Shown here: positions 1-64,000 of the stretch, one piece after another
How the letters are laid out: each line of letters opens with the position of its first letter
Position numbering within the stretch: position 1 is the stretch's first letter
DNA from: Rhizobium sp. WSM4643
GTDB taxonomy: Bacteria; Pseudomonadota; Alphaproteobacteria; Rhizobiales; Rhizobiaceae
NCBI RefSeq assembly: GCF_025152745.1
Contig: NZ_CP104042.1
Coordinates: 1 to 64,000 of the forward strand
Direction of reading: 5' to 3'
DNA: 64,000 nt
Translations under genes and position numbers: made by a program
Notes under the pieces: model-generated
Seen by the model: only the letters and a program-made list of their open reading frames with translations
Database searches by the model: none
Told to the model about the DNA's origin: nothing

Positions 1-1212
1 ATGCCCAAAATCGCTGCAAAATTACCGCCAAAAGATGAAGACCTGATGGGGTTGATTGAGCGCCATTCTCGTTCCTTGTCGGCGCAACTGCAAGAGCATC
101 AGCTCGCGACCTTTCCCCCTACGGCGGAAAAGGGCATCCGCACGTTTCAGCCAGCGGAGGCAGCAAAGCTGGTCGGCGTGAAAGAAGTATATCTGCGCCA
201 GCTCGCAAACGAGCTCGAAGGTCTCCAGGTCAGCACCAGTCCGACCGGGCGCCGGTCGTATTCCGTTGAGGACATGCACAAGATCCGCAAGCACCTCGAC
301 CAGGTGGGCCGTGGCAATCGCCGCTATCTTCCACACCGCCGCGACGATGAAGCGTTGCAGGTTATCTCGGTCATGAATTTCAAGGGCGGGTCCGGCAAAA
401 CCACGACTGCCGCTCATCTGGCCCAGTATCTCGCGCTTCGCGGCTACCGGGTGCTCGCTATCGATCTTGACCCGCAGGCGAGCCTGTCCACACTCTTTGG
501 CAACCAGCCAGAAACCGATGTCGGCGTAAACGAGACGCTTTATGGTGCGATTCGATACGACGACGCTCGCCCAATGGCCGAGATTGTTCGCGCGACCTAC
601 ATTCCTGATCTTCATCTGATACCCGGCAACCTCGAACTTATGGAGTTCGAACACGATACGCCGCGGGCGCTGATGAAGCGGAAGATCGGCGATACCATGT
701 TCTTCCACCGGATCAGCGAGGTGCTTGACCAGGTGGCACCCAATTACGACGTTGTGGTGATCGACTGCCCGCCACAACTAGGCTACCTCACCCTCTCCGC
801 CCTGACCGCAGCCACCTCGGTTCTGATCACCGTGCATCCGCAGATGCTCGACGTCATGTCGATGAATCAGTTTCTGTCGATGACATCGGATCTGCTCCGG
901 GAGATCTCATCGCACGGTGCACGCTTCGACTATAACTGGATGCGCTATCTCGTGACGCGGTTCGAGCCGAGTGATGGGCCACAGAACCAGATGGTCGGGT
1001 ATCTCAGGGCGATTTTCGGAGAAAATGTTCTAAACTTCCCGATGCTGAAGACAACGGCCGTTTCCGATGCCGGTCTCACGAACCAGACCCTTTTCGAGGT
1101 GGAAAGAGGCCAATTCACCCGGGCCACTTATGATCGCGCGCTTGAGGCGATGAACAACGTCAACGACGAGATCGAGTCGCTAATCAAGAAAGCATGGGGA
1201 AGAAAGTCATGA
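1..1212 (+). CDS. repA: RepA, ParA-type partition ATPase of repABC
   Basis: RepA is the Walker-type ATPase of repABC plasmids. With RepB it separates plasmid copies through parS sites and represses the rep operon. The deviant Walker A box KGGSGKTT is at residues 128-135, AIDLDPQAS begins near 153 and VVIDCPPQ near 252. The region before residue 115 resembles the winged-helix part of long ParA proteins. The length (403 aa) is normal. The ATG is the first base of the window, so the promoter and any upstream parS cannot be seen. The stop overlaps the repB start by four bases (ATGA), which suggests translational coupling. Confidence 0.97.
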   Translation: MPKIAAKLPPKDEDLMGLIERHSRSLSAQLQEHQLATFPPTAEKGIRTFQPAEAAKLVGVKEVYLRQLANELEGLQVSTSPTGRRSYSVEDMHKIRKHLDQVGRGNRRYLPHRRDDEALQVISVMNFKGGSGKTTTAAHLAQYLALRGYRVLAIDLDPQASLSTLFGNQPETDVGVNETLYGAIRYDDARPMAEIVRATYIPDLHLIPGNLELMEFEHDTPRALMKRKIGDTMFFHRISEVLDQVAPNYDVVVIDCPPQLGYLTLSALTAATSVLITVHPQMLDVMSMNQFLSMTSDLLREISSHGARFDYNWMRYLVTRFEPSDGPQNQMVGYLRAIFGENVLNFPMLKTTAVSDAGLTNQTLFEVERGQFTRATYDRALEAMNNVNDEIESLIKKAWGRKS

Positions 1213-2252
1213 GCAGGAAGGACATCCTCCGCACCCCCAAGCCAACCGCCGCCGTCGCGGCGCCGGTTGAAAGACCGATTAAGAGCCGAAGCATTCTTCC
1301 GCTCATGGGCTCCCCACCAACGGAAGGAGCGACACCGGCATCATCGCGTCTCACTAGCCAGGTTGGCGGTGCTTTCGCAGAAGGTAAGGCGAGGTTTGAG
1401 CGCGCCGAAGAAATCGAAAAACGCCTGGCTGAGGGCCAAACCATCATCGAACTCGATACGGATACGGTCGATCCATCTTTCGTTCAAGACCGCATGCCCG
1501 GTGATATTGCCGGTCTTGTTGAAGCGATCCGCGAACAAGGCCAGCAGATCCCTATTCTGGTGCGCCCTCACCCCGAGGCACCGGGGCGCTATCAAGTCGC
1601 ATTTGGGCACCGTCGTTTGCGCGCAGTCTCGGAACTCAACCTGCCCGTCAAGGCGGTTGTCAGGGAACTTACAGACGAGCAGCTCGTAATTGCCCAAGGT
1701 CAGGAGAACAATGAACGCCAGGACCTGACATTCATAGAAAAGGCGCGGTTCGCCTCCCGGCTGACCGAGCAATTTTCACGAGATGTCGTGATGGCAGCAT
1801 TGTCCGTCTACAAAAGCGATCTCTCGAACATGCTGTCGGTGGTGACCCGCATCCCCACGGAAATTGTCGACGCAATCGGCTCGGCGCCCGGGATTGGCTT
1901 GAAAAGTTGGGTGGCTCTCGCCGAGCTTCTCACGCGCGACGATGACCTTGAACAGGCTTCGACTTTCCTGCGATCGGCCGAGGCGAAAGCCCTGCCCTCG
2001 CCCGACCGGTTCAAGTCGCTCGTCGCCAGCCTCAAACCTACACCAACCAAGCGCGGACTACCGGATCTCCTGACAACGCCCACGGGGCTACGTTTGGCCC
2101 AGGTAACGAAGAGCAAAACCAAGTTGGACCTGTCGATCGATCGGCGCGAGATGCCAGATTTCGCCGCCTTTGTCCTGGAGCGTTTGCCAGCGCTCTTCGA
2201 GGAGCATCGCTCCAGGAACACTACTCAAGACCAGTTGAACAACGGAGATTAA
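1209..2252 (+). CDS. repB: RepB, ParB-type centromere-binding protein of repABC
   Basis: RepB binds parS and works with RepA in plasmid segregation and operon autoregulation. An in-frame ATG exists at 1194, but 1209 is preferred: it overlaps the repA stop as ATGA and has GGGGAAG six bases upstream. The ParB/Spo0J nuclease-like domain is visible as LVEAIREQGQQIPILVRP, then GHRR at residues 133-136, then the NNERQDLTFIEKARFA segment. A helix-turn-helix follows (DVVMAALSVYKSDLSNML). The length of 347 aa is usual. The gene lies between repA and the region holding the antisense RNA. Confidence 0.96.
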   Translation: MSRKDILRTPKPTAAVAAPVERPIKSRSILPLMGSPPTEGATPASSRLTSQVGGAFAEGKARFERAEEIEKRLAEGQTIIELDTDTVDPSFVQDRMPGDIAGLVEAIREQGQQIPILVRPHPEAPGRYQVAFGHRRLRAVSELNLPVKAVVRELTDEQLVIAQGQENNERQDLTFIEKARFASRLTEQFSRDVVMAALSVYKSDLSNMLSVVTRIPTEIVDAIGSAPGIGLKSWVALAELLTRDDDLEQASTFLRSAEAKALPSPDRFKSLVASLKPTPTKRGLPDLLTTPTGLRLAQVTKSKTKLDLSIDRREMPDFAAFVLERLPALFEEHRSRNTTQDQLNNGD

Positions 2253-2255
2253 GCG

Positions 2256-2400
2256 GAAAAAGAAAAAGGCCCCCAAAACGTCGCCGTCGTGGAAACCTCT
2301 TTCAGATCTAAGCAACCTGAGAATCGCACTTCCACGGATATTCGTCAAGAGTCTTGGCACCGATTTGGTGAGCCGATTTCTTTTGCCTTTTGAAAGGTGA
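2256..2400 (-). ncRNA. repB-repC intergenic region with predicted counter-transcribed RNA
   Basis: In repABC plasmids the repB-repC gap encodes a small antisense RNA on the opposite strand that limits RepC synthesis and acts as an incompatibility determinant. This 154-base gap has the expected size and position and contains no ORF. A perfect 7-base inverted repeat (CGTGGAA at 2288, TTCCACG at 2330) could form the main stem, and the minus strand ends in a T-rich run near 2260. The exact RNA ends, promoter and terminator were not determined, so the coordinates are approximate. Confidence 0.6.
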
Positions 2401-2406
2401 AAGAGC

Positions 2407-3621
2407 ATGCAAACAGGAAGTGTGACGACGCCCTTTGGGCGGCGGTCTATGACGCTTGCTCTCGTGAAGCGACAGGTCGCTACAAGAGAGATTAAGGCGG
2501 GAAAGTCGGTCGAAAAGTGGAAGGTCTTCCGGGACGCTTCAGAGGCTAGGGAAGCGCTCGGCCTGCAGTCGAGCAGCCTTGCTGTGCTCGACGCGCTGCT
2601 AAGTTTCTACCCGGAGAACGAATTGCGCCAGGAGGCACAGTTGGTGGTGTTTCCATCGAACGCACAATTGATTCTGCGCGCCCATGGCATGGCCGGAGCA
2701 ACACTTCGCCGTCATCTTGCATTGCTGGTGGAATCCGGGCTGATCGTTCGGAAGGACAGCGCGAACGGCAAACGCTTCGCGCGCAAGAACAATGCTGGTG
2801 AAATCGAGAATGCCTTCGGCTTCGATCTCTCACCAATGCTCGCCCGATCCGAAGAATTGGCTCTCATCGCGCAGAAAGTCGTTGCCGCGCGTTCCGCATT
2901 CCGGAAAGCCAAGGAGAACCTGACGATCTGCCGCCGTGACGTTCGCAAGCTGATTTCGGCAGCAATGGAGGAGGGTGCCGAGGGCGACTGGCTAACCACT
3001 GAAGCGATCTATGTTGAACTCGTTGCCCGTCTTCCCCGGTCCCCGACCATGGAAGACGTAGCGGGTGTTCTGGACGAAATGGAGCTTCTTCGCGACGAGA
3101 TCATCAATCGATTGGAAGATCAGCAGAATTCACAATTTAGTAGCACCAATGATGCTCAATTTGAGCAGCACATACAGAGTTCAAATCCCGAATCCATCTA
3201 TGAATTTGAACCTAGCTCTGAAAAAGAGCAGGGCGTGAAGCCGAGCAAACCCGACAAGCCAAAGGTCGAGCCGCTGAAGGCTTTCTCTCTTGGTGTGGTG
3301 CTGAAGGCCTGTCAGCAGTTGGCTGACTATGGACCGGGCGGAGCTGTCGGTAGCTGGCGTGATCTTATGTCGGCAGCGGTCGTGGTGAGATCGATGCTGG
3401 GAATCAGCCCATCTGCTTACCAAGATGCGTGCGAGGTCATGGGGCCGGAAAATGCCGCGGTGGCAGTCGGTTGCATTCTTGAGCGCGCAAATCTGATCAA
3501 TTCCCCAGGTGGATATCTGCGGGATCTCACGCGGCGAGCCGAGCGGGATGAGTTTTCTCTCGGTCCGGTAATCATGGCGCTGCTCCGCAACAGTGTTGGC
3601 AGGCTGCCTCAAGCAGTTTAG
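2407..3621 (+). CDS. repC: RepC, replication initiator of repABC
   Basis: RepC is the only protein strictly needed to initiate replication of repABC plasmids, and the origin normally lies inside its own coding sequence. The protein begins with the family hallmark VTTPFGRR followed by MTLAL, and contains LLSFYPENEL, LVVFPSNAQL and LRAHGMAGATLRRHLA typical of RepC. The length (404 aa) is standard. GAAAGGTGAAAGAGC precedes the ATG. The motif near residues 15-45 (MTLALVKRQVATREI) departs from the common MTLGMLASQ form, in contrast to the repC relic at 31.1 kb. Confidence 0.97.
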   Translation: MQTGSVTTPFGRRSMTLALVKRQVATREIKAGKSVEKWKVFRDASEAREALGLQSSSLAVLDALLSFYPENELRQEAQLVVFPSNAQLILRAHGMAGATLRRHLALLVESGLIVRKDSANGKRFARKNNAGEIENAFGFDLSPMLARSEELALIAQKVVAARSAFRKAKENLTICRRDVRKLISAAMEEGAEGDWLTTEAIYVELVARLPRSPTMEDVAGVLDEMELLRDEIINRLEDQQNSQFSSTNDAQFEQHIQSSNPESIYEFEPSSEKEQGVKPSKPDKPKVEPLKAFSLGVVLKACQQLADYGPGGAVGSWRDLMSAAVVVRSMLGISPSAYQDACEVMGPENAAVAVGCILERANLINSPGGYLRDLTRRAERDEFSLGPVIMALLRNSVGRLPQAV

Positions 3622-3623
3622 AT

Positions 3624-3647
3624 CGCGGTTAGTTGCGACTAACCGCG
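3624..3647. promoter_or_regulatory. parS-type partition site 1
   Basis: A 24-base palindrome with 10-base arms and a 4-base centre begins three bases after the repC stop. Its core at 3628-3643 fits the repABC parS pattern GTTNNNNGCNNNNAAC exactly. RepB would be expected to bind it. The assignment rests on pattern and position. Confidence 0.75.
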
Positions 3648-4162
3648 CTAAGGGACTGAAATAAAAGGTGTTTCTGAATTGCTTGGCGTTTCCCTCGTCT
3701 AACCTGCGAATTTCGCGGTTTGGCAGCGAAGTTCGTTCTGCTGCAGTACAGGCATCGCTGACGGGAGCTTATTGGCCGTTAGTCCCGACTAACCGCCTCA
3801 AGCGACTGAAATCAGATCGGTTTTCACAGATGTTGACCAACGGTCTTCGCCGCCAGGTTCTTCGAGTTGAGCGGCGCGCCGGCAATGAGTCCCTGGGTTT
3901 TCGAGAGGGTCTTGGATCCCCAGGTGCTGCGTACTTCTGAGTTGCGTCGGATGCCGCCTCAAGGTCATCGGGTTCATAAGCGATCATCCTGCGTGTCCAC
4001 GAACGCGTCGCACGATCGGCTGGCGGGCGCGGATCAACCCTACGCACCCGCCACCGGGTCGTTCCTCACGGTCTTAACACATGCTCAAAGCTGCTCGCCC
4101 GGCGAGAAAGAGGGAAGAAGAGTGGCCAGTGCCGTTTGGAGCATAGCCTTACCGTCGGCCGC
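3648..4162. other. Gene-free region after repC
   Basis: Apart from the second parS-like site I see no recognisable gene here. Short open frames on both strands look random and none starts with a convincing ribosome-binding site or shows a known domain. Confidence 0.6.
3775..3796. promoter_or_regulatory. parS-like partition site 2
   Basis: This is a second copy of the site 150 bases further on (core 3778-3793) with CC instead of GC at the centre and one mismatch between the arms. The similarity continues beyond the palindrome: both copies are followed by a run ending in ACTGAAAT, so a unit of about 35 bases is directly repeated. It may be a weaker RepB site. Confidence 0.6.
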
Positions 4163-5458
4163 CTAAGCCAGGCTGCGTTCGCAAGTGACTGAGAAACGAC
4201 TTAAGCGTTCATCGTCGATGACTCGGGTACGAATACCCCGCAGTTCCACCGCGCCGAGCGTCTCTCTCAGGCGAGAGACGCGGTTTTGGGCTTCGAGGGT
4301 CGTAGCAAGCGCGAACCGCAATCCTCGGAACCCAAGGATGTCTGGATGAAAATTGTTCGCCCAGCCATGACGTGGCAATGTCATGACCGCAATCCGGTCA
4401 CTAATGCCATCAGTTGACCAGAGGAAGCGGCCGTAGGGTGGTTCTTCCAGCGAGGAGCACCACTGCCGGGACGGATCTGTGTGCCTTGAAGTTGCGACTA
4501 CCCGTTGAGATAACGGCCCAGAGTAAAGTGACATCGAAATCGCATTGTGTCCTCCGGCGAAATGCCGGTTGTAGATTTCGACCAGCCGCTTCGCACTTTC
4601 GATAGACCGTAGGTGCTGAAGCAGCGATTTGAAGAGCTTTGCCTCTTCATTTCCCCGGAAACCAAGCGCCTTCTTGATGTCCCTAAGAAATCGCTTTCGG
4701 GCCAGATCGTCGAATCCAATCGCCGTGCGCCATGCGTCACCTGTAAAGGCTTGCCACTCCAGTTGGAGATACGAACCGGATGCAGCCACAAACGCACCGC
4801 TTTGCGTCTCTCGTGCTGTCGGATCCGAGGAGTGAGCTTTCCAGCGATCAGCCCATGTGGCGCACGCATGTAAGTCGCCAGTCTGTTTGCCGATGAGCCT
4901 TTGGACGAGGCGTCATCAAGTCGTATTCGGTGTCCAGCGGACGAATCGTCGATCGGACCGTCGGGTTCTGCGCCACGGGGAGGAGGGACATCGTCGGGCC
5001 TGCCCGGCTGAAGGAATATGACTCGCTCTACACCTCTCCCGAGCCACCAGGCTACAGGGTTCTCAAAGTAGTCGAGTGAAGATCGGGAGGCCGCACCGCG
5101 GTCGAAATCGGAAAGAACGAAAGCAGGCGCTCTACAACATCCAGGAAGGAACGATGACCGTCTTCGCTGGCGCCATTGCCTGCAGACGATCGATGCCGTT
5201 GATGTGATCAGCATGGAGATGTGAAACAAAAAGCACGTCCGTCTTTCCGTCGCATGCTGCCCGGTAGAGCGACATTTCACTGTTGAAAGCGTCGCTTCGT
5301 TCCGAGCCGCAGTCATAGACATAGGAAAAGCTTGCGACGGGGCGCTCATTGGCAGAGCGCACGCCGTCGGGCGACCCCTCGACAGTCGAGATAAATCCGG
5401 AGTGAAAGCCGCCATGGCCGACCGGGTGCTGGGTACGTGTAATTTTTGCGTGTTGCAT
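4163..5458 (-). pseudogene. MBL-fold metallohydrolase, broken by two frameshifts
   Basis: Reading leftwards from an ATG at 5458, the first frame encodes the N-terminal half of a metallo-beta-lactamase-fold hydrolase, including the zinc motif HLHADH in VLFVSHLHADHINGID. It stops at a TAG near 5132. The protein continues in a second frame (AFVLSDFDRG, then NPVAWWLGRGVERVIFLQ) and, after another shift near 4830, in a third frame (SGSYLQLEWQAFTGDAW to the end at 4163). Each segment joins logically to the next, so this is one gene inactivated by at least two indels. Its substrate is unknown. Confidence 0.8.
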
Positions 5459-5668
5459 CTACGTCCGGTTTTTTTGGGTGAAGATCCTCGTTGGCAGTCG
5501 AGGGTCTATCGTTTGAGAAGCGATTGGGGTGGTGGCGACGTCGGCTCAAGACGAGATGGACGAGGTGTGCTGCATTTTTCCGCGGCCGAGAAGGCTCGCA
5601 CGGATCTGCTCTGATTTTGTCGCGCCTGACGTCGAGGAAGGGGAGGGTGAAGACGGCTCTGAGTTTCG

Positions 5669-5965
5669 CTAACCGCCAATTGCCTTTTGCTTCAAACCTA
5701 GAAAACGGTTCTGCGCCGTCATGCGATCATCCTCGCTCAGGGCTTCCAGCGGCCTACCGTCCAGATCATGGCGAACGGAATTGGGCTGGGCGCTCGCGAA
5801 ATAATATCGCTTGGAGTGGACAAAGGCAGCAACCGCGCGGCGCAACGTCGTCATGCCAACACCGGGTTTCAAAAGCGGGCGAATTTCCTTAAAGAGCCCG
5901 ACGGCAAAGGGTCGGATAGGATCGCCTGGCCTTACCGGCAGGATCCCGATCGGGCATACTAGCAA
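5669..5965 (-). CDS. ProQ/FinO-domain RNA-binding protein, possibly N-truncated
   Basis: The protein contains the ProQ/FinO core: PVRPGDPIRPFAVGLFKEI, then TTLRRAVAAFVHSKRYYFAS and VRHDLDGRPLEAL. FinO-like proteins bind structured RNA and, on plasmids, can act with antisense RNAs. Only about 98 aa follow the TTG at 5965. The frame stays open and domain-like upstream (SEIDIQKADAINVLL) to about 6030, but has no ATG or GTG there, so the true start may have been lost. An overlapping ATG at about 6050 is in another frame. Either a rare start codon or decay is possible. Confidence 0.6.
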   Translation of the reverse strand: MLVCPIGILPVRPGDPIRPFAVGLFKEIRPLLKPGVGMTTLRRAVAAFVHSKRYYFASAQPNSVRHDLDGRPLEALSEDDRMTAQNRFLGLKQKAIGG

Positions 5966-6262
5966 AACGTTTATGGCGTCTGCTTTCTGGATGTCGATCT
6001 CCGAAGCTACTCGGGCCGCGGCTGACTGTCCAAGGTTTTGTCATAGGTTCCAACCCAATCTTTTCTTTCCCTGCGAGGCTGGGATCTACATCGTCTAAGC
6101 TGTTCTTGTTCCAGAAATGCATATTGCGGCAGCCGATCTCAAGGCCCGACTGCGCTTCATACGTCTGTTTGGTACAGAACAGTCTGCGCATGAGCTATGG
6201 AAATGCTCGCCCTCGTCTCCGCGGGAGTGGCGGCCCTTGGCAGAATCCTCTATATTGCAAAC

Positions 6263-6556
6263 ATGAGCGACGAACAGACCATATCGAAATCCACCAAGTC
6301 GGCCGTTGAGAAGGTCCTCCGTGATCGCCTCGGCCAAGCAGGGTTTTCTGGCGCCGACATTCGGGCCGATCGAGACAGCGATGGCGATCCGATCCTGCTC
6401 GTCGACGTGAATTATGCCTATTCGGACAAGCCGATCAGTTCGAAACTCACTTACGGTCTTTCGACTGAGGTGCGAAAGGCTTTGAGCGCCCTTGGAGAGA
6501 CGCGGTTTCCGCATATTCGGCATCATTTCGACGAACAGCAGAAGATCGCAAGCTAA
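6263..6556 (+). CDS. Small protein of unknown function next to a HEPN-like gene
   Basis: This 97-aa protein is hydrophilic. Its middle reads SDGDPILLVDVNYAYSDKP and its end has ETRFPHIRHHFDEQQK. I do not recognise a named family. An in-frame start at 6197 exists, but the ATG at 6263 gives a more protein-like N-terminus. Neither has a clear Shine-Dalgarno sequence. The stop codon is followed directly by the GTG of the HEPN-like gene (TAAGTG), so the two were probably co-translated, as in HEPN toxin pairs. The partner role is inferred from this arrangement only. Confidence 0.6.
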   Translation: MSDEQTISKSTKSAVEKVLRDRLGQAGFSGADIRADRDSDGDPILLVDVNYAYSDKPISSKLTYGLSTEVRKALSALGETRFPHIRHHFDEQQKIAS

Positions 6557-7017
6557 GTGTCGAATGATTTAATCGCCACCGCTCGGCGGCTCGCCAAGGC
6601 CAGCCCCAAGCGTCCACGCCAGTCCGACCTCAAACGTGGTGTCAGTACAGCTTACTCTGCGCTGTTTCATGCGCTGGCTCGCGATTGTGCCGATCTACTG
6701 GTGGGGACAGGCGATACGCGCAGTGAGCCGGCATGGGCGCAAGTCTATCGGACTCTCGAGCACGGTGTCGCGAAAAATTCCTGCAAAGCAGCGGCAAGCC
6801 GCGGCTTTCCAGGCAATATCGTCTCATTCGCCGATACGTTTGTCATCCTGCAGGAAGAACGTCATCGCGCCGATTACGACCGCTTGCGCGTTATGTGCGG
6901 GCAGAAGTCCTCGTTCTAATCGACAACTGTGAGCAGGCAATCAGAGATCTTGCATCGGCGCCGCGATCGGATCGCAAGGCATTCGCGGTATGGGTTCTGC
7001 TCCAGAAAAAAAGATAA
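6557..7017 (+). pseudogene. HEPN-like protein gene with a frameshift
   Basis: The first frame (GTG at 6557) shows a HEPN-type helical pattern: RGVSTAYSALFHALARDCA, a central HG, and VILQEERHRADYD. HEPN proteins are often RNases or nucleotide-transfer partners in toxin-antitoxin and defence loci. The frame ends at 6919 with an unrelated tail. Shifting frame at about 6880 restores a sensible continuation (LARYVRAEVLVLIDNCEQ, ending QKKR at 7017). A single indel therefore seems to have broken the gene just after the RHRADYD motif. Confidence 0.65.
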
Positions 7018-7298
7018 CGCCCTCTCTTGGAGTTGGCGGCAGAACAAATCAAGAACAAAAATAGTTTTCGAACATGAGGTCTGTGTGCAACGCTCAGCCT
7101 GGCTGCGCCAGTCGTACCCGAAGGGTTTAATCCCTGGCCCAGTATTGCCGGCTCCAGGGCGCAAGGGAGGCTTCGCTTGCCGAAGAGACGGTGGGACATG
7201 GTGGGGAGGCGATAGAGGGAGAGGAGGGAAGGGGAAAGCTGTGACGGATTGAGAGGGTTGGAGAGAGGCTCCGCCCGGTTCGTCATGGAGAAACCGAC
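7018..7298. other. Intergenic region before the ParB-like gene
   Basis: No gene is recognised. A purine-rich stretch (7190-7265) precedes the ParB-like gene and may carry its promoter and leader. Confidence 0.5.
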
Positions 7299-9428
7299 AT
7301 GGCCCAGGCCATTCAGAAAATCACCCTCAGCGCAGCCCGGGATATTCCCTTCAACAAGCTGGTGCTCAGCCAGCAGAACGTCCGCAAGATCAAGGCAGGC
7401 GTCTCGATCGAGGACCTGGCGGAAGACATCGCCCATCGCGGGCTGCTCACCAGCCTCAACGTCCGCCCCGAACTCGACGACGATGGCAACGAGACGGGAA
7501 GTTATCGGATTCCGGCCGGCGGGCGCCGTTATCGCGCCCTTGAGCGCCTTGTCGCGCAGAAGCGATTGGCCAAAACCGCCGGCGTTCCCTGCATCGTCAG
7601 CAAAGGCGAAACCCTCGAAGTCGAGGACTCGCTCGCCGAAAACGTCCAACGCGTCAGCCTTCATCCGCTCGATCAGTTCCGCGCCTTCCAGACCTTGCGC
7701 GAGCAGGGGCTTGGCGAAGAGGAGATCGCCGCGCGCTTCTTCGTTTCGGTCGCGACGGTCAGGCAGCGGCTTCGGTTGGCATCCGTCTCACCGCGGCTTC
7801 TCGATCTTTATGCCGAGGATGAGATGACGCTCGAACAGATCATGGCGTTCTCAATCACCAACGACCACGTTCGCCAGGAGCAGGTCTGGGACACGATCTC
7901 GCGCTCCCATAGCCGCGAGCCCTATTACATCCGCCGGCTACTGACAGAAACCGCGATCCGCGCCAACGACCGCCGCGCCGTCTATGTCGGCATCGAAGCC
8001 TACGAGGCCGCAGGCGGTGTGACGATGCGCGATCTGTTCGACCAGGATCAGGGTGGCTGGCTGCAGGATCCGGCGCTGCTCGAGCAGCTTGTGATGGAAA
8101 AGCTCAAGACTGACGCCGAGGCGATCCAGGTGAGCGAAGGCTGGAAATGGGTCGAAGCCGCGTTCGATTTCCCCTATGGCCACACATCCGGCCTGCGCCG
8201 CTTCTACGGCGAGCAGGCCGAAATGACTGAAGATGAACTGGCCCGCTATGACGCCACCCGCGCCGAATACGACAAGCTCGATGCAGAGTATGCGGAGGCA
8301 AACGAATACTCGGAAGCGACCGAACAGAAGCTCGAGGAACTCGGCAGCGAACTCGACCGGCTCAACGACCGGCCATTCGTCTTCGATCCTCAGGATATTG
8401 CTCGCGGCGGTGTCTTCGTGTCGCTCGGCGCCAGTGGCGAGATCAAGATCGAACGAGGCTTCGTGCGTCCCGAGGACGAGCAGCAGGCTGAGGCCGATCC
8501 GTCGACTGATGGCGGCGACGGTCGTGCCGATCATGGCAGTGCTCTTACGGTAACCGGCGCGGCCGGCGGCGAGGACACCCAACCGGACGACGAGGACGAA
8601 ACGATCAAGCCGCTTCCCGACCGCCTGGTTCTCGATCTGACGGCGGCGCGCACCGTCGCGCTGCGCAATGCATTGGCAAACAATCCTGTCATCGCCTTTA
8701 TCGGCGTGCTGCATGCCTTCGTCCTGAAGACCTTCTACGTCTATGGTTCCGATTCGTGCCTGGAGGTGACGCTGCAAAGCGCTCGCTTCAGCCAGACGCC
8801 CGGCCTCGGCGATACGGTCTGGGCGAAGGAGATCGATCAAAGGCAGGAAGGCTGGGGCCAGGATTTGCCCAAGGATCCGAACGATCTCTGGGATTTCCTG
8901 ATCAAGCTCGATGAGGTCAGCCGGCAGGCCCTGTTTGCGCATTGCGCCTCGTTGTCGGTCAACGCGGTGATCGAACCCTGGAACAAGCGGACCCGGGCGA
9001 TCGCCCACGCCGAGCAACTGGCCCGCTCCATCGGTTTCGACATGGTGGAAGCCGGTTGGACGTCGACCGCCGACAACTATCTCGGCCGTGTCACAAAAGC
9101 GCACATCCTGCAGGCGGTTCGTGAGGCAAAGGGGGACCAAGCAACGGAGCTGATCGGCCATCTCAAGAAAACCGACATGGCCCGCGAGGCCGAGCGGCTG
9201 ATGACAGGCTGCGGCTGGTTGCCTGAACCCCTTCGCATGACGATCGGGGAAGGCACGATCGAAAGCGACGCTATCGCAGATAGTGCCGTCCAGCCCGATG
9301 AGGTTGAGCCTGTATTCGAAGCTTCAGACCTGCCGGCCTTCCTGCTCGACGAGCCGGAAACGTCGGACGACGACACCGGCGATACGGAGAGGGGAATCGA
9401 CGGCGAGCATCTCGCTGCCGCCGAATAG
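7299..9428 (+). CDS. Large ParB/RepB/Spo0J-domain plasmid protein
   Basis: The N-terminal 200 residues carry a ParB-type nuclease-like domain: LSQQNVRKI, SIEDLAEDIAHRGLL, AGGRRYRALERL, then ENVQRVSLHPLDQFRAF and a helix-turn-helix-like FFVSVATVRQRLRLA. A long C-terminal part (to 709 aa) includes an acidic, probably coiled-coil region around residues 305-355 and a unique tail. It is far longer than RepB and is not paired with a ParA, so it is unlikely to be the segregation ParB of this replicon. It heads the conserved gene set at 7.3-20.6 kb. TGGAGAAA precedes the ATG. Confidence 0.85.
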   Translation: MAQAIQKITLSAARDIPFNKLVLSQQNVRKIKAGVSIEDLAEDIAHRGLLTSLNVRPELDDDGNETGSYRIPAGGRRYRALERLVAQKRLAKTAGVPCIVSKGETLEVEDSLAENVQRVSLHPLDQFRAFQTLREQGLGEEEIAARFFVSVATVRQRLRLASVSPRLLDLYAEDEMTLEQIMAFSITNDHVRQEQVWDTISRSHSREPYYIRRLLTETAIRANDRRAVYVGIEAYEAAGGVTMRDLFDQDQGGWLQDPALLEQLVMEKLKTDAEAIQVSEGWKWVEAAFDFPYGHTSGLRRFYGEQAEMTEDELARYDATRAEYDKLDAEYAEANEYSEATEQKLEELGSELDRLNDRPFVFDPQDIARGGVFVSLGASGEIKIERGFVRPEDEQQAEADPSTDGGDGRADHGSALTVTGAAGGEDTQPDDEDETIKPLPDRLVLDLTAARTVALRNALANNPVIAFIGVLHAFVLKTFYVYGSDSCLEVTLQSARFSQTPGLGDTVWAKEIDQRQEGWGQDLPKDPNDLWDFLIKLDEVSRQALFAHCASLSVNAVIEPWNKRTRAIAHAEQLARSIGFDMVEAGWTSTADNYLGRVTKAHILQAVREAKGDQATELIGHLKKTDMAREAERLMTGCGWLPEPLRMTIGEGTIESDAIADSAVQPDEVEPVFEASDLPAFLLDEPETSDDDTGDTERGIDGEHLAAAE

Positions 9429-9490
9429 TGTCACGAGCATCACATCAGCCTGACCCGATCGCATTTGCGGTCGGGTCTGCTTTCCCAATA

Positions 9491-9514
9491 GCCCGGCCAT
9501 CGCGCCGGGCTTTT
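9491..9514 (+). terminator. Intercistronic hairpin A
   Basis: A perfect 7-base stem (GCCCGGC / GCCGGGC) with a 6-base loop is followed by TTTT. It lies 62 bases after the stop of the ParB-like gene and just before the ribosome-binding site of the next gene. Confidence 0.6.
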
Positions 9515-9532
9515 CCGTTTCAGGAGGCCCCT

Positions 9533-10189
9533 ATGCCTGACTTCACCATCGAGACCACCTATCACCTGCCGGTCTTCCGGCATCGCACCTATGAAGCTGA
9601 CACGCTGGACGAGGCGTGCCGTGCTGCCATCGAAGATGACAGTTGGGATATTGCCGAGAAGGACGTCGATTCTTCGGGCGCAATTCATATCACCGGCATC
9701 TGGGACGGTGCACATGCGGCCTATGCGGGGCCGCCGCTCCAGATCCCCCAGCAATTCGACGAACCTGTCCAGCGCCGGGCGCGTCATTTCGAGATCCTGC
9801 TCGGACTGTTGAAGATCCTGTTCGATGACATCCGTGCGGCCCGGCCACCGTCGCTCGATTGGCTCGCCCGATCCGCGTGGGCGATTGCCCGAGGAGAAGC
9901 CATTCTCGCCGGAGACCCGGATCCTGAAGAGCCGGTCGACCCACCAAAGCCTTCCCACGTGCTGGTCAGGCTGCAGGAGGATCGCGTGCGCGACGCTATC
10001 AGGGCGGTGCTCGAAATAGATCCGAGCTTCGAAGCTCTTCCGCCCGAGGCGGTGACCGACGACGAGGTCCACGTCGCGTGCCTGTCTATCGCCACCACGA
10101 TGGACTTTTCCGACGTGGTCGGAAACGCCGAATTTCAGGCGGCGCTCTTGGCAATCCGGTCGGCGCACCGCCGGCTGGCTTCCGATTGA
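9533..10189 (+). CDS. Conserved plasmid protein of unknown function
   Basis: This 218-aa protein starts at the ATG at 9533, which follows CAGGAGG. The longer frame from 9428 would run through hairpin A and is rejected. The N-terminus (TIETTYHLPVFRHRTYEAD) looks like a small beta-rich domain. The C-terminal part is helical, with no recognised motif. It sits between the ParB-like and DUF932 genes. I cannot assign a function. Confidence 0.7.
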   Translation: MPDFTIETTYHLPVFRHRTYEADTLDEACRAAIEDDSWDIAEKDVDSSGAIHITGIWDGAHAAYAGPPLQIPQQFDEPVQRRARHFEILLGLLKILFDDIRAARPPSLDWLARSAWAIARGEAILAGDPDPEEPVDPPKPSHVLVRLQEDRVRDAIRAVLEIDPSFEALPPEAVTDDEVHVACLSIATTMDFSDVVGNAEFQAALLAIRSAHRRLASD

Positions 10190-10217
10190 CCCTCTTCCCA
10201 ACATCCTTCCCAACCTC

Positions 10218-10240
10218 GCCCGGCCATCGCGCCGGGTTTC
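10218..10240 (+). terminator. Intercistronic hairpin B
   Basis: This is nearly the same hairpin as at 9491: CCCGGC and GCCGGG arms, the same CATCGC loop, then TTT. It sits 29 bases after a stop codon and about 20 bases before the ribosome-binding site of the DUF932 gene. Confidence 0.6.
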
Positions 10241-10260
10241 CGCTTTTAAGGAGACAGCTT

Positions 10261-11451
10261 ATGACCACTCTCACCTCCAACAACCCGTCCGCCCGTTCCG
10301 CCTTCAAGGTCGATATCTCCCGCGGCGAACGGATCGGCCGCGTTTCGTCGGAATGGTTTTCGCGCCCCGACGATGAACGCTTCCTGTCGCTGAGCGATCT
10401 CTACGACACCGTCCGGTCCCGCGCCGAGCGCGCCCATGCCCGCACCATCGAAAGCGCTGCGATCCGCGTCGAAGCAACGCGCGACAATGCGGAGCGGCTT
10501 GAGCTTCTCGTTCCCGGTCAGCGTCAAGCGATCGCACCGACCCACTGGAGCTACGGCCAGCTTTGCAGTCTCATTGGCGCACCCGCCACCTATATGCGGC
10601 AACTGCCGGCGCCGCTTGCGGCGATCAACCTGCAGCATGGCCTGCTCAACCATCGTGCCGAGCTCGTCAAGACGCTTGAGATGGATGACGGCCGGCTGGA
10701 ACTGCGCGCAGTGACCGGACCGGAATACGGTCGGATCTGGGATCATGAACTGGTCTCGTCGGTTATGAAGATCGCCGGCAACGGGACCGGCGACACGATG
10801 TGGAAAGTACCAGGTGTTCTCGACTGGGCGACGATGACCCACAATCCCTTCGTCGACATCACCAAGGACACGACCACCCTTTATGCCAGTGATCGAGACG
10901 TCTTCCTGTTCCTGGTCGACGACACCCATCCGATCGAAGCCGGACGCCTGCCGAACGGTGAGCCCGACCTCTATTTCCGCGGCTTCTACGCCTGGAATTC
11001 GGAAGTTGGATCGAAGACGCTCGGCATCGCCTCCTTCTATCTGCGAGCGGTCTGCGCCAACCGCAATCTCTGGGGCACGGAGAATTTCGAGGAAATCACC
11101 ATCCGCCACTCGAAGTTCGCCGCCCAGCGCTTTGCGCATGAGGCGGCGCCTGCGTTGACGAGTTTCGCCAATTCGTCACCGGCGCCGTTCATCGCCGGCG
11201 TCAGGGCGGCGCGCGAGCGGATCGTCGCGCGCGAGGACGACGACCGCGAAACCTTCCTGCGCCGGCGCGGCTTTTCGAAAGGCGAGACCGGCAAGGTGAT
11301 CGAGATGGTGCTGTCGGAGGAGGGACGGCCACCGGAGTCAGTCTTCGATTTCGTGCAGGGCATCACCGCGCTGGCGCGCACCAAGACCAATCAGGAGACG
11401 CGTCTCGAACTCGAAGGCAAAGCGAAGAAGTTGCTCGAGAGTGCCTCCTGA
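10261..11451 (+). CDS. DUF932 domain protein
   Basis: A 396-aa protein of the DUF932 phage/plasmid family, recognisable from its N-terminal half (SYGQLCSLIGAPATYMRQLP, then VTGPEYGRIWDHELV) and the NLWGTENFEEITIRHSK segment. Members are common on plasmids, integrative elements and phages, and their biochemical role is not established. TAAGGAGA precedes the ATG at 10261. The frame is open back to 10078 but would overlap the previous gene and hairpin B. Confidence 0.85.
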   Translation: MTTLTSNNPSARSAFKVDISRGERIGRVSSEWFSRPDDERFLSLSDLYDTVRSRAERAHARTIESAAIRVEATRDNAERLELLVPGQRQAIAPTHWSYGQLCSLIGAPATYMRQLPAPLAAINLQHGLLNHRAELVKTLEMDDGRLELRAVTGPEYGRIWDHELVSSVMKIAGNGTGDTMWKVPGVLDWATMTHNPFVDITKDTTTLYASDRDVFLFLVDDTHPIEAGRLPNGEPDLYFRGFYAWNSEVGSKTLGIASFYLRAVCANRNLWGTENFEEITIRHSKFAAQRFAHEAAPALTSFANSSPAPFIAGVRAARERIVAREDDDRETFLRRRGFSKGETGKVIEMVLSEEGRPPESVFDFVQGITALARTKTNQETRLELEGKAKKLLESAS

Positions 11452-11506
11452 CGCGCCTCGAGACAGATCAAAACTAACCTCAACATCAACATCACCATCA
11501 CCGTCA

Positions 11507-11526
11507 GCCCGGCCGCCGTGTCGGGC
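11507..11526 (+). terminator. Intercistronic hairpin C
   Basis: A short GCCCG / CGGGC stem with GC-rich loop is followed by ATTTTCTTT. It is placed like hairpins A and B, between a stop codon and the next ribosome-binding site. Confidence 0.45.
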
Positions 11527-11549
11527 ATTTTCTTTCATGGAGAACTGCA

Positions 11550-11804
11550 ATGGCTATCCCCGATCATGCCAGCACGAATTTCGATACGCTGTTGCGCGCA
11601 GCAGCCGACGGCAATCTGGCGCTCATGGAGTGTCTCGACGCGGTGACGCGCGAGCCGCGTTACGTGCTCTGCGCCGTCGGCCGCACTGACGGCGAATACG
11701 TCTTTACGCCATTCGGCCATCTCGCCGATGGCAATCCTTACGATGCCTATCTGCCGCCCGATCCCGATGATCCGACTGGCTTGCTCGTAAGCCCGGCGAC
11801 CTAG
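11550..11804 (+). CDS. Small DUF6117-like plasmid protein
   Basis: An 84-aa acidic protein, NFDTLLRAAADGNLALMEC followed by TREPRYVLCAVGR, ending in a proline/aspartate-rich tail. It resembles the short proteins annotated as DUF6117 that accompany this gene set in rhizobial plasmids. The family name is from memory and the function is unknown. ATGGAGAACTGCA precedes the start. Confidence 0.7.
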   Translation: MAIPDHASTNFDTLLRAAADGNLALMECLDAVTREPRYVLCAVGRTDGEYVFTPFGHLADGNPYDAYLPPDPDDPTGLLVSPAT

Positions 11805-11933
11805 ACGCTGACGATAACCGGCGGTTTAAGCCGGCGATCCCCGATCCTGCCCTGGCAGCCCAATTTCGTTCCTCCGCCCTTCGGCAGGACGCTGGGTTCC
11901 CCTGTTCTTTCCTCACTCTTGGAGCATCCTTCG

Positions 11934-14900
11934 ATGAATATCATCTCGCATCCGCAAATCGTTTCCAGCTCTCCACGTCTTGAGACCAAAACCGGCGCTG
12001 ACGCACTTATGAATGCTGGCGGTCGGATCACGCCGCTGCTGGAGCAAGGTAGAGTCCTCGGCACAGCTGACCTGCGGCAGATCATGACCGAGGTTTTCGG
12101 CGGCAGCGACGCCGAGGGCGTCTGGCTCTGGAAGGAGGCCTATGAGGCGACCGAGATCGCCCAGGTGCTGTTTCTGCGCAAATTCCGCGCGATCGTATCC
12201 GGAACCCAGTCGCCCCAAGCGACGCTCGCGATGCTGACGAAAGTGGCAAACCTCATGCCGACCCATACACGCCGATCCGAGGAGAGCCAGGCATTACAGC
12301 AATTCTCGACCCCGATCCCGCTTGCCTACGTCGCATCTCGTGCTGCCGCCATCACGGCCGATGACGTGGTTCTTGAACCGTCGGCTGGAACCGGCCTCCT
12401 GGCGATCTTTGCGGAGCTCGCAGGCGCTCGCTTGGCGCTCAACGAATATGCGGTGGTCCGGCACTCGCTGCTGGGGCCGCTCTTCGCCGGCGTTTCGGTC
12501 TCCCAACACGATGCCGCGCATATCGACGATTACCTCGACCGATCCATTCGGCCGACCGTGGTGCTGATGAACCCGCCTTTCTCAGCGGGCGTTCAAGTCG
12601 AAGGTCGAGTGGCTGATGCCGCCTGGCGGCATCTGGCCTCCGCATTCGCGCGGCTTGCTCCCGGTGGGCGGTTGGTCGCGATCACCGGCGCGAGCCTTTC
12701 TCCCGACAGTCCCGCCTGGCGGGACGCTTTCGTACGGCTGCAGGAGAAGGGTACGGTCCTGTTCACCGCGGCGATCGGCGGGAGCATCTACACGCGTCAT
12801 GGAACGACGATGGAAACGCGCCTGATCGTGATCGACAAGATCCCGGCGATCGATCATTCGAAGCTGGTGACGTCGAAGGGTACAGCGCACGATTTGGAAA
12901 GACTGCTCACCTGGATCACCGGCCTTCCACCCCGCGCGTCCGCGGCGGCGTCGAACTCCATCGGTAGCCTACGCTCGGAGACGATGCGACCAGCAGCGGT
13001 TGCCGCACCGTTGCATCGCCCTGCGGTCGGCGGGCAGGCGAAGCCTTTACCAATGGCCCGCCCTGTACCCCTCGATGACGAGATCATCGAACTCTCCTAC
13101 GAGCTGCGGGGCGCTCAGCCGAAGGATGAGGCAAACGCTGCCGACGGCATATACGAGACCTACCGGCTGCAATCGATCCACATCCCCGACGCAAAGCCCC
13201 ATCCTGATACGCTGGTCGAATCGGTTGCTATGGCCTCGGTCGCACCGCCGAAGCCGAGCTATCGCCCGTACCTGCCGAAGCGCATCGTCACCAGCGGCGA
13301 TCTTTCCGACGCCCAGCTCGAAAGCGTCGTCTATGCCGGCGAAGCCCATTCCGGTTACCTCGCTGGCCACTGGAGCGTCGATGCCTCCTTCGACAATCCC
13401 AAGGCCGTCGCACCCGACACGGAGCATGCCGTTCGTTTTCGCCGCGGATGGTTTCTCGGCGATGGCACGGGCGCGGGAAAAGGCCGCCAGGCTGCCGGTA
13501 TCATTCTCGACAACTGGCTCAAGGGCCGCCGTCGCCACGTCTGGATTTCCAAGTCAGACAAGCTGACCGAGGACGCGCAACGCGACTGGAGCGCGTTGGG
13601 CCAAGAAAAGCTGCTGGTCACACCCCTGTCTCGCTTCCGGCAGGGCAAGCCAATCAACCTGAAAGAAGGCATCCTCTTCACCACCTTTGCGACGCTGCGC
13701 AGTGATGAGCGCGAGGGCAAGCGATCACGGGTTCAGCAGATCGTCGACTGGCTCGGCGCCGACTTCGATGGTGTCATCGTCTTCGATGAAGGCCACGCCA
13801 TGGCCAATGCCGCCGGCGGCAAGACCGAGCGCGGCGACAGGTCAGCGTCACAGCAGGGCAGGGCGGGACTTCGCCTGCAACGCGCGCTTCCGGATGCCCG
13901 TATCGTCTACGTCTCGGCGACCGGCGCAACAGACGTCGAATCCCTTGCCTATGCCGAGCGCCTCGGTCTCTGGGGCAGCAGCGACTTTCCCTTTCCCACA
14001 CGCTCCGAGTTCATTGCCGCGATCGAAGATGGCGGTGTCGCTGCCATGGAAGTTCTCGCAAGAGACCTGAAGGCGATGGGCCTCTACGCATCGCGGTCGC
14101 TCTCCTTCGAAGGCGTTGAATACGAAATCCTCGAGCACGAGCTGACCGAGGAACAGGTTCGCATCTACGACTCCTATGCTGAGGCCTTCCAGGTCATCCA
14201 TAATCATCTCGACGCAGCCATGGAGGCATCCGGTATAACCGGCAAATCCGGGACATTGAACAAAAACGCTAAGGCCGCCGCACGCTCGGCCTTCGAAAGC
14301 TCGAAGCAGCGCTTCTTCAATCATCTTCTGACCTCGATGAAGACGCCGGCCCTTCTCAAGGCGACCGCTGCAGATCTGAAAGAGGGTCACGCTGCGATCG
14401 TCCAGCTCGTCTCGACGGGCGCGGCTTTGACCGAGCGCCGGCTGGCACAGATCCCGACCGAGGAATGGGGCGATCTGCAGGTCGACGTCACGCCGCGGGA
14501 ATATGTCATCGACTACCTGATGCACTCCTTCCCGGTGCAGCTCTTCGAAGAATTCTCCGACGCCGAGGGCAATCTCAGTTCCCGTCCCGTCCATGACGCA
14601 AACGGGAACCCGGTGATCTGCCGGGAGGCCGAACGCCGACGCGACGAGCTGGTCGAAACTTTGGGCAGCCTGCCGGCGATCCCGACGGCGCTCGACCAGA
14701 TCGTCCAGCACTTCGGAACCAGCCAGGTCGCCGAGATCACCGGCCGCTCGCGTCGCATCGTCCGCCGTGAGGACAGCACGTCCATCGCCCGCTATGCGGT
14801 GCAGAACCGGCCGGGCAGCGCCAATCTCGACGAGGCCCGCGCCTTCATGGACGACGAGAAAGGCATTCTCGTCTTCAGCGATGCGGGCGGGACCGGGAGA

Positions 14901-16310
14901 TCGTATCATGCCGACCTCGCCGCCAAGAACCAGCGCCTGCGTCTTCACAACCTTCTGGAAGCCGGCTGGCGCGCCGACGTGGCGATCCAGGGGCTTGGCC
15001 GCAGTCACCGGACCAATCAGAAACAGCCGCCGCGCTTCCGGATGATTGCTACCAACGTCAAGGCGGAGAGGCGGTTCTTGTCGACCATCGCCCGGCGTCT
15101 CGACACGCTTGGCGCCATCACCCGTGGCCAGCGTCAGACCGGCGGGCAGGGCATGTTTCGCAGCGAGGACAATCTCGAATCCCAATATGCCCGCGACGCG
15201 CTGCGGCAATTCTACGGACTGCTGTATGCCGGCAGGATCGAAGGCTGCTCGCTGGACAAGTTTGAGAGCATTACTGGTTTGTCGCTCACCTCGGAGGAGG
15301 GCGGACTGAAGGATGAACTGCCGCCGATCCAGACATTCCTCAATCGGATGCTGGCACTGACCATCACCATGCAGAACCTGCTGTTCGAGGCCTTCGAGCA
15401 GCTGCTGGCCGCCCGCATCGAGGGGGCGATCGCCGCCGGCATCTATGACAAAGGCCTGGAGACGATCACCGCCGACAGCATGACAATCGCCGACCGGCGG
15501 CTGATCTACACGCATCCGGTAACCGGCGCGCAGTCGCACCTGTTGACCATCGAGCGCAGGGATCGCAATGCACCGATGTGGCTCAAGAACGTTCAGAGTC
15601 TCGTGACGCAGGATCCGCGCGCCAAGCTGATGATCAACGGCAAGTCGGGCCGGCCGGCGGTGATGGTCCCGACCCGCTCGATCATGCTGGACGATGGCTC
15701 GGTCCAGCCGCGCGTGTCGCTGATCCGGCCGATGGACGAGCTCCGCTTCGAAGTCCGCCAACTCGAAGAGACGAATTGGGAGGAGGCTGACGAGCAGGCT
15801 TTCGTCCTCGCCTGGAATACCGAAGTCGCTTCCGTGCCGGAATTCTCGACCTCGACGATGCACATCGTCAGCGGGTTGTTGCTGCCGATCTGGAAACTGC
15901 TGCCACAGGATTTCTGCCGGGTGCGGCGTCTGCAGACCGATGACGGCGAGCGGATCGTCGGCCGCGTCATTGCTCCGGATCGGCTCGCTGGCCTTTGCCG
16001 CAACTTCGGGATCGATCAGACGCAAGTGCTGAGCGGCGACCAAGCCTGGGCGGCGCTGGTCGACGGATCCTCGATTATCGGTCTTGCCGGTGACATGACG
16101 CTCCGCCGCGTGCGGGTGATGAACGAGTACCGCGTCGAACTGACCGGCTTTACCGAGGGCATGCGCGACTGGCTGCGGTCGATCGGCCTGTTCTCCGAGA
16201 TGATCAATTGGAAGCTGCGCTTCTTCGTGCCGCTGACAGATGAGGGTGCAGAAATTCTGTCGAAGCTGGTTCAGCGCCATCGCCTCGTCGACATCGCACG
16301 CCGGTCATGA
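11934..16310 (+). CDS. Methyltransferase / strawberry-notch helicase fusion
   Basis: This 1458-aa protein joins two enzymes. The N-terminal part is a class I SAM-dependent DNA methyltransferase: motif I VLEPSAGTG at residues 146-154 and the amino-methyltransferase catalytic motif NPPF at 213-216. The C-terminal part is a superfamily 2 helicase of the strawberry-notch type: a P-loop-like GDGTGAGKG at 509-517, the DEGH box at 618-621, YVSATGATD, and FSDAGGTGRSYHADL with GLGRSHRTNQ near the end. The ATG at 11934 follows TTGGAGCATCC. Together with the ParB-like, DUF932 and Toprim genes it suggests processing or modification of plasmid DNA, but no pathway has been demonstrated. Confidence 0.9.
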   Translation: MNIISHPQIVSSSPRLETKTGADALMNAGGRITPLLEQGRVLGTADLRQIMTEVFGGSDAEGVWLWKEAYEATEIAQVLFLRKFRAIVSGTQSPQATLAMLTKVANLMPTHTRRSEESQALQQFSTPIPLAYVASRAAAITADDVVLEPSAGTGLLAIFAELAGARLALNEYAVVRHSLLGPLFAGVSVSQHDAAHIDDYLDRSIRPTVVLMNPPFSAGVQVEGRVADAAWRHLASAFARLAPGGRLVAITGASLSPDSPAWRDAFVRLQEKGTVLFTAAIGGSIYTRHGTTMETRLIVIDKIPAIDHSKLVTSKGTAHDLERLLTWITGLPPRASAAASNSIGSLRSETMRPAAVAAPLHRPAVGGQAKPLPMARPVPLDDEIIELSYELRGAQPKDEANAADGIYETYRLQSIHIPDAKPHPDTLVESVAMASVAPPKPSYRPYLPKRIVTSGDLSDAQLESVVYAGEAHSGYLAGHWSVDASFDNPKAVAPDTEHAVRFRRGWFLGDGTGAGKGRQAAGIILDNWLKGRRRHVWISKSDKLTEDAQRDWSALGQEKLLVTPLSRFRQGKPINLKEGILFTTFATLRSDEREGKRSRVQQIVDWLGADFDGVIVFDEGHAMANAAGGKTERGDRSASQQGRAGLRLQRALPDARIVYVSATGATDVESLAYAERLGLWGSSDFPFPTRSEFIAAIEDGGVAAMEVLARDLKAMGLYASRSLSFEGVEYEILEHELTEEQVRIYDSYAEAFQVIHNHLDAAMEASGITGKSGTLNKNAKAAARSAFESSKQRFFNHLLTSMKTPALLKATAADLKEGHAAIVQLVSTGAALTERRLAQIPTEEWGDLQVDVTPREYVIDYLMHSFPVQLFEEFSDAEGNLSSRPVHDANGNPVICREAERRRDELVETLGSLPAIPTALDQIVQHFGTSQVAEITGRSRRIVRREDSTSIARYAVQNRPGSANLDEARAFMDDEKGILVFSDAGGTGRSYHADLAAKNQRLRLHNLLEAGWRADVAIQGLGRSHRTNQKQPPRFRMIATNVKAERRFLSTIARRLDTLGAITRGQRQTGGQGMFRSEDNLESQYARDALRQFYGLLYAGRIEGCSLDKFESITGLSLTSEEGGLKDELPPIQTFLNRMLALTITMQNLLFEAFEQLLAARIEGAIAAGIYDKGLETITADSMTIADRRLIYTHPVTGAQSHLLTIERRDRNAPMWLKNVQSLVTQDPRAKLMINGKSGRPAVMVPTRSIMLDDGSVQPRVSLIRPMDELRFEVRQLEETNWEEADEQAFVLAWNTEVASVPEFSTSTMHIVSGLLLPIWKLLPQDFCRVRRLQTDDGERIVGRVIAPDRLAGLCRNFGIDQTQVLSGDQAWAALVDGSSIIGLAGDMTLRRVRVMNEYRVELTGFTEGMRDWLRSIGLFSEMINWKLRFFVPLTDEGAEILSKLVQRHRLVDIARRS

Positions 16311-16323
16311 TGGAGGCCTGCCC

Positions 16324-17373
16324 ATGCTCTCCGCCTCCGATCTGGCGGTCCGTCTCGCGCAAGACGCGGAGGCGGTCTGCCGTCACTACCTCTCCGCTGG
16401 CCGCCGCGCCGGCAACTACTGGCTCGTCGGCGATGTCGCCAACAACAAGGGCCGGTCGCTCTACGTGCATCTGGCCGGCCCGCGTGCTGGCCGGTGGACG
16501 GATGCGGCGACCGGTCAGTTCGGTGACCTGCTCGATCTCGTCCGCGAGACCTGTGGCCTCGTGGACTTCCGGGACGTTGCCGAGGAGGCGCGTCATTTTC
16601 TCAGTCTGCCACAACCCGAACCGGTGTCGGACGTCAGGGGCGACGTCGGTGATGCCTCTCCGGTCGAGCGGCCGGCGACGGAGCAGGCACGACGGCTGTT
16701 TCGAATGACGCAGCCGTTGGCGGGTACGCTCGCCGATATCTATCTGCGCGAGCGTGGCATCTTGCGGGCGTCGACCCACGCGGCGCTGCGCTTCCACCCG
16801 TCATGCTACTATCGCAATTTCATGACTGGCCGGACGACGAGCTATCCGGCCCTGATCGCAGCCGTCACCGACGACGCCGGAGTGATCACCGGCGTGCACC
16901 GCACCTATTTGTCCCCGGGGCTCGACCCGAGCGGAGTCGGCAAGGCCAAGCTGGACGATCCCCGCCGCGCGCTCGGCGGACTGCTCGGTAATGGCGTCCG
17001 TTTCCGCTTTTCGGTCAATGCGTCCGCGCCTGTCCTGGTGGCAGGTGAGGGCCTCGAAACCATGCTGTCCCTCTCACACGTGATGCCCGGCATGCCGATG
17101 GTCGCGGCCCTGACTGCTAATCACCTCGCGGCTTTCAACGTCCCGCCCGAATGCCGGCGCCTCTACATCGCCGCCGACGCGGATGCGGCCGGCCGGCATG
17201 GGATCGAGGGATTGAGCCGCAGGGCGCAGGAATGCGGGATCCTGCCGTTGGTGCTGTCGCCGGAACTCGGCGACTTCAACGAGGATCTGCGCTGGCTGGG
17301 TCCGGACCAGATGACCGCAAGTCTGCGGCTTCAACTCACTCCGGAAGATGCGGTGACCTTCCTGCCCCGATGA
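16324..17373 (+). CDS. Toprim-domain primase-like protein
   Basis: This 349-aa protein starts at ATG 16324 after GGAGG, 13 bases past the helicase stop. The N-terminal half resembles the virulence-associated/primase-like domain seen in plasmid Toprim proteins (GRSLYVHLAGPRAGRWTDAA). The C-terminal Toprim domain has VAGEGLETMLSL as the glutamate motif and YIAADADAAGRHG as the DxD motif, so both metal-binding motifs are present. It may act in DNA priming or topology together with the neighbouring helicase, which is an inference from context. Confidence 0.85.
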   Translation: MLSASDLAVRLAQDAEAVCRHYLSAGRRAGNYWLVGDVANNKGRSLYVHLAGPRAGRWTDAATGQFGDLLDLVRETCGLVDFRDVAEEARHFLSLPQPEPVSDVRGDVGDASPVERPATEQARRLFRMTQPLAGTLADIYLRERGILRASTHAALRFHPSCYYRNFMTGRTTSYPALIAAVTDDAGVITGVHRTYLSPGLDPSGVGKAKLDDPRRALGGLLGNGVRFRFSVNASAPVLVAGEGLETMLSLSHVMPGMPMVAALTANHLAAFNVPPECRRLYIAADADAAGRHGIEGLSRRAQECGILPLVLSPELGDFNEDLRWLGPDQMTASLRLQLTPEDAVTFLPR

Positions 17374-17751
17374 GCCTTGCCGGAAGGCGCAGGAGGGCGG
17401 GACGCAGGCGGCGTGGGGAGAGGACGGTCCGTGGTGCCGGCTCCCCGTGTGGATACGCGCCCGCGGGCCTGCCGAGAGGCGACCCTTACCACGGGGGCCT
17501 CCGGGCCTTCAGCGGGTCGGTTGGGTTTCTTCCCCTGCCGGGCCATTTCCGCGCATCGGCTCTTCCGAAAACCGATTCCCACTTTTCGGCCGATGCGATG
17601 GCCCGTCATTCCTCGCGGATCAAGAAACCCTTCCTCCGCCGCCCGGCGCTTCGCTGGGCCGCTGCGCTTCGCTCGCGGTTCCGGCCTCGGCCCGCGTGAC
17701 CGGGTTCGCCGTCAGGCCGCGAGAGGCGCGGCCCACGAAACGGAGACCACT
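17374..17751. other. GC-rich spacer before the DUF2493 gene
   Basis: This region of 378 bases is very GC-rich. The frame of the next gene is open across it but looks non-coding (arginine/proline-rich). GCGCTTCGCTGGGCC and the similar GCGCTTCGCTCGCGG occur near 17647-17685. I see no gene. Confidence 0.5.
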
Positions 17752-18693
17752 ATGGACCTGATCCTTTTCCCCGACGACGGCTTCGAGCCCCATCACGCGT
17801 CCTCTCCGACCGACCGCTTCATCTACGAGATGCAGGTCTTCGGCTATCGCCCCTTCCAGGACGAGCCCGACCCGCGGCCATTGCCGGAGGAACCGCAGGT
17901 CCAGTCATCGATCATCGCGATCTTCGAAGCCTTCGCCGAGATGCTCGGCGATACCCGGCTGGAGCCCGATCTCGAAGACCTGTTCTGGTCGATCCCCAAT
18001 CTCTTCCATCGCGCCGGCGAGCGCATTCAGCGCGAGCTCGACCGCAACGAGGAGGCACAGCTCACCGGCCAGCGCGAGCAGGACGGCTCGGAGGTGAAGA
18101 GTGTCGAACTTGAGCGCCTCATTGCCGAGGGCATCACGCTCTTGGAGCGCCGCAACGCATTCGAGTTCATGCGCGACTACGCGGCCGACTTGTTCGAGGC
18201 GCAGACCGGTTCGTCCTGGCGACCGCGCACCGGATCCAAGGTAAATCATGCGAACATGACGGCGGCGATGATCGACAGCCGTGACTTCCTCTCGGCCAGA
18301 CGCCGCGCCGAGACCGAGGTGCTAATCCCGGCCGGCACCAAGATCGCTTTCGCCGGTGGCATGGACTATAACGATCATGAGCGGATCTGGGCCAAGCTCG
18401 ATCAGGCGCATGCGAAGTATCCTGACATGGTATTGCTGCACGGTGGCGCGCCGAAGGGTGCAGAACGCATCGCCGCCTGCTGGGCTGAAGCCCGCCGGGT
18501 GACGCAGATCACCTTCAAGCCCAACTGGACGAAGCACGCCAAGGCAGCGCCCTTCCGCCGCAATGACGATATGCTGTCGGTCATGCCCTCCGGATTGATC
18601 GTCTTTCCCGGAAACGGCATCACAGGCAATCTCGCCGACAAGGCACGCCGGCTCGGCATTTCGGTCTGGCAGGCATCAGGAGACGGCGCGTGA
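17752..18693 (+). CDS. DUF2493 / YspA-type SLOG protein
   Basis: A 313-aa protein starting at ATG 17752 after CGGAGACC. The C-terminal 110 residues form a Rossmann-like SLOG domain of the DUF2493/YspA type: KIAFAGGMDYNDHERIW, LLHGGAPKGAERIAACW, and a final GITGNLADKARRLGI. SLOG domains bind nucleotide-derived ligands, and some act in defence or stress signalling. The N-terminal 170 residues are helical, with an aspartate/glutamate-rich start. The protein belongs to the same conserved plasmid set. Ligand and role are unknown. Confidence 0.8.
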   Translation: MDLILFPDDGFEPHHASSPTDRFIYEMQVFGYRPFQDEPDPRPLPEEPQVQSSIIAIFEAFAEMLGDTRLEPDLEDLFWSIPNLFHRAGERIQRELDRNEEAQLTGQREQDGSEVKSVELERLIAEGITLLERRNAFEFMRDYAADLFEAQTGSSWRPRTGSKVNHANMTAAMIDSRDFLSARRRAETEVLIPAGTKIAFAGGMDYNDHERIWAKLDQAHAKYPDMVLLHGGAPKGAERIAACWAEARRVTQITFKPNWTKHAKAAPFRRNDDMLSVMPSGLIVFPGNGITGNLADKARRLGISVWQASGDGA

Positions 18694-18766
18694 GCGCCGC
18701 TTTCCTGAATATATGGAAAACATGGAGAAGATGGATTATATGGAAACTGAAGTGGAGATGATAGCG

Positions 18767-19027
18767 ATGAAGCAATTCACGACAGGTGACTTGAATAAAC
18801 AAATCGGCGATATCACCGACGCGGCGAGCCGCGAGCCGGTGATGCTCACCCGGCACAAGAAGCCGCGTTTCGTGCTGATGAGCTACGAGCACTATGAGCG
18901 CATGCGCACCGGCGGCGATCCGCGCCGGGCCCATCATATCTCGGAGATGCCCGCCGAGCATGCAGAACTGTTCGACGAGGCGCTCGATAAGTTGGCGCGC
19001 GGCGAAGGCTACGACGATGAGCCGTGA
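18767..19027 (+). CDS. Phd/YefM-type antitoxin
   Basis: An 86-aa protein beginning MKQFTTGDLNKQIGDITD, with the PVMLTRHKKPRFVLMSYEHYERM stretch typical of the Phd/YefM DNA-binding fold and an acidic C-terminal tail that would bind the toxin. ATG 18767 is chosen over upstream ATGs because GGAG sits ten bases before it. The last 11 bases overlap the toxin gene, the usual coupling in type II toxin-antitoxin loci. Autoregulation is expected. Confidence 0.8.
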   Translation: MKQFTTGDLNKQIGDITDAASREPVMLTRHKKPRFVLMSYEHYERMRTGGDPRRAHHISEMPAEHAELFDEALDKLARGEGYDDEP

Positions 19028-19436
19028 ATTCCACCCCGGCGAGGTCATCTCCTATCCCTACCTATGGTCCTGGCAGCAGCAGCGCGGGGAAACCGAGGGC
19101 CGTAAGCAGCGCCCCGTCTGCGTCGTGATCGCCATCCGCAATGCCGCCGACGGAAACACGCACCTTGCCCTTCTCGCCATCACCACCCAACCGCCGCAGA
19201 CGGGCCGGATCGCTCTGGAGATCCCGGAGATCGAGCGCAAGCGTGCGGGCTTAAGCGATCTGAAGCAGTGCTGGATCATGGTCGACGAATACAACTACGA
19301 TATCGTCGAGCGCTCCTGGTACATTGAGCCCGATCAGGACATCCTCGGCCGCTTCAGCAAGTCCTTCATGGTGAAGATCGCCAGACTGTTTGCCGAGGCG
19401 CGCGGCCGAACCGGCCGGGTCAACCGCCTCGACTGA
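19017..19436 (+). CDS. PemK/MazF-like toxin of type II TA pair
   Basis: A 139-aa protein overlapping the antitoxin gene by 11 bases. It begins EFHPGEVISYPYLWSWQQQ and has KQRPVCVVIAI, matching the start of PemK/MazF-type proteins (G-x-V...RP.vVi). These are usually mRNA endonucleases. The middle and end (SDLKQCWIMVDEYNYDIVE, ILGRFSKSFMVKI) also follow the fold. Assignment to the PemK-like group is by eye; a related RNA-targeting toxin is an alternative. The pair probably stabilises the replicon. Confidence 0.7.
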   Translation: MSREFHPGEVISYPYLWSWQQQRGETEGRKQRPVCVVIAIRNAADGNTHLALLAITTQPPQTGRIALEIPEIERKRAGLSDLKQCWIMVDEYNYDIVERSWYIEPDQDILGRFSKSFMVKIARLFAEARGRTGRVNRLD

Positions 19437-19902
19437 GACTTGCCGCATCCCCGCCGGGCGGTGGGGCGACATCCCTTGAAATCACGTCTGTCACTCGATT
19501 GCGCTCTGCAGAACTGCAGTCGCGTCACGGAAGACCGAGGATTCGGGCCTCACGCCACCGAAGGCCATCTTTGACGATGAGGATGGGATCGGGACTGTGC
19601 CGATCTCTCGCGATGTGCCCGACTGGTTGACGGCCAGCGTGTGTTGACCCGAACACCACCAACGCATGTCACGAGCGCGGCACTCCGCGCGGCAGCAAAC
19701 GGGCGCCACGGCGAGGTCTCCTGACGACGTCGCAATCAAGGACCATTCCCGTTCTTTATGTCGCCTTTCTAAGGGACCGGCCGCGATTAGCGTCAACCCC
19801 GCAAGGGGGTTTCCCTTCGCTACGCTGCGGTGACGCCTGCGGCGCAGCCCCTTCTTCGGGCGCCATCGGGAATGGTCCCGATGCAACGAAGGAGACAATC
19901 CC
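19437..19902. other. Spacer with two hairpins before DUF736 gene
   Basis: No gene is seen. A terminator-like AACCCC / GGGGTT stem lies at 19795-19811, and a perfect 8-base stem with a 4-base loop (CATCGGGA / TCCCGATG) lies at 19864-19883, just before the ribosome-binding site of the DUF736 gene. Confidence 0.5.
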
Positions 19903-20226
19903 ATGGCTACCACGATCGCAACCCTCACCGAAAAGACCGACGGCACTCTCGAAGGCGTCTTCGCCACCATCCGGGTCAACGCCCCAATCGCCCTCGTCCC
20001 GAACGCCAGCAAGGCGAGCGAAGAAGCCCCGGACTACCGCATCATCCATCGCAAGACGGGCTTTGAGATCGGCGCGGCCTGGAACCGCATCTCCCGCCAG
20101 ACCGGCGAGGAATACATCTCTACGAAGCTCGAAGCGCCCGAGATCGGCGTGATCTTCGGCAACGTCGCCCCGGCGCCCGGCGGCGAGCCCGGCAAGAAGG
20201 TCATCCTCTGGAACAGCCCTGCCTGA
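19903..20226 (+). CDS. DUF736 family protein
   Basis: A 107-aa protein with the DUF736 pattern: an N-terminal GTLEGVFATIRVNAPIALVP, then YRIIHRKTGFEIGAAW and a late EYISTKLEAPE segment. DUF736 proteins are small, widespread on alphaproteobacterial plasmids and integrative elements, and uncharacterised. GAAGGAGA precedes the ATG. The gene is flanked on both sides by hairpins, so it may be an independent transcript. Confidence 0.85.
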   Translation: MATTIATLTEKTDGTLEGVFATIRVNAPIALVPNASKASEEAPDYRIIHRKTGFEIGAAWNRISRQTGEEYISTKLEAPEIGVIFGNVAPAPGGEPGKKVILWNSPA

Positions 20227-20234
20227 ACCGGACC

Positions 20235-20258
20235 GCCGGCCCCGAAATCGGGGCCGGC
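20235..20258 (+). terminator. Intercistronic hairpin D
   Basis: A very stable GC stem of up to 11 bases (GCCGGCCCCGA / TCGGGGCCGGC) with almost no loop lies eight bases after the DUF736 stop. There is no U-run, so it could be a terminator or an RNA-stabilising element. Confidence 0.55.
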
Positions 20259-20282
20259 CTCCCCGTTCCAAAGGAGGCCGCC

Positions 20283-20615
20283 ATGAGCCGCTACACAATT
20301 ACCGTCACCAGGACCGCATCCCGCCACTCCGACCCGGATGCCATTATCGGCTACGACCGCCCGCTTCAGACGTTCTTCCTCCAGGCATTTCCGGACGCAG
20401 GTGGCGAGGATCTTGAACTCTGGCTTGGCACAGACATGGGGGAGTTCGAAACACTGTCGCAACTGCGTACCGCAGCAATCGCACGCGGTTTCGACTTCAT
20501 ACCCTTGGCATCCGGCATTCTTCACAAGCTGCTGGACGACCATGCCCGCGAAGCGCATGACGCGGTCAGCGACACGATCATCCAGGATCTTCTCAACGGA
20601 ACATCCGCCCTCTGA
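20283..20615 (+). CDS. Conserved plasmid protein of unknown function
   Basis: A 110-aa protein beginning MSRYTITVTRTASR, with DAIIGYDRPLQTFFLQAFP and a helical C-terminus (ILHKLLDDHAREAHDAV). AAAGGAGG precedes the ATG. It follows DUF736 in the same orientation and is closed by a strong terminator. No known domain is recognised. Confidence 0.7.
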   Translation: MSRYTITVTRTASRHSDPDAIIGYDRPLQTFFLQAFPDAGGEDLELWLGTDMGEFETLSQLRTAAIARGFDFIPLASGILHKLLDDHAREAHDAVSDTIIQDLLNGTSAL

Positions 20616-20630
20616 CGCAAACCCAAAACG

Positions 20631-20663
20631 AAAATAGCCCGCCACGGCGCCGGGCTATTTTTT
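20631..20663. terminator. Bidirectional terminator
   Basis: The 11-base arms AAAATAGCCCG / CGGGCTATTTT with a 9-base loop give an A-run on one side and a T-run on the other. It serves the plus-strand gene ending at 20615 and the HU gene ending at 20679. Confidence 0.85.
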
Positions 20664-20678
20664 GCTTGGCTGACAAGA

Positions 20679-20957
20679 TTACTTGTTCAGCGCATCCTTC
20701 AATGCCTTCGCCGGCGTAAAGGCTAGCTTTCTGGCCGCGGCAACCTTGATCGTCGCGCCGGTCGACGGGTTACGAGCCTCGCGCTCCGGCGTTTCCTTCA
20801 CCTTGAACTTGCCGAAGCCGGGGAGGGAGGTCTCGTTGCCAGCCACCGCGGCTTCGGTGATGGACGCGATCACCGCTTCGACGATCGCCTTTCCCTGGGC
20901 CTTGGTGAGGCTGTGTTCGCCGGCGATCTTGTCGGCGATTTCATTCGTGGTGGTCAT
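20679..20957 (-). CDS. HU-family DNA-binding protein
   Basis: A 92-aa histone-like protein: TTNEIADKIAGEHSLTKAQG at the start, LPGFGKFKVKETPERE with the beta-arm, RNPSTG before the tip and AARKLAFTPAKALKD at the end. It bends DNA and could assist replication, partition or transfer at the plasmid level. GGAGAATTGAC precedes the ATG at 20957. An in-frame ATG exists at 20975 but lacks a ribosome-binding site. Confidence 0.95.
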   Translation of the reverse strand: MTTTNEIADKIAGEHSLTKAQGKAIVEAVIASITEAAVAGNETSLPGFGKFKVKETPEREARNPSTGATIKVAAARKLAFTPAKALKDALNK

Positions 20958-21103
20958 GTCAATTCTCCGCATCAACGTTAATGCGAGAATCCCTGACAGG
21001 GGATCAAAGCGCTGTCATCGACGCACCGCGTCAAGATCAACGATTTGCCCATTTTTCCACAACTACCAAGGACTTTGAGGCATCTCCGTGGGTCTGCATG
21101 GTG

Positions 21104-21138
21104 GATCCGCAAGCGGGCATCGAGCCCGCTTGCGGATC
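21104..21138. repeat. Perfect 15-base inverted repeat
   Basis: The arms GATCCGCAAGCGGGC and GCCCGCTTGCGGATC are separated by 5 bases. It lies in the gene-free region between HU and the small ORF at 21373, with no U-run. It could be a terminator, a protein-binding site or an RNA structure. Confidence 0.6.
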
Positions 21139-21204
21139 TCTGGTGCCATACCTGAGGAAATGTCTGCTCAGTCCCTCCGAGGGTGTCATGGGGGCATGAC
21201 GGCC

Positions 21205-21316
21205 TCAAGGACGAGCGGTGCCCCCAATTTTGCCTCCGCTCCGGTTCCCTGCACTCCGACAAAATCGGCACCCCCACTCGCCGCCGCTGGCGGTCGCGTT
21301 CCGCGATCCCTGACCC
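21205..21316 (+). repeat. Duplicated leader, copy 1
   Basis: This segment of about 112 bases, upstream of the small gene at 21373, is imperfectly repeated at 22352-22465, again just upstream of a small plasmid gene. The best-conserved part is the last 45 bases, with a GCCGCCGCTGGCGGTCGCG core and CGATCCCTGACCCC at the end. It could be a shared promoter/leader, or a decayed coding sequence copied with it. Confidence 0.65.
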
Positions 21317-21372
21317 CGCCACGCCCCCCATGACCGCGCGCGTCGTCTTTCACAAACGTCAAGGAGACGACG

Positions 21373-21537
21373 ATGGTTCTGGAACAACACATTGAAGAGC
21401 TTCGCCTCGAACTGCGCGAAGCAATCGACCCCGTCGAGCGCCGCGAGATCGAAATCGAACTGGAGCTGGCTCGCGCCGAGCTGGCGGTGATCACCGCAGA
21501 GCAGGAGGGCGCAATTGACGCCGAGCCACCCTTCTGA
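21373..21537 (+). CDS. Small charged helical protein, 54 aa
   Basis: A short ORF with a strong ribosome-binding site (AAGGAGACGACG) and a plausible protein: EELRLELREAIDPVERREIE followed by ELELARAELAVI. It should form one long amphipathic helix or helical hairpin. It is preceded by copy 1 of the duplicated leader. No function can be assigned. Confidence 0.6.
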   Translation: MVLEQHIEELRLELREAIDPVERREIEIELELARAELAVITAEQEGAIDAEPPF

Positions 21538-21735
21538 GGGTGGCTTTCGCCATGTCGCCTGGCCTGACGCGCCGGATCGACCGGCGCTTCAGGCCAGCTT
21601 CGCTCGCCATCGGCAGGTGCCAGAACTTGCGGAGGCTCTTGCGGGAAGGGCGGAAGCGATGGGATACCCCAACTCCTGTTTCGCTCCCATGCCATCGACA
21701 TGATGATGGCATCCGCCTCCACGGCACTTCCTTCG

Positions 21736-22011
21736 CTATCGATCACCCGATGCATCTTGCCGTATATGCGGTTTCGGCCTGTATCCGCGTGACCGTCTCT
21801 TTCGCAAAAGTTGGAGGAAGAGCCTGACCGCCTCTTCCTCCCGCGCGAAATGATGCTCCCGCCTTTGACCTCTTGCGCCGATACGACCCCATCGACGGAT
21901 GAGACAGGCCTCGCCGAACAGGTTGGGCTCGATCGACATGGCATAGTAGCGGGCCATGTTTTTCGAAGCGTCGGTGCGTTCGACATAGAGCTGGTAGCGT
22001 TGCGCAATCAT
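21736..22011 (-). CDS. WGR-domain protein
   Basis: A 91-aa protein consisting almost only of a WGR domain: YQLYVERTDASKNMARYYAM, then the signature RRWGRIGARGQ and an end with EEAVRLFLQLLRKRRSRGY. WGR domains occur in PARPs and in bacterial proteins linked to nucleic acids and are thought to bind them. The stand-alone form is common on rhizobial plasmids. It is encoded opposite to its neighbours. Confidence 0.85.
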   Translation of the reverse strand: MIAQRYQLYVERTDASKNMARYYAMSIEPNLFGEACLIRRWGRIGARGQRREHHFAREEEAVRLFLQLLRKRRSRGYRPKPHIRQDASGDR

Positions 22012-22517
22012 GGCACGGAGAATCGAGCAAGGCGGTCTCGGCGTCCAACGACATATTTGAATCGGTCGGTCTCGATTGATTCATGGCGGTGATGGGTTGT
22101 CGGCGGATGATCCGGGCGAGCCGCCTGCGGCGGACGGTGCTATTCGCCGTCGCTCACGGAGCCCGCAAAACGGTCTCCGCCCATTCGGGTCACGCCCCTC
22201 TCGCGGTTGTCGCATCGGCGGCGGGAATGTTTCACGCCGACGGCCGATGATAGGCTGCATGGCCGGCTGCGCTCGGCAAACGGACACGGCGCCTGGCGGC
22301 GCCGTGGTCTATCTCTCTCTGACGTCCCATTGTGCACCCGCCACTCCGGCGTCAAGGACTGCGCGGCCCCTCCAATTTTCAGTCGCCGTCCCTTCGGGCC
22401 ATCACCAGAAAATCGGTTCCTCCGCTTGCCGCCGCTGGCGGTCGCGGTCTGCGATCCCTGACCCCTCGCGGCTACGGTGCGGGCTCCTTTCGTCAGAGAC
22501 AGAAAGGAGACACTACA
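22012..22517. other. Gene-free region with hairpin and leader copy 2
   Basis: No gene is recognised in these 506 bases. A perfect 9-base stem (CACGGCGCC / GGCGCCGTG) with a 4-base loop lies at 22285-22306. The right part contains copy 2 of the duplicated leader. Confidence 0.5.
22352..22465 (+). repeat. Duplicated leader, copy 2
   Basis: This is the partner of the segment at 21205-21316, about 114 bases long, placed in the same way about 50 bases before a ribosome-binding site (AAAGGAGA) and small plasmid gene. Confidence 0.65.
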
Positions 22518-23003
22518 ATGTCCGATGACTGGTACTACGTCCATCAGCTCGCAGTGCTTGCGGGCTTCAGGCTCACCCTGCTTGCAAATCGCATGAGTTG
22601 CGAGGATGAATTCCTATTGGAACTGAATGACAGGCTCATCGAAGGACTGGCATGTGCAATTGCGCGGGTGCAATCCATCACGGCACTGGAGCGCCAGCTT
22701 GCCAACGAGCCCGACGAGGGAGGCCTCGCCGCTTTCCAGCTTCACGGCGAAGAGGAGTGCTTTGCGCGTTTCCGGATCACCTTGCTCGACGAGCTCGAAA
22801 TGGACTTCGACACCCACGAGTACCGTGTGAACCGCGGCGAATGGCACTATGCGCTTTCTGCTGACTGCGACGGCGTCAAGATTAACTATCCGAGGCTTGT
22901 CGCCCTCACCGACGCCGAGTTGGGCACGCTCGCCCCGATCGTCCGCGCCATCCGGAGCGAGGTGGGCATCGGTATCAATGTCGCACGCGCCGTCTACGAT
23001 TGA
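22518..23003 (+). CDS. Conserved plasmid protein of unknown function
   Basis: A 161-aa acidic protein: DDWYYVHQLAVLAGFRLTLL at the start and a helical middle with EEECFARFRITLLDELEMDF. The start at 22518 follows AGAAAGGAGACACTACA. It is followed at once by a 13-base hairpin (23010-23039). No known domain is seen. It is the last gene of the plasmid set before the repeat-rich region. Confidence 0.65.
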   Translation: MSDDWYYVHQLAVLAGFRLTLLANRMSCEDEFLLELNDRLIEGLACAIARVQSITALERQLANEPDEGGLAAFQLHGEEECFARFRITLLDELEMDFDTHEYRVNRGEWHYALSADCDGVKINYPRLVALTDAELGTLAPIVRAIRSEVGIGINVARAVYD

Positions 23004-23009
23004 TGCGCC

Positions 23010-23039
23010 GGTGAGAGACGGACGTGTCCGTCTCTCACC
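23010..23039. repeat. Perfect 13-base hairpin
   Basis: The arms GGTGAGAGACGGA / TCCGTCTCTCACC with the 4-base loop CGTG start seven bases after a stop codon. This could be a terminator, although no U-run follows. It is the first of a series of inverted repeats up to 23557. Confidence 0.65.
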
Positions 23040-23086
23040 TCTTCCGCTGGTTTGACCGCTTGCGGGCGTCGAGCCTGCGCGCGGTC

Positions 23087-23139
23087 TTGAGGGGAGAGAC
23101 TTGCCGCCTCTCCCCTCAATCTCCCCTCAATCTCCCCTC
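23087..23139. repeat. 12-base hairpin joined to an 11-base tandem repeat
   Basis: The arms TTGAGGGGAGAG (23087) and CTCTCCCCTCAA (23108) form a perfect hairpin. The right arm continues into almost three tandem copies of TCTCCCCTCAA (23109-23139). Confidence 0.6.
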
Positions 23140-23149
23140 TCCCTGCGGT

Positions 23150-23182
23150 GCGGGTCGAGACCCGCCCGGCCTTTAGGGCCGG
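23150..23182. repeat. Two adjacent short hairpins
   Basis: GCGGGTC / GACCCGC (23150-23165) is followed immediately by CCGGCC / GGCCGG with a 5-base loop (23166-23182). The stems touch one another. Confidence 0.5.
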
Positions 23183-23218
23183 TCAAGCGGACGCTGCCGC
23201 GACTTCCCCAAACAAGAC

Positions 23219-23286
23219 GGAGAGGACGTGCACCTTGCGCTGCGCCCTCATGCTTCGGGCATCCGCTCCAGGTGCACGTCCTCTCC
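23219..23286. repeat. 17-base perfect inverted repeat
   Basis: The arms GGAGAGGACGTGCACCT (23219) and AGGTGCACGTCCTCTCC (23270) are separated by 34 bases. No coding sequence is apparent. Confidence 0.7.
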
Positions 23287-23385
23287 TGCGGTGCGCTCGC
23301 CGTCTCATCGTTCGCCTGCCATCGATGCCCGCTCCCTTCGGTCACGGACTTCCCGGCAGCTCACGACGACGGCTCGCTTCAGCAT

Positions 23386-23522
23386 CTCAACCAACCGGGC
23401 TGGCCACCGCGCTGTTCCTCCGGCGCGGATCATAGGCCACGAGCCTGTGATCGCTGTTGCTTTGTCTGACGACTCGAAACCGCATGGCGCGTCGGGCACG
23501 GTGGCCAGCCCGGTTGGTTGAG
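23386..23522. repeat. 24-base perfect inverted repeat
   Basis: The arms at 23386-23409 and 23499-23522 are exact reverse complements over 24 bases (left arm begins CTCAACCAACCGGGC). The spacer is 89 bases. The length suggests a selected cis-acting site or the ends of a small mobile unit. Confidence 0.75.
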
Positions 23523-23535
23523 AGATGGCAGGATA

Positions 23536-23557
23536 GGCTAACGGTATACCGTTAGCC
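23536..23557. repeat. 22-base perfect palindrome
   Basis: The half site GGCTAACGGTA is followed directly by its reverse complement, 13 bases after the 24-base repeat. It looks like an operator or partition-type site for a dimeric protein. Confidence 0.7.
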
Positions 23558-24080
23558 GTTTCGCCCGAGGGGCGATTGCCGAGACGGGTAATGCCCGAAT
23601 CCCTCCCCGCTTATTCGCAAGTGGAGGGTCTTCCCGGGTATGGACTTGGTAGAGGTCGTTCGGCGGCAGAAAGAGGCACCTCCTCACGGCGCCACCTTGA
23701 ATCGCTGGTCGGTGAATCGGCGGACGGGCAATTCCCCCGCTTCGCCAATCGGTCAATGAGAGATCCGGCGTTCTCGCGTTTCGGCGGTTGGGCTGGTCGG
23801 TGGAGCAGCGAATAGGTTCGTCAGCGATTGTGCGACTGGCATAATAGGCGAGGGAGTGCTTCGCCAACTCCGCGCATCGGCGAACCGGCGATCGCGTTTA
23901 TTACTCATCGACGATTTCGGCGAATAGGTGGTTGAGCAAATCGGCGTTTTGCAGATTGGGAGTATGAACCGATAGGTGATTTCGCGAATCCGAAGTTCGG
24001 CGATTGCGCTGATGAGCGATCTTGCGAATGAACGTCGAGGCTGCTTTTAGCGGGGAGGCTCTTACCTGCCATTTGCCAAC
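23558..24080. other. GCGAAT/GCGATT-rich non-coding stretch
   Basis: Exact GCGAAT occurs at 23808, 23930, 23984 and 24024, and GCGATT at 23572, 23824 and 24000, often within longer similar contexts such as GCGAATAGGT (twice). No credible gene is present. This could be a degenerate iteron-like array. Confidence 0.4.
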
Positions 24081-24089
24081 GTAAGCCGC

Positions 24090-24360
24090 CAGTCCATCGG
24101 GCATTCCGTTGGCAACCGTCTGCTTGAGAAATTGCAGGAAAGCTGTCAGCCGAGCGCTGAGCAGACGTCGCGACGGATAGAGCGCCGACGCACGCCGAGA
24201 ATCTCGAGTCGGCCCGACTTGTCCGGCTGACCCACCCAGCACCTGCCGATCGGCTGGAATAGGCGGGGATACCAACGCTCGGATCAATTCTGTTACCTGC
24301 AAAAGGTAGGGGCCTTTTTGTGAAAGTTGGGAGCTCCCAACTTCTTCCTGACAACGCTTC
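24090..24360 (-). pseudogene. LysR-type regulator relic
   Basis: On the minus strand a frame around 24110-24300 reads PPIPADRQVL and then ALYPSRRLLSARLTAFLQFL, a strong match by eye to the C-terminal end of LysR effector domains (YPSRRHLSPRVRAFIDFL type). Upstream only scattered LysR-like fragments remain (for example LGAPNFHKKAP in another frame). No intact HTH-plus-effector gene is present, so this looks like a decayed remnant. Confidence 0.45.
24324..24343. repeat. 20-base perfect palindrome
   Basis: AAGTTGGGAG is followed directly by CTCCCAACTT. It lies in gene-poor DNA next to the LysR relic. Related CCCCAACTTCTT recurs near 24519. Confidence 0.5.
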
Positions 24361-24890
24361 GAACGACTGTGCCAGATGACCGGGAATTGCCACGCGTCCA
24401 GCGTGGTACTGCCAGCCATCGCCCGTCTTTGCGGACCGGCCCGCCTGGAAGGCCTCCAGATCCCGGCTGCGCGCGGCGGCTACCGACCGTCAGCCCTACC
24501 ATGCAAGAACGCGTCTTCCCCCAACTTCTTTTGACGTGGCGGCTCAACGCACATCTGTCCATGATCGAAACTTCGCGCTTATGCGTTGATGCGGCGTGTC
24601 CAGTGAAGTCGGGGGAGGTTGGCTTTATACGACGTGACGTTCGGTATGTTTGCAGCGCGCCGGCTGGGCGCTACAGGGCCGTGGCTACCGATCATGATCA
24701 ACTAAACGGTGAGAGTGGTGGGTCACCGCATACGATTTCGAGCGCGTCCGGCTACAGGCTTACCATTCCGCATCAGCCCCCATCGACAGCATGCGGCATA
24801 GGCAGACTGCCGCGATGTTGCCAACGCAGCAAGTCGATCACTGGGAATGCGACCCCCGTAAGGGCGTTCGGCAAGAAGAAGACCTGACCA
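24361..24890. other. Gene-poor region right of the LysR relic
   Basis: Open frames on both strands exist but none shows a recognised domain or a good start. I treat the region as decayed DNA. Confidence 0.4.
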
Positions 24891-25331
24891 TCATACCACG
24901 CCCTTCTTAAGGATGAAGTTCCCATAGGCGCGCGATTCAGCCGTCTGGATGACTGCAAATGATCGCATCGCGATGGGATAGTATGCAAACCTCTCGACAG
25001 GTTGGCTCGCTATCGAACGCCCCTCTGCCTCACTGCAAACCGCGAGGACGTCTTTGTGTACGTCCAGCAACTCGCCTGGCGCATCGACGGCCTCCATGTG
25101 CATCAGAGGCGTTTTGATGAACGTGTCCAAGGGCATCATCTGAAGGATCCCGCGGACTGCAGTCGGTGCATCGACGCCCTCCAAGATGAGAAGCTTTCCG
25201 CTCGTGGTTTGGGTCGCCACACGAAAACCGGAGAAGTTTCGATCTACGATTGCCAGTTCGTCGCCATGACCCATGGAGGCCATGACCCACAACACGTCGG
25301 CCGTAATAAACGGCGGCACACCCTTCAGCAT
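24891..25331 (-). CDS. RbsD/FucU-family sugar mutarotase
   Basis: A 146-aa protein: MLKGVPPFITADVLWVMASM followed by GHGDELAIVDRNF, the hallmark of the RbsD/FucU family with its catalytic His. The end has RAYGNFILKKGVV, again typical. These cytoplasmic enzymes interconvert anomers (pyranase or L-fucose mutarotase) of sugars brought in by ABC importers. The gene is divergent from a LacI-ABC transporter operon and would be controlled with it. Which sugar is used is not clear. GGGAGGGAGATGCC precedes the start. Confidence 0.9.
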   Translation of the reverse strand: MLKGVPPFITADVLWVMASMGHGDELAIVDRNFSGFRVATQTTSGKLLILEGVDAPTAVRGILQMMPLDTFIKTPLMHMEAVDAPGELLDVHKDVLAVCSEAEGRSIASQPVERFAYYPIAMRSFAVIQTAESRAYGNFILKKGVV

Positions 25332-25393
25332 GGCATCTCCCTCCCAAGAGATTTCACCGACAAGAAGGATGAACGATTAGCAGAAAAAAGCGA

Positions 25394-25413
25394 TTGCGCA
25401 AACGTTTCGATGG
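25394..25413. promoter_or_regulatory. LacI/PurR-type operator
   Basis: GCGCAAACGTTTCGAT (25396-25411) matches the classic LacI-family operator form GCAAACGTTTNC, with AAACGTTT as its centre. It lies between the divergent mutarotase gene and the lacI-type gene and is the probable site of autoregulation and of control of both directions. Confidence 0.7.
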
Positions 25414-25529
25414 CGCTAGCGTGACGACATAGCGGATCCTGGGAGAGCCTCTGGAGGTTGGAATTCCGCTTGGGAGGATAGATTGAAAAACGTGTTTGTT
25501 GCGCTGCTGGCGAGAGCTGGAGTGCGCTC

Positions 25530-26528
25530 ATGACAACTATTTCCGAGGTGGCAAAGGCGGCTGGGGTCTCAGTCTCCACGGTTTCGCACGTTCTCAATAA
25601 GACGCGCTACGTCTCACCCGAGAAGGTCAAGCTCGTCATCGAGTCCGTGGAGGCAATCGGATACATCCCCAATACAGTCGCTCGCTCGCTCAAACTGTCA
25701 TCGACAGGCACTGTCGGCCTCGCGATTTCCGCGATTTCGAATCCTTACTTCAGTGACATCATCTGCGCGATTGAGGCCGAGTGTTCCAAACGAGGCTTAA
25801 TCGCGTTCCTCTGTGACACGCAGGATGATCCGATCCGGGAGCTGGAACTGATCCAGCATCTGCATCAGCGCCGCGTCGACGGGATTATACTTGCGCCTTC
25901 GGGCGATCCTAAAAAGGCGCTGGACTATCTCATCCGGTCCGACCTTCCCTGTGTGCTTGTTGACAGGCTGTCGGACAACCGTTTCGACCAAGTCGGGACG
26001 GATAACGTCGCCGCAATACGAATGCTCGTCGATCATCTCGTCACGCTGCATCATCGGCGGGTTGGGATCATTCTCGGTCAGCCCGGCTTTGCGACGACTG
26101 TGGAGCGCGCAAAGGCCTTCCGCACAGCGATGACGGAGAAGGGAATAGAGGTAGAGGATAATTTAATCAGCGACGGCAATCGCAGCACCGCCGACGCCAC
26201 CGCTTCGACGCACCGTTTGCTGGGGCTGAAGGAGCCGCCGACAGCGATTCTTGCTTCGAACAATCTGGCGATGATCGGGGCTATGAGAGCTATCCGAGAG
26301 CGGAAGCTGCGTGTTCCCGCGGACATTTCTGTCCTTGGGATCGATGATTTCGAATGGGCAGATTATTTCGAACCGCGCCTGACGCTGATGGCCCAGCCTT
26401 GCGATGAGATTGGCAGGAAGGCGGCGGACTTGCTGATCGAGCGGATCGGCAACAAGCGCCGCCCCCACGAGACCATTCGACTGTCGCCAGTTTTGCGAGT
26501 GCGTGAATCGTGTGGAGAAGCAGCATGA
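25530..26528 (+). CDS. LacI-family transcriptional repressor
   Basis: A 332-aa regulator with an N-terminal HTH (TISEVAKAAGVSVSTVSHVL, then the hinge helix region), followed by a periplasmic-binding-protein-like effector domain (VDGIILAPSGDPKKAL, RRVGIILGQPGFATTVERAK, ILASNNLAMIGAMRAIRE). It probably represses the adjacent sugar transporter and releases DNA when a sugar binds. TGGAG precedes the ATG. The stop overlaps the start of the ATPase gene by four bases, so repressor and transporter are one operon. Confidence 0.95.
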   Translation: MTTISEVAKAAGVSVSTVSHVLNKTRYVSPEKVKLVIESVEAIGYIPNTVARSLKLSSTGTVGLAISAISNPYFSDIICAIEAECSKRGLIAFLCDTQDDPIRELELIQHLHQRRVDGIILAPSGDPKKALDYLIRSDLPCVLVDRLSDNRFDQVGTDNVAAIRMLVDHLVTLHHRRVGIILGQPGFATTVERAKAFRTAMTEKGIEVEDNLISDGNRSTADATASTHRLLGLKEPPTAILASNNLAMIGAMRAIRERKLRVPADISVLGIDDFEWADYFEPRLTLMAQPCDEIGRKAADLLIERIGNKRRPHETIRLSPVLRVRESCGEAA

Positions 26529-28042
26529 GCCACGTCGTTCTTTCAGCGAAAGGTGCCGTCAAGCGCTTCGGCGGCGTCCAGGCGCTTCGCGGCGTGGATT
26601 TCGACCTAAAGGTTGGCGAAATCCATGCGCTGCTTGGTGAAAACGGTGCAGGAAAATCGACGCTGATAAACCTGCTGTCCGGTGTGAATACGCCGGACGA
26701 GGGAGAGATCTTCATCGACGGCAAACCGGCGCGATTTCACAGCCCGCGTGATGCACAAGCAGCCGGGATCGCAACGATCTTCCAGGAGCTGGACCTCGTT
26801 CCGAGCCTGACCGTGGCTGCCAATCTCTTCCTCGGGCGCGAACTTGTCCATCGGCACGGCATGCTCGATGGGAAGGCCATGCTGCAAGAGGCGCGTAAAA
26901 GACTAGAAGCGATCGACCGATCTATCGATCCCGCCCAGTTCGTGAGTGAGCTTTCCATCGGCCAGCGCCAGGTCGTCGCCATCGTCAAGGCGCTTTCCTA
27001 CGCATCGAGAGCCCTCATCATGGATGAGCCGACGGCTGCCTTGACTGTTGGCGAAGTGGATCGACTATTCGACATCATGCGTGGCCTGGCAGCGTCGGGC
27101 GTTGGCATCGTCTATATCTCGCACCGCCTTGAGGAAGTGCCGCAGATCGCTCATCGCGTTACGGTCATGCGCGACGGCAAGGTGGCTGGCGTCACCAAAC
27201 CAGATGCGCCGCAGGCCGAACTGGTGCAGCTTCTCGTTGGACGTCCTTTGAACGAGCTTTATCCCCGCCGCGCACCGAGTGTTGGTGACGTGCTCCTGCG
27301 GATGCGACAGGCTTCCTTCCGCCCGTACCGCGTGTCACCCGGGTGGCAGGCGCCAATCAAAGTCGATCTGGATGTTCGGCGTGGCGAAATCGTCGGGCTC
27401 GCCGGCGTTATGGGGGCGGGTCGAACCGAGCTTTTGAGCGCTCTATACGGAACAGGCGTGCCCGGCCAATGGCACGGGGACATTACGATTGGTGGCAGGC
27501 CGACCAGGCTTAAATCGATCGCGGCTGCTCGCAGGGCAGGACTGGCATTTGTAACTGATGACCGGCGTGGGGCCGGTCTCATGTTGCGTATGTCTGTAGG
27601 TCTCAATCTGGTGATGTCGATCATCCGCTGGATATCACCAAAGGGCTTGCTGTCGGCGCGGCGCCAGGAGGATGCGATCAAGAGCTCTTTCGGCCAATTC
27701 GACATTCGTCCAAAGAATCCCGGCATCGCGGTCGGGGCACTCTCTGGGGGCAATCAGCAGAAGGTCGTCCTCGCAAAGGAAGTGCTGGGCAATCCGCGCT
27801 TGTTGCTTCTCGACGAGCCGACACGTGGCGTCGACGTCGGCGCAAAGGGAGAAATCTATGCCCGCTTGCGCAAGCTGGCTTCAGAGGGATTGGGCATTCT
27901 TGTCGCTTCTAGCGAGATGCCCGAACTGATCGGCCTATGCGATCGCATAGTGGTTTTGCGCAACGGCAGCAGCGTTGCTGAGTTTTCTGGCGGCGTCGAC
28001 GAACACGAAGTCCTGGCGGCCGCCAACGGGAGGGAGGCCTGA
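26525..28042 (+). CDS. Sugar ABC transporter ATPase, RbsA/MglA type
   Basis: A 505-aa protein with two fused nucleotide-binding domains. The first has Walker A GENGAGKST, signature LSIGQRQ and Walker B ALIMDEPT. The second has the degenerate P-loop GVMGAGRTE, signature LSGGNQQK and LLLDEPTRGVDVG, the usual asymmetry of this family. It energises pentose/hexose import with the next two genes. ATG 26525 (ATGA overlap, GGAG upstream) is preferred over the in-frame GTG at 26510. Confidence 0.95.
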   Translation: MSHVVLSAKGAVKRFGGVQALRGVDFDLKVGEIHALLGENGAGKSTLINLLSGVNTPDEGEIFIDGKPARFHSPRDAQAAGIATIFQELDLVPSLTVAANLFLGRELVHRHGMLDGKAMLQEARKRLEAIDRSIDPAQFVSELSIGQRQVVAIVKALSYASRALIMDEPTAALTVGEVDRLFDIMRGLAASGVGIVYISHRLEEVPQIAHRVTVMRDGKVAGVTKPDAPQAELVQLLVGRPLNELYPRRAPSVGDVLLRMRQASFRPYRVSPGWQAPIKVDLDVRRGEIVGLAGVMGAGRTELLSALYGTGVPGQWHGDITIGGRPTRLKSIAAARRAGLAFVTDDRRGAGLMLRMSVGLNLVMSIIRWISPKGLLSARRQEDAIKSSFGQFDIRPKNPGIAVGALSGGNQQKVVLAKEVLGNPRLLLLDEPTRGVDVGAKGEIYARLRKLASEGLGILVASSEMPELIGLCDRIVVLRNGSSVAEFSGGVDEHEVLAAANGREA

Positions 28043-29085
28043 TGTCCGAACAGCAAATCGCATCCAATCCAGCGGTTCAGCCCGCCAAGCGGATTGATCC
28101 GCTCGCGGTGTTGGTCCGCTTCCAGAGCTTGATCGGCCTTATACTCGTTTTCGCTGGAGGCATCATTTTCTCACCGCGTCGGCACGGTGTCATTCTGTTC
28201 ATTCAACCCGACAACATCGCAAACATCGTCCGCGCGGTGTCCGAAACTGGCATCATTGCGATCGGAATGACGTTCGTGATCATCACCGCCGGGATTGATC
28301 TCTCGGTTGGGGCCACACTTGGTCTTGCGAGCGTCGTAACGGCAACATTGATGGTCTCAGGCGGTTTTGGGCTGGTCACGACGGTGCTGGCAGTGCTGCT
28401 GATGGGCACTTGTTTCGGGTTGGTCCAGGGAGCGATCTCAAGCAAGTTTCGGCTTGAAGCGTTTATCGTCACTCTTGCCGGCTTGCAGGCAGCCCGGGGG
28501 CTTGCACTCGTTGTGTCGGACAATCAGTACATCAATATTTCCTATGGTGATGGTCCTGGGCTTGCTCCACCCATCTTTGCCATTCTCGGCGGTCGGCTAT
28601 TCGGTAACGTCGTTCCCGTCGCCACGATCGTCTTCTTGATCTTTGCCTGCATCGCCACGCTCGCGCTGAACACGACGAGGTTCGGCCGTTACGTCTATGC
28701 CGTCGGCGGCAACGAGCGCGCAGCCCGCATCTCAGGTGTTCCGGTCTCGGCAATCAAGATCGCCGTTTACGCCATTACCGGCTTTGCATCCGCACTTGCT
28801 GGCATCGTCCATGCCGGACAATTCAATTTTGGGAGCGCCAATGATGGGACCGGATATGAATTGACGGCCATCGCGGCTGTCGTCATCGGAGGAACCAGCC
28901 TGTTTGGCGGGTCGGGTTCAATGGTCGGAACAATCGCCGGTACGATCATGCTCGGCGCTTTGGCCAATATACTGCAACTGAACAACATCACGCCCGCCAT
29001 GCAGTTGCTTGCGACAGCGGCAATTATCGTTCTGGCGGCAGTCCTTCAATCCCTCGTTCGTCGCCGCGAAGGATTGGGCAGGTAG
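28042..29085 (+). CDS. Sugar ABC transporter permease, RbsC type
   Basis: A 347-aa inner-membrane permease with about eight to ten hydrophobic segments and the family motifs GMTFVIITAGIDLSVGATLG and AVVIGGTSLFGGSGS. It forms the channel of the importer. The start codon overlaps the ATPase stop by one base (TGATG), so translation is probably coupled. The N-terminal 25 residues are cytoplasmic. Confidence 0.95.
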   Translation: MSEQQIASNPAVQPAKRIDPLAVLVRFQSLIGLILVFAGGIIFSPRRHGVILFIQPDNIANIVRAVSETGIIAIGMTFVIITAGIDLSVGATLGLASVVTATLMVSGGFGLVTTVLAVLLMGTCFGLVQGAISSKFRLEAFIVTLAGLQAARGLALVVSDNQYINISYGDGPGLAPPIFAILGGRLFGNVVPVATIVFLIFACIATLALNTTRFGRYVYAVGGNERAARISGVPVSAIKIAVYAITGFASALAGIVHAGQFNFGSANDGTGYELTAIAAVVIGGTSLFGGSGSMVGTIAGTIMLGALANILQLNNITPAMQLLATAAIIVLAAVLQSLVRRREGLGR

Positions 29086-29138
29086 TGTGGCGGCATCACC
29101 CGGAGGGTGGATCCGGGATCAATGTGGAGGAGAAAGTA

Positions 29139-30128
29139 ATGACACAGAATGCACTTCGAATGTGGCATGCCGGGCGCATGGCACTCCTGGCCGGCTCATG
29201 CCTTGCTATTGCCAGCGTGGCTCACGCTGCCGATCCGCTCGTGAAGGCTTGTGCCAAGGATGGCGAGTTCGTCATCGGCTTCTCGCAGGCCAACAATGCG
29301 GAGCCCTACCGCCAGCACGTCAACGATGAACTACAGGCCGCCGCCAAGGCAGTCCCGCAGTTCACACTGCAGATCGCTGACGGCGCGGGCAACGTCAACA
29401 CTCAGACATCGCAAGTCGACAATTTCATCACCCAAAAGGTTGACCTTCTGTTGATCTCGCCTTTCGAGGCGGCTCCGCTTACGCCCGCCGTCAAGCGGGC
29501 AATGGATGCGGGTATCCCGGTCGTCGAACTTGACCGCAAGACGAACGGTGAGGCTGGCAAGGACTATACAGCCTTCATCGGAGGAGATAACTACAAAATC
29601 GCGTTGGCCGCCGGCGAATATACGAGCAAGACGCTTCTGCCGGACGGCGGCGAGGCAGCCGTACTGCAGGGCCTGCCGAGTTCCACACCGGCCGTCGAAC
29701 GGCTGAATGGCTTCAAGGATGGCGTGAAATCCAATTCCAAGATCCAGATCGTGGCAGAACAAGCGGCAGACTGGTTGCCGGATAAAGCACAGACCGCGTT
29801 CGCTGCGATGCTGCAGGCTCATCCCGATATCAAGATGGTCTATGCCAGCAACGATATGATGGCGGCGGGTGCGCTGCTTGCCGCGAAAGGTGCCGGCAAG
29901 AGCGTGAAGATCATCGGCACTGATGGCTTGCCAGGTCCGGCAGGCGGGATCGAGGCAGTCGCAAAGGGCGACTGGTCCGCTACCTTCACATATCCGACAG
30001 GAGCCAAGGAGGCGGTCGATATGGCTAAGTCGATATTGCTGGACTGCGCATCGTCGGTGCCAGCAACAGTAACGGTCGATACCACCGCCATCACGCCCGA
30101 TAATGCGAAGCAGATGATGGGTAAGTAA
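29139..30128 (+). CDS. Sugar ABC transporter periplasmic binding protein, RbsB type
   Basis: A 329-aa protein with a signal peptide (hydrophobic stretch MALLAGSCLAIASVAHA, cleavage probably after AHA near residue 30). The mature part has the type I fold of RbsB-like proteins: FVIGFSQANNAEPYRQHV, DLLLISPFEAAPLTPAV, GIPVVELDRKT and KIIGTDGLPGPAGGIEAVAKG. The start at 29139 is set by GTGGAGGAGAAAGTA. The upstream ATG-less extension to 29085 is rejected. It defines the substrate of the operon, which I cannot name: residues suggest a small sugar. Confidence 0.95.
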   Translation: MTQNALRMWHAGRMALLAGSCLAIASVAHAADPLVKACAKDGEFVIGFSQANNAEPYRQHVNDELQAAAKAVPQFTLQIADGAGNVNTQTSQVDNFITQKVDLLLISPFEAAPLTPAVKRAMDAGIPVVELDRKTNGEAGKDYTAFIGGDNYKIALAAGEYTSKTLLPDGGEAAVLQGLPSSTPAVERLNGFKDGVKSNSKIQIVAEQAADWLPDKAQTAFAAMLQAHPDIKMVYASNDMMAAGALLAAKGAGKSVKIIGTDGLPGPAGGIEAVAKGDWSATFTYPTGAKEAVDMAKSILLDCASSVPATVTVDTTAITPDNAKQMMGK

Positions 30129-30138
30129 AGCTCCAGAC

Positions 30139-30174
30139 TCAACCCGGCCAGACGCGACTGTCCAGCCGGGTTGA
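30139..30174 (+). terminator. Hairpin after the sugar transporter operon
   Basis: Perfect 10-base arms (TCAACCCGGC / GCCGGGTTGA) begin 11 bases after the stop of the binding-protein gene. There is no U-run, so efficiency is uncertain. Confidence 0.6.
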
Positions 30175-30243
30175 ACCATACCAATTGGCTGGCGTGCCCG
30201 AACTCCTTCGCCGAGCGCATTCTTAAATAGCAGAAGACCCGCT

Positions 30244-30636
30244 TCAAGGCGCTATCGTGCTCGCGGCTGTATTGTTCAAAGAGTTTTTGACCTCTTCTGT
30301 TACAATGCCGGCGGCGTCCGACGCAAATCTGGCATTGATAGTCAGGGTTTTCCCAACCTCTTTCGCGTAATCGAAAGCCGCATCGCGGCAATAGTCGCTT
30401 ATTACATCGAAGGTATCATTGGTCTTTTGCGCTGCGATGATGTCGTCCATCAGCTTGATGTCGCGTTGAAAACGGTGCTGAAGAAACGATAGACCTTCCA
30501 CTTGATAGCGAAGCAATGCTTTCGCGATGCTTGTCGGCATCTTCAAGGCGGAATCGGCCAGTTTGTTGCTGTCGCTCAACGCCGGGAATAAAGCTGGCGG
30601 AAAGTCGAACCCCGATTTTGACGCTTGTTTTTGCAC
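30244..30636 (-). CDS. Phasin-family protein
   Basis: A 130-aa protein with the phasin core: YQVEGLSFLQHRFQRDIKLM, then DVISDYCRDAAFDYAKEVGK. Phasins coat polyhydroxybutyrate granules; rhizobia often carry several copies. The frame is open to 30777, but the GTG at 30636 is preceded by TAAGGAGA at good distance and is the better start. It stands alone between the sugar operon and the repC relic. Confidence 0.75.
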   Translation of the reverse strand: MQKQASKSGFDFPPALFPALSDSNKLADSALKMPTSIAKALLRYQVEGLSFLQHRFQRDIKLMDDIIAAQKTNDTFDVISDYCRDAAFDYAKEVGKTLTINARFASDAAGIVTEEVKNSLNNTAASTIAP

Positions 30637-31068
30637 GGCCTGTCTCCTTATTGCGTGAGATATTGTTTGATGCGCTGCAAAGGCGCGGATGATGGCAGCC
30701 GCGATGATAGCGGCGGAGCCAATTGGGAGCGCTCCGGCGGGGCTCGCAGCGATATTGCTGCACGCCCCGATAGCCAACGGCCGCCAAAGGCTGTCTAACG
30801 CAAGTTACGCGTGGTTGCGGCTCACTGACTTCCAAGAGACTTCCTTATGCATTGCTTCGGAAACTTGCATAGTTCTATCGTCCGTTGAACGGATGGAAGC
30901 TTATCGCGCCGAAATGAAAATCACTTTGATCGAGGTCAAAAGACCGTTCATCGACGCAATCGGCGCCTACATGATTATCGCGCCAGCTGCGTGCGAGTAT
31001 TCGCTGTGCATCCTTTGCAAGGCGAGCTTGGTCGGGCTTTATCATGAAACCCTGTTCGCCGTTGATGA
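30637..31068. other. Gene-poor region left of the repC relic
   Basis: No gene is recognised. A short minus-strand frame (about 30875-31046) has no detectable homology or ribosome-binding site. Confidence 0.4.
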
Positions 31069-31372
31069 GATTTGGTGAGCCGCGATCCATTGCCCTGAAG
31101 AATGCGAAGAAAATGTAAAACGAAAATGTGACGACGCCCTTCGGGCGGCGGCCGATGACACTTGGAAGCTTGGCTAGCCGGACGTCTGCCCGCAAAGTCG
31201 TGCACGGCCGACAAGTTCACAAGCTATCGTGCCCTGTGCGAGGCCAAGCGGCTGCTCGGCGCATCACCGACCCGAGCGCTGGCCATCTTGGCATGACTTG
31301 TTGAACTTTTATCCCACGGGAGAGCTCTCCGAGGAAACGGGCTTGTGGTGTTCCCTTCCAATGCACCGGTCG
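31069..31372 (+). pseudogene. Relic of a second repC gene
   Basis: The first quarter of a RepC protein is readable with several frame changes. ATG at 31113 is followed by a TAA codon, then VTTPFGRRPMTLGSLAS, then in another frame YRALCEAKRLLGASPTRAL, then LLNFYPTGELSEE and finally LVVFPSNAPV. GATTTGGTGAGCCG at 31069, 44 bases before the ATG, equals the same 14 bases at 2362, 45 bases before the intact repC. The wording (MTLGSLAS, YRALCEA, ELSEE.GLVVFPSNA) is nearer to the common RepC type than is the intact RepC in this window, so it comes from a different repABC lineage, not a recent copy. Confidence 0.85.
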
Positions 31373-31501
31373 ATAATCGACCAAGCCGGCACATGATAAA
31401 ACGCCGTGCCCTACAGTTGACGCGAAACGCTTTTTGACGATACGGCAAACGACGGCGGCGAATGCCGTATGGTCGATCGATGGGCGGAAGAACTTCGGAA
31501 T

Positions 31502-32068
31502 ATGGATTTGAAACGGGCGATGGATTTCTTCTTGGCCTTGATCGCGTCGGTGATCCTGCTTGTGCCAATCCTTATCGTCGCTCTTTGTGTTCGCCTTACC
31601 TCGCGGGGACCGATTCTTTATTGGTCAAAACGTGTCGGCCGTTTCAATCAGATCTTCCTGATGCCGAAATTTCGCAGCATGCGCGTCGACACACCAACGG
31701 TTGCCACACATTTGCTCGAAAACCCGGATCGGTTTCTGACACCCATCGGCTCGTTCCTGCGCAAATCCAGCCTCGACGAACTGCCGCAGCTCTGGTGCAT
31801 TCTCGAAGGGAAGATGAGTTTCGTCGGCCCGCGGCCGGCACTCTACAATCAATATGATCTGATAGAGCTGCGGACGGCCCATGGTGTCGACAAGCTGTTG
31901 CCTGGACTGACGGGATGGGCGCAGATCAACGGACGTGACGAATTGCCGATTCCGGAGAAGGTAAAATTCGATATCGAATATCTCGAACGTCGCTCCTTCG
32001 GCTTCGACATACGCATCCTGTTTAGGACTGCCGAGAAGGTCATCCGCCGTAAGGGAATAAGGCATTAA
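31502..32068 (+). CDS. Initiating bacterial sugar phosphate transferase
   Basis: A 188-aa polyprenyl-phosphate sugar-phosphate transferase: one N-terminal membrane helix (DFFLALIASVILLVPILIV), then KFRSMRVDT and the catalytic core SSLDELPQLWCILEGKMSFV followed by GPRP. It places the first sugar on the undecaprenyl carrier for O-antigen or exopolysaccharide. With the dehydratase downstream it resembles the plasmid-borne lps-beta pair of R. etli (initiating QuiNAc-1-P transferase and 4,6-dehydratase); that identification is from memory. ATG 31502 is chosen over 31469 because it begins the usual MDLKRAMDF. Confidence 0.9.
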   Translation: MDLKRAMDFFLALIASVILLVPILIVALCVRLTSRGPILYWSKRVGRFNQIFLMPKFRSMRVDTPTVATHLLENPDRFLTPIGSFLRKSSLDELPQLWCILEGKMSFVGPRPALYNQYDLIELRTAHGVDKLLPGLTGWAQINGRDELPIPEKVKFDIEYLERRSFGFDIRILFRTAEKVIRRKGIRH

Positions 32069-32191
32069 GTTACCTACTTCTGATAGATAAGCGGCGCGGG
32101 AGACCTTACTTTCCGATTATTTCAGTTGCGCTCGTTGCAGAAAATGACAAGAAGGTGGTTGTCTGATTGATCCGCGAGACGCTGGTAAACA

Positions 32192-34207
32192 ATGCCCGAA
32201 AATACCCCCACTGAGACGCCGCGCTCAGGATGGTTCTTAATGCCGATGCAAGCGCTCGTCGCCCCTCTGCTGGCGATGCCGCGGGTTGCCAAACGTGCTC
32301 TGGCTTTGCTGGTGGATTCCAGCTTTTGTGTTCTGACGATCTGGCTGGCCTATTGTTTCCGCCTGAACGAATGGACGGTGCTGACCGGCGTGCAGTGGCT
32401 GCCGGTCTTCGTTTCGCTCTGTATGGCACTTCCCATCTTCATAGTCATGGGCATGTATCGGGCGATCTTCCGTTATGCCAATATGGCTGCTTTCATTACC
32501 GTTCTAAAGGCCATTGCGATCTACGGCGTCGCCTTCATGACGATATTTACCGCCCTCAGCGTTCCCGGCGTTCCCAGAACCGTCGGCATCCTCCAGCCCT
32601 TCCTTCTGTTGATTGCGATCGGCCTGTCGCGATTGGGTATCCGCTACTGGCTCGGCGATGCTTACCAGCGGATCCTTCACAAGAATATGCTCGCCAAGGT
32701 GCTGATCTATGGGGCAGGAACGGCCGGGCGGCAACTCGCCGGTGCCTTGATCAACAGTGCGGAACTCAATGTCGTCGGCTATCTGGATGATGATCCGCGT
32801 CTCAAGGGCGGGGTCATGGGTGGTTTGCCGATCTACGACCCCTCGGATCTTCCGGTGCTTGCCGAATCTCTCGGCGTGCACAACGTGCTGCTTGCTCTTC
32901 CATCAGCAACGCGGCAGCGTCGCAATGAAATCCTGGAGCATATCCGCAAAGCCAGGGTGAATGTTCGCACATTGCCCGATCTCACGGCCCTGGCTCAGGG
33001 GCGTGTCACCGTCTCCGACATCCGCGAGCTCGAGATCGAAGATCTGCTGGGAAGAGAAGCGGTCGCGCCGCGCCAGGAGCTACTCGACAAGTCGATGGGC
33101 AACAAGGTGGTGATGGTCACCGGTGCTGGCGGCTCGATCGGCGGCGAGTTATGTCGTCAGATTTTGCGCACCGGGCCTTCCAGCCTGATCCTCATCGATC
33201 AGAATGAGTTTGCGCTTTATAATATTCATGCCGAATTGCAGAAGCTGGCCGAGCTGTACAGACATGAAAATCTGCAGATCGTCCCAATCCTCTGTTCCGT
33301 CCGCGATCAGGATCGCATGGAACATGTCATGCAGAACTGGCGACCTCAGACGCTCTATCATGCCGCCGCTTACAAACATGTGCCGCTTGTCGAACACAAT
33401 GCCGTGGAAGGTATCAAGAACAATGTCATGGGTACGCTGGTCACGGCGCGCGCAGCGATTAAATGCGGCGTTTCGAATTTCGTGCTGATCAGCACAGACA
33501 AGGCCGTGCGTCCGACAAATGTGATGGGCGCCAGCAAGAGGCTGGCAGAGATGCTTCTGCAGGCGCTCGCAGCAGAACCGACGACCGACAGAATGCGAAC
33601 GAATTTTTCCATGGTCCGCTTCGGAAACGTCCTCGGCTCCTCCGGATCCGTCGTGCCGCTTTTCCGCCAGCAGATCAAGGAAGGCGGCCCCGTTACGCTG
33701 ACACATCCCGATATAACCCGCTATTTCATGACCATTTCGGAGGCCTCGCAGCTCGTCATCCAGGCCGGCGCCATGGCTGACGGCGGCGATGTTTTCCTGC
33801 TCGACATGGGCGAGCCCGTTCGCATCGCAGATCTCGCCCGCAAGATGGTCGAGCTTTCCGGATTGACGGTCCGCGACGAGAACAATCTCGAAGGGGATAT
33901 CGAGCTTTCCGTTACAGGTCTTAGGCCCGGCGAGAAGCTTTACGAAGAACTGTTGATCGGGGATAATCCTGAAACAACCGAACATCCTCGGATCATGAAG
34001 GCGCGTGAGGATTTCTTGTCCTGGCCGGAGCTGTCGAAAAGGCTGAACTCGCTCAACGCCGCACTGGACCGGAACGATATGATCGCTGCACGCGCAACGT
34101 TGGCGGAGCTTGTTTCCGGCTATTCGTCAACGGGTGAGGTCTCGGATATGGCTTTCGCCGGCGCCGAGCCAATACGTCTGCCTCAGACAATTCAAAGAAC
34201 GCTGTAA
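32192..34207 (+). CDS. Membrane-anchored NDP-sugar 4,6-dehydratase (WbpM/CapD type)
   Basis: A 671-aa protein with four N-terminal membrane helices (about residues 30-150), a first nucleotide-binding domain (VLIYGAGTAGRQLAGAL) and a C-terminal short-chain-type dehydratase domain: GAGGSIGGELCRQIL, AAYKHVPLVE, ISTDKAVRPTNVMGASKR, with the Met/Lys pair in place of Tyr-x-x-x-Lys. Such enzymes make 4-keto-6-deoxy sugars from UDP-GlcNAc, the first step to QuiNAc and similar O-antigen sugars. It follows the sugar transferase by 123 bases in the same direction. Confidence 0.92.
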   Translation: MPENTPTETPRSGWFLMPMQALVAPLLAMPRVAKRALALLVDSSFCVLTIWLAYCFRLNEWTVLTGVQWLPVFVSLCMALPIFIVMGMYRAIFRYANMAAFITVLKAIAIYGVAFMTIFTALSVPGVPRTVGILQPFLLLIAIGLSRLGIRYWLGDAYQRILHKNMLAKVLIYGAGTAGRQLAGALINSAELNVVGYLDDDPRLKGGVMGGLPIYDPSDLPVLAESLGVHNVLLALPSATRQRRNEILEHIRKARVNVRTLPDLTALAQGRVTVSDIRELEIEDLLGREAVAPRQELLDKSMGNKVVMVTGAGGSIGGELCRQILRTGPSSLILIDQNEFALYNIHAELQKLAELYRHENLQIVPILCSVRDQDRMEHVMQNWRPQTLYHAAAYKHVPLVEHNAVEGIKNNVMGTLVTARAAIKCGVSNFVLISTDKAVRPTNVMGASKRLAEMLLQALAAEPTTDRMRTNFSMVRFGNVLGSSGSVVPLFRQQIKEGGPVTLTHPDITRYFMTISEASQLVIQAGAMADGGDVFLLDMGEPVRIADLARKMVELSGLTVRDENNLEGDIELSVTGLRPGEKLYEELLIGDNPETTEHPRIMKAREDFLSWPELSKRLNSLNAALDRNDMIAARATLAELVSGYSSTGEVSDMAFAGAEPIRLPQTIQRTL

Positions 34208-34236
34208 GGGTCTGCAGGCTCAAGGGATGCTGGACG

Positions 34237-35511
34237 TCAGCTCCGAACGACGGGCGCAAAGCACGTGCTGCCGCGATCCACACAAATAAGGGCGACCATG
34301 TAAGCGAAGATCGGATCCAAGGCTTTCTGATTGAACATGATGCCAAAGCTGCCCGTTATGACGTAGCTGCTGACAAGCAGAAGAGCGAGTGCAATCGCTA
34401 AATCCCGGCCCGGTCCCGCTTCCTTTCTCCACGCGCCTATCAGGGGCGTCAGCAGCATCAGCGAAAGCGCTGCAATGCCGAAGACGCCGGCGTCGATTCC
34501 CGCGGTGAGGAAACCGTTGTGGACATGCGAGTAGGGCAGTTGCGGCCGTATGTTATCGGGCAGCTCTGCCAAAACCGAAGCCATCCGGTTTTGCGGACCA
34601 TAACCCGTCAACGGGTCCTTACTGATTGCCGATAGTGCGCCTTTGTACAATGCGAACCGCGCACTGAGCGACGTGATCTCGCCGTCGGTGCGTTCGAGCG
34701 TCGTCAGATTTTCCTGCAGCGCCTGGATGCGATGGAGGATCTGGCCGCTGCCCAGGGCGATAAGTCCCGCCAACAGCAAGGAACTGGTAATAGCAAGGCT
34801 GCGCAAACTCAGATGGAAGCTATGTTTGCGGAAATACCAGAGAAAGATGACGATATGGACGGGAATGACCAGCCAGGCCGAACGTGTCCCCGAAAGCAGC
34901 ACGCAGCCTAGGCCGGCGGCGTATCCCAATATTGCAATTCTTTGCTCCACGCTTCTGGGAGATTGAACGTTGAGAAGCGCGATGCCGCCGAAAAGAATGC
35001 CTATGACGCCTAGGAGTGCAGCGTTCGAAGTTCCAGCCTCTGCCCTTTCCATCAGAAACATGATCTGCAGGAGACTGAAAACAAAGGTGACGATCATGCC
35101 AATGCCCGCGCCGAGGATAAAGAGCGGCACGAGACTGCCATCGGGAGATTGGCGCATCCGCGGCAATATCAGCCAGGTTGAAAAAAAAGGCAGGAGCCGG
35201 AATATCCAGTCTAGTTCTTCGGAGTAAGGCGGATTGATGAAGATGCTGGCGATCATCACCAGCGGGTAGATCGACATGCCAATGGCAACCAGCCGGTCGG
35301 ATCTCGACAGGTTCAAGGCGAGGCTGCCCGTGGCCAGACAGTAGGCGCCCCATACCATCGACGCGAGGAGGATGAAGGAGTTAAAGTTCGGCGAAAGCCC
35401 TGGAAGGATTGCAAAGGCAAAGACCGCAAGGCGGTTGTTTCGGTCGAGCGCGCTTCCGGTCTCATTCCCGGGATAAAGCACTGCCATCTTGAGTTGCCTA
35501 AGATAATTCAC
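34237..35511 (-). CDS. Wzy/WaaL-like O-antigen polymerase or ligase
   Basis: A 424-aa membrane protein with about ten to twelve hydrophobic segments and one large periplasmic loop containing GYGPQNRM and YSHVHNGFLTAG, the H-x-HN motif of the O-antigen ligase/polymerase superfamily. It probably polymerises or attaches a surface polysaccharide repeat. It is convergent with the dehydratase gene. Sequence alone does not separate a polymerase from a ligase. Confidence 0.8.
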   Translation of the reverse strand: MNYLRQLKMAVLYPGNETGSALDRNNRLAVFAFAILPGLSPNFNSFILLASMVWGAYCLATGSLALNLSRSDRLVAIGMSIYPLVMIASIFINPPYSEELDWIFRLLPFFSTWLILPRMRQSPDGSLVPLFILGAGIGMIVTFVFSLLQIMFLMERAEAGTSNAALLGVIGILFGGIALLNVQSPRSVEQRIAILGYAAGLGCVLLSGTRSAWLVIPVHIVIFLWYFRKHSFHLSLRSLAITSSLLLAGLIALGSGQILHRIQALQENLTTLERTDGEITSLSARFALYKGALSAISKDPLTGYGPQNRMASVLAELPDNIRPQLPYSHVHNGFLTAGIDAGVFGIAALSLMLLTPLIGAWRKEAGPGRDLAIALALLLVSSYVITGSFGIMFNQKALDPIFAYMVALICVDRGSTCFAPVVRS

Positions 35512-35903
35512 TTTGCCGGTCCTGACCGTATCGATGCTGCCTCGCTAAGGATCGTGATCACGGCTGTCAAGCGGTGATGAGGATGCAATCTGTGGCTTTA
35601 TTCGACGTGGTATTCCAGCAACAGGCGTCCGGACAGACGTGGTTCTCGTCGATGAAGAGCGGCAAATGGAAAAGACGGTAAGAACGGCTTCAACGGAAAA
35701 CACGCCTAAGGTGCGGGCTTGATTTGAAGATTTGCTCGTCCAGCGGCCGACGAAAGCGTTTCGCGGGGGGAGAAGAAAGCAACATCCGGACCGTCAGAGC
35801 TACAGCGCCGCGCGTCTTTTCGAACGCACAAAGGACGACGTAGCAATTTGAATTATGCAGTAATCGAAGAACCGACGCAGGTTTTTTATCGAAGCGGCCG
35901 CCG
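35512..35903. other. Gene-free region
   Basis: I see no gene or clear structure in these 392 bases. The promoter of the Wzy/WaaL-like gene should lie in the first part. Confidence 0.5.
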
Positions 35904-36155
35904 TTATCGCCAAGATGGGCGTGTCGAACCTTCCGCCGATGATCGACCAAGGAGATAGCCAAACCCGAATGCGATAACGCCGGTGGCGAGCAGCAATGCG
36001 CTTGCGGTGCGCGGGTGCTCTCTGGCGCCGGAGGCGACGGCATAAGCCTCACGCTTCATCTCTTTGGCGGCCGACTTCGCGACTTTGGTCAATCCCTCTG
36101 GCTGCTCAGCGGGTGTGCCGGTGAATCCGGCGCTCAAATTCTGTTTGTCGGCCAT
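35904..36155 (-). CDS. Small DUF883/ElaB-like membrane protein
   Basis: An 83-aa protein: a charged N-terminal half (EGLTKVAKSAAKEMKREAYA) and one C-terminal membrane helix (TASALLLATGVIAFGFGYLL followed by GRSSAE), the architecture of ElaB/YqjD/DUF883 proteins, which are stress-induced and linked to ribosomes at the membrane in E. coli. The ATG at 36155 is preferred over the one at 36203. It lies next to a DUF2934 gene in the same direction. Confidence 0.65.
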   Translation of the reverse strand: MADKQNLSAGFTGTPAEQPEGLTKVAKSAAKEMKREAYAVASGAREHPRTASALLLATGVIAFGFGYLLGRSSAEGSTRPSWR

Positions 36156-36199
36156 GTCGGGAACCTTCTGCAAGAGGTCTGAATTGGCGCGCGGAAAGT

Positions 36200-36598
36200 T
36201 CAATCCTGTTCGCGCGTACCGGGGGAGGCTTCGCGTTGATCCGCATCCTCGAGATCCGTCTTGACGAGGAATGCATCGGTATGTTCGCGCGAGGCCTCTC
36301 GCAGTGCTGCGAGATTTGGAGGGTTGTCGGCTTCGCCCTGCTGCGCATCGAGTTCATGCTCGGCGAGAGTCCAGTGACGCCCGTGCTTGCCTTCCGGTCT
36401 TCCTTCTTTCTCCCACAGGGAGTACGCCCTTTTTCGGATCTCCTCGTCGCGGCTGGCTGCTGGCGACCCGCTCTGCCTATCGATTTGGTTTGCGGCTCGC
36501 CGAGCCATTTTCCGTCCGCCTGCGTCCGCGGGTGGGGCTTCCGGCCGGCCGCCGTCGGTCGTACCTTTGCTTGTCTTGCGTCGTGCCGAGTTTTTCAT
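36200..36598 (-). CDS. DUF2934 protein
   Basis: A 132-aa very hydrophilic protein. The DUF2934 motif is IRKRAYSLWEKEGRPEGKHG followed by RHWTLAEHEL. The N-terminus is lysine/arginine-rich and the C-terminus acidic. Short DUF2934 proteins are abundant in rhizobia and have no assigned role. AAAGGAGACCCTTATGAAAA gives a good ribosome-binding site. Its end lies close to the start of the small membrane protein gene. Confidence 0.8.
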   Translation of the reverse strand: MKNSARRKTSKGTTDGGRPEAPPADAGGRKMARRAANQIDRQSGSPAASRDEEIRKRAYSLWEKEGRPEGKHGRHWTLAEHELDAQQGEADNPPNLAALREASREHTDAFLVKTDLEDADQREASPGTREQD

Positions 36599-36780
36599 AA
36601 GGGTCTCCTTTAAATCTCAACCAACTCGGCCGATCTAAGTTCCAAACAAAGAATGCTTCGGCGCAAAAGATCGGGCTTCGAGGCTTGTGCCGTTCGCCCG
36701 CGCATTCGCGAAGTGCCGCCCCCTCCCAGATGCAGTCATACCGCAACAGTCTGCCGGACGTCTTGGCAAGGTGATAAAAC

Positions 36781-36798
36781 TGATATACTAGTATGTCA
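36781..36798. promoter_or_regulatory. Operator-like palindrome upstream of GntR gene
   Basis: TGATATACTAGTATGTCA is a palindrome of 18 bases with one mismatch pair and the perfect core ATACTAGTAT. It ends 26 bases before the GntR start codon, a typical place for autoregulation by FadR-type GntR proteins. Confidence 0.65.
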
Positions 36799-36823
36799 CG
36801 AAGTCTTAACGCGCCGGTATGTC

Positions 36824-37546
36824 ATGCGCCAGGCATTAGAAACCAAAGTTTCGGCAGTCGCGACGTCGCAGGAAGTCGGGAGCAGGCTGCGCCGCATCAC
36901 CACAGCCGGCGTCATCTACGATCGCCTCTATGCCGACATCGTGTCGCTGCGGATGCCGCCTGGCATGCTGCTGCAGGAAAAGCGGATCGCCGATGAATTC
37001 GGTGTCAGCCGCACGCCGGTGCGCGAGGCACTGCTCCGGCTTTCCGAAGGCGGACTGGTCGATATCTACCCGCAGTCGGGCACCGTTGTATCGCGGGTGC
37101 CGGTCTCGGCGATCCCCGAGGCGGTCGTCGTGCGCAAGGCGCTCGAAGGCACGACCGTCGAGACCGCGGCTCGGACTGCGACTGCCGCCGATATCGCCCG
37201 TCTCGATATTATCATTGCCCGCCAGCGGGGGTATGCTGCGACCGGCAATGCCTCTAGCTTCCATGAGGAGGATGAGGCTTTTCATGAGGCGATCGCGCAG
37301 ATCTCAGGTTATCCCGGCATCTGGACAATCCTGAAGACGGTCAAGGTACAGATCGACCGGGCACGGCGGCTGACGCTGCCGGTGCTCGGGCGCATGGATA
37401 ACGTCGTGCACGAACACATGATGATCCGCGATGCGCTCGCCGCCCACGATGCGGCGGCTGCACGCAGCGCGATGATCCATCACTTAAGCGCCGTCATTCC
37501 CGATGTCGACGAACTGCGCGCGCGTTACCCCGACTATTTCTGCTGA
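36824..37546 (+). CDS. GntR-family (FadR/FCD) regulator, probably of uxuA
   Basis: A 240-aa regulator: winged HTH (DIVSLRMPPGMLLQEKRIAD, EFGVSRTPVREALLRLSEGG) and a C-terminal FCD ligand domain (DEAFHEAIAQISGY with the metal-binding His pattern, VVHEHMMIRDALAAHD). ATG 36824 lies just after the operator-like palindrome. Frame extension to 36653 would run over that palindrome and is rejected. The gene is followed by uxuA after 41 bases, so regulation of hexuronate/mannonate breakdown is likely. Confidence 0.9.
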   Translation: MRQALETKVSAVATSQEVGSRLRRITTAGVIYDRLYADIVSLRMPPGMLLQEKRIADEFGVSRTPVREALLRLSEGGLVDIYPQSGTVVSRVPVSAIPEAVVVRKALEGTTVETAARTATAADIARLDIIIARQRGYAATGNASSFHEEDEAFHEAIAQISGYPGIWTILKTVKVQIDRARRLTLPVLGRMDNVVHEHMMIRDALAAHDAAAARSAMIHHLSAVIPDVDELRARYPDYFC

Positions 37547-37587
37547 CGGCAGGCAACACGAAACGAAAGACTTAGGGAAGGAAGAAG

Positions 37588-38775
37588 ATGCGACAGGGTT
37601 GGAGATGGTTCGGACCGGAAGCGCCGGTGACGCTGGATGAAGTCCGCCAAACGGGCGCGACGAATATCGTCTCTTCGCTGCATCAGGTGCCGATCGGCAG
37701 GGCCTGGACGGAAAGGGAAGTGCGCGAACGCCAGTCCCTGATCGAGACGACGCCCGGCGACCGTTCCCCGCTCGTCTGGTCGGTGGTCGAGAGCATCCCG
37801 ATCCCCGACGCCGTCAAGCGCAAGGGCGGGGAGGCGAAGGCCGAGATCGAGGCGTGGATCGCCAGTCTCGAAGCGGTCGCCGCCTGCGGCATTCCGATCG
37901 TCTGCTATAATTTTATGCCTGTCGTGGACTGGACTCGCACCGACCTCGATTTCGTGACGCCGACAGGCGCTACCGCCATGCGCTTCGATCATGAACGCTT
38001 CGCAGCCTTCGATCTCTTCATCCTGGAGCGGCCGGATGCGGCGCAGCACTATTCACAGGAGGACCGCGAACGGGCGCGTGTCGTTTTCGAGGCTATGTCG
38101 GACGAGGAGATCGCCGACATCACCCGTATCATCACCTCGGCTCTGCCGGGGTCGACCACCGAACCGCTGACCATTCCGGCCTTCCGGGAAAAGCTGGTCG
38201 CCTATAGCGGTATCGATGCCGCAAGATTGCGTCGGCACCTGATCGAATTCCTGGAGGCGGTGACGCCGGCTGCCGAAGCGCGCGGTGTCAAGCTGACATT
38301 GCATCCCGATGATCCGCCGCGCTCGCTGTTCGGCTTGCCGCGCATCGCCTCGACGGCCGATGATTATGCCGCGCTCTTCGATGCCGTGCCATCGGCGGCA
38401 AACGGCATGTGTTATTGCACCGGCAGCCTCGGCGTGCGTGCCGAGAACGACCTGCCGGCGATCGCCCGGCGTTTTGCTTCGCGCATCCACTTCGCCCATC
38501 TGCGCGCCACGACGCGCGAGGGCGATGGCCGGACGTTCCATGAAAGTGCGCATCTGGAAGGCGACGTCGACATGGTCGCCGTTCTCCGCGAACTGGTTGC
38601 AGAGGATCGCCGCCGCGGCGCGCAAAACACCATCGTCTTCCGCTCGGATCATGGCCATCGTATGCTCGACGATCTCGACAAGGTCGTCACGCCAGGTTAC
38701 CCCGCCATCGGCCGCATGCGCGGCCTCGCCGAACTGCGCGGCATCCTGCATGCGCTCGGCGTGCCGCCGAACTGA
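37588..38775 (+). CDS. uxuA: Mannonate dehydratase
   Basis: A 395-aa UxuA: MRQGWRWFGPEAPVTLDEVR, GATNIVSSLHQVPIGRAW, CYNFMPVVDWTRTDLDF, LTLHPDDPPRSLFGLPRI and HFAHLRATTREGDGRTFHE, with FRSDHGHRML near the end. It dehydrates D-mannonate to 2-keto-3-deoxygluconate in glucuronate degradation, in the cytoplasm, using divalent metal held by the His/Cys/Asp residues in these motifs. GGGAAGGAAGAAG precedes the ATG. No uxuB-type dehydrogenase is nearby. Confidence 0.97.
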   Translation: MRQGWRWFGPEAPVTLDEVRQTGATNIVSSLHQVPIGRAWTEREVRERQSLIETTPGDRSPLVWSVVESIPIPDAVKRKGGEAKAEIEAWIASLEAVAACGIPIVCYNFMPVVDWTRTDLDFVTPTGATAMRFDHERFAAFDLFILERPDAAQHYSQEDRERARVVFEAMSDEEIADITRIITSALPGSTTEPLTIPAFREKLVAYSGIDAARLRRHLIEFLEAVTPAAEARGVKLTLHPDDPPRSLFGLPRIASTADDYAALFDAVPSAANGMCYCTGSLGVRAENDLPAIARRFASRIHFAHLRATTREGDGRTFHESAHLEGDVDMVAVLRELVAEDRRRGAQNTIVFRSDHGHRMLDDLDKVVTPGYPAIGRMRGLAELRGILHALGVPPN

Positions 38776-38819
38776 GTGCCGCCCCGGTTCGCGGCGTTCG
38801 CCCTTTAGCGGAAATCATC

Positions 38820-38852
38820 GCGCTCTGAAGCCCGAGCGGTGCTTCAGAGCGC
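38820..38852. terminator. Hairpin between convergent uxuA and tetR genes
   Basis: Perfect 12-base arms GCGCTCTGAAGC / GCTTCAGAGCGC with a 9-base loop. It begins 44 bases after uxuA and overlaps the last codons of the TetR gene. It could stop transcription from both sides. Confidence 0.7.
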
Positions 38853-39491
38853 GCAACCTTTCAGGAATAGATCGGCGCACATCTTCGCCCGAGCCGCAAT
38901 CGTCTCGATCTTCGGCGGTGGCTCCTGACGCAGCATCGCGGCACGCTGCGGCTCCATGATCATCATGCCGCGCAGCATGCCGCAGGCCGCATGCGGATCA
39001 TCAAGCGCAATCAGTCCGCGATCGATCTGCTTGTGAAGCCAGTTCTCCATCAGTGTATTGGTTCTGACGACCGCCTTTTCATAGAAGGCGTTGGCGATCT
39101 CGGGAAATCGATCAGATTCGCTGATGACAAGCCGGGTCACGGTGATCGTATCGACTGACAGCGTCAGCATGCCATAGGCCATCAGCATGCGTTCCAACCC
39201 CTGCCTGAGATCGGCCACGGCGAGTGTGCCGGGGTCAAGCGCCAACAAAAAACGCTCCGTGCGCTCCGTGATCATCTCCGAAAAGAGATCTGCTTTCGTC
39301 GGAAACAGGCGGTAGAGCGTCTTGGTCGAAATCCCGGCCTCCTGCGCGATCGCAGCGATGCTCGCCGCGGCATAGCCGTTCTGGTGGAACTGCCTGTTCG
39401 CCGCCTCGATAATCACGCTTCTCGTATCCTCGTCGCAGCGGACTTGCGGGCGTCCTCGCGGCTTCTTCTCGATTTCGTGATTTTGGACCAT
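38844..39491 (-). CDS. TetR-family repressor of the emrAB operon
   Basis: A 215-aa regulator with the TetR HTH (RQFHQNGYAAASIAAIAQEA then GISTKTLYRLFPTKADLF) and a C-terminal ligand domain. It is divergent from emrAB, which it probably represses, being released by a toxic compound. ATG 39491 (GGAAAATCGTA upstream) is preferred to earlier in-frame ATGs up to 39572. The intergenic DNA contains an imperfect repeat GGAAAAC / AGTTTCC (39541-39558) that may be its operator. Confidence 0.9.
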   Translation of the reverse strand: MVQNHEIEKKPRGRPQVRCDEDTRSVIIEAANRQFHQNGYAAASIAAIAQEAGISTKTLYRLFPTKADLFSEMITERTERFLLALDPGTLAVADLRQGLERMLMAYGMLTLSVDTITVTRLVISESDRFPEIANAFYEKAVVRTNTLMENWLHKQIDRGLIALDDPHAACGMLRGMMIMEPQRAAMLRQEPPPKIETIAARAKMCADLFLKGCAL

Positions 39492-39627
39492 TACGATTTT
39501 CCAAATTTTCATTGACATCCATTTTCTAATACATATTTTGGAAAACATCAAGTTTCCTAAATAGGATTTCACTCGAATTCAGAGGCCGCAGCCCAAGAGA
39601 CGGCGACCCGTCATCCGGAGAGAGACA

Positions 39628-40812
39628 ATGACCATCAAGAAGCTGCATGCCTTGAACAACAACGATGTCGTCGAAACTGTTGCCGAAGCTGTCCCGGCAA
39701 GCCTTGACGCCGGCAAGACGCCGCGCATCGCCGAGGCCGCCGCCCCTGTTGCCGAGGAAAAGCCCGCCCGCAAGCGCGGCGGCCGCTCCCTGCTTTTCGG
39801 CGCCACCGCTCTCGTGCTGATCGCCGCCGGCGCCTATTACGGCCATGATTACTGGACGGTCGGCCGCTTCCATGTCTCGACCGACGACGCCTATGTGAAG
39901 GCCGACAGCAGCACCATCGCCCCGAAGGTAACAGGCTATCTCGCCGAGGTGCTCGTCATGGACAACGAGACCGTCAAGGCCGGCCAGCCGCTCGCCCGCA
40001 TCGACGACCGCGATTTCAAGGCAGCCCTCGATCAGGCCAAGGCCGACGTCGCCGCAGCCGAGGCCACCGTCAACGCCAAGCAGGCTTCGCTCGATATCCA
40101 GCAATCGACGATCGCCGCCGCCCGCGCGACCGTCGGCGTCGACCGCGCCAACGAGACCTTTGCCGAGCAGAACAACAAGCGTTATTCGAACCTTGCCACC
40201 AGCGGCTATGCCCCGGTCCAGACGGCGCAGCAGGCCGCCTCGCAAATCGCTGCCGCCCAGGCCACCATTGTCCGCGACACTGCCTCACTCGACGCCGCCG
40301 TCAAGCAGGTCGACCTGCTGAACGCAGAGCTTGCCCAGGCGAGGGCGGCCCTTGCGCGTAGCGAGGCCGTCCAGCACCAAGCCGAACTCAATCTCTCTTA
40401 TGCGACGATATCAGCGCCCGTCGACGGCACCGTCGGCAACCGGACGCTGCGCGTCGGCCAATATGTCCAGGCCGGCACCCAGCTCATGTCGGTCGTGCCG
40501 ATGACGGCTGCCTATGTCATCGCCAACTACAAGGAAACCCAGCTCACCGACGTCAAGGCCGGCCAGCCTGTCGATATCGAGGTCGATATGTTCCCGGGCC
40601 GCACCTATCACGGCCACGTCGACAGCCTCGCGCCGGCAAGCGGCCAGGAATTCGCCCTGCTGCCGCCCGATAACGCCACCGGCAACTTCACCAAGGTCGT
40701 CCAGCGCATTCCTGTGAAGATCGTGCTCGACCGCGACGCCGCTGAAAACGGCGACCTGCGCCCCGGCATGTCCGTCCAGCCTGATATCAATACCAAGAAC
40801 GACCGCAGCTAG
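39628..40812 (+). CDS. emrA: EmrA/HlyD-type efflux adaptor
   Basis: A 394-aa membrane-fusion protein: cytoplasmic N-terminus, one membrane helix (SLLFGATALVLIAAGAYYG, about residues 52-71), lipoyl-like halves around a long coiled coil (TDDAYVKADSSTIAPKVTGY; then alanine-rich helices 130-255; ATISAPVDGTVGNRTLRVGQ). It links the EmrB pump to an outer-membrane channel for multidrug export. GGAGAGAGACA precedes the ATG. EmrB follows after 24 bases. Confidence 0.95.
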   Translation: MTIKKLHALNNNDVVETVAEAVPASLDAGKTPRIAEAAAPVAEEKPARKRGGRSLLFGATALVLIAAGAYYGHDYWTVGRFHVSTDDAYVKADSSTIAPKVTGYLAEVLVMDNETVKAGQPLARIDDRDFKAALDQAKADVAAAEATVNAKQASLDIQQSTIAAARATVGVDRANETFAEQNNKRYSNLATSGYAPVQTAQQAASQIAAAQATIVRDTASLDAAVKQVDLLNAELAQARAALARSEAVQHQAELNLSYATISAPVDGTVGNRTLRVGQYVQAGTQLMSVVPMTAAYVIANYKETQLTDVKAGQPVDIEVDMFPGRTYHGHVDSLAPASGQEFALLPPDNATGNFTKVVQRIPVKIVLDRDAAENGDLRPGMSVQPDINTKNDRS

Positions 40813-40836
40813 GCCGGGGGACGAGGAGTTCGTGTC

Positions 40837-42426
40837 ATGTCCACCATCGCAGCAACAACCATCGCTGTCCCGCAGCCGAAAACCGGCGCCAGCACCAGGG
40901 AATGGATCGCCGTTCTCGCCGGCATGATCGGCGCCTTTATGGCGATCCTCAACATCCAGATCACCAATGCCTCGCTGCTCGACATCGAGGGCGGCATCGG
41001 AACGGGCGTCGACAACGGCGCCTGGATCTCGACCTCCTACCTGATCGGCGAGATCGTCGTCATTCCGCTGACAGCCTATTTCAGCAGCGTCTTCTCGTTC
41101 CGCCGCTATATCCTCGTCAACTCAGTCCTCTTCCCGCTGTTTTCGATTGGCTGTGCCTTCGCCCACGATCTCGGCACGATGATCGTGCTGCGCGGCCTGC
41201 AGGGTTTTGCCGGCGGCGTGCTGATCCCCATGGCCTTCACCATGGTGCTGACCAAGCTGCCGAAGCACCAGCAGCCGCTCGGCCTTGCAGCCTTCGCGCT
41301 CTCGGTCACCTTCGCACCGGCGATCGGCCCGACCATCGGCGGCTATCTCACCGAAAATTACGGCTGGCAGACGATCTTCTTCATCAACGCCATCCCGAGC
41401 GCCATCATGGCGGTCGCCCTTGCCCTGACGCTCGACAAGCAGCCGATGCGGCTCGGCCTGCTGAGGGAAGGCGACTGGGCGGGGATCATCAGCATGGCGA
41501 TCGGCCTCTCGGCGCTGCAGACGGTGCTCGAAGAAGGCAACAAGGAGGACTGGTTCTCCTCGCCCTTCATCGTCAAGCTGAGCATCCTCGCCTTCGTTTT
41601 CCTCGTCGCCTTCATCTGGATCGAGCTGACGGTGGAAAAGCCGCTGGTCAAGCTGCGCCTGCTGAAGCAGCGCAACTTCGGCATTGGCGTTGCCGTCAAC
41701 GTGCTGGTCGGCGTCGCCCTCTTCGGCACCGTCTATATCCTGCCGCAATATCTCGGCCAGGTGCAGCGCTACAATGCCGAGCAGATCGGCAATGTGCTGG
41801 CCTGGACCGGCCTGCCGCAGCTGCTTTTGATCCCGCTCGTGCCGATGATGATGAAGCGCTTCGATGCGCGTTACATCGGCTTTCTCGGCATCTCGATCTT
41901 TGCGATCAGCTGCTTCATGAACATCACGTTGTCGGCCGATACCGCAGGCGACCAGTTCTGGATTCCGAATATCATCCGCGCCATCGGCCAGGCCCTGGTG
42001 CTGACGCCGATCACCGCCATCACCACCGCCGGCATCGCCCCTTCGGATGCGGCCGCCGCCTCGGGCCTGACCAACATGCTGCGCAATCTCGGCGGCGCCG
42101 TCGGCACGGCAACGCTCGGAACGGTGCTGACCAAACGTGAGCAGTTCCACTCGAACATCATTGGCCAGTCGGTGACGCTCGGCCGTGACGAAGTTCGCAC
42201 TCGTCTCGACCAATTGACAGGCTACTTCCTGCAGCATGGCGTTTCCGATCATGCCGTCGCCGCCCAGAAAGCCGTCGTGGCGCTTGGTCAGCTCGTCAAA
42301 CGCCAGGCCCTCATCCTCGGCTTTGCCGATACCTTCGCCGTCATCGGAGTGGTTCTTGCCGTTGCAGCCGTCGCCCTGCTGCTCACCCAAAAACCGCGGG
42401 CCGGCGGTGGCGCCGGCGCCCACTGA
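40837..42426 (+). CDS. emrB: EmrB/QacA-type MFS drug exporter (DHA2)
   Basis: A 529-aa proton-driven exporter with about 14 hydrophobic segments. Motifs of the DHA2 family are seen: NIQITNASLLDIEGGIGTG, AWISTSYLIGEIVVIPLTAY and the gly/pro-rich AIGPTIGGYLTENYGWQTIF (motif C type). It pairs with EmrA. The pump substrate is unknown; in rhizobia such systems often export plant phenolics or flavonoids. Confidence 0.95.
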   Translation: MSTIAATTIAVPQPKTGASTREWIAVLAGMIGAFMAILNIQITNASLLDIEGGIGTGVDNGAWISTSYLIGEIVVIPLTAYFSSVFSFRRYILVNSVLFPLFSIGCAFAHDLGTMIVLRGLQGFAGGVLIPMAFTMVLTKLPKHQQPLGLAAFALSVTFAPAIGPTIGGYLTENYGWQTIFFINAIPSAIMAVALALTLDKQPMRLGLLREGDWAGIISMAIGLSALQTVLEEGNKEDWFSSPFIVKLSILAFVFLVAFIWIELTVEKPLVKLRLLKQRNFGIGVAVNVLVGVALFGTVYILPQYLGQVQRYNAEQIGNVLAWTGLPQLLLIPLVPMMMKRFDARYIGFLGISIFAISCFMNITLSADTAGDQFWIPNIIRAIGQALVLTPITAITTAGIAPSDAAAASGLTNMLRNLGGAVGTATLGTVLTKREQFHSNIIGQSVTLGRDEVRTRLDQLTGYFLQHGVSDHAVAAQKAVVALGQLVKRQALILGFADTFAVIGVVLAVAAVALLLTQKPRAGGGAGAH

Positions 42427-42465
42427 GATGTCAGCGCGCTCGCCCGGCTTGCCGCCGAGCGCTCT

Positions 42466-43335
42466 CTATCGCGGAATTTCGACCGTAAAGGCAAAGCGGG
42501 CCACAGCACCCGGTGCCAGGATCGTGGTCGACGGTCTCTTCGATAGCTCGCTCGAAGCTCCCGCTTCCGCAGCCGTTCCATGCCAAGGCTCGACGCAGAG
42601 GAAGGGCGCCCCCGGCTTGGTCCATAGCGCAAGATTGGGCAGGTTATCGAAATGGAAGTGCATGGCCGGCCCGCCTTCGGCGCCATAAGTCAGGCCTTCG
42701 CCCGCACCATCAGGGAAAATCATCGCGTCCTGCTCGAACATCGAATGATCGAGCACCAGCCGGCCGGTATCGAACGGCGAGGGCAGGGGCGCGGGATTGA
42801 TGAGACCGCCTCCCAGCCGCACCAGCGCCGGCTCGCCTTTATTGTCGAGCATGACGATATGGTCGCGGCCGGCAGCATCGGGCAATGGCCAGGCGAAGGC
42901 CGAATGGAAGCCGAGGCCGAAGGGCATCGGCTTCGGGTCGCGATTGGTGACCTCCGCCGTGACAGTCAACGCGCGGCCCTCGACCGCATGCACGACGGCC
43001 AGCTGAAATTCGAACGGATAGACCGCCCGCGTCGCCTCCGAGGCGGCCAGTTCGAACCGACACATCGTCTCGGTGGAGGCCGCAAGGGCGAATTCGCTGC
43101 GGCGGGCAAAGCCATGCTGGGCCATTGGATAGACCGCGCCGTCAATCGCGATCTTGTCATCAGGCGCCTTGCCGACGATCGGAAACAGGATAGGCGACCG
43201 CCCGGTCCAGAAGGCTGCGTCGCCGGTCCATAACCACGAGCGTCCGTCGCTTGATGTCAGCGCCTGCATCTCGGCGCCGAGAGAGGAGACATCGATGGTG
43301 AGATCCTGATTCCCGATCCGGATGGAGATTGGCAT
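42466..43335 (-). CDS. Aldose 1-epimerase family protein
   Basis: A 289-aa galactose-mutarotase-fold protein: SLGAEMQALTSSDGRSWLW, GAVYPMAQHGFARRSEF with a catalytic-type His, LGFHSAFAWPL with the second His, and LCVEPWHGTAAEAG with the Glu region. It probably interconverts sugar anomers or hexose-6-phosphates. ATG 43335 follows AAAGGAAG. The frame extends to 43425 without a better start. Convergent with emrB. Confidence 0.88.
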   Translation of the reverse strand: MPISIRIGNQDLTIDVSSLGAEMQALTSSDGRSWLWTGDAAFWTGRSPILFPIVGKAPDDKIAIDGAVYPMAQHGFARRSEFALAASTETMCRFELAASEATRAVYPFEFQLAVVHAVEGRALTVTAEVTNRDPKPMPFGLGFHSAFAWPLPDAAGRDHIVMLDNKGEPALVRLGGGLINPAPLPSPFDTGRLVLDHSMFEQDAMIFPDGAGEGLTYGAEGGPAMHFHFDNLPNLALWTKPGAPFLCVEPWHGTAAEAGASSELSKRPSTTILAPGAVARFAFTVEIPR

Positions 43336-43440
43336 CGCGCTTCCTTTCGCATTGGTGCGGCACCAAGCCATACCGTTCCGAACGGGGGATTTCCACCCAG
43401 TAGAGGGGCGGGACGGCAGCCACACCAGCCGCTGCCCTCG

Positions 43441-43770
43441 TCATTTCCTGATCGCGCCCAATCTCGCGATCACTTCGTTCGGGATGCCGTAGCGCTGGAT
43501 GGCGTCGCGGTTGTTCCGCAAGCCGCAAATCTCACGCTGGATGAAGAACGCCCAGACGGCGTCGGAGGCTTCGTTGAGAAGCCTCTCGCGGTCTTCGGCG
43601 CTCTGGCGGTCGGCAGCCCAGGCCTTCAGGGCGGCAAGGGCTGCCTCCACCTTTAGCCCGTGCCGTCCGAGCGAATCCGCGCGCGCCGACATCAACTCGT
43701 ATTCGAGGACGTTGAAGCCGTTTCTATCCTGCTCGGATTGTCTGAAGGATTGCGGCGGACGAACGCTCAT
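43441..43770 (-). CDS. DUF6665-like protein
   Basis: A 109-aa helical protein (NVLEYELMSARADSLGRHGL, then ASDAVWAFFIQREICGLRNN and IQRYGIPNEVIARLG). It resembles a small rhizobial family annotated DUF6665, whose role is unknown; this name is from memory. ATG 43770 is nine bases after GGAGA. A GTG two codons earlier is too close to that site. Confidence 0.65.
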   Translation of the reverse strand: MSVRPPQSFRQSEQDRNGFNVLEYELMSARADSLGRHGLKVEAALAALKAWAADRQSAEDRERLLNEASDAVWAFFIQREICGLRNNRDAIQRYGIPNEVIARLGAIRK

Positions 43771-43834
43771 TGGCACAGGTCTCCGTTGGCGCGAGCCACA
43801 ATATTAGCCAATCCGGCCCAAAATTAAAGAAGGT

Positions 43835-43881
43835 GAGCATGATGTCGTCCGAAAACCGCTCACTGTTTCAGCATCATGCTC
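43835..43881. repeat. Rhizobial palindromic intergenic repeat 1
   Basis: Arms GAGCATGATG / CATCATGCTC enclose GTCCGAAAACCGCTCAC. I recognise this as a repeat dispersed in many copies in Rhizobium genomes (RIME-like). It lies between the DUF6665-like gene and the ABC-F gene. Confidence 0.75.
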
Positions 43882-43974
43882 CCGACATCGAGAGGGTGGG
43901 AAACAGGCCTATCCTGCCGTGTCAACGCGTGGCATAAGGGCGCCAAAATCTCTTTCCAGGCTCCCGCGCAAACC

Positions 43975-45597
43975 ATGATCCGTATCGAAAATATCAGCAA
44001 GCAGCTCAGCCACCGCATCCTCTTCATCGAGGCGTCCGCAGCGCTCAACAGAGGTGAGAAGATCGGTCTCGTCGGCCCGAACGGCGCCGGCAAGACGACC
44101 GTCTTCCGGATGATCAACGGCGAGGAGCAGCCCGACGAGGGGCAGGTCTCCTGCGAGAAGGGCGTCACCATCGGCTATTTCAACCAGGATGTCGGCGAAA
44201 TGGCCGGCCACAGCGCCGTTGCCGAGGTGATGAATGGTGCAGGTCCTGTCAGCATCGTTGCCGGGGAATTGCGCGAGCTCGAGGCGGCCATGGCCGATCC
44301 CGAACAGGCCGACAACATGGAGGAGATCATCGAGCGCTACGGCGAGGTGCAGGCGCGCTACGAGGAGCTGGATGGTTATGCGCTCGAGGGACGCGCCCGC
44401 GAAGTGCTCGCCGGCCTAAGCTTCAGCCAGGAGATGATGGACGGCGATGTCAGTGCGCTGTCGGGCGGCTGGAAGATGCGCGTGGCGCTCGCCCGCATTC
44501 TGCTGATGCGTCCCGACGTCATGCTGCTCGACGAGCCGAGCAACCATCTGGATCTGGAAAGCCTGATCTGGCTGGAAGAATTCCTGAAGGGCTACGAGGG
44601 CGCGCTGCTGATGACCTCGCACGACCGCGAGTTCATGAACCGTATCGTCACCAAGATCATCGAGATCGACGGCGGCACGCTGACGGCCTATTCCGGCGAC
44701 TACGAATTCTACGAGCAGCAGCGGGCGCAGAACGAGAAGCAACAGCAGGCCCAGTTCGAACGCCAGCAGGCGATGCTCGCCAAGGAGATTAAGTTCATCG
44801 AGCGCTTCAAGGCACGCGCCTCGCATGCCTCGCAGGTGCAGAGCCGCGTGAAGAAACTCGAGAAGATTGACCGGGTGGAGCCGCCCAAGCGCCGTCAGAT
44901 CGTTTCCTTCGAGTTCCAGCCGGCGCCGCGCTCCGGCGAGGACGTGGTCAACCTGAAGAATGTCCATAAGAAATACGGCAGCCGCAGCATCTATGAGGGT
45001 TTGGATTTCGTCGTGCGCCGCCGGGAACGCTGGTGCATCATGGGCATCAACGGCGCCGGCAAGTCGACGCTGCTGAAGCTGGTGACCGGCTCCACCGCGC
45101 CTGATCAGGGCAGCGTTGCACTGGGCGCCAGCGTCAAGATGGGTTATTTCGCCCAGCACGCCATGGACATATTGGACGGCGAGCGCACCGTGTTCCAGAT
45201 GCTGGAGGACCAGTTTCCCCAGGCCGGGCAGGGGCCCTTGCGCGCGCTGGCCGGCTGCTTCGGGTTCTCCGGCGACGATGTCGAGAAGCGGTGCCGGGTC
45301 CTATCCGGTGGCGAGAAGGCGCGGCTGGTCATGGCGATCATGCTGTTCGATCCGCCGAACCTGCTCGTGCTCGACGAGCCGACGAACCATCTCGACCTCG
45401 ACACCAAGGAAATGCTGATCAAGGCGCTGTCGCAATATGAGGGCACGATGCTGTTCGTCTCGCACGATCGGCATTTCCTGGCCGCACTCTCCAACCGGGT
45501 ACTGGAGCTGACGCCCGAGGGCATCCATCAATATGGCGGCGGCTATACCGAATATGTGGCGCGCACCGGCCACGAGGCGCCCGGACTGCGAAGCTGA
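43975..45597 (+). CDS. ABC-F family ATPase
   Basis: A 540-aa soluble protein with two ATPase domains and no membrane segment: GLVGPNGAGKTTVFRMI, LSGGWKMRVALARIL and LLDEPSNHLDLES, then IMGINGAGKSTLLKLV, LSGGEKARLVMAIML and VLDEPTNHLDLDT. Between them is the charged linker (QQAQFERQQAMLAKEIKFI) that enters the ribosomal E site in this family. ABC-F proteins modulate translation or protect ribosomes. ATG 43975 is preferred to 43876, whose extension reads through repeat-like DNA. Confidence 0.93.
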   Translation: MIRIENISKQLSHRILFIEASAALNRGEKIGLVGPNGAGKTTVFRMINGEEQPDEGQVSCEKGVTIGYFNQDVGEMAGHSAVAEVMNGAGPVSIVAGELRELEAAMADPEQADNMEEIIERYGEVQARYEELDGYALEGRAREVLAGLSFSQEMMDGDVSALSGGWKMRVALARILLMRPDVMLLDEPSNHLDLESLIWLEEFLKGYEGALLMTSHDREFMNRIVTKIIEIDGGTLTAYSGDYEFYEQQRAQNEKQQQAQFERQQAMLAKEIKFIERFKARASHASQVQSRVKKLEKIDRVEPPKRRQIVSFEFQPAPRSGEDVVNLKNVHKKYGSRSIYEGLDFVVRRRERWCIMGINGAGKSTLLKLVTGSTAPDQGSVALGASVKMGYFAQHAMDILDGERTVFQMLEDQFPQAGQGPLRALAGCFGFSGDDVEKRCRVLSGGEKARLVMAIMLFDPPNLLVLDEPTNHLDLDTKEMLIKALSQYEGTMLFVSHDRHFLAALSNRVLELTPEGIHQYGGGYTEYVARTGHEAPGLRS

Positions 45598-45626
45598 CGA
45601 TTTTCTTTGCGCGGCATGTCTAAACC

Positions 45627-45921
45627 GTCAGCGTCGGAACGACAAGCGAGAGCCGGCCAGCGATATCGGTTGGCCGCTCGAAGCAACTCGATGCAGCGCA
45701 GGCGCATCAACTGGTCGAGCCGGTCGCAGTGTCAGCGCTCGGTTCGGGCGTACGCTTGCTGCTGACGATCAAGGTCGATGACGTCGATGCGGTTTTTGCA
45801 GAACTGCGCAAACTCGGGGTCACGCTGCTCAACGGCCCGACCGATCGCCCATGGGGCCGCCGCACCGCGGCTTTTGCCGATCCGTCGGGCCATGTCTGGG
45901 AGGTCGCGCGGAATTGCGCCA
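45627..45921 (+). pseudogene. VOC/glyoxalase-fold protein relic
   Basis: Only the second half of a vicinal-oxygen-chelate protein is readable: RLLLTIKVDDVDAVFAELRK, LLNGPTDRPWGRRTAAFADP followed by SGHVWEVA. Upstream sequence in the same frame has no start and no VOC-like N-terminal half. The C-terminal end runs into the palindromic repeat at 45919. The gene has therefore lost its beginning and probably its end. Confidence 0.7.
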
Positions 45922-45990
45922 AAGCATGTCGCGCAAAAGTGTGCAGCGGTTTGCGATAACGACATGCGCAAAAATAAAGATTTAAAGCGA
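45919..45990. repeat. Rhizobial palindromic intergenic repeat 2
   Basis: Arms GCATGTCG / CGACATGC with GCAAAAGTGTGCAGCGGTTT between them, followed by AAAATAAAGATTTAAAGCG. I recognise this as another element found in many copies in Rhizobium genomes. It supplies the last residues of the VOC relic frame. Confidence 0.75.
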
Positions 45991-46169
45991 CGCACTTTAG
46001 ACGGCTGTTGCAGTACTCTGATGCCACCTTCGTATTTTGCCGTCATCGGCCGTACGGGCAGGCGGCTTCTTCCACGCAAAGAACGGATTCGGCGGCTGTT
46101 GCCACGATGATGACCAAATTCCGTGGTGTTCGGAGGCCTCTTCATGCAATCGGGGACGGGCGCATCGGC

Positions 46170-46697
46170 ATGGACTGGATCAATCGCTACATCGATCAGC
46201 CGCTACTGCACGGCGCGGCGGGTTTGCTGCGGAGTTGGCATATCCGCACGCGGCAACCGCCGGAGCTGCTGGAGCCGACGTGGAATCTCGTTGTGCTCTC
46301 CTTTCTCCTGATCGCGAGCGGGCAGGTCATGGCCGGCGAGACTTTCACGCTCAGTGCTGCCGCGCTGGTCATGCTGGCGCTGCCGTCCGCTCGAAAGCTG
46401 CTTTCGGCTGTGAAGGCAGGGCAAGGCGGTTACGGCGCCCGGGAATACAAGTCGCTAAGAGCGCGCGCCATCGCTAAACGTGAGGCGGAGTGGTCGGTGC
46501 GGATCATCGTCCTCTTCGCATCCGCCTGCCTTCCGTTCATCGCCCGCATCGACGATCCGGTGGGAGCCTATTTCATGCTGGGAGCCAGCATCTGGTTCGT
46601 CCTGACCGGGCCGCTCAAGGCCTATCTCGACGCAGCCGAACCTCCCGAGCCGAATGAAGGCGACCGGATGTACAGCGGCGTCTTTCAGGTCGGCTGA
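46170..46697 (+). CDS. Small membrane protein of unknown function
   Basis: A 175-aa protein starting MDWINRYIDQPLLHGAAGLL with hydrophobic segments at about residues 42-58, 62-77, 115-130 and 138-152. The frame continues upstream to 46008, but that part is unlike protein and derives from repeat-flanking DNA. There is no clear Shine-Dalgarno sequence. I do not recognise a family. Confidence 0.6.
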   Translation: MDWINRYIDQPLLHGAAGLLRSWHIRTRQPPELLEPTWNLVVLSFLLIASGQVMAGETFTLSAAALVMLALPSARKLLSAVKAGQGGYGAREYKSLRARAIAKREAEWSVRIIVLFASACLPFIARIDDPVGAYFMLGASIWFVLTGPLKAYLDAAEPPEPNEGDRMYSGVFQVG

Positions 46698-46796
46698 ATG
46701 GAGCTGATGCGACGCTGCATGTCCCGGCCATCAGACGGACGGGAACCAAATGGGGCTGCCTTCGTTATCACCGCAGCAACGTACAAGGAGATTGCG

Positions 46797-46961
46797 ATGC
46801 TTTATTACGCTCTCGTGTTTCTCGTCGTGGCCTTGATTGCCGGCGTCCTCGGATTTGGCGGCATCGCAGGGGCTTCAGCTTCCATTGCCCAGGTTCTGTT
46901 CTTCATTTTCCTGGTGCTGTTCGTCGTCTCGCTCGTTATGCAACTGATGAGAAGAACCTAG
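46797..46961 (+). CDS. DUF1328 / UPF0391 small membrane protein
   Basis: A 54-aa protein with two membrane helices: [40 protein letters not shown], ending MQLMRRT. This is the standard form of the DUF1328 (UPF0391) family, often stress-induced. AAGGAG six bases before ATG 46797 sets the start. The longer frame from 46698 lacks such a site. A strong terminator follows. Confidence 0.88.
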
Positions 46962-46981
46962 TGCGAACAAATCGAGCATGA

Positions 46982-47010
46982 AACCCGGCGAACATTGCCG
47001 GGTTTTTCTT
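46982..47010 (+). terminator. Rho-independent terminator
   Basis: Stem AACCCGGC / GCCGGGTT with a 7-base loop, then TTTCTT, 20 bases after the DUF1328 stop. Confidence 0.85.
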
Positions 47011-47038
47011 CATTGCCACATCCGGTTTGAGGCCTCCG

Positions 47039-47398
47039 TCACTGAAGGTTTCCGTCCCGGTCGTGGTCGGCTGTCGCGAAATCCGCCATCACCCGCTGCA
47101 TGAATTCGCTGCGGCTGATGCGGCCGTCGTGGTTCGCGTCGGTCAAAGTGAATTGCGCGGCCGTCAGAATCTGCACCGTCTCATCGGACTGCAGGCTGCC
47201 GTCCTTGTTTTTGTCGAGACTTCCGAAAGCCGTGCCCATGAAGGTCTCGTATTCCGATCGGTCGACGGTCTTGGTGGTATTCGTGTCAAGCCGATCCATC
47301 TGGCCCTGATACATCGATCCGGGCTGTTGCTGTTGTTGCGCCACTGCCCCAACGCATTGGCACAGTATGAATGTGGTCACCAAAGCCAAGGTCTTCAT
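47039..47398 (-). CDS. Periplasmic EF-hand calcium-binding protein
   Basis: A 119-aa protein with a signal peptide (KTLALVTTFILCQCVGAVA) and EF-hand loops at residues 38-49 (degenerate), 62-73 (DKNKDGSLQSDE), 87-98 (DANHDGRISRSE) and a final partial loop DHDRDGNLQ at 111-119. It probably binds calcium in the periplasm. The last loop runs to the stop codon and lacks the usual E12, so it may be incomplete. The next gene upstream is a glycine-zipper lipoprotein in the same direction. Confidence 0.85.
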   Translation of the reverse strand: MKTLALVTTFILCQCVGAVAQQQQQPGSMYQGQMDRLDTNTTKTVDRSEYETFMGTAFGSLDKNKDGSLQSDETVQILTAAQFTLTDANHDGRISRSEFMQRVMADFATADHDRDGNLQ

Positions 47399-47418
47399 CG
47401 CTTGTTATCCCTCTCCAA

Positions 47419-47667
47419 TTAGCGGCAAGCCAGACGGTTGCCGACGTAACCGCCGCCGCCGATGCCGGCGCCGATAGCAAGCACTTGCCCGGTTCCGGCG
47501 CCGATCGTGCTGCCGATCAAGCCGCCGACAATCGCGCCGCCGACGGTTCCCGCAATGCAGCCGAATTCGGAATTACGATCCGAGACGGCCTGCGACGTCG
47601 GCCCGGACTGGCAGGCGGAGACGGCAAGGCATCCCGCCAGTATGATATTTGTCCTGCTTATGCCCAT
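47419..47667 (-). CDS. Glycine-zipper lipoprotein
   Basis: An 82-aa protein with a lipoprotein signal (ILAGCLAVSACQ; lipobox AVSAC, acylated Cys near residue 19) and a glycine-zipper region GGAIVGGLIGSTIGAGTGQV. Such 2TM glycine-zipper proteins insert in the outer membrane or associate with it. GGGAGGGAAAG precedes the start. Confidence 0.8.
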   Translation of the reverse strand: MGISRTNIILAGCLAVSACQSGPTSQAVSDRNSEFGCIAGTVGGAIVGGLIGSTIGAGTGQVLAIGAGIGGGGYVGNRLACR

Positions 47668-48256
47668 CTTTCCCTCCCGATAGATTGCCCGCCATCTCCA
47701 ATAGAGATCGGCGGGCGTACGATTGTCCGCCCCCCGCGAAAATATCGCCTGATTATATTTCTCAAATTCAAACTTAGTTTCTGTTCGAACAGAAGCATAA
47801 TTCCGGAAAGCAAGCGGAAATTCTGCGGCAATGCCAAGACATCATGCCGTTTCCTCTCCAGTTACAGTGCCGCATGGAGAGTATCTTCAAATAGTACAGA
47901 TATCTATATGGCATGGCAACCTGCGCGATCATCGATCGTCTACGCAAATAGGGGTGCCTGCGATGTGCATGCTACCGCTCGTTGAGAGTTGGCGGCGGTC
48001 GGGACCGTGCCTTTCCAGCAACCATCCCTGACAACATCGTGAAATAACCGGATAACGCGAAAAGATGCCTTCGAAATGTCCCAATGGGGCTGAACCGTAA
48101 GCGTGTTTGTCGCCTGCGCCCTCCCACGCGCTTTGACATGCGATGCGTAAATGATGCCGGTTCGGGATCGTTTTGCGGTTTCGTCCCTTATCTGTTGCCG
48201 AATCTGGTGGCGAGTAGCCGGGTATGCTCCCGTCACGATTTGAGAAGGAGAGACTT
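47668..48256. other. Gene-free region before the DUF992 gene
   Basis: No gene is recognised. The left part (47740-47900) is AT-richer than the surroundings and may hold promoters for the flanking divergent genes. Confidence 0.5.
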
Positions 48257-48778
48257 ATGAAGAAAATTGTTGCGACGGCGTTTGCCGCGGTATCGTTGAC
48301 GCTTGTCGGTGCGGGGGCGGTCAATGCCGCTGACCTCGTCACGAGGACATATGAAGAGCCGGATCTGCGCAATGGCGTGAAAATCGGCTACCTCACCTGC
48401 GATATTGGTGGCGGCACGGGTTACGTGCTCGGTTCCTCCAAAGAGGCTGACTGCATCTTCCAGTCGACCGTCGGCAACGAACTTTCGGATCGTTATACCG
48501 GCGAAGTGAGAAAGCTCGGCATCGACATTGGCTTCACCACGCGCAGCCGCCTGATCTGGGCCGTGTTCGCGCCGACGGCCGGCTATCACCGCGGATCGCT
48601 CGCCGGCCTCTATGTCGGCGCTACTGCCGAGGCGACGCTCGGCGCCGGTGTCGGCGCCAATCTCCTGGTTGGCGGCACCTCCGGTTCGATCCATCTGCAG
48701 ACGGTCAGCCTGACCGGTCAGCTCGGCCTCAACGTTGCGGCCGGCAGTGCCTCGATGACGCTGACGGCAGCGAATTGA
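48257..48778 (+). CDS. Exported DUF992 protein
   Basis: A 173-aa protein with a signal peptide (KKIVATAFAAVSLTLVGAGA, cleavage near NAA-D). The mature part has KIGYLTCDIGGGTGYVLGSS and CIFQST, then IDIGFTTRSRLIWAVFAP and a glycine/alanine-rich end, matching DUF992 proteins of alphaproteobacteria. It is probably periplasmic or at the cell surface and has no known role. GAGAAGGAG precedes ATG 48257. Confidence 0.88.
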   Translation: MKKIVATAFAAVSLTLVGAGAVNAADLVTRTYEEPDLRNGVKIGYLTCDIGGGTGYVLGSSKEADCIFQSTVGNELSDRYTGEVRKLGIDIGFTTRSRLIWAVFAPTAGYHRGSLAGLYVGATAEATLGAGVGANLLVGGTSGSIHLQTVSLTGQLGLNVAAGSASMTLTAAN

Positions 48779-48877
48779 TATGCCTTTTGGCGCCTCCCGC
48801 CGCATGGCGGCAAGGGGCGCCACCTCTTCTGAGGAGCGATTTCGCGCCCTCGCACGCCCAAGCCGGATCACGACATC

Positions 48878-49015
48878 ATGGATATTCGAATAGCAACGCC
48901 CGACGAGGACGAGGTCTTGGTTGGGAATTGTCGGAAGATCGGGGATGGCTACGGCACGCCGCCCGAGCACTATAGAGGGCGTAGCATTGGTTTCACATCA
49001 AACTACGCTATTTGA
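48878..49015 (+). pseudogene. N-terminal remnant of a GNAT-like acetyltransferase
   Basis: A 45-codon frame begins MDIRIATPDEDEVLVGNCRK and continues with IGDGYGTPPEHYR, like the first residues of GNAT-family proteins, then runs into unrelated codons and a stop. No remaining part of the acetyltransferase is found downstream. Confidence 0.45.
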
Positions 49016-49032
49016 GAGCAAATAGAGGACGC

Positions 49033-49833
49033 TTAGGAAGCGTCCTCAGATAGCCAAATCCTCAGTTTGCCGACTGACCTGAAGCCGAGCTTTGTCATTT
49101 CGTTTAATGCTGCGCCACTGTCATACCCGACCAGCGGCACATCGGGTGAAAAGGCGATAGTGGCCAACGAAATGGCATCTGGGAAAGCCTGCGGCGAACC
49201 AGTCAAGCTAAAGATATTGGAGATCCCTACAGCTTGGGGTGATCGATTTACGATGCAGCCCGCATCAAAACCATCGCCGGCCCATCGGCCGTAGATATGC
49301 ATGTTGGGATCGGAAAGCAGCGCCGGTGTGAAGACGTTGGCATCGGTCGGGCTACCAGCCTCTTTCCAGGAATGTTCCCAGCGATCCAGTGCCGCCGCAT
49401 CGCGAATGCGTGCCCAATCTTGAGGCGTACGCGCTGAAAGTCTGTGAGGTTCAGCCCAAATCCATGATGCGGAAAACAACAACTGGAATCCCTTGTTGAC
49501 GAGATCCAGCCTGGAAAACCCGTCTTTGAAACCAGGTCGCCGTCCTAGTCGATCTGTCAGTCGACCGATTTCAATCAGCTGTTCCTCTGTTGCGTCCGGG
49601 TCGAGTGTCGTCATGTTGGAATAGTAGGGGGGCGCGATCGCATCGCTTGACCAAAATGCACTGGTCCGCTGATCAGGCAGTCCATGGGCACGGAACATCG
49701 CCTGATAAAGGTCTGCATTGTTCGCGGCACAAATGCGCGCTTTTTCTGCATCGGATCGCACTGTGTGTTTCAGGATATTGCTTCGCGAGGAGCTGCGGAT
49801 CATAAGAAATCCTATTGCTCGGAGGTCTGACAT
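49033..49833 (-). CDS. Hypothetical protein, possibly GNAT-related at its C-terminus
   Basis: A 266-aa protein. The last 70 residues (LATIAFSPDVPLVGYDSGAA followed by LNEMTKLGFRSVGKLRIW) look like the end of a GNAT acetyltransferase, where a CoA-binding helix precedes a GF..VG...VW strand. The N-terminal part (ICAANNADLYQAMFRAHGLP, AIAPPYYSNMTTLDPD) shows no known motif. ATG at 49833 is preceded by weak GGAGG-like DNA. Function cannot be stated. Confidence 0.6.
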   Translation of the reverse strand: MSDLRAIGFLMIRSSSRSNILKHTVRSDAEKARICAANNADLYQAMFRAHGLPDQRTSAFWSSDAIAPPYYSNMTTLDPDATEEQLIEIGRLTDRLGRRPGFKDGFSRLDLVNKGFQLLFSASWIWAEPHRLSARTPQDWARIRDAAALDRWEHSWKEAGSPTDANVFTPALLSDPNMHIYGRWAGDGFDAGCIVNRSPQAVGISNIFSLTGSPQAFPDAISLATIAFSPDVPLVGYDSGAALNEMTKLGFRSVGKLRIWLSEDAS

Positions 49834-49992
49834 CTAGCCGGTGCATTCGCGATAAACAGTTGAGCGGCCCCGACTCTCTTGCCATCGAGTGGCTGGCGCC
49901 ATGGTTTCTTTCCCTTCGCCCGCGTAGCGGCATGCCGTCGTTTGTCTGCTCTGAGATCAACTGGTTCGATTAGCGCGGGCCGTCCGTTCCGC

Positions 49993-50928
49993 CTACGCTT
50001 TTACTCGACCGGGTGCGATAAAAGTAGCGATCGTCGCCTCGTCATGGCCAGCCTCGCGCAGAAAGCGGCTGGCGAATTCGATGGCAGGGCTTCTAAGCGC
50101 ATCGTCCGGTCTAATCAGGTGAAAGGCCACATGGTAATCGAGTGTCCGCTCCGAGACGGCTACGACGCGCCCGGTGGCCAGCGCGGCATCCGACAGCGGC
50201 GGGCGCGCGAGCGCGATGCCGAGCCCCTGCGCACAGGCATCGATCACCAGATTGTAGTCCTCGAAGCGCCGGTCGTGGCCGCGCGGCGTGTAGTCGACAC
50301 CCTCACGGGAGAGCCAGCGGCGCCAGCCTTCAATATTCGAATCATGCAGGATCGGCATCTCGAGCAGCGAAAGGGCATCGGAGCGCTGCCCGAGCCGGTC
50401 CGCCAGCATCGAGGCGGCGATCGGAAACGATTTCTCCTGCCAGAGCGGCAGGGCACGCACGCCGGCCCACGGCCCCTTGCCGCAGCGAATGGCGAGATCC
50501 GTGCCTTCGCCGAAATCCGCCAGCCGGTGTTCGAGCGTCAACTCGACATGCAGCTCGTTTCCTTCGAGCTTCGGCAGGCGCTGAAACAGCCATAGAGAGG
50601 CGACGGAGGGCGTCACCGAAAGGCGCACCACTGCTTTGTTGCGACGAGGCAGCCAGCGCTCGCCGCTATTGCCGAGCAGCGCGAGCGCTTCCTCCGCCCG
50701 CGCGAAGAACCGCATACCTTCCGGCGTCAGGCGCACGCCCCGAGCTTCGCGCGCAAACAGCCGTACGCCCATCCAGCGCTCCAGGCGCGAGACCTGCCGA
50801 GACACCGCGCCGTGGGTGATGCCGCTTTCCTCCGCCGCGGCCGAGAACGATCCGAGCCGGGCGGCACGGGCAAAGGTCTCGAGCGTATCGAGCGGCGGAA
50901 GCACTGGCGAGCTGTGAACCATACGCAC
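49993..50928 (-). CDS. LysR-family regulator (GcvA-like)
   Basis: A 311-aa regulator: HTH LETFARAARLGSFSAAAEES then GITHGAVSRQVSRLERWMGV, and an effector domain of GcvA type (RLSVTPSVASLWLFQRLPKL, TDLAIRCGKG, CAQGLGIALARPPL). It is divergent from an EamA-family exporter, which is the likely target. Two starts are possible (GTG 50928 or ATG 50922); neither has a good ribosome-binding site. Confidence 0.92.
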   Translation of the reverse strand: MRMVHSSPVLPPLDTLETFARAARLGSFSAAAEESGITHGAVSRQVSRLERWMGVRLFAREARGVRLTPEGMRFFARAEEALALLGNSGERWLPRRNKAVVRLSVTPSVASLWLFQRLPKLEGNELHVELTLEHRLADFGEGTDLAIRCGKGPWAGVRALPLWQEKSFPIAASMLADRLGQRSDALSLLEMPILHDSNIEGWRRWLSREGVDYTPRGHDRRFEDYNLVIDACAQGLGIALARPPLSDAALATGRVVAVSERTLDYHVAFHLIRPDDALRSPAIEFASRFLREAGHDEATIATFIAPGRVKA

Positions 50929-51007
50929 ATTTGATCATCGATTGCGATGCTTTTCAAGCACGCATCGATGGCCTAATCCACTGTTGCAGGAACATGTGGA
51001 GGCGAAA

Positions 51008-51913
51008 ATGAGCATGGCGGCAAGCGCACCGATTTCGACGAAACAGCAAGGCGGGTTTGATCTGGTGGCCTTTGCGGCGATCCTCGTCACCATCCTCTTC
51101 TGGGCGTCCTCCTTCGTGGTGATCCGGATCTGCCTCGGACCGCTGACGCCGATCGAACTGGCGACAGCCCGCTATGTGGCAGCCGGTGTCATCGCGCTCG
51201 TCTATCTCGTTATCTACCGGCCGATGCCGGAAAAACGCGATTTCGTTCGTCTCTCCGTTGCCGCCGTGCTTTTCATTGCTGCCTATGCGGTTCTGCTGAA
51301 CACCGGCGAGCAGACCGTTGCCGCTGGACCGGCGAGCTTCATCATTAACACCATGCCGGTCTTCACCGCCCTCATCGCCACATTCGCGCTCGGCGAGCGC
51401 TTCGGCCGCTGGGGCTGGGCGGGCACCGCGATTTCCTTCGGCGGCGTGGCGCTGATTGCAGTCGCCTCCGACGGTGGTTTCAAGCTCGATCCAAATGCGG
51501 TCCTCATCCTTGGCGCAGCGCTTTGCTCAGCGATCGCCAGCGTGTTGCAGAAGCCGCTGCTCGGGCGGCTGCCGGCGCTTGCCGTCACTGCCTGGATCCT
51601 GCTGATCGGTTCCGTGCCGCTGTTTCCGGCCGTTCCAGCGACGATCCAGGCGCTTGCCGCCGCACCGGCGAAGGTGAACTGGGGGGTTGCCTATCTCGTC
51701 ATCTTCCCAACCGCGATCGGCTACCTCACTTGGGCGATTGCCCTGAAGCGGTTGACCGCCGCCCGCGCCTCGAATTTCCTCTACGGCGTTCCGCCGGTCG
51801 CCACGCTGATCGGGTTCGTCTGGCTGAGCGAAACACCGACCATGCTCGGCGCAATCGGCGGCGTCATGGCAATCTTCGGCGTGCTGGTCGTCAACGTGAT
51901 GCGGAAGCGGTAG
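51008..51913 (+). CDS. EamA/DMT-family transporter
   Basis: A 301-aa membrane protein with ten hydrophobic segments in two EamA repeats: FAAILVTILFWASSFVVIRI with PLTPIELATARYVAAGVIAL in the first, and AALCSAIASVLQKPLLGRLP through ARASNFLYGVPPVATLIGFV in the second. It probably exports an amino acid or related metabolite. ATG 51008 follows TGGAGGCGAAA. The frame start at 50942 lies in the promoter region shared with the divergent LysR gene. Confidence 0.92.
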   Translation: MSMAASAPISTKQQGGFDLVAFAAILVTILFWASSFVVIRICLGPLTPIELATARYVAAGVIALVYLVIYRPMPEKRDFVRLSVAAVLFIAAYAVLLNTGEQTVAAGPASFIINTMPVFTALIATFALGERFGRWGWAGTAISFGGVALIAVASDGGFKLDPNAVLILGAALCSAIASVLQKPLLGRLPALAVTAWILLIGSVPLFPAVPATIQALAAAPAKVNWGVAYLVIFPTAIGYLTWAIALKRLTAARASNFLYGVPPVATLIGFVWLSETPTMLGAIGGVMAIFGVLVVNVMRKR

Positions 51914-51967
51914 CGTCGAATTCGGGCCGGGAAGGCGGCCCGGCAACAGATAGGCATTGCGCTGCGG

Positions 51968-52000
51968 TTCGCTTTCTCTAAAACGAAAGCAGATCGAAAG
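51968..52000. promoter_or_regulatory. Putative GlpR sites upstream of glpR
   Basis: CGAA occurs at 51984 and 51995, exactly 11 bases apart, within AAAACGAAAG and ATCGAAAG. TTCG at 51968 lies on the other strand. The same elements occur inverted upstream of glpD, which suggests autoregulation by GlpR. Confidence 0.6.
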
Positions 52001-52010
52001 GCGCGCGCTC

Positions 52011-52784
52011 ATGTTCTTGACCGACCGGCAAATTGAAATCGTGGCGATTGCGAAATCGAGCGGCAGGGTTCTGGTGGAGGAGCTCGCCTCCCGCTTTTCG
52101 GTGACGCCCCAGACGATCCGCAAGGACCTGAACGATCTCTGCGATGCGCAGCTGCTGACGCGCATCCATGGCGGCGCCACATTCCCGAGTGGGACGGAGA
52201 ATGTCAAATACGAAGCGCGCCGCCAGATCGCCGCTTCCGAGAAACAGGCGATCGGCATTGCGACGGTCGAGCTCATCCCGAGCGGCGCCTCGCTCTTCAT
52301 CAACATCGGAACGACGACAGAGGCGGTGGGCGAGGCGCTCGCCAACCATCACGAGCTGATGGTGATCACCAACAATATAAACGTTGCCAATAGGTTGCGC
52401 CTTTTCCCGGCAATCGAGGTGGTAATCGCAGGCGGGGTCGTGCGCGGTTCGGACGGCGGGATCGTCGGCGAGGCGGCCGTCGATTTCATCCGCCAGTTCA
52501 AAGTCGACTACGCCGTGATCGGCGCGTCTGCGATCGACATCGACGGTGCGCTTCTTGACTACGATTTTCGCGAAGTGAAGGTCGCTCAGGCAATCATCGC
52601 CAATGCCCGACATGTCATTCTCGTTGCCGATTCGACGAAGTTTGAACGCACCGCACCCGTCAGGATCGGCCAGCTTTCCCAGGTTCATACCTTCATCACC
52701 GATCACTGTCCGGTGCCGTCGATCCGCAGTCTCTGCCTCGAAAACAATGTGAAGCTGATCGAAACCAACGGCAGATTTCGTTAG
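52011..52784 (+). CDS. glpR: GlpR, DeoR-family repressor of glycerol genes
   Basis: A 257-aa DeoR-type repressor: HTH with VEELASRFSVTPQTIRKDLN and the following LLTRIHGGATFPSG, then the sugar-phosphate-sensing domain with INIGTTTEAVGEAL and IGASAIDIDGALLDYDFREV. It should be released by glycerol 3-phosphate. ATG 52011 is preferred to the frame start at 51957 because the latter would cover the operator-like elements. It stands directly upstream of glpD in the same direction, separated by an array of TTCG elements. Confidence 0.93.
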   Translation: MFLTDRQIEIVAIAKSSGRVLVEELASRFSVTPQTIRKDLNDLCDAQLLTRIHGGATFPSGTENVKYEARRQIAASEKQAIGIATVELIPSGASLFINIGTTTEAVGEALANHHELMVITNNINVANRLRLFPAIEVVIAGGVVRGSDGGIVGEAAVDFIRQFKVDYAVIGASAIDIDGALLDYDFREVKVAQAIIANARHVILVADSTKFERTAPVRIGQLSQVHTFITDHCPVPSIRSLCLENNVKLIETNGRFR

Positions 52785-52804
52785 ACAGACATCTCCCCAC
52801 CAAA

Positions 52805-52856
52805 CATTCGTTTGACATTCGTATCTCTTTCGTTTTAACTGATGTTGCTTTCGCAA
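52805..52856. promoter_or_regulatory. Putative GlpR operator array upstream of glpD
   Basis: TTCG occurs at 52807, 52818, 52829 and 52850: steps of 11, 11 and 21 bases, so all lie on one face of the helix. The first three are in CATTCGTTT, CATTCGTAT and CTTTCGTTT. The last of these is the inverse of AAAACGAAAG found before glpR. DeoR-family repressors typically bind such TTCG repeats. Confidence 0.7.
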
Positions 52857-52906
52857 TTGCGCAAGTTTTGTGCGATGCGAAATTGGGAGTGGGCTCGGAG
52901 GGGATA

Positions 52907-54421
52907 TTGGGCCGGGAGATTTACGACATATTCGTCATCGGCGGCGGCATCAACGGCTGCGGCATCGCGCGCGATGCCGTCGGGCGCGGCTATTCGGTGG
53001 CGCTGGCGGAAATGAACGATTTCGCCTCGGGTACCTCGTCGGGCGCCACCAAGCTGATCCATGGCGGCCTGCGTTATCTCGAGCATTACGAGTTCCGCCT
53101 GGTGCGAGAATCGCTGATGGAGCGCGAGATCCTCTGGGCGATGGCGCCGCACATCATCTGGCCTCTGCGTTTCGTGCTGCCCTACCACAAGGGCGGCATC
53201 CGGCCGGCCTGGCTGATCCGGCTCGGTCTCTTCCTTTACGACCATCTTGGCGGCCGCAAGCTGTTGCCACCGACATCGGTGCTTGACTTGCGCCGCGATC
53301 CGGCCGGAAAGCCGCTGAAGGCGCTGTTTTCCAAGGCCTTTGAATATTCCGACGGCTGGGTCGACGATGCCCGCATGGTGGTGCTGAACGCCCGCGATGC
53401 CGCCGACAAGGGCGCGACCATCATGCCGCGCACCAAGGTGGTGTCGGCAAGGCGCGAGAACGGTCTGTGGCATATCGAGACCACCGACGTGGTCACCAGC
53501 CGCAACGATAGCCATCAAGCTCGTATGCTGGTCAATGCCGCCGGCCCCTGGGTCGACCATGTCATACGTTCTGCTTTCGGCCAGAACGAAGCCCACCATG
53601 TCCGCCTCGTCCAGGGCAGCCATATCGTCGTGAAGAAGAAATTCGACGATCCGCGCGCCTATTTCTTCCAGAATCCCGACAACCGCATCATCTTCGCCAT
53701 CCCCTATGAGGGCGACTTCACCCTGATCGGCACCACGGATCGCGACTACACCGCCGATCCCAAGGATGTCAGGATTTCGGAGGAGGAGACGGTCTATCTC
53801 TGCAATGCTGCGTCGGAATATTTCAAGGAGCCGGTCAGGCCGGAGGATATCGTCTGGACCTATTCGGCGGTCCGGCCACTTTATGACGACGGCGCCTCGA
53901 AAGCGCAGGAGGCGACGCGCGACTACGTGTTGAAGCTGGAGGGCGAAGGAAATGCCGCGCCGCTGCTCAACGTCTTCGGCGGCAAGCTCACCACCTATCG
54001 TCGGCTTTCCGAACATGCGCTGGAGAAGATCGGCGCTGCGATCGGCGTCAAGGGCGCCCCGTGGACGGCCAAAAGCCATCTGCCCGGCGGCGACTTCCCG
54101 GTCCGGGGTTACGATGCCGAGGTCGCCGATCTGAAACGGCGTTATCCGTTCCTCGCCGATCGGCACGCCCGCCGGCTGGTACGCCGCTACGGCACCAGGG
54201 CCAAGATGCTGCTCGGCGAAGCCCGCGGCCTCGACGATCTCGGACGGCTGTTCGGCGGCGATCTCTACGTGGCCGAGGTAACCTATCTGGTCGAATATGA
54301 ATGGGCCCGGCACGCCGAAGACGTGCTGTGGAGGAGAACAAAGGATGGTCTGCGCCTTTCGAAGGAGCAGGCCCAGTCACTGGAGGAGTACATGGCTGCC
54401 ATACCGGCGATGGTCGGATAG
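52907..54421 (+). CDS. glpD: Glycerol-3-phosphate dehydrogenase GlpD
   Basis: A 504-aa FAD-dependent, membrane-associated enzyme oxidising glycerol 3-phosphate to dihydroxyacetone phosphate and feeding electrons to quinones. The FAD motif is DIFVIGGGINGCGIARDAVG. FASGTSSGATKLIHGGLRYL is the GlpD signature, and FAIPYEGDFTLIGTTDRDY follows. The start is taken as TTG 52907, six bases after GGAG within TCGGAGGGGATA. TTG 52868 is also in frame but has no such site. It is the first structural gene of the glp operon. Confidence 0.95.
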   Translation: MGREIYDIFVIGGGINGCGIARDAVGRGYSVALAEMNDFASGTSSGATKLIHGGLRYLEHYEFRLVRESLMEREILWAMAPHIIWPLRFVLPYHKGGIRPAWLIRLGLFLYDHLGGRKLLPPTSVLDLRRDPAGKPLKALFSKAFEYSDGWVDDARMVVLNARDAADKGATIMPRTKVVSARRENGLWHIETTDVVTSRNDSHQARMLVNAAGPWVDHVIRSAFGQNEAHHVRLVQGSHIVVKKKFDDPRAYFFQNPDNRIIFAIPYEGDFTLIGTTDRDYTADPKDVRISEEETVYLCNAASEYFKEPVRPEDIVWTYSAVRPLYDDGASKAQEATRDYVLKLEGEGNAAPLLNVFGGKLTTYRRLSEHALEKIGAAIGVKGAPWTAKSHLPGGDFPVRGYDAEVADLKRRYPFLADRHARRLVRRYGTRAKMLLGEARGLDDLGRLFGGDLYVAEVTYLVEYEWARHAEDVLWRRTKDGLRLSKEQAQSLEEYMAAIPAMVG

Positions 54422-54462
54422 GCGGCGTGTGGTCCCCGCTGCGTGGAGGCACGGGAACAGGA

Positions 54463-55542
54463 ATGCTGGAACTGCGGAAGGCCGCAAAGATGGTGGGAGG
54501 AGACTATCATATCCACCCAACCGATCTTGTTTTTGAAAGAGGAACGCTAAACGTTCTGCTTGGGCCGACCTTGTCGGGCAAGACCTCGTTGATGCGTCTG
54601 ATGGCCGGCCTTGATCGGCCGACGACCGGTACGATCCATTTTGATGGCGCTGACGTGACGGGTATGCCTGTCCAGAAGCGCAACATCGCGATGGTCTACC
54701 AGCAGTTCATCAATTATCCGGCATTGACGGTCTACGAGAATATTGCCTCGCCGCTGCGGATTGCCGGCAAGGATGCCAAGACCATCGATCTGGAGGTGCG
54801 CAAGGCCGCCGAACTTCTGAAACTCGGGCCTTATCTCGATCGCACGCCGCTCAACCTCTCGGGCGGCCAGCAGCAGCGCACGGCGCTTGCCCGTGCACTC
54901 GTGAAGAATGCGAGCCTCGTTTTGATGGACGAGCCGCTTGCCAACCTCGACTACAAGCTGCGTGAGGAACTGCGGCAGGAATTGCCGCGCATCTTCGCGC
55001 AGTCCGGCGCAATCTTCGTTTATGCCACGACGGAACCCTCCGAAGCCTTGTTGCTGGGCGGCAATACGGCAGCGCTCAGTGAGGGCCGGATCACCCAGTT
55101 TGGCCCGACGGTCGAGGTCTATCGTCATCCACTCGATCTGACGACGGCGAAAACCTTTGCCGATCCGCCGCTGAATTTCATTGATCTGGTCAAATCGGAG
55201 GGCAACTTCCTGCGCGATGGCGTTTTGCTTTTTGCAGTGCCGCCGCATCTTCAGAATGTGCCGGACGGGCCGGCCACCATAGCGTTTCACCCGCATCATC
55301 TTGCACCAACTGCCCAGACGGCTGGTTCGGCGCGGATGACGGCAAGGACGCAGGTTTCGGAGATCACCGGGTCGGAAAGTTTCGTGCATCTGCAATTTGC
55401 CGACACCCGCTGGGTGATGCTTGCGCACGGCATCCACAATGTCGACCCGGACACGGATCTCTCCGTTTTCATCGATACGCGCCACCTGATGGCGTTCGGC
55501 GCGGACGGCCGGGCGATCACCATTGCCAGGCAGAGGGGCTAG
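54463..55542 (+). CDS. glpS: GlpS, glycerol ABC transporter ATPase with defective H-loop
   Basis: A 359-aa MalK-type ATPase: Walker A GPTLSGKT at 34-41, signature LSGGQ at 132-136, Walker B LVLMDEP at 152-158, D-loop NLD at 161-163. The switch histidine is missing: the H-loop reads VYATTEPSEA, with Thr at 190 instead of His. A C-terminal TOBE region follows. With GlpT it forms a heterodimer in which this subunit supplies the intact signature. ATG 54463 is used; the frame is open back to 54301 inside glpD. Confidence 0.93.
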   Translation: MLELRKAAKMVGGDYHIHPTDLVFERGTLNVLLGPTLSGKTSLMRLMAGLDRPTTGTIHFDGADVTGMPVQKRNIAMVYQQFINYPALTVYENIASPLRIAGKDAKTIDLEVRKAAELLKLGPYLDRTPLNLSGGQQQRTALARALVKNASLVLMDEPLANLDYKLREELRQELPRIFAQSGAIFVYATTEPSEALLLGGNTAALSEGRITQFGPTVEVYRHPLDLTTAKTFADPPLNFIDLVKSEGNFLRDGVLLFAVPPHLQNVPDGPATIAFHPHHLAPTAQTAGSARMTARTQVSEITGSESFVHLQFADTRWVMLAHGIHNVDPDTDLSVFIDTRHLMAFGADGRAITIARQRG

Positions 55543-55551
55543 GAGAAGATC

Positions 55552-56622
55552 ATGGCACGTATCACCCTCGATCATATTCGACATGCCTATGGGCCGAACC
55601 CGAAGAGCGAGAAGGACTACGCTCTCAAGGAAGTGCACCACGAGTGGAACGACGGCGGCGCCTATGCGCTGCTCGGGCCTTCGGGCTGCGGAAAGACCTC
55701 GCTGCTCAATATCATTTCCGGCCTCATTCAGCCTTCAGAAGGGCGGATTCTCTTCGACGGGCAGGATGTTACGAACCTGCCGACGCAGCAGCGAAACATC
55801 GCGCAGGTATTCCAGTTTCCGGTCATCTACGACACGATGACGGTTTACGATAACCTGGCCTTTCCTCTGCGCAACCGCGGCGTGGCCGAGGCGGAAGTCG
55901 ACCGGCGCGTCCGCGAGATCCTCGAGATGATTGATCTTGCCGGCTGGGCCAAGCGGCGGGCGCGCGGCTTGACTGCGGACCAAAAGCAGAAGATTTCGCT
56001 CGGCCGCGGACTCGTGCGCTCGGATGTGAACGCGATTCTCTTTGACGAGCCGCTCACTGTTATCGATCCGCATATGAAATGGGTGCTGCGATCGCAGCTG
56101 AAGCGGCTGCATAAGCAGTTCGGTTTTACCATGGTCTATGTCACGCATGACCAGACGGAGGCGCTGACCTTCGCCGACAAGGTCGTTGTGATGTACGACG
56201 GCGAGATCGTGCAGATCGGCACTCCGACCGAACTCTTCGAGCGTCCAAGCCATACCTTCGTCGGCTACTTCATCGGTTCGCCGGGCATGAACTTTATGCC
56301 GGCCAAGGTAGAGGGCAGTACGGTTCGGGTCGGCGAGCACGCGCTGTCGCTCGACTATGCGCCAAAGACTTCGTCGGCGTCCAAGGTAGAGCTTGGCATC
56401 CGGCCCGAATTTATCCGGGTCGGCCGCGAGGGTATGCCTGTGACGATCAGCAAGGTGGAAGATATCGGCCGGCAGAAGATCGTCCGCGCGCAATTTGCCG
56501 GCCAGCCAATCGCAGTCATCGTTCCTGAGGACGAGGAAATTCCGGCTGATCCCCGGGTGACCTTCGAGCCATCGGGCATCAGTATCTATGCCGACTCCTG
56601 GCGCGCCGGACCGGAGGCTTAA
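55552..56622 (+). CDS. glpT: GlpT, glycerol ABC transporter ATPase with altered signature
   Basis: A 356-aa partner ATPase: canonical Walker A GPSGCGKT at 42-49, Walker B ILFDEP at 162-167 and switch His at 199 (VTHDQTEA). The ABC signature is replaced by LTADQ at 140-144 and the D-loop by TVID. These defects complement those of GlpS, so one of the two ATP sites should be fully canonical. TAGGAGAAGATC precedes the ATG, nine bases after glpS. Not to be confused with the E. coli GlpT antiporter. Confidence 0.93.
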   Translation: MARITLDHIRHAYGPNPKSEKDYALKEVHHEWNDGGAYALLGPSGCGKTSLLNIISGLIQPSEGRILFDGQDVTNLPTQQRNIAQVFQFPVIYDTMTVYDNLAFPLRNRGVAEAEVDRRVREILEMIDLAGWAKRRARGLTADQKQKISLGRGLVRSDVNAILFDEPLTVIDPHMKWVLRSQLKRLHKQFGFTMVYVTHDQTEALTFADKVVVMYDGEIVQIGTPTELFERPSHTFVGYFIGSPGMNFMPAKVEGSTVRVGEHALSLDYAPKTSSASKVELGIRPEFIRVGREGMPVTISKVEDIGRQKIVRAQFAGQPIAVIVPEDEEIPADPRVTFEPSGISIYADSWRAGPEA

Positions 56623-56624
56623 TC

Positions 56625-57491
56625 ATGGAAAAAACCTGGAACAACAAAGCCTGGTTTCTGGTTCTGCCGGTCCTCGTGCTGGTGGCTTTCTCGGCTGTCA
56701 TTCCCTTGATGACGGTTGTGAACTATTCCGTTCAGGACACTTTCGGAAACAACCAGTTCTTCTGGAACGGAACGGACTGGTTTACCGAAATCCTGCATTC
56801 CGACCGATTCTGGGCCGCCCTGCAGCGAAACCTGATTTTTTCGTTGATCATTCTCGCTCTTGAGATCCCGCTCGGTATCTTCATTGCGCTCAACATGCCG
56901 AAATCAGGCATCGGCGTGCCGGTTTGCCTGGTTCTGATGGCGCTGCCGCTGTTGATCCCGTGGAACGTGGTCGGCACGATCTGGCAGGTGTTCGGCCGCA
57001 ACGACATTGGTTTGTTCGGCTATTACGTCAATGCCATCGGCATCGATTACAACTATGTGCAGGATCCGCTCGACGCCTGGGTGACGGTCATCATCATGGA
57101 TGTCTGGCACTGGACGAGCCTGGTCGTCTTGCTCTGCTATGCAGGCCTCGTTTCCATTCCGGATGCCTTCTATCAGGCAGCCAAGATCGACGGTGCCTCT
57201 CGTTGGGCTGTGTTCCGCTATATCCAGCTGCCAAAGATGAAGCGCGTTCTTCTGATCGCCGTACTGCTGCGTTTCATGGATAGTTTCATGATCTACACCG
57301 AGCCTTTTGTCGTCACTGGTGGCGGTCCCGGCAACGCGACCACTTTCCTGTCGATCGATCTGGTCAAGACCGCCCTCGGACAGTTTGACCTCGGCCCGGC
57401 CGCTGCCATGTCGCTGGTCTATTTCCTGATCATCCTGCTGCTTTCGTGGGTGTTCTACACCGTCATGACAAGCCACGACGCGGAGAATTGA
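56625..57491 (+). CDS. glpP: GlpP, glycerol ABC transporter permease
   Basis: A 288-aa permease of the MalF/UgpA type with six main membrane helices. The EAA loop that contacts the ATPase is YQAAKIDGASRWAVFRYIQL followed by PKM. It starts two bases after the glpT stop and is followed by glpQ after one base, so the operon is tightly packed. Confidence 0.94.
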   Translation: MEKTWNNKAWFLVLPVLVLVAFSAVIPLMTVVNYSVQDTFGNNQFFWNGTDWFTEILHSDRFWAALQRNLIFSLIILALEIPLGIFIALNMPKSGIGVPVCLVLMALPLLIPWNVVGTIWQVFGRNDIGLFGYYVNAIGIDYNYVQDPLDAWVTVIIMDVWHWTSLVVLLCYAGLVSIPDAFYQAAKIDGASRWAVFRYIQLPKMKRVLLIAVLLRFMDSFMIYTEPFVVTGGGPGNATTFLSIDLVKTALGQFDLGPAAAMSLVYFLIILLLSWVFYTVMTSHDAEN

Positions 57492-57492
57492 A

Positions 57493-58404
57493 ATGAGCGC
57501 CTCCAACGAAACGACAGCGAGCCGAAAAATCTCTGGCGTTACCAGTGTCGCAAGCGGGCTCTCCGCCGATGAAGTCAGCCGTCTGATGCGCCGGCGCGGC
57601 GAGGAATCGCGCTGGTGGTGGCTGGTTCCGACGATCTATATCATTGTGCTCCTGCTGCCGATCTATTGGCTCGTCAACATGAGCTTCAAAACCAATGCGG
57701 AAATCGTCAATTCTCTGACGCTTTATCCTCATAACCCGACGATCGCCAATTACGTGACGATCTTCACGGAGAAGGCCTGGTATTCCGGCTACATCAATTC
57801 AATCACCTATGTCGTGATCAACATGGTGATCTCGGTGGCAGCCGCGCTGCCGGCGGCCTATGCCTTCTCCCGTTATCGGTTCCTTGGTGACAAGCATCTG
57901 TTCTTCTGGTTGCTGACGAACCGGATGGCGCCGCCGGCGGTCTTTGCCCTGCCGTTCTTCCAGCTCTACTCAGCCTTTGGGCTCATCGATACGCACATCG
58001 CCGTGGCATTGGCGCATTGCCTCTTCAACGTGCCGCTTGCGGTCTGGATCCTTGAAGGCTTCATGTCCGGTGTGCCGAAGGAAATCGACGAAACGGCCTA
58101 TATCGATGGCTATTCGTTCCCGCGCTTTTTCCTGAAGATCTTCACGCCGCTGATTGCGAGCGGCATAGGTGTCGCCTGCTTCTTCTGCTTCATGTTCTCT
58201 TGGGTCGAGTTGCTGATCGCACGCACGCTGACGACGACCGACGCGAAGCCGATCGCTGCCACCATGACCCGTACCGTCTCTGCATCCGGCATGGATTGGG
58301 GCCTGCTCGCCGCCGCCGGTGTTCTGACCTTGATCCCAGGGGCGCTGGTGATCTGGTTTGTGCGCAATTACATCGCCAAGGGCTTCGCCCTGGGGAGGGT
58401 TTGA
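57493..58404 (+). CDS. glpQ: GlpQ, glycerol ABC transporter permease
   Basis: A 303-aa permease of the MalG/UgpE type. A longer cytoplasmic N-terminus (to about residue 45) precedes six membrane helices. The EAA loop is DETAYIDGYSFPRFFLKIFT. It pairs with GlpP. The stop overlaps the glpU start by one base (TGATG). It is unrelated to the glycerophosphodiester phosphodiesterase called GlpQ in E. coli. Confidence 0.94.
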   Translation: MSASNETTASRKISGVTSVASGLSADEVSRLMRRRGEESRWWWLVPTIYIIVLLLPIYWLVNMSFKTNAEIVNSLTLYPHNPTIANYVTIFTEKAWYSGYINSITYVVINMVISVAAALPAAYAFSRYRFLGDKHLFFWLLTNRMAPPAVFALPFFQLYSAFGLIDTHIAVALAHCLFNVPLAVWILEGFMSGVPKEIDETAYIDGYSFPRFFLKIFTPLIASGIGVACFFCFMFSWVELLIARTLTTTDAKPIAATMTRTVSASGMDWGLLAAAGVLTLIPGALVIWFVRNYIAKGFALGRV

Positions 58405-58700
58405 TGAGCTTTTCGCTTCCCGATTTTTCATGGATGGCATGGACCTGGCCGACGGCCACTTTCTTCGTCGTCATCGCATTGCTGCTGATCGGCATGGGGG
58501 TCTGGGAATACGCCGCTCCGGGCGGCAATCCCCGGATCGGAATCCTGCGCTTCGAGACGACGCGCGGTGACCGGCTTTTCCTTTCGCTGCTCGGCAGCGC
58601 CTTTATCCATCTTGCCTGGCTTGGTCTCGCTGGATCAAGCCTCTGGTGGGCTCTCGCTCTCTCCGTTGTCTACGCCGTTGGCGTATTCCGTTACGTTTGA
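58404..58700 (+). CDS. glpU: GlpU, DUF2160 small membrane protein
   Basis: A 98-aa protein with three membrane helices (ATFFVVIALLLIGMGVWEYA; LSLLGSAFIHLAWLGLAG; WWALALSVVYAVGVFRYV) and a conserved middle PRIGILRFETTRGDRLFLSL. This is the DUF2160 family, found only with glycerol-type ABC importers. It may be an accessory subunit of the GlpPQ channel. The start overlaps the glpQ stop. Confidence 0.9.
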   Translation: MSFSLPDFSWMAWTWPTATFFVVIALLLIGMGVWEYAAPGGNPRIGILRFETTRGDRLFLSLLGSAFIHLAWLGLAGSSLWWALALSVVYAVGVFRYV

Positions 58701-58781
58701 GGCAAACTGATGCAGACGGCCGGGGTTTTTCTGGCCGCCTGAGACGTGAAGACTGCAATCGCAAAACCCTGGGAGGATATC

Positions 58782-60506
58782 ATGCGAAGGCATTTATTGA
58801 CGACGACAGCAGCCGTGCTGCTGGCCATGACCGGGTCGGCCTATGCCGGCATGGACGAGGCAAAGACTTTTCTGGATAAAGAGATCGGCGACGTGTCGAC
58901 GCTCTCTCGCGCCGACCAGGAAAAGGAAATGCAATGGTTCATCGATGCTGCGAAGCCTTTCCAGGGGATGGACATCAAGGTTGTTTCGGAAACCTTGACC
59001 ACCCACAAGTATGAGTCCGAGGTTCTGGCTCCGGCCTTTACCGCGATTACCGGAATCAAGGTCACGCACGACGTCATTCAAGAGGGTGACGTTGTCGAGA
59101 AGATCCAGACACAGATGCAGACCGGTCAGAACCTTTATGACGGCTGGGTCAACGACTCCGACTTGATCGGTACGCATTGGCGCTATCAGCAGGTGCGCAA
59201 CCTGACCGACTGGATGGCCGGCGAAGGCAAGGACGTTACCAACCCCGGCCTCGATATCGACGACTTCATCGGCACCAAGTTTACGACGGCACCGGACAAG
59301 AAGCTCTACCAGCTTCCCGACCAGCAGTTCGCAAACCTGTACTGGTTCCGATATGACTGGTTCAACGACGAGAAGAACAAGGCCGATTTCAAGGCGAAGT
59401 ATGGCTACGATCTCGGCGTTCCGGTCAACTGGTCCGCTTATGAGGACATCGCCGAATTCTTCACTGGCCGCGACGTCAATGGCAAGAAGGTCTTCGGCCA
59501 TATGGACTACGGCAAGAAGGACCCGTCGCTCGGCTGGCGCTTCACCGACGCCTGGCTGTCGATGGCTGGCAACGGAGACAAGGGTCTGCCGAACGGTCTT
59601 CCGGTCGACGAATGGGGTATCAAGGTCGACGAAAAGTCGCGTCCTGTCGGTTCGTGCGTCGCGCGCGGCGGCGATACCAACGGCCCAGCTTCCGTCTACT
59701 CGATCCAGAAGTATCTCGATTGGTTGAAGGCCTATGCACCGCCGGAAGCTCAGGGCATGACCTTCTCGGAATCCGGTCCGGTGCCGGCGCAGGGTAACGT
59801 CGCGCAGCAGATCTTCTGGTACACGGCGTTCACCGCAGACATGGTCAAGCCTGGCCTGCCTGTCATGAACGAAGACGGTACGCCGAAATGGCGCATGGCA
59901 CCGAGCCCGCATGGTGTCTACTGGAAAGACGGCATGAAGCTTGGCTATCAGGACGTCGGTTCCTGGACGCTGATGAAATCGACCCCGACGGACCGTGCAA
60001 AAGCCGCGTGGCTCTATGCACAGTTCGTGACCTCGAAGACGATTGACGTGAAGAAGAGCCAGCTCGGTCTCACCTTCATCCGCGAATCCACCATTCGCGA
60101 CAAGAGCTTTACGGAGCGCGCTCCAAAGCTTGGCGGTCTGATCGAGTTCTATCGTTCGCCTGCGCGTGTTCAGTGGTCGCCAACCGGCACCAACGTTCCC
60201 GACTATCCGAAGCTGGCTCAGCTTTGGTGGCAGGCTATCGGTGACGCCGCTGCCGGCGCCAAGACACCGCAGGAAGCTATGGATTCTCTTTGCGGCGAGC
60301 AGGAGAAGGTCATGGGTCGTATCGAGAAATCGGGCGTCCAGGGCGATATCGGCCCGAAACTCGCCAAAGAGCATGACCTCGCTTACTGGAACGCGGATGC
60401 GGTGAAGAAGGGCAACCTTGCGCCGCAGCTGAAGATCGAGAACGAGAAGGAAAAGCCGGTCACGGTCAACTACGACGAACTCGTCAAGAGCTGGCAGTCG
60501 AAGTAA
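58782..60506 (+). CDS. glpV: GlpV, glycerol-binding periplasmic protein
   Basis: A 574-aa solute-binding protein with a signal peptide (RRHLLTTTAAVLLAMTGSAYA) and a mature type II fold: IKVVSETLTTHKYESEVLAP, GIKVTHDVIQEGDVVEKIQT and KLYQLPDQQFANLYWFRYDW. It is larger than most family 1 binding proteins, as is usual for this transporter. It delivers glycerol to GlpPQ. ATG 58782 follows TGGGAGGATAT. Two hairpins after the stop may protect its mRNA and raise its level over neighbouring genes. Confidence 0.93.
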   Translation: MRRHLLTTTAAVLLAMTGSAYAGMDEAKTFLDKEIGDVSTLSRADQEKEMQWFIDAAKPFQGMDIKVVSETLTTHKYESEVLAPAFTAITGIKVTHDVIQEGDVVEKIQTQMQTGQNLYDGWVNDSDLIGTHWRYQQVRNLTDWMAGEGKDVTNPGLDIDDFIGTKFTTAPDKKLYQLPDQQFANLYWFRYDWFNDEKNKADFKAKYGYDLGVPVNWSAYEDIAEFFTGRDVNGKKVFGHMDYGKKDPSLGWRFTDAWLSMAGNGDKGLPNGLPVDEWGIKVDEKSRPVGSCVARGGDTNGPASVYSIQKYLDWLKAYAPPEAQGMTFSESGPVPAQGNVAQQIFWYTAFTADMVKPGLPVMNEDGTPKWRMAPSPHGVYWKDGMKLGYQDVGSWTLMKSTPTDRAKAAWLYAQFVTSKTIDVKKSQLGLTFIRESTIRDKSFTERAPKLGGLIEFYRSPARVQWSPTGTNVPDYPKLAQLWWQAIGDAAAGAKTPQEAMDSLCGEQEKVMGRIEKSGVQGDIGPKLAKEHDLAYWNADAVKKGNLAPQLKIENEKEKPVTVNYDELVKSWQSK

Positions 60507-60516
60507 GGCGGACCTC

Positions 60517-60575
60517 GGCCGGAGGCAACGAGGCTTCCGGCCATCACTTACCGCCACCGGCCGCAAGCCGGTGGC
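60517..60575 (+). terminator. Two hairpins between glpV and glpK
   Basis: Stem 1 is GGCCGGA / TCCGGCC (60517-60542). Stem 2 is GCCACCGGC / GCCGGTGGC with a 5-base loop (60553-60575). Neither is followed by a U-run. They probably attenuate transcription into glpK or stabilise the 3' end of the binding-protein mRNA. Confidence 0.6.
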
Positions 60576-60656
60576 ACCCATAATCTTTCTCTCATGAAAT
60601 CTCCGCATCCGCCCTCTTTGCCGGGCGGAGCGGTTTCGTGCGAGCCGGAGACGGAT

Positions 60657-62159
60657 ATGAGCGGCTATATTCTTTCAATCGACCAGGGCACGACCTCCTC
60701 GCGCGCGATCGTCTTCGACAGCGACATGAAAATGGCCGGCTCGGCGCAGGCGGAGATCACCCAATATTATCCGCAGCCCGGATGGGTGGAGCACGACGCC
60801 GCGGAAATCTGGCAGTCCGTCGTCGATACTGTGCGCAGGGCGATCGCCGATGCCGCTATTGATGCCGCCGACATTGCCGCGATCGGCATTACCAATCAGC
60901 GCGAGACGGCGGTCATCTGGGACCGACGGTCAGGCGCGCCGCTTCACCGGGCGATCGTCTGGCAGGACAGGCGCACGGCCGAAATGTGCGAGAGCCTGAA
61001 GGCCGATGGATATGAGAAGCTGTTCAGCGCCAAGACCGGCCTGCTGCTCGACCCCTATTTCTCCGGAACGAAGCTCGGCTGGCTGCTCGACAACGTCGAT
61101 GGCCTGCGTGAGAAGGCCGAGGCCGGTGAGGTCTGCTTCGGCACGATCGACAGCTGGCTGATCTACAATCTGACTAATGGACGCGTGCATGCCACCGATG
61201 CGACCAATGCGTCGAGAACGCTGCTCTATAATATCGATGACGGTGCCTGGGACGAGGAGCTTCTCGGCGTTCTCCGCATTCCGGCCGCCATGCTTCCTGA
61301 CGTCAGGGAATGCGCCGATGATTTCGGCCGCGTCGCCAAGGCGCTGTTCGGCGCGGAACTTCCGATCCTTGGTGTGGCCGGCGACCAGCAGGCAGCGGCG
61401 ATGGGCAATGCCTGTTTCGAACCCGGCATGATGAAATCCACTTACGGCACCGGCTGCTTTGCCCTGTTGAACACCGGCAGGGATCGTGTTTCCTCCTCCA
61501 ACCGGATGTTGACGACGATCGCCTGCCGGCTCGACGGCGAGACGACCTATGCGCTCGAAGGCTCGATCTTCATCGCCGGTGCCGCTGTGCAATGGCTGCG
61601 CGACGGCCTCGGCATCATCGGCCAGGCATCCGAGGCCGGGGTGCTTGCCGCCAAGGCCGATCCCGGACAGCAGGTCTATATCGTTCCGGCCTTCACCGGC
61701 CTCGGCGCGCCCTATTGGGATCCGGCTGCGCGCGGCGCGATCTTCGGTCTGACGCGAAACAGCGGGCCGGCGGAGTTCGCCCGCGCCGTGCTCGAATCCG
61801 TCGCCTACCAGACGCTCGATCTGCTGGTGGCGATGAAGAAGGACTGGGGCGTCAACCAGCTGGAAACGGTGCTGCGCGTCGATGGCGGTATGGCGGCGTC
61901 GGATTGGACGATGCAGTGCTTGGCCGATATGACGGGAAACCCCGTCGACCGCTCGGCGATCCGCGAGACGACGGCGCTGGGCGCAGCTTGGCTTGCCGGC
62001 TCAAAAGTCGGCATCTGGCCCGGCAAGCGGGATTTTGCGCAGGCCTGGGCCTGCGACCGCCGCTTCAGCCCTTCGATGGACGAGACCGAGCGGCAGGGCA
62101 AGATCATCGGCTGGAAGAATGCCGTATCCAGAATGATTTCGGACGCCTCGGCGGGGTAG
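60657..62159 (+). CDS. glpK: Glycerol kinase
   Basis: A 500-aa FGGY kinase: [19 protein letters not shown] (phosphate 1 motif), [40 protein letters not shown] and [20 protein letters not shown] (adenosine motif). It phosphorylates imported glycerol, trapping it in the cell as the inducer and the GlpD substrate. ATG 60657 follows CGGAG six bases upstream. The frame start at 60594 lies in the leader. Confidence 0.96.
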
Positions 62160-62237
62160 CAGCGCGGGGCCATCGCCACGAGGCTTCCATAGCGATGGCA
62201 AGGCCTCCCGCAATTGTCTCAGGAAGACTTGTCCCTG

Positions 62238-63236
62238 CTATTTGCCGATGATCTCCTGTATGTCGAAGAGATCGATGCCATGGGTGTCGAACCACCAGTC
62301 GGGACTCATCTCGGAATGGCGTTCACGCAGACGCAGATATTTGGCGCGCAGCCGCTTCTGGCGCTCGACCTCTTCCTTGAAGAAGGGGTGATCGAGCGTG
62401 CCGCCCATCTTGTGGATGCGACGGAGCAGTTTTCGCAAGACATATCCCTGCTCCTTATTACTCGGCCGGTAGCCGCTTTCCACGATTGTCATGACTGTCT
62501 CGCACAGTGTCCCAAGCGCATCGTCTTGCGGCGTGCCGTTGACGATCATGTCGAGCCGTTCTGCGCCGAAGCCGACGTCGATGCAGGTTCCGAGCGGATT
62601 GACGATGTTTCCGATCTCGGCGCCATCCTTGTAAAACTCGGTGCAGTATCCGCTGATGCTGCCATCGCTCCACATGCATTCCGGATCCGGCATGATGGGC
62701 ACGCGCCCACCATAGAGCGGCGTCCATTCCACCAGGCGGTCCGGATGGATCGTTACATGATCCGGCACGAGCCCCAGCGTTCCCAGAAATTCGAGCCAGA
62801 AATCGATGGCGTTGCCGACGGTCATTTCCCTGAAGGAGAAAAGGCCGAGCATGGTGAAATGGAGAAGATGGGTTCCGTCGCCGATCTCGTCGAGGTCGCC
62901 CATGCGCAGGCAAGCCTGGCTGTTTGCGACGGTTCCACTATGGGAGGGATCGGAGAAGAGGGGCTTGTACTGCTGCATTCCAGCGCTGCAGAAGAGCGTG
63001 GTATCATCATGCGGCCGTACGGATTGGATGCGTATGAAATCGATGCCTTTGGAAAGGCAGAACTGTTGATATTGCTGGATCAGGCGTCCCGCGGTGACAT
63101 AGGCAACCTCCTTCGTTGTTCGTGTGCCTTTGGAAAAGATAGTGGTCTCCGGCGTGCACGGCAACCTGCCGCTATCGAAGATAAGCCGAATGGCGCTCTT
63201 GAAGATTGGCTCACTTGAGACTAAATATAGCCTCAA
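62238..63236 (-). CDS. Alanyl-tRNA synthetase-like catalytic core protein
   Basis: A 332-aa class II aminoacyl-tRNA synthetase homologue. Matches to AlaRS by eye: VRPHDDTTLFCSAGMQQYKP (motif 1 side), HFTMLGLFSFREMTVGNAID (motif 2), CIDVGFGAERLDMIV (motif 3, GFGAER at 222-227), then YVLRKLLRRIHKMG and WFDTHGIDLFDIQEIIG. The motif 2 Arg of AlaRS seems replaced (Thr near 122). There is no editing or C-Ala domain and the tRNA-recognition part is shortened. About 55 extra residues precede the core. The start is uncertain: ATG 63236 lies within the inverted repeat of the next promoter. It may charge a carrier protein or small molecule rather than tRNA. Confidence 0.85.
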   Translation of the reverse strand: MRLYLVSSEPIFKSAIRLIFDSGRLPCTPETTIFSKGTRTTKEVAYVTAGRLIQQYQQFCLSKGIDFIRIQSVRPHDDTTLFCSAGMQQYKPLFSDPSHSGTVANSQACLRMGDLDEIGDGTHLLHFTMLGLFSFREMTVGNAIDFWLEFLGTLGLVPDHVTIHPDRLVEWTPLYGGRVPIMPDPECMWSDGSISGYCTEFYKDGAEIGNIVNPLGTCIDVGFGAERLDMIVNGTPQDDALGTLCETVMTIVESGYRPSNKEQGYVLRKLLRRIHKMGGTLDHPFFKEEVERQKRLRAKYLRLRERHSEMSPDWWFDTHGIDLFDIQEIIGK

Positions 63237-63239
63237 GTG
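63212..63239. promoter_or_regulatory. Inverted repeat in the Xre/RES promoter
   Basis: Arms CACTTGAG (63212-63219) and CTCAAGTG (63232-63239) are perfect over 8 bases with an AT-rich 12-base spacer. It lies just before the ribosome-binding site of the antitoxin gene and overlaps the possible start of the divergent AlaRS-like gene. It is the probable autoregulatory operator of the Xre protein. Confidence 0.75.
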
Positions 63240-63254
63240 GGAAGGAGCTTTGCC

Positions 63255-63686
63255 ATGATGGGATTTGCAGTCATCGCCGACGTTCTCGGATTGCCCGCCA
63301 GGGAACCCGCATCGCGCTCAGCCTTTGGCCTGCTCTCCAGCATTGAGGAAGGCTTGCCAGTCAAGGCGCTTGATCGCATGGCGCTGCTTCTGGCGCCTGA
63401 TGATACCCAGTTCAAATATAGGCTCGTTCCAAAGGCCACCTATGAGCGGCGCAAGACCAAGCATCGGCTCTCCTCCGACGAGGGCATAAAGCTCGCCCGT
63501 CTGGCGCGCGTCTGGGGATCGGCGCTCGATGTCTGGCAGACCGAGACCGAGGCACGTGATTTCCTGTTTCGGCCGCATGCAATGCTGGAGGACAGGCGGC
63601 CAATCGACGTGGTCATCCAGAGCGAGATCGGCGGCGAGCTCGTGCTCGATATTCTCGGAAGCCTGAAATACGGCAGCGCTGCGTGA
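63255..63686 (+). CDS. Xre/MbcA/ParS-type antitoxin of a RES toxin
   Basis: A 143-aa antitoxin: an N-terminal HTH-like region (VKALDRMALLLAPDDTQFKY) and a C-terminal DUF2384 toxin-binding domain (DEGIKLARLARVWGSALDVW, then PIDVVIQSEIGGELVLDILG with SLKYG). It neutralises the RES toxin and represses the operon. GAAGGAG precedes ATG 63255; a second ATG follows at once. Its stop overlaps the toxin start by four bases (GTGA). Confidence 0.9.
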   Translation: MMGFAVIADVLGLPAREPASRSAFGLLSSIEEGLPVKALDRMALLLAPDDTQFKYRLVPKATYERRKTKHRLSSDEGIKLARLARVWGSALDVWQTETEARDFLFRPHAMLEDRRPIDVVIQSEIGGELVLDILGSLKYGSAA

Positions 63687-64000
63687 GCGCACAGGTTCTT
63701 GACCGCACACTGACATCCGTCCGCATCGGAGATCCCAACGGAAGCTATCCGATCTTCGACGCCACTGGCTCGACCATCGCGCCGGGACGGTGGAACATGT
63801 CGGGCAGCCCGATCATCTATACGAGCGAGCACTATTCGACGGCGCTGCTGGAAAAACTCGTCCATGGCAGCGGGCGGCTGCCGCCCAACCAGCACTATGT
63901 CACGATCACCCTGCCGCGTGGGCTAAGCTACGAAGTCTTCTCCGAGCCCGCGCTGCCCGGCTGGGACAGCATGCCGGCTGTTGTCAGCAAGGCTTTCGGC
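63683..64000 (+). CDS. RES-domain toxin (partial, runs off the window)
   Basis: The first 106 codons of a RES toxin: RIGDPNGSYPIFDATGSTIA, then PGRWNMSGSPIIYTSEHYST followed by ALLEKL, which are the conserved G-R-W-N, Y-T-S and A-x-x-E features of the fold. RES toxins consume NAD+ or ADP-ribosylate targets, causing growth arrest. The GTG start overlaps the antitoxin stop. The C-terminal third is beyond the window. Confidence 0.9.
   Translation, partial: MSAQVLDRTLTSVRIGDPNGSYPIFDATGSTIAPGRWNMSGSPIIYTSEHYSTALLEKLVHGSGRLPPNQHYVTITLPRGLSYEVFSEPALPGWDSMPAVVSKAFG

Follow-up and report, generated by a model that had tools for sequence, protein, structure and literature searches.

Why does a replicon that begins with an intact repABC locus also carry the start of a second, broken repC at 31069-31372? 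We have analyzed the first 64,000 nucleotides (hereafter the window) of contig NZ_CP104042.1 of the root-nodule bacterium Rhizobium sp. WSM4643, a host contig of 548,967 bases designated here as C3 that holds the window at its head. From the sequence of the window alone, the initial annotation had described a decayed second repC from another repABC lineage and proposed that the replicon arose by cointegration of two repABC plasmids, or replaced its replication genes. The features considered below are collected in Table 1.

Table 1. Replication-related features and their neighbors in the window. R1 and R2 denote the repABC types of p42b/pPR13E03 and of WSM1274 pWSM1274_4, respectively.
Feature	Position	Strand	Basis
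Backbone head, collinear with R. indicum pPR13E04 (91.5%)	1..24188	+	Plasmid alignment
Intact repA (1-1212), repB (1194-2252) and repC (2407-3621)	1..3621	+	Gene calls
ctRNA (RF00489) of the intact repABC	2256..2302	-	Rfam
S-element (RF00490), contains the 14-base motif	2343..2409	+	Rfam
parS-consensus palindrome just 3' of the intact repC, also in pPR13E04	3628..3643		Palindrome scan
Second scar, remnant of the R2 repA-repB spacer	24250..24403	-	WSM1274 1473-1316, 87%
Orphan parS palindrome, GTTGGGAGCTCCCAAC	24326..24341		Identical to both sites in the live R2 locus
Sugar ABC transporter region with FucU (the latter on the - strand)	24464..30216	+	Adjoins R2 repA in WSM1274
Small hypothetical gene and decayed CBS-domain gene, between fucose operon and relic	30235..30985	-	Intact and oppositely oriented in TP23, where the relatives lie at the other end of the R1 block
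repC relic of R1 (p42b/pPR13E03) type, covering about the first 87 codons and the preceding end of the S-element region	31069..31372	+	Alignment, RP-C match, shuffles
Leader before the sugar transferase	31373..31499	+	Homologous to the repC-sugar transferase spacer of R1 plasmids
Sugar transferase (Bac_transf), first gene of the polysaccharide block	31469..32068	+	Located after repC in R1 plasmids; start annotated 33 bases further downstream in the relatives
Nucleoside-diphosphate sugar epimerase/dehydratase, same block	32192..34207	+	Annotation comparison

The identification of the relic as a decayed repC was borne out by profile, alignment and shuffling data. In a six-frame search of the genome, the Pfam RP-C profile (PF03428) matched it above the curated cut-off (E 1.2e-5, one stop), with the match being partial (model positions 24-77 of 175). 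The best match among the 72,556 plasmid records searched had an E value of 3e-76, and over about 300 bases the relic reached up to 82% identity with the first part of repC from R. leguminosarum-group plasmids. Its local score against R1 repC was 331, compared with a maximum of 27 among 200 dinucleotide shuffles. Three-frame translation of 31041-31480 revealed the peptides VTTPFGRRPMTL, YRALCEAKRLLG, LLNFYPTGELSEE and LVVFPSNA in order and spread over three frames, with the ATG-TAA (31113-31118) located upstream of them, in agreement with what had been read initially. The RepC homology spanned 31069/31070 to about 31366-31372. The relic has a stop at codon 2 and five small indels, and the remainder of repC is absent: no complete repC frame (about 400-430 codons, with the C-terminal region RP-C_C, PF11800) was found at this place, and nothing past about codon 87. 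Judging from these defects, the relic is a pseudogene that would give no working RepC. A full repABC locus (repA and repB upstream, with ctRNA and S-element) was likewise not found at the relic, where the Rfam search gave no ctRNA or S-element at the gathering threshold.

The 14-base motif GATTTGGTGAGCCG had been noted 44-45 bases before the ATG of both the relic and the intact repC. It indeed occurs twice in the window, at 2362 and 31069 (0.04 occurrences expected at up to one mismatch), at 45 and 44 bases from the respective ATG. The 2362 copy sits within the S-element, and R1 repC genes carry most of the motif too. Being part of a known repABC element, the motif marks repABC loci generally and provides no specific tie between the two copies.

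We have then compared the relic with other repC genes. In the alignment of the repC 5' region, it was 84% identical to the genes of pPR13E03 and Vaf-108 and 79% to those of BT03 and p42b. Identity fell to 62-65% for the genes of WSM1274, TP23 and the host contigs C2 and C4, and to 56% for SRDI969 repC and the intact repC of the window. The R1 repC clade, including the relic, received a bootstrap value of 99; the position of the relic within the clade was weak (58), and its branch was long (0.18 vs. 0.012-0.014 for pPR13E03 and Vaf-108), as would be expected under free decay. Ta1k aligned poorly in this set (branch 2.6), and its row was given no weight. On this comparison, the relic belongs to the R1 repC clade, a lineage other than that of the window's intact repC. 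The proposal that, of the two genes, the relic is the nearer to the common form of RepC also held: its identity to the repC of C2, C4 and TP23 is 63-65%, against 56% to the window's own repC.

Intact repABC loci of the R1 clade lie directly before the same polysaccharide block in R. indicum pPR13E03, BT03 pRspBT03b and R. etli p42b. The order after repC (sugar transferase, nucleoside-sugar epimerase, O-antigen ligase, DUF2934 or small gene, GntR, uxuA) is the same in pSRDI969_2, the sister plasmid of the window's replicon, and in Vaf-108 about 8 kb are inserted between repC and the block. The joint of repC end and sugar transferase from pPR13E03 was found at 80% or more, in one place, in 20 of 1134 matching records, with 18 of the 20 annotated as repC plus sugar transferase, one otherwise and one unannotated. 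Since living R1 plasmids have an intact repABC just before the same block, the relic is best seen as the in-place remains of the block's own replication locus. This supports the earlier suggestion that the polysaccharide locus beside the relic came from the second plasmid. Thus, p42b and pPR13E03 share with the window the repC clade and the polysaccharide block directly after it, but their repABC is intact and alone, whereas the window keeps only the start of repC, inside a larger replicon. The block is present without the relic in WSM1274, Ta1k and pRL9.

The repC end/sugar transferase joint was also seen at CP007068.1 661897-662882 and NZ_CP054028.1 1564822-1565800, where the annotation is hypothetical or lacking, and these replicons (1.56 and 1.61 Mb) may hold further fused R1 loci. 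An RP-C match that reached model position 127 in CP050566 and CP140857 was discounted, the stretch being homologous to the repC-sugar transferase spacer, and a profile search of genome contigs, which returned chiefly unrelated sugar transferases, was not used.

The similarity to R1 plasmids extended far beyond the polysaccharide block. C3 31070-204834 was collinear with pPR13E03 in a single orientation, with the larger pieces at 86-94%. In pPR13E03, the match begins 43 bases before the repC start and stops in the interval that separates repA from the regulator gene upstream of it. The R1 block in TP23 pRlX1 extends, at its far end, to about 300 bases short of repA. This collinearity, running from the repC edge round to near repA, indicates that the R1 plasmid in C3 was opened at its repABC, with loss of repA and repB. 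A simple picture is opposed by the coverage of only 67% of pPR13E03, and by the 187-217 kb part of that plasmid, which lies elsewhere in C3, inverted and more diverged (78-86%).

The module of hypothetical and CBS-domain genes occurs at both ends of the R1 block in inverted orientation, decayed in the window (30235-30985) and intact in TP23 (CP140857.1 548368-549474). This inverted pair counts against a simple fusion picture. A frame at 30689-31078, annotated as a hypothetical protein in SRDI969, is antisense to the decayed CBS gene and runs into the first bases of the relic; it is probably no gene.

The initial annotation had suggested a search for repA/repB debris further along the replicon. 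No such debris of R1 type was found on C3 (E up to 1e-3, best match per 1.5 kb), where only its own repABC was matched. A second scar, absent from that annotation, was nevertheless present at 24250-24403 and belongs to a third repABC type, R2, beside the intact one and R1. Its reading as repA debris was dropped, as the WSM1274 gene table places the stretch in the repA-repB spacer. The palindrome at 24326 is perfect, fits the parS consensus GTTNNNNGCNNNNAAC of repABC systems (PMC9040568) and equals both sites in the WSM1274 repA-repB spacer; elsewhere in the host genome, no second copy was detected, even with one mismatch allowed.

From 24406 onward, C3 corresponds to sequence from the far side of WSM1274 repA, and C3 258698-258733 derives from downstream of WSM1274 repC. 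Between these joints, C3 24464-258702 covers 92% of pWSM1274_4 in three main pieces of about 97% identity, with the live repABC of that plasmid (28-4003) being again the opening point. In pSRDI969_2, the stretch 24098-276025 forms one chain over pWSM1274_4 252466 to 4185 (95.8%), spanning all of that plasmid save the repABC neighborhood. A second plasmid that is present, collinear and opened at one point, as a cointegrate would contain, was accordingly found for both pWSM1274_4 (92%) and pPR13E03 (67%). Like C3, pWSM1274_4 has the R1 backbone, and its live R2 repABC is of the type that is the source of C3's parS scar; unlike C3, it is a free plasmid (253 kb) and lacks the R1 repC relic.

Inverted 28-base ends stand about 1.15 kb apart at C3 258729-259885, with more copies in pPR13E04, which suggests an insertion sequence in the right-hand joint. 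The filler sequences at 24189-24249 and 30986-31068 matched the plasmids compared over no more than 16-26 bases, apart from the sister plasmid, and have no source among them. No free plasmid that has only the R2 locus was found. Ta1k pRL4 (CP090111.1) was considered as the free source of the R2 segment; over its full length, it has the parts in another order and another repABC, so that it is at most a possible source. This plasmid has the same 16-base palindrome as the orphan parS at 35193, 181 bases past the end of the R1 backbone match, with flanks that otherwise fail to align. Its only RP-C matches carry a stop (69176-69687), and at the end of a collinear block (202654-202734) lies a RepC C-terminal stub of 27 residues, 67% identical to R1 RepC, perhaps a further fossil.

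The head of the present replicon would be of a different origin. The first 3.7 kb are 98.9% identical to pPR13E04, and the match ends at 24188, at a joint that bears the parS debris. pPR13E04 is matched over only 31% and leaves most of C3 258.7-546 kb unaccounted for, so that just the head of the outer partner has been recognized. In strain JKLM 13E, pPR13E03 and pPR13E04 are two separate plasmids.

Both scars, with the same joints, are found in pSRDI969_2 (NZ_CP104037.1), whose relic is identical in 303 of 304 bases. Since the joints recur in this independently sequenced sister, they are not an assembly error. The two plasmids differ in their repABC, and chained coverage between them is 61%. 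At the same site, window 1-3621 and NZ_CP104037.1 1-3607 are 70% identical, with non-homologous DNA at 3.6-7.1 kb and about 96% identity from 7 kb onward. As far as this comparison tells, the repABC at the replicon head has been exchanged between the sisters.

Other carriers were identified as well. Among the matches listed, at least 13 records (629-682 kb, under the name R. ruizarguesonis or R. leguminosarum) have the leader together with the 3' part of the R1 relic. The R2 scar was present in 15 records, namely the same 13 together with pSRDI969_2 and WSM1274. CP050566 and CP140857 lack about 830 bases that correspond to the window's small genes and the 5' half of the relic. In CP050566 and NZLR24, the parS scar is on the DUF2277 (repC) side with an R2 repC stub, repB and most of repC being deleted, whereas in C3 and pSRDI969_2 it is on the FucU (repA) side. 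The simplest reading is that, in the 13 records, the same composite was fused on a separate occasion, into a conjugative plasmid of 629-682 kb; a single opening with different subsequent losses would be a less simple alternative. A sample of 60 related genomes contained no complete relic; its 3' part with the leader was present in one of them (G011).

Taken together, these data make a nested fusion the probable history of C3, with an R1 plasmid opened by an R2-bearing segment and the composite then fused to a backbone with a pPR13E04-like head. An R1 plasmid would have been joined at its repABC by a segment carrying the R2 repABC, which would have taken over replication and left the R1 repC to decay freely. 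The composite type would survive, without the relic, as pWSM1274_4; because that plasmid lacks the relic, the composite that was fused must have been a relative still bearing it. This composite, relic included, would then have fused with the plasmid of pPR13E04-like head and been opened inside the losing repABC, leaving the orphan parS at 24326 and yielding C3 and its sister pSRDI969_2. The R1 joint would be the older one, as the R1 relic lies inside the R2 block, and the large forms would be later than the small ones, because the loci broken in the former are intact in the latter. The fusion first proposed is hence supported in a refined form of at least two steps, with the pPR13E04-like backbone ending at 24188 and not at the relic. 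Both of its suggested variants apply, plasmid material having been joined and the head repABC differing between sisters.

Exchange of repABC in place, with successive cassettes entering into or beside the old locus and the relic as a leftover, would need no plasmid fusion. It would fit the divergent repABC of C3 and pSRDI969_2 (70%) at one site in similar surroundings, as well as the different repABC that Ta1k has between the same neighbors, FucU and DUF2277. A cassette swap would, however, keep the flanks adjacent, whereas in C3 the R1 repABC flanks are 174 kb apart and the R2 flanks 234 kb, at opposite block ends; we therefore consider such an exchange, taken as the whole explanation, improbable. 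The reverse direction, in which an old large plasmid gave rise to small ones that split off and acquired a repABC, draws on the fact that shared content alone gives no direction, and a 2025 study of related plasmids left fusion versus fission open in the part concerned (PMC12691615). What makes fission very improbable here is that the large forms hold broken pieces (R1 repC, R2 spacer, repC end and downstream pieces) at the very block ends, and that these are whole in the small forms.

The shortness of the relic could also be explained by transfer of a repC-polysaccharide fragment only, with no plasmid involved. This was already disfavored by the collinearity with pPR13E03, which extends over 174 kb, as far as the opposite flank of the repABC in that plasmid, and we give such a transfer hardly any credence. 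Even less credible is that the relic arose by duplication and decay of the replicon's own repC, or that the likeness is due to chance: the 14-base motif and 73 of 97 bases are shared with the own repC, yet over the whole relic the identity is 56% to it vs. 84% to R1 repC, which already refuted a duplicate, and the shuffle control (27 vs. 331) speaks against chance.

In the nested fusion that we favor, both openings fall within a repABC locus. A random opening there would have a chance of about 1.5% for R1 and 2.0% for R2, with the R1 case having been found through its relic and not being an unbiased one for such an estimate. In our view, the most likely cause is that fusions breaking one of two replication loci last. 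Rather doubtful is the wider idea that, since such fusions would outlast others, the losing repABC is the usual opening place of fused rhizobial plasmids, and that the orphan parS might still bind RepB of the swallowed type and so shut its ancestor out. The direction and mechanism of fusion, as well as any function that the orphan parS may have, are thus offered as an interpretation of the debris.

Events of this kind are already known in rhizobia, C3 being a well-preserved example. Crossman et al. (2008) proposed that repABC loci were shuffled among plasmids of R. etli and R. leguminosarum, with p42b and pRL9 as a pair (PMC2434198), and a fused megaplasmid has been described in R. anhuiense (PMC13240570). 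Martelella pMM259 (PMC5613091) and S. fredii pSfr64a (PMC3224233) are likewise replicons assembled from repABC plasmids. For pMM259, the loss of one module was foreseen (PMC5613091), whereas in C3 the loss has already happened, with debris marking two successive joints. The type III plasmids of R. leguminosarum gsE resemble C3 in having the content of two plasmids in one and a repABC group common to neither; they differ in that the passages on them leave fusion or fission, and hence the direction, open (PMC12691615). The passages of PMC11837538 that name the pSRDI969 plasmids do not mention fusion. We found no prior description of the present case in literature coverage that takes in few of the subscription journals. 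C3 contributes the nested scars and the direction that they give.

The losing repABC leaves debris at the joints from which direction and order can be read; the work on type III plasmids, in the part cited, could not tell fusion from splitting (PMC12691615). Screening of joints for repC stubs and orphan parS sites could make such cases testable over many genomes. Rhizobial plasmids are commonly classed by repABC type, and the case of C3 shows that type and gene content can part more than once in a single plasmid.
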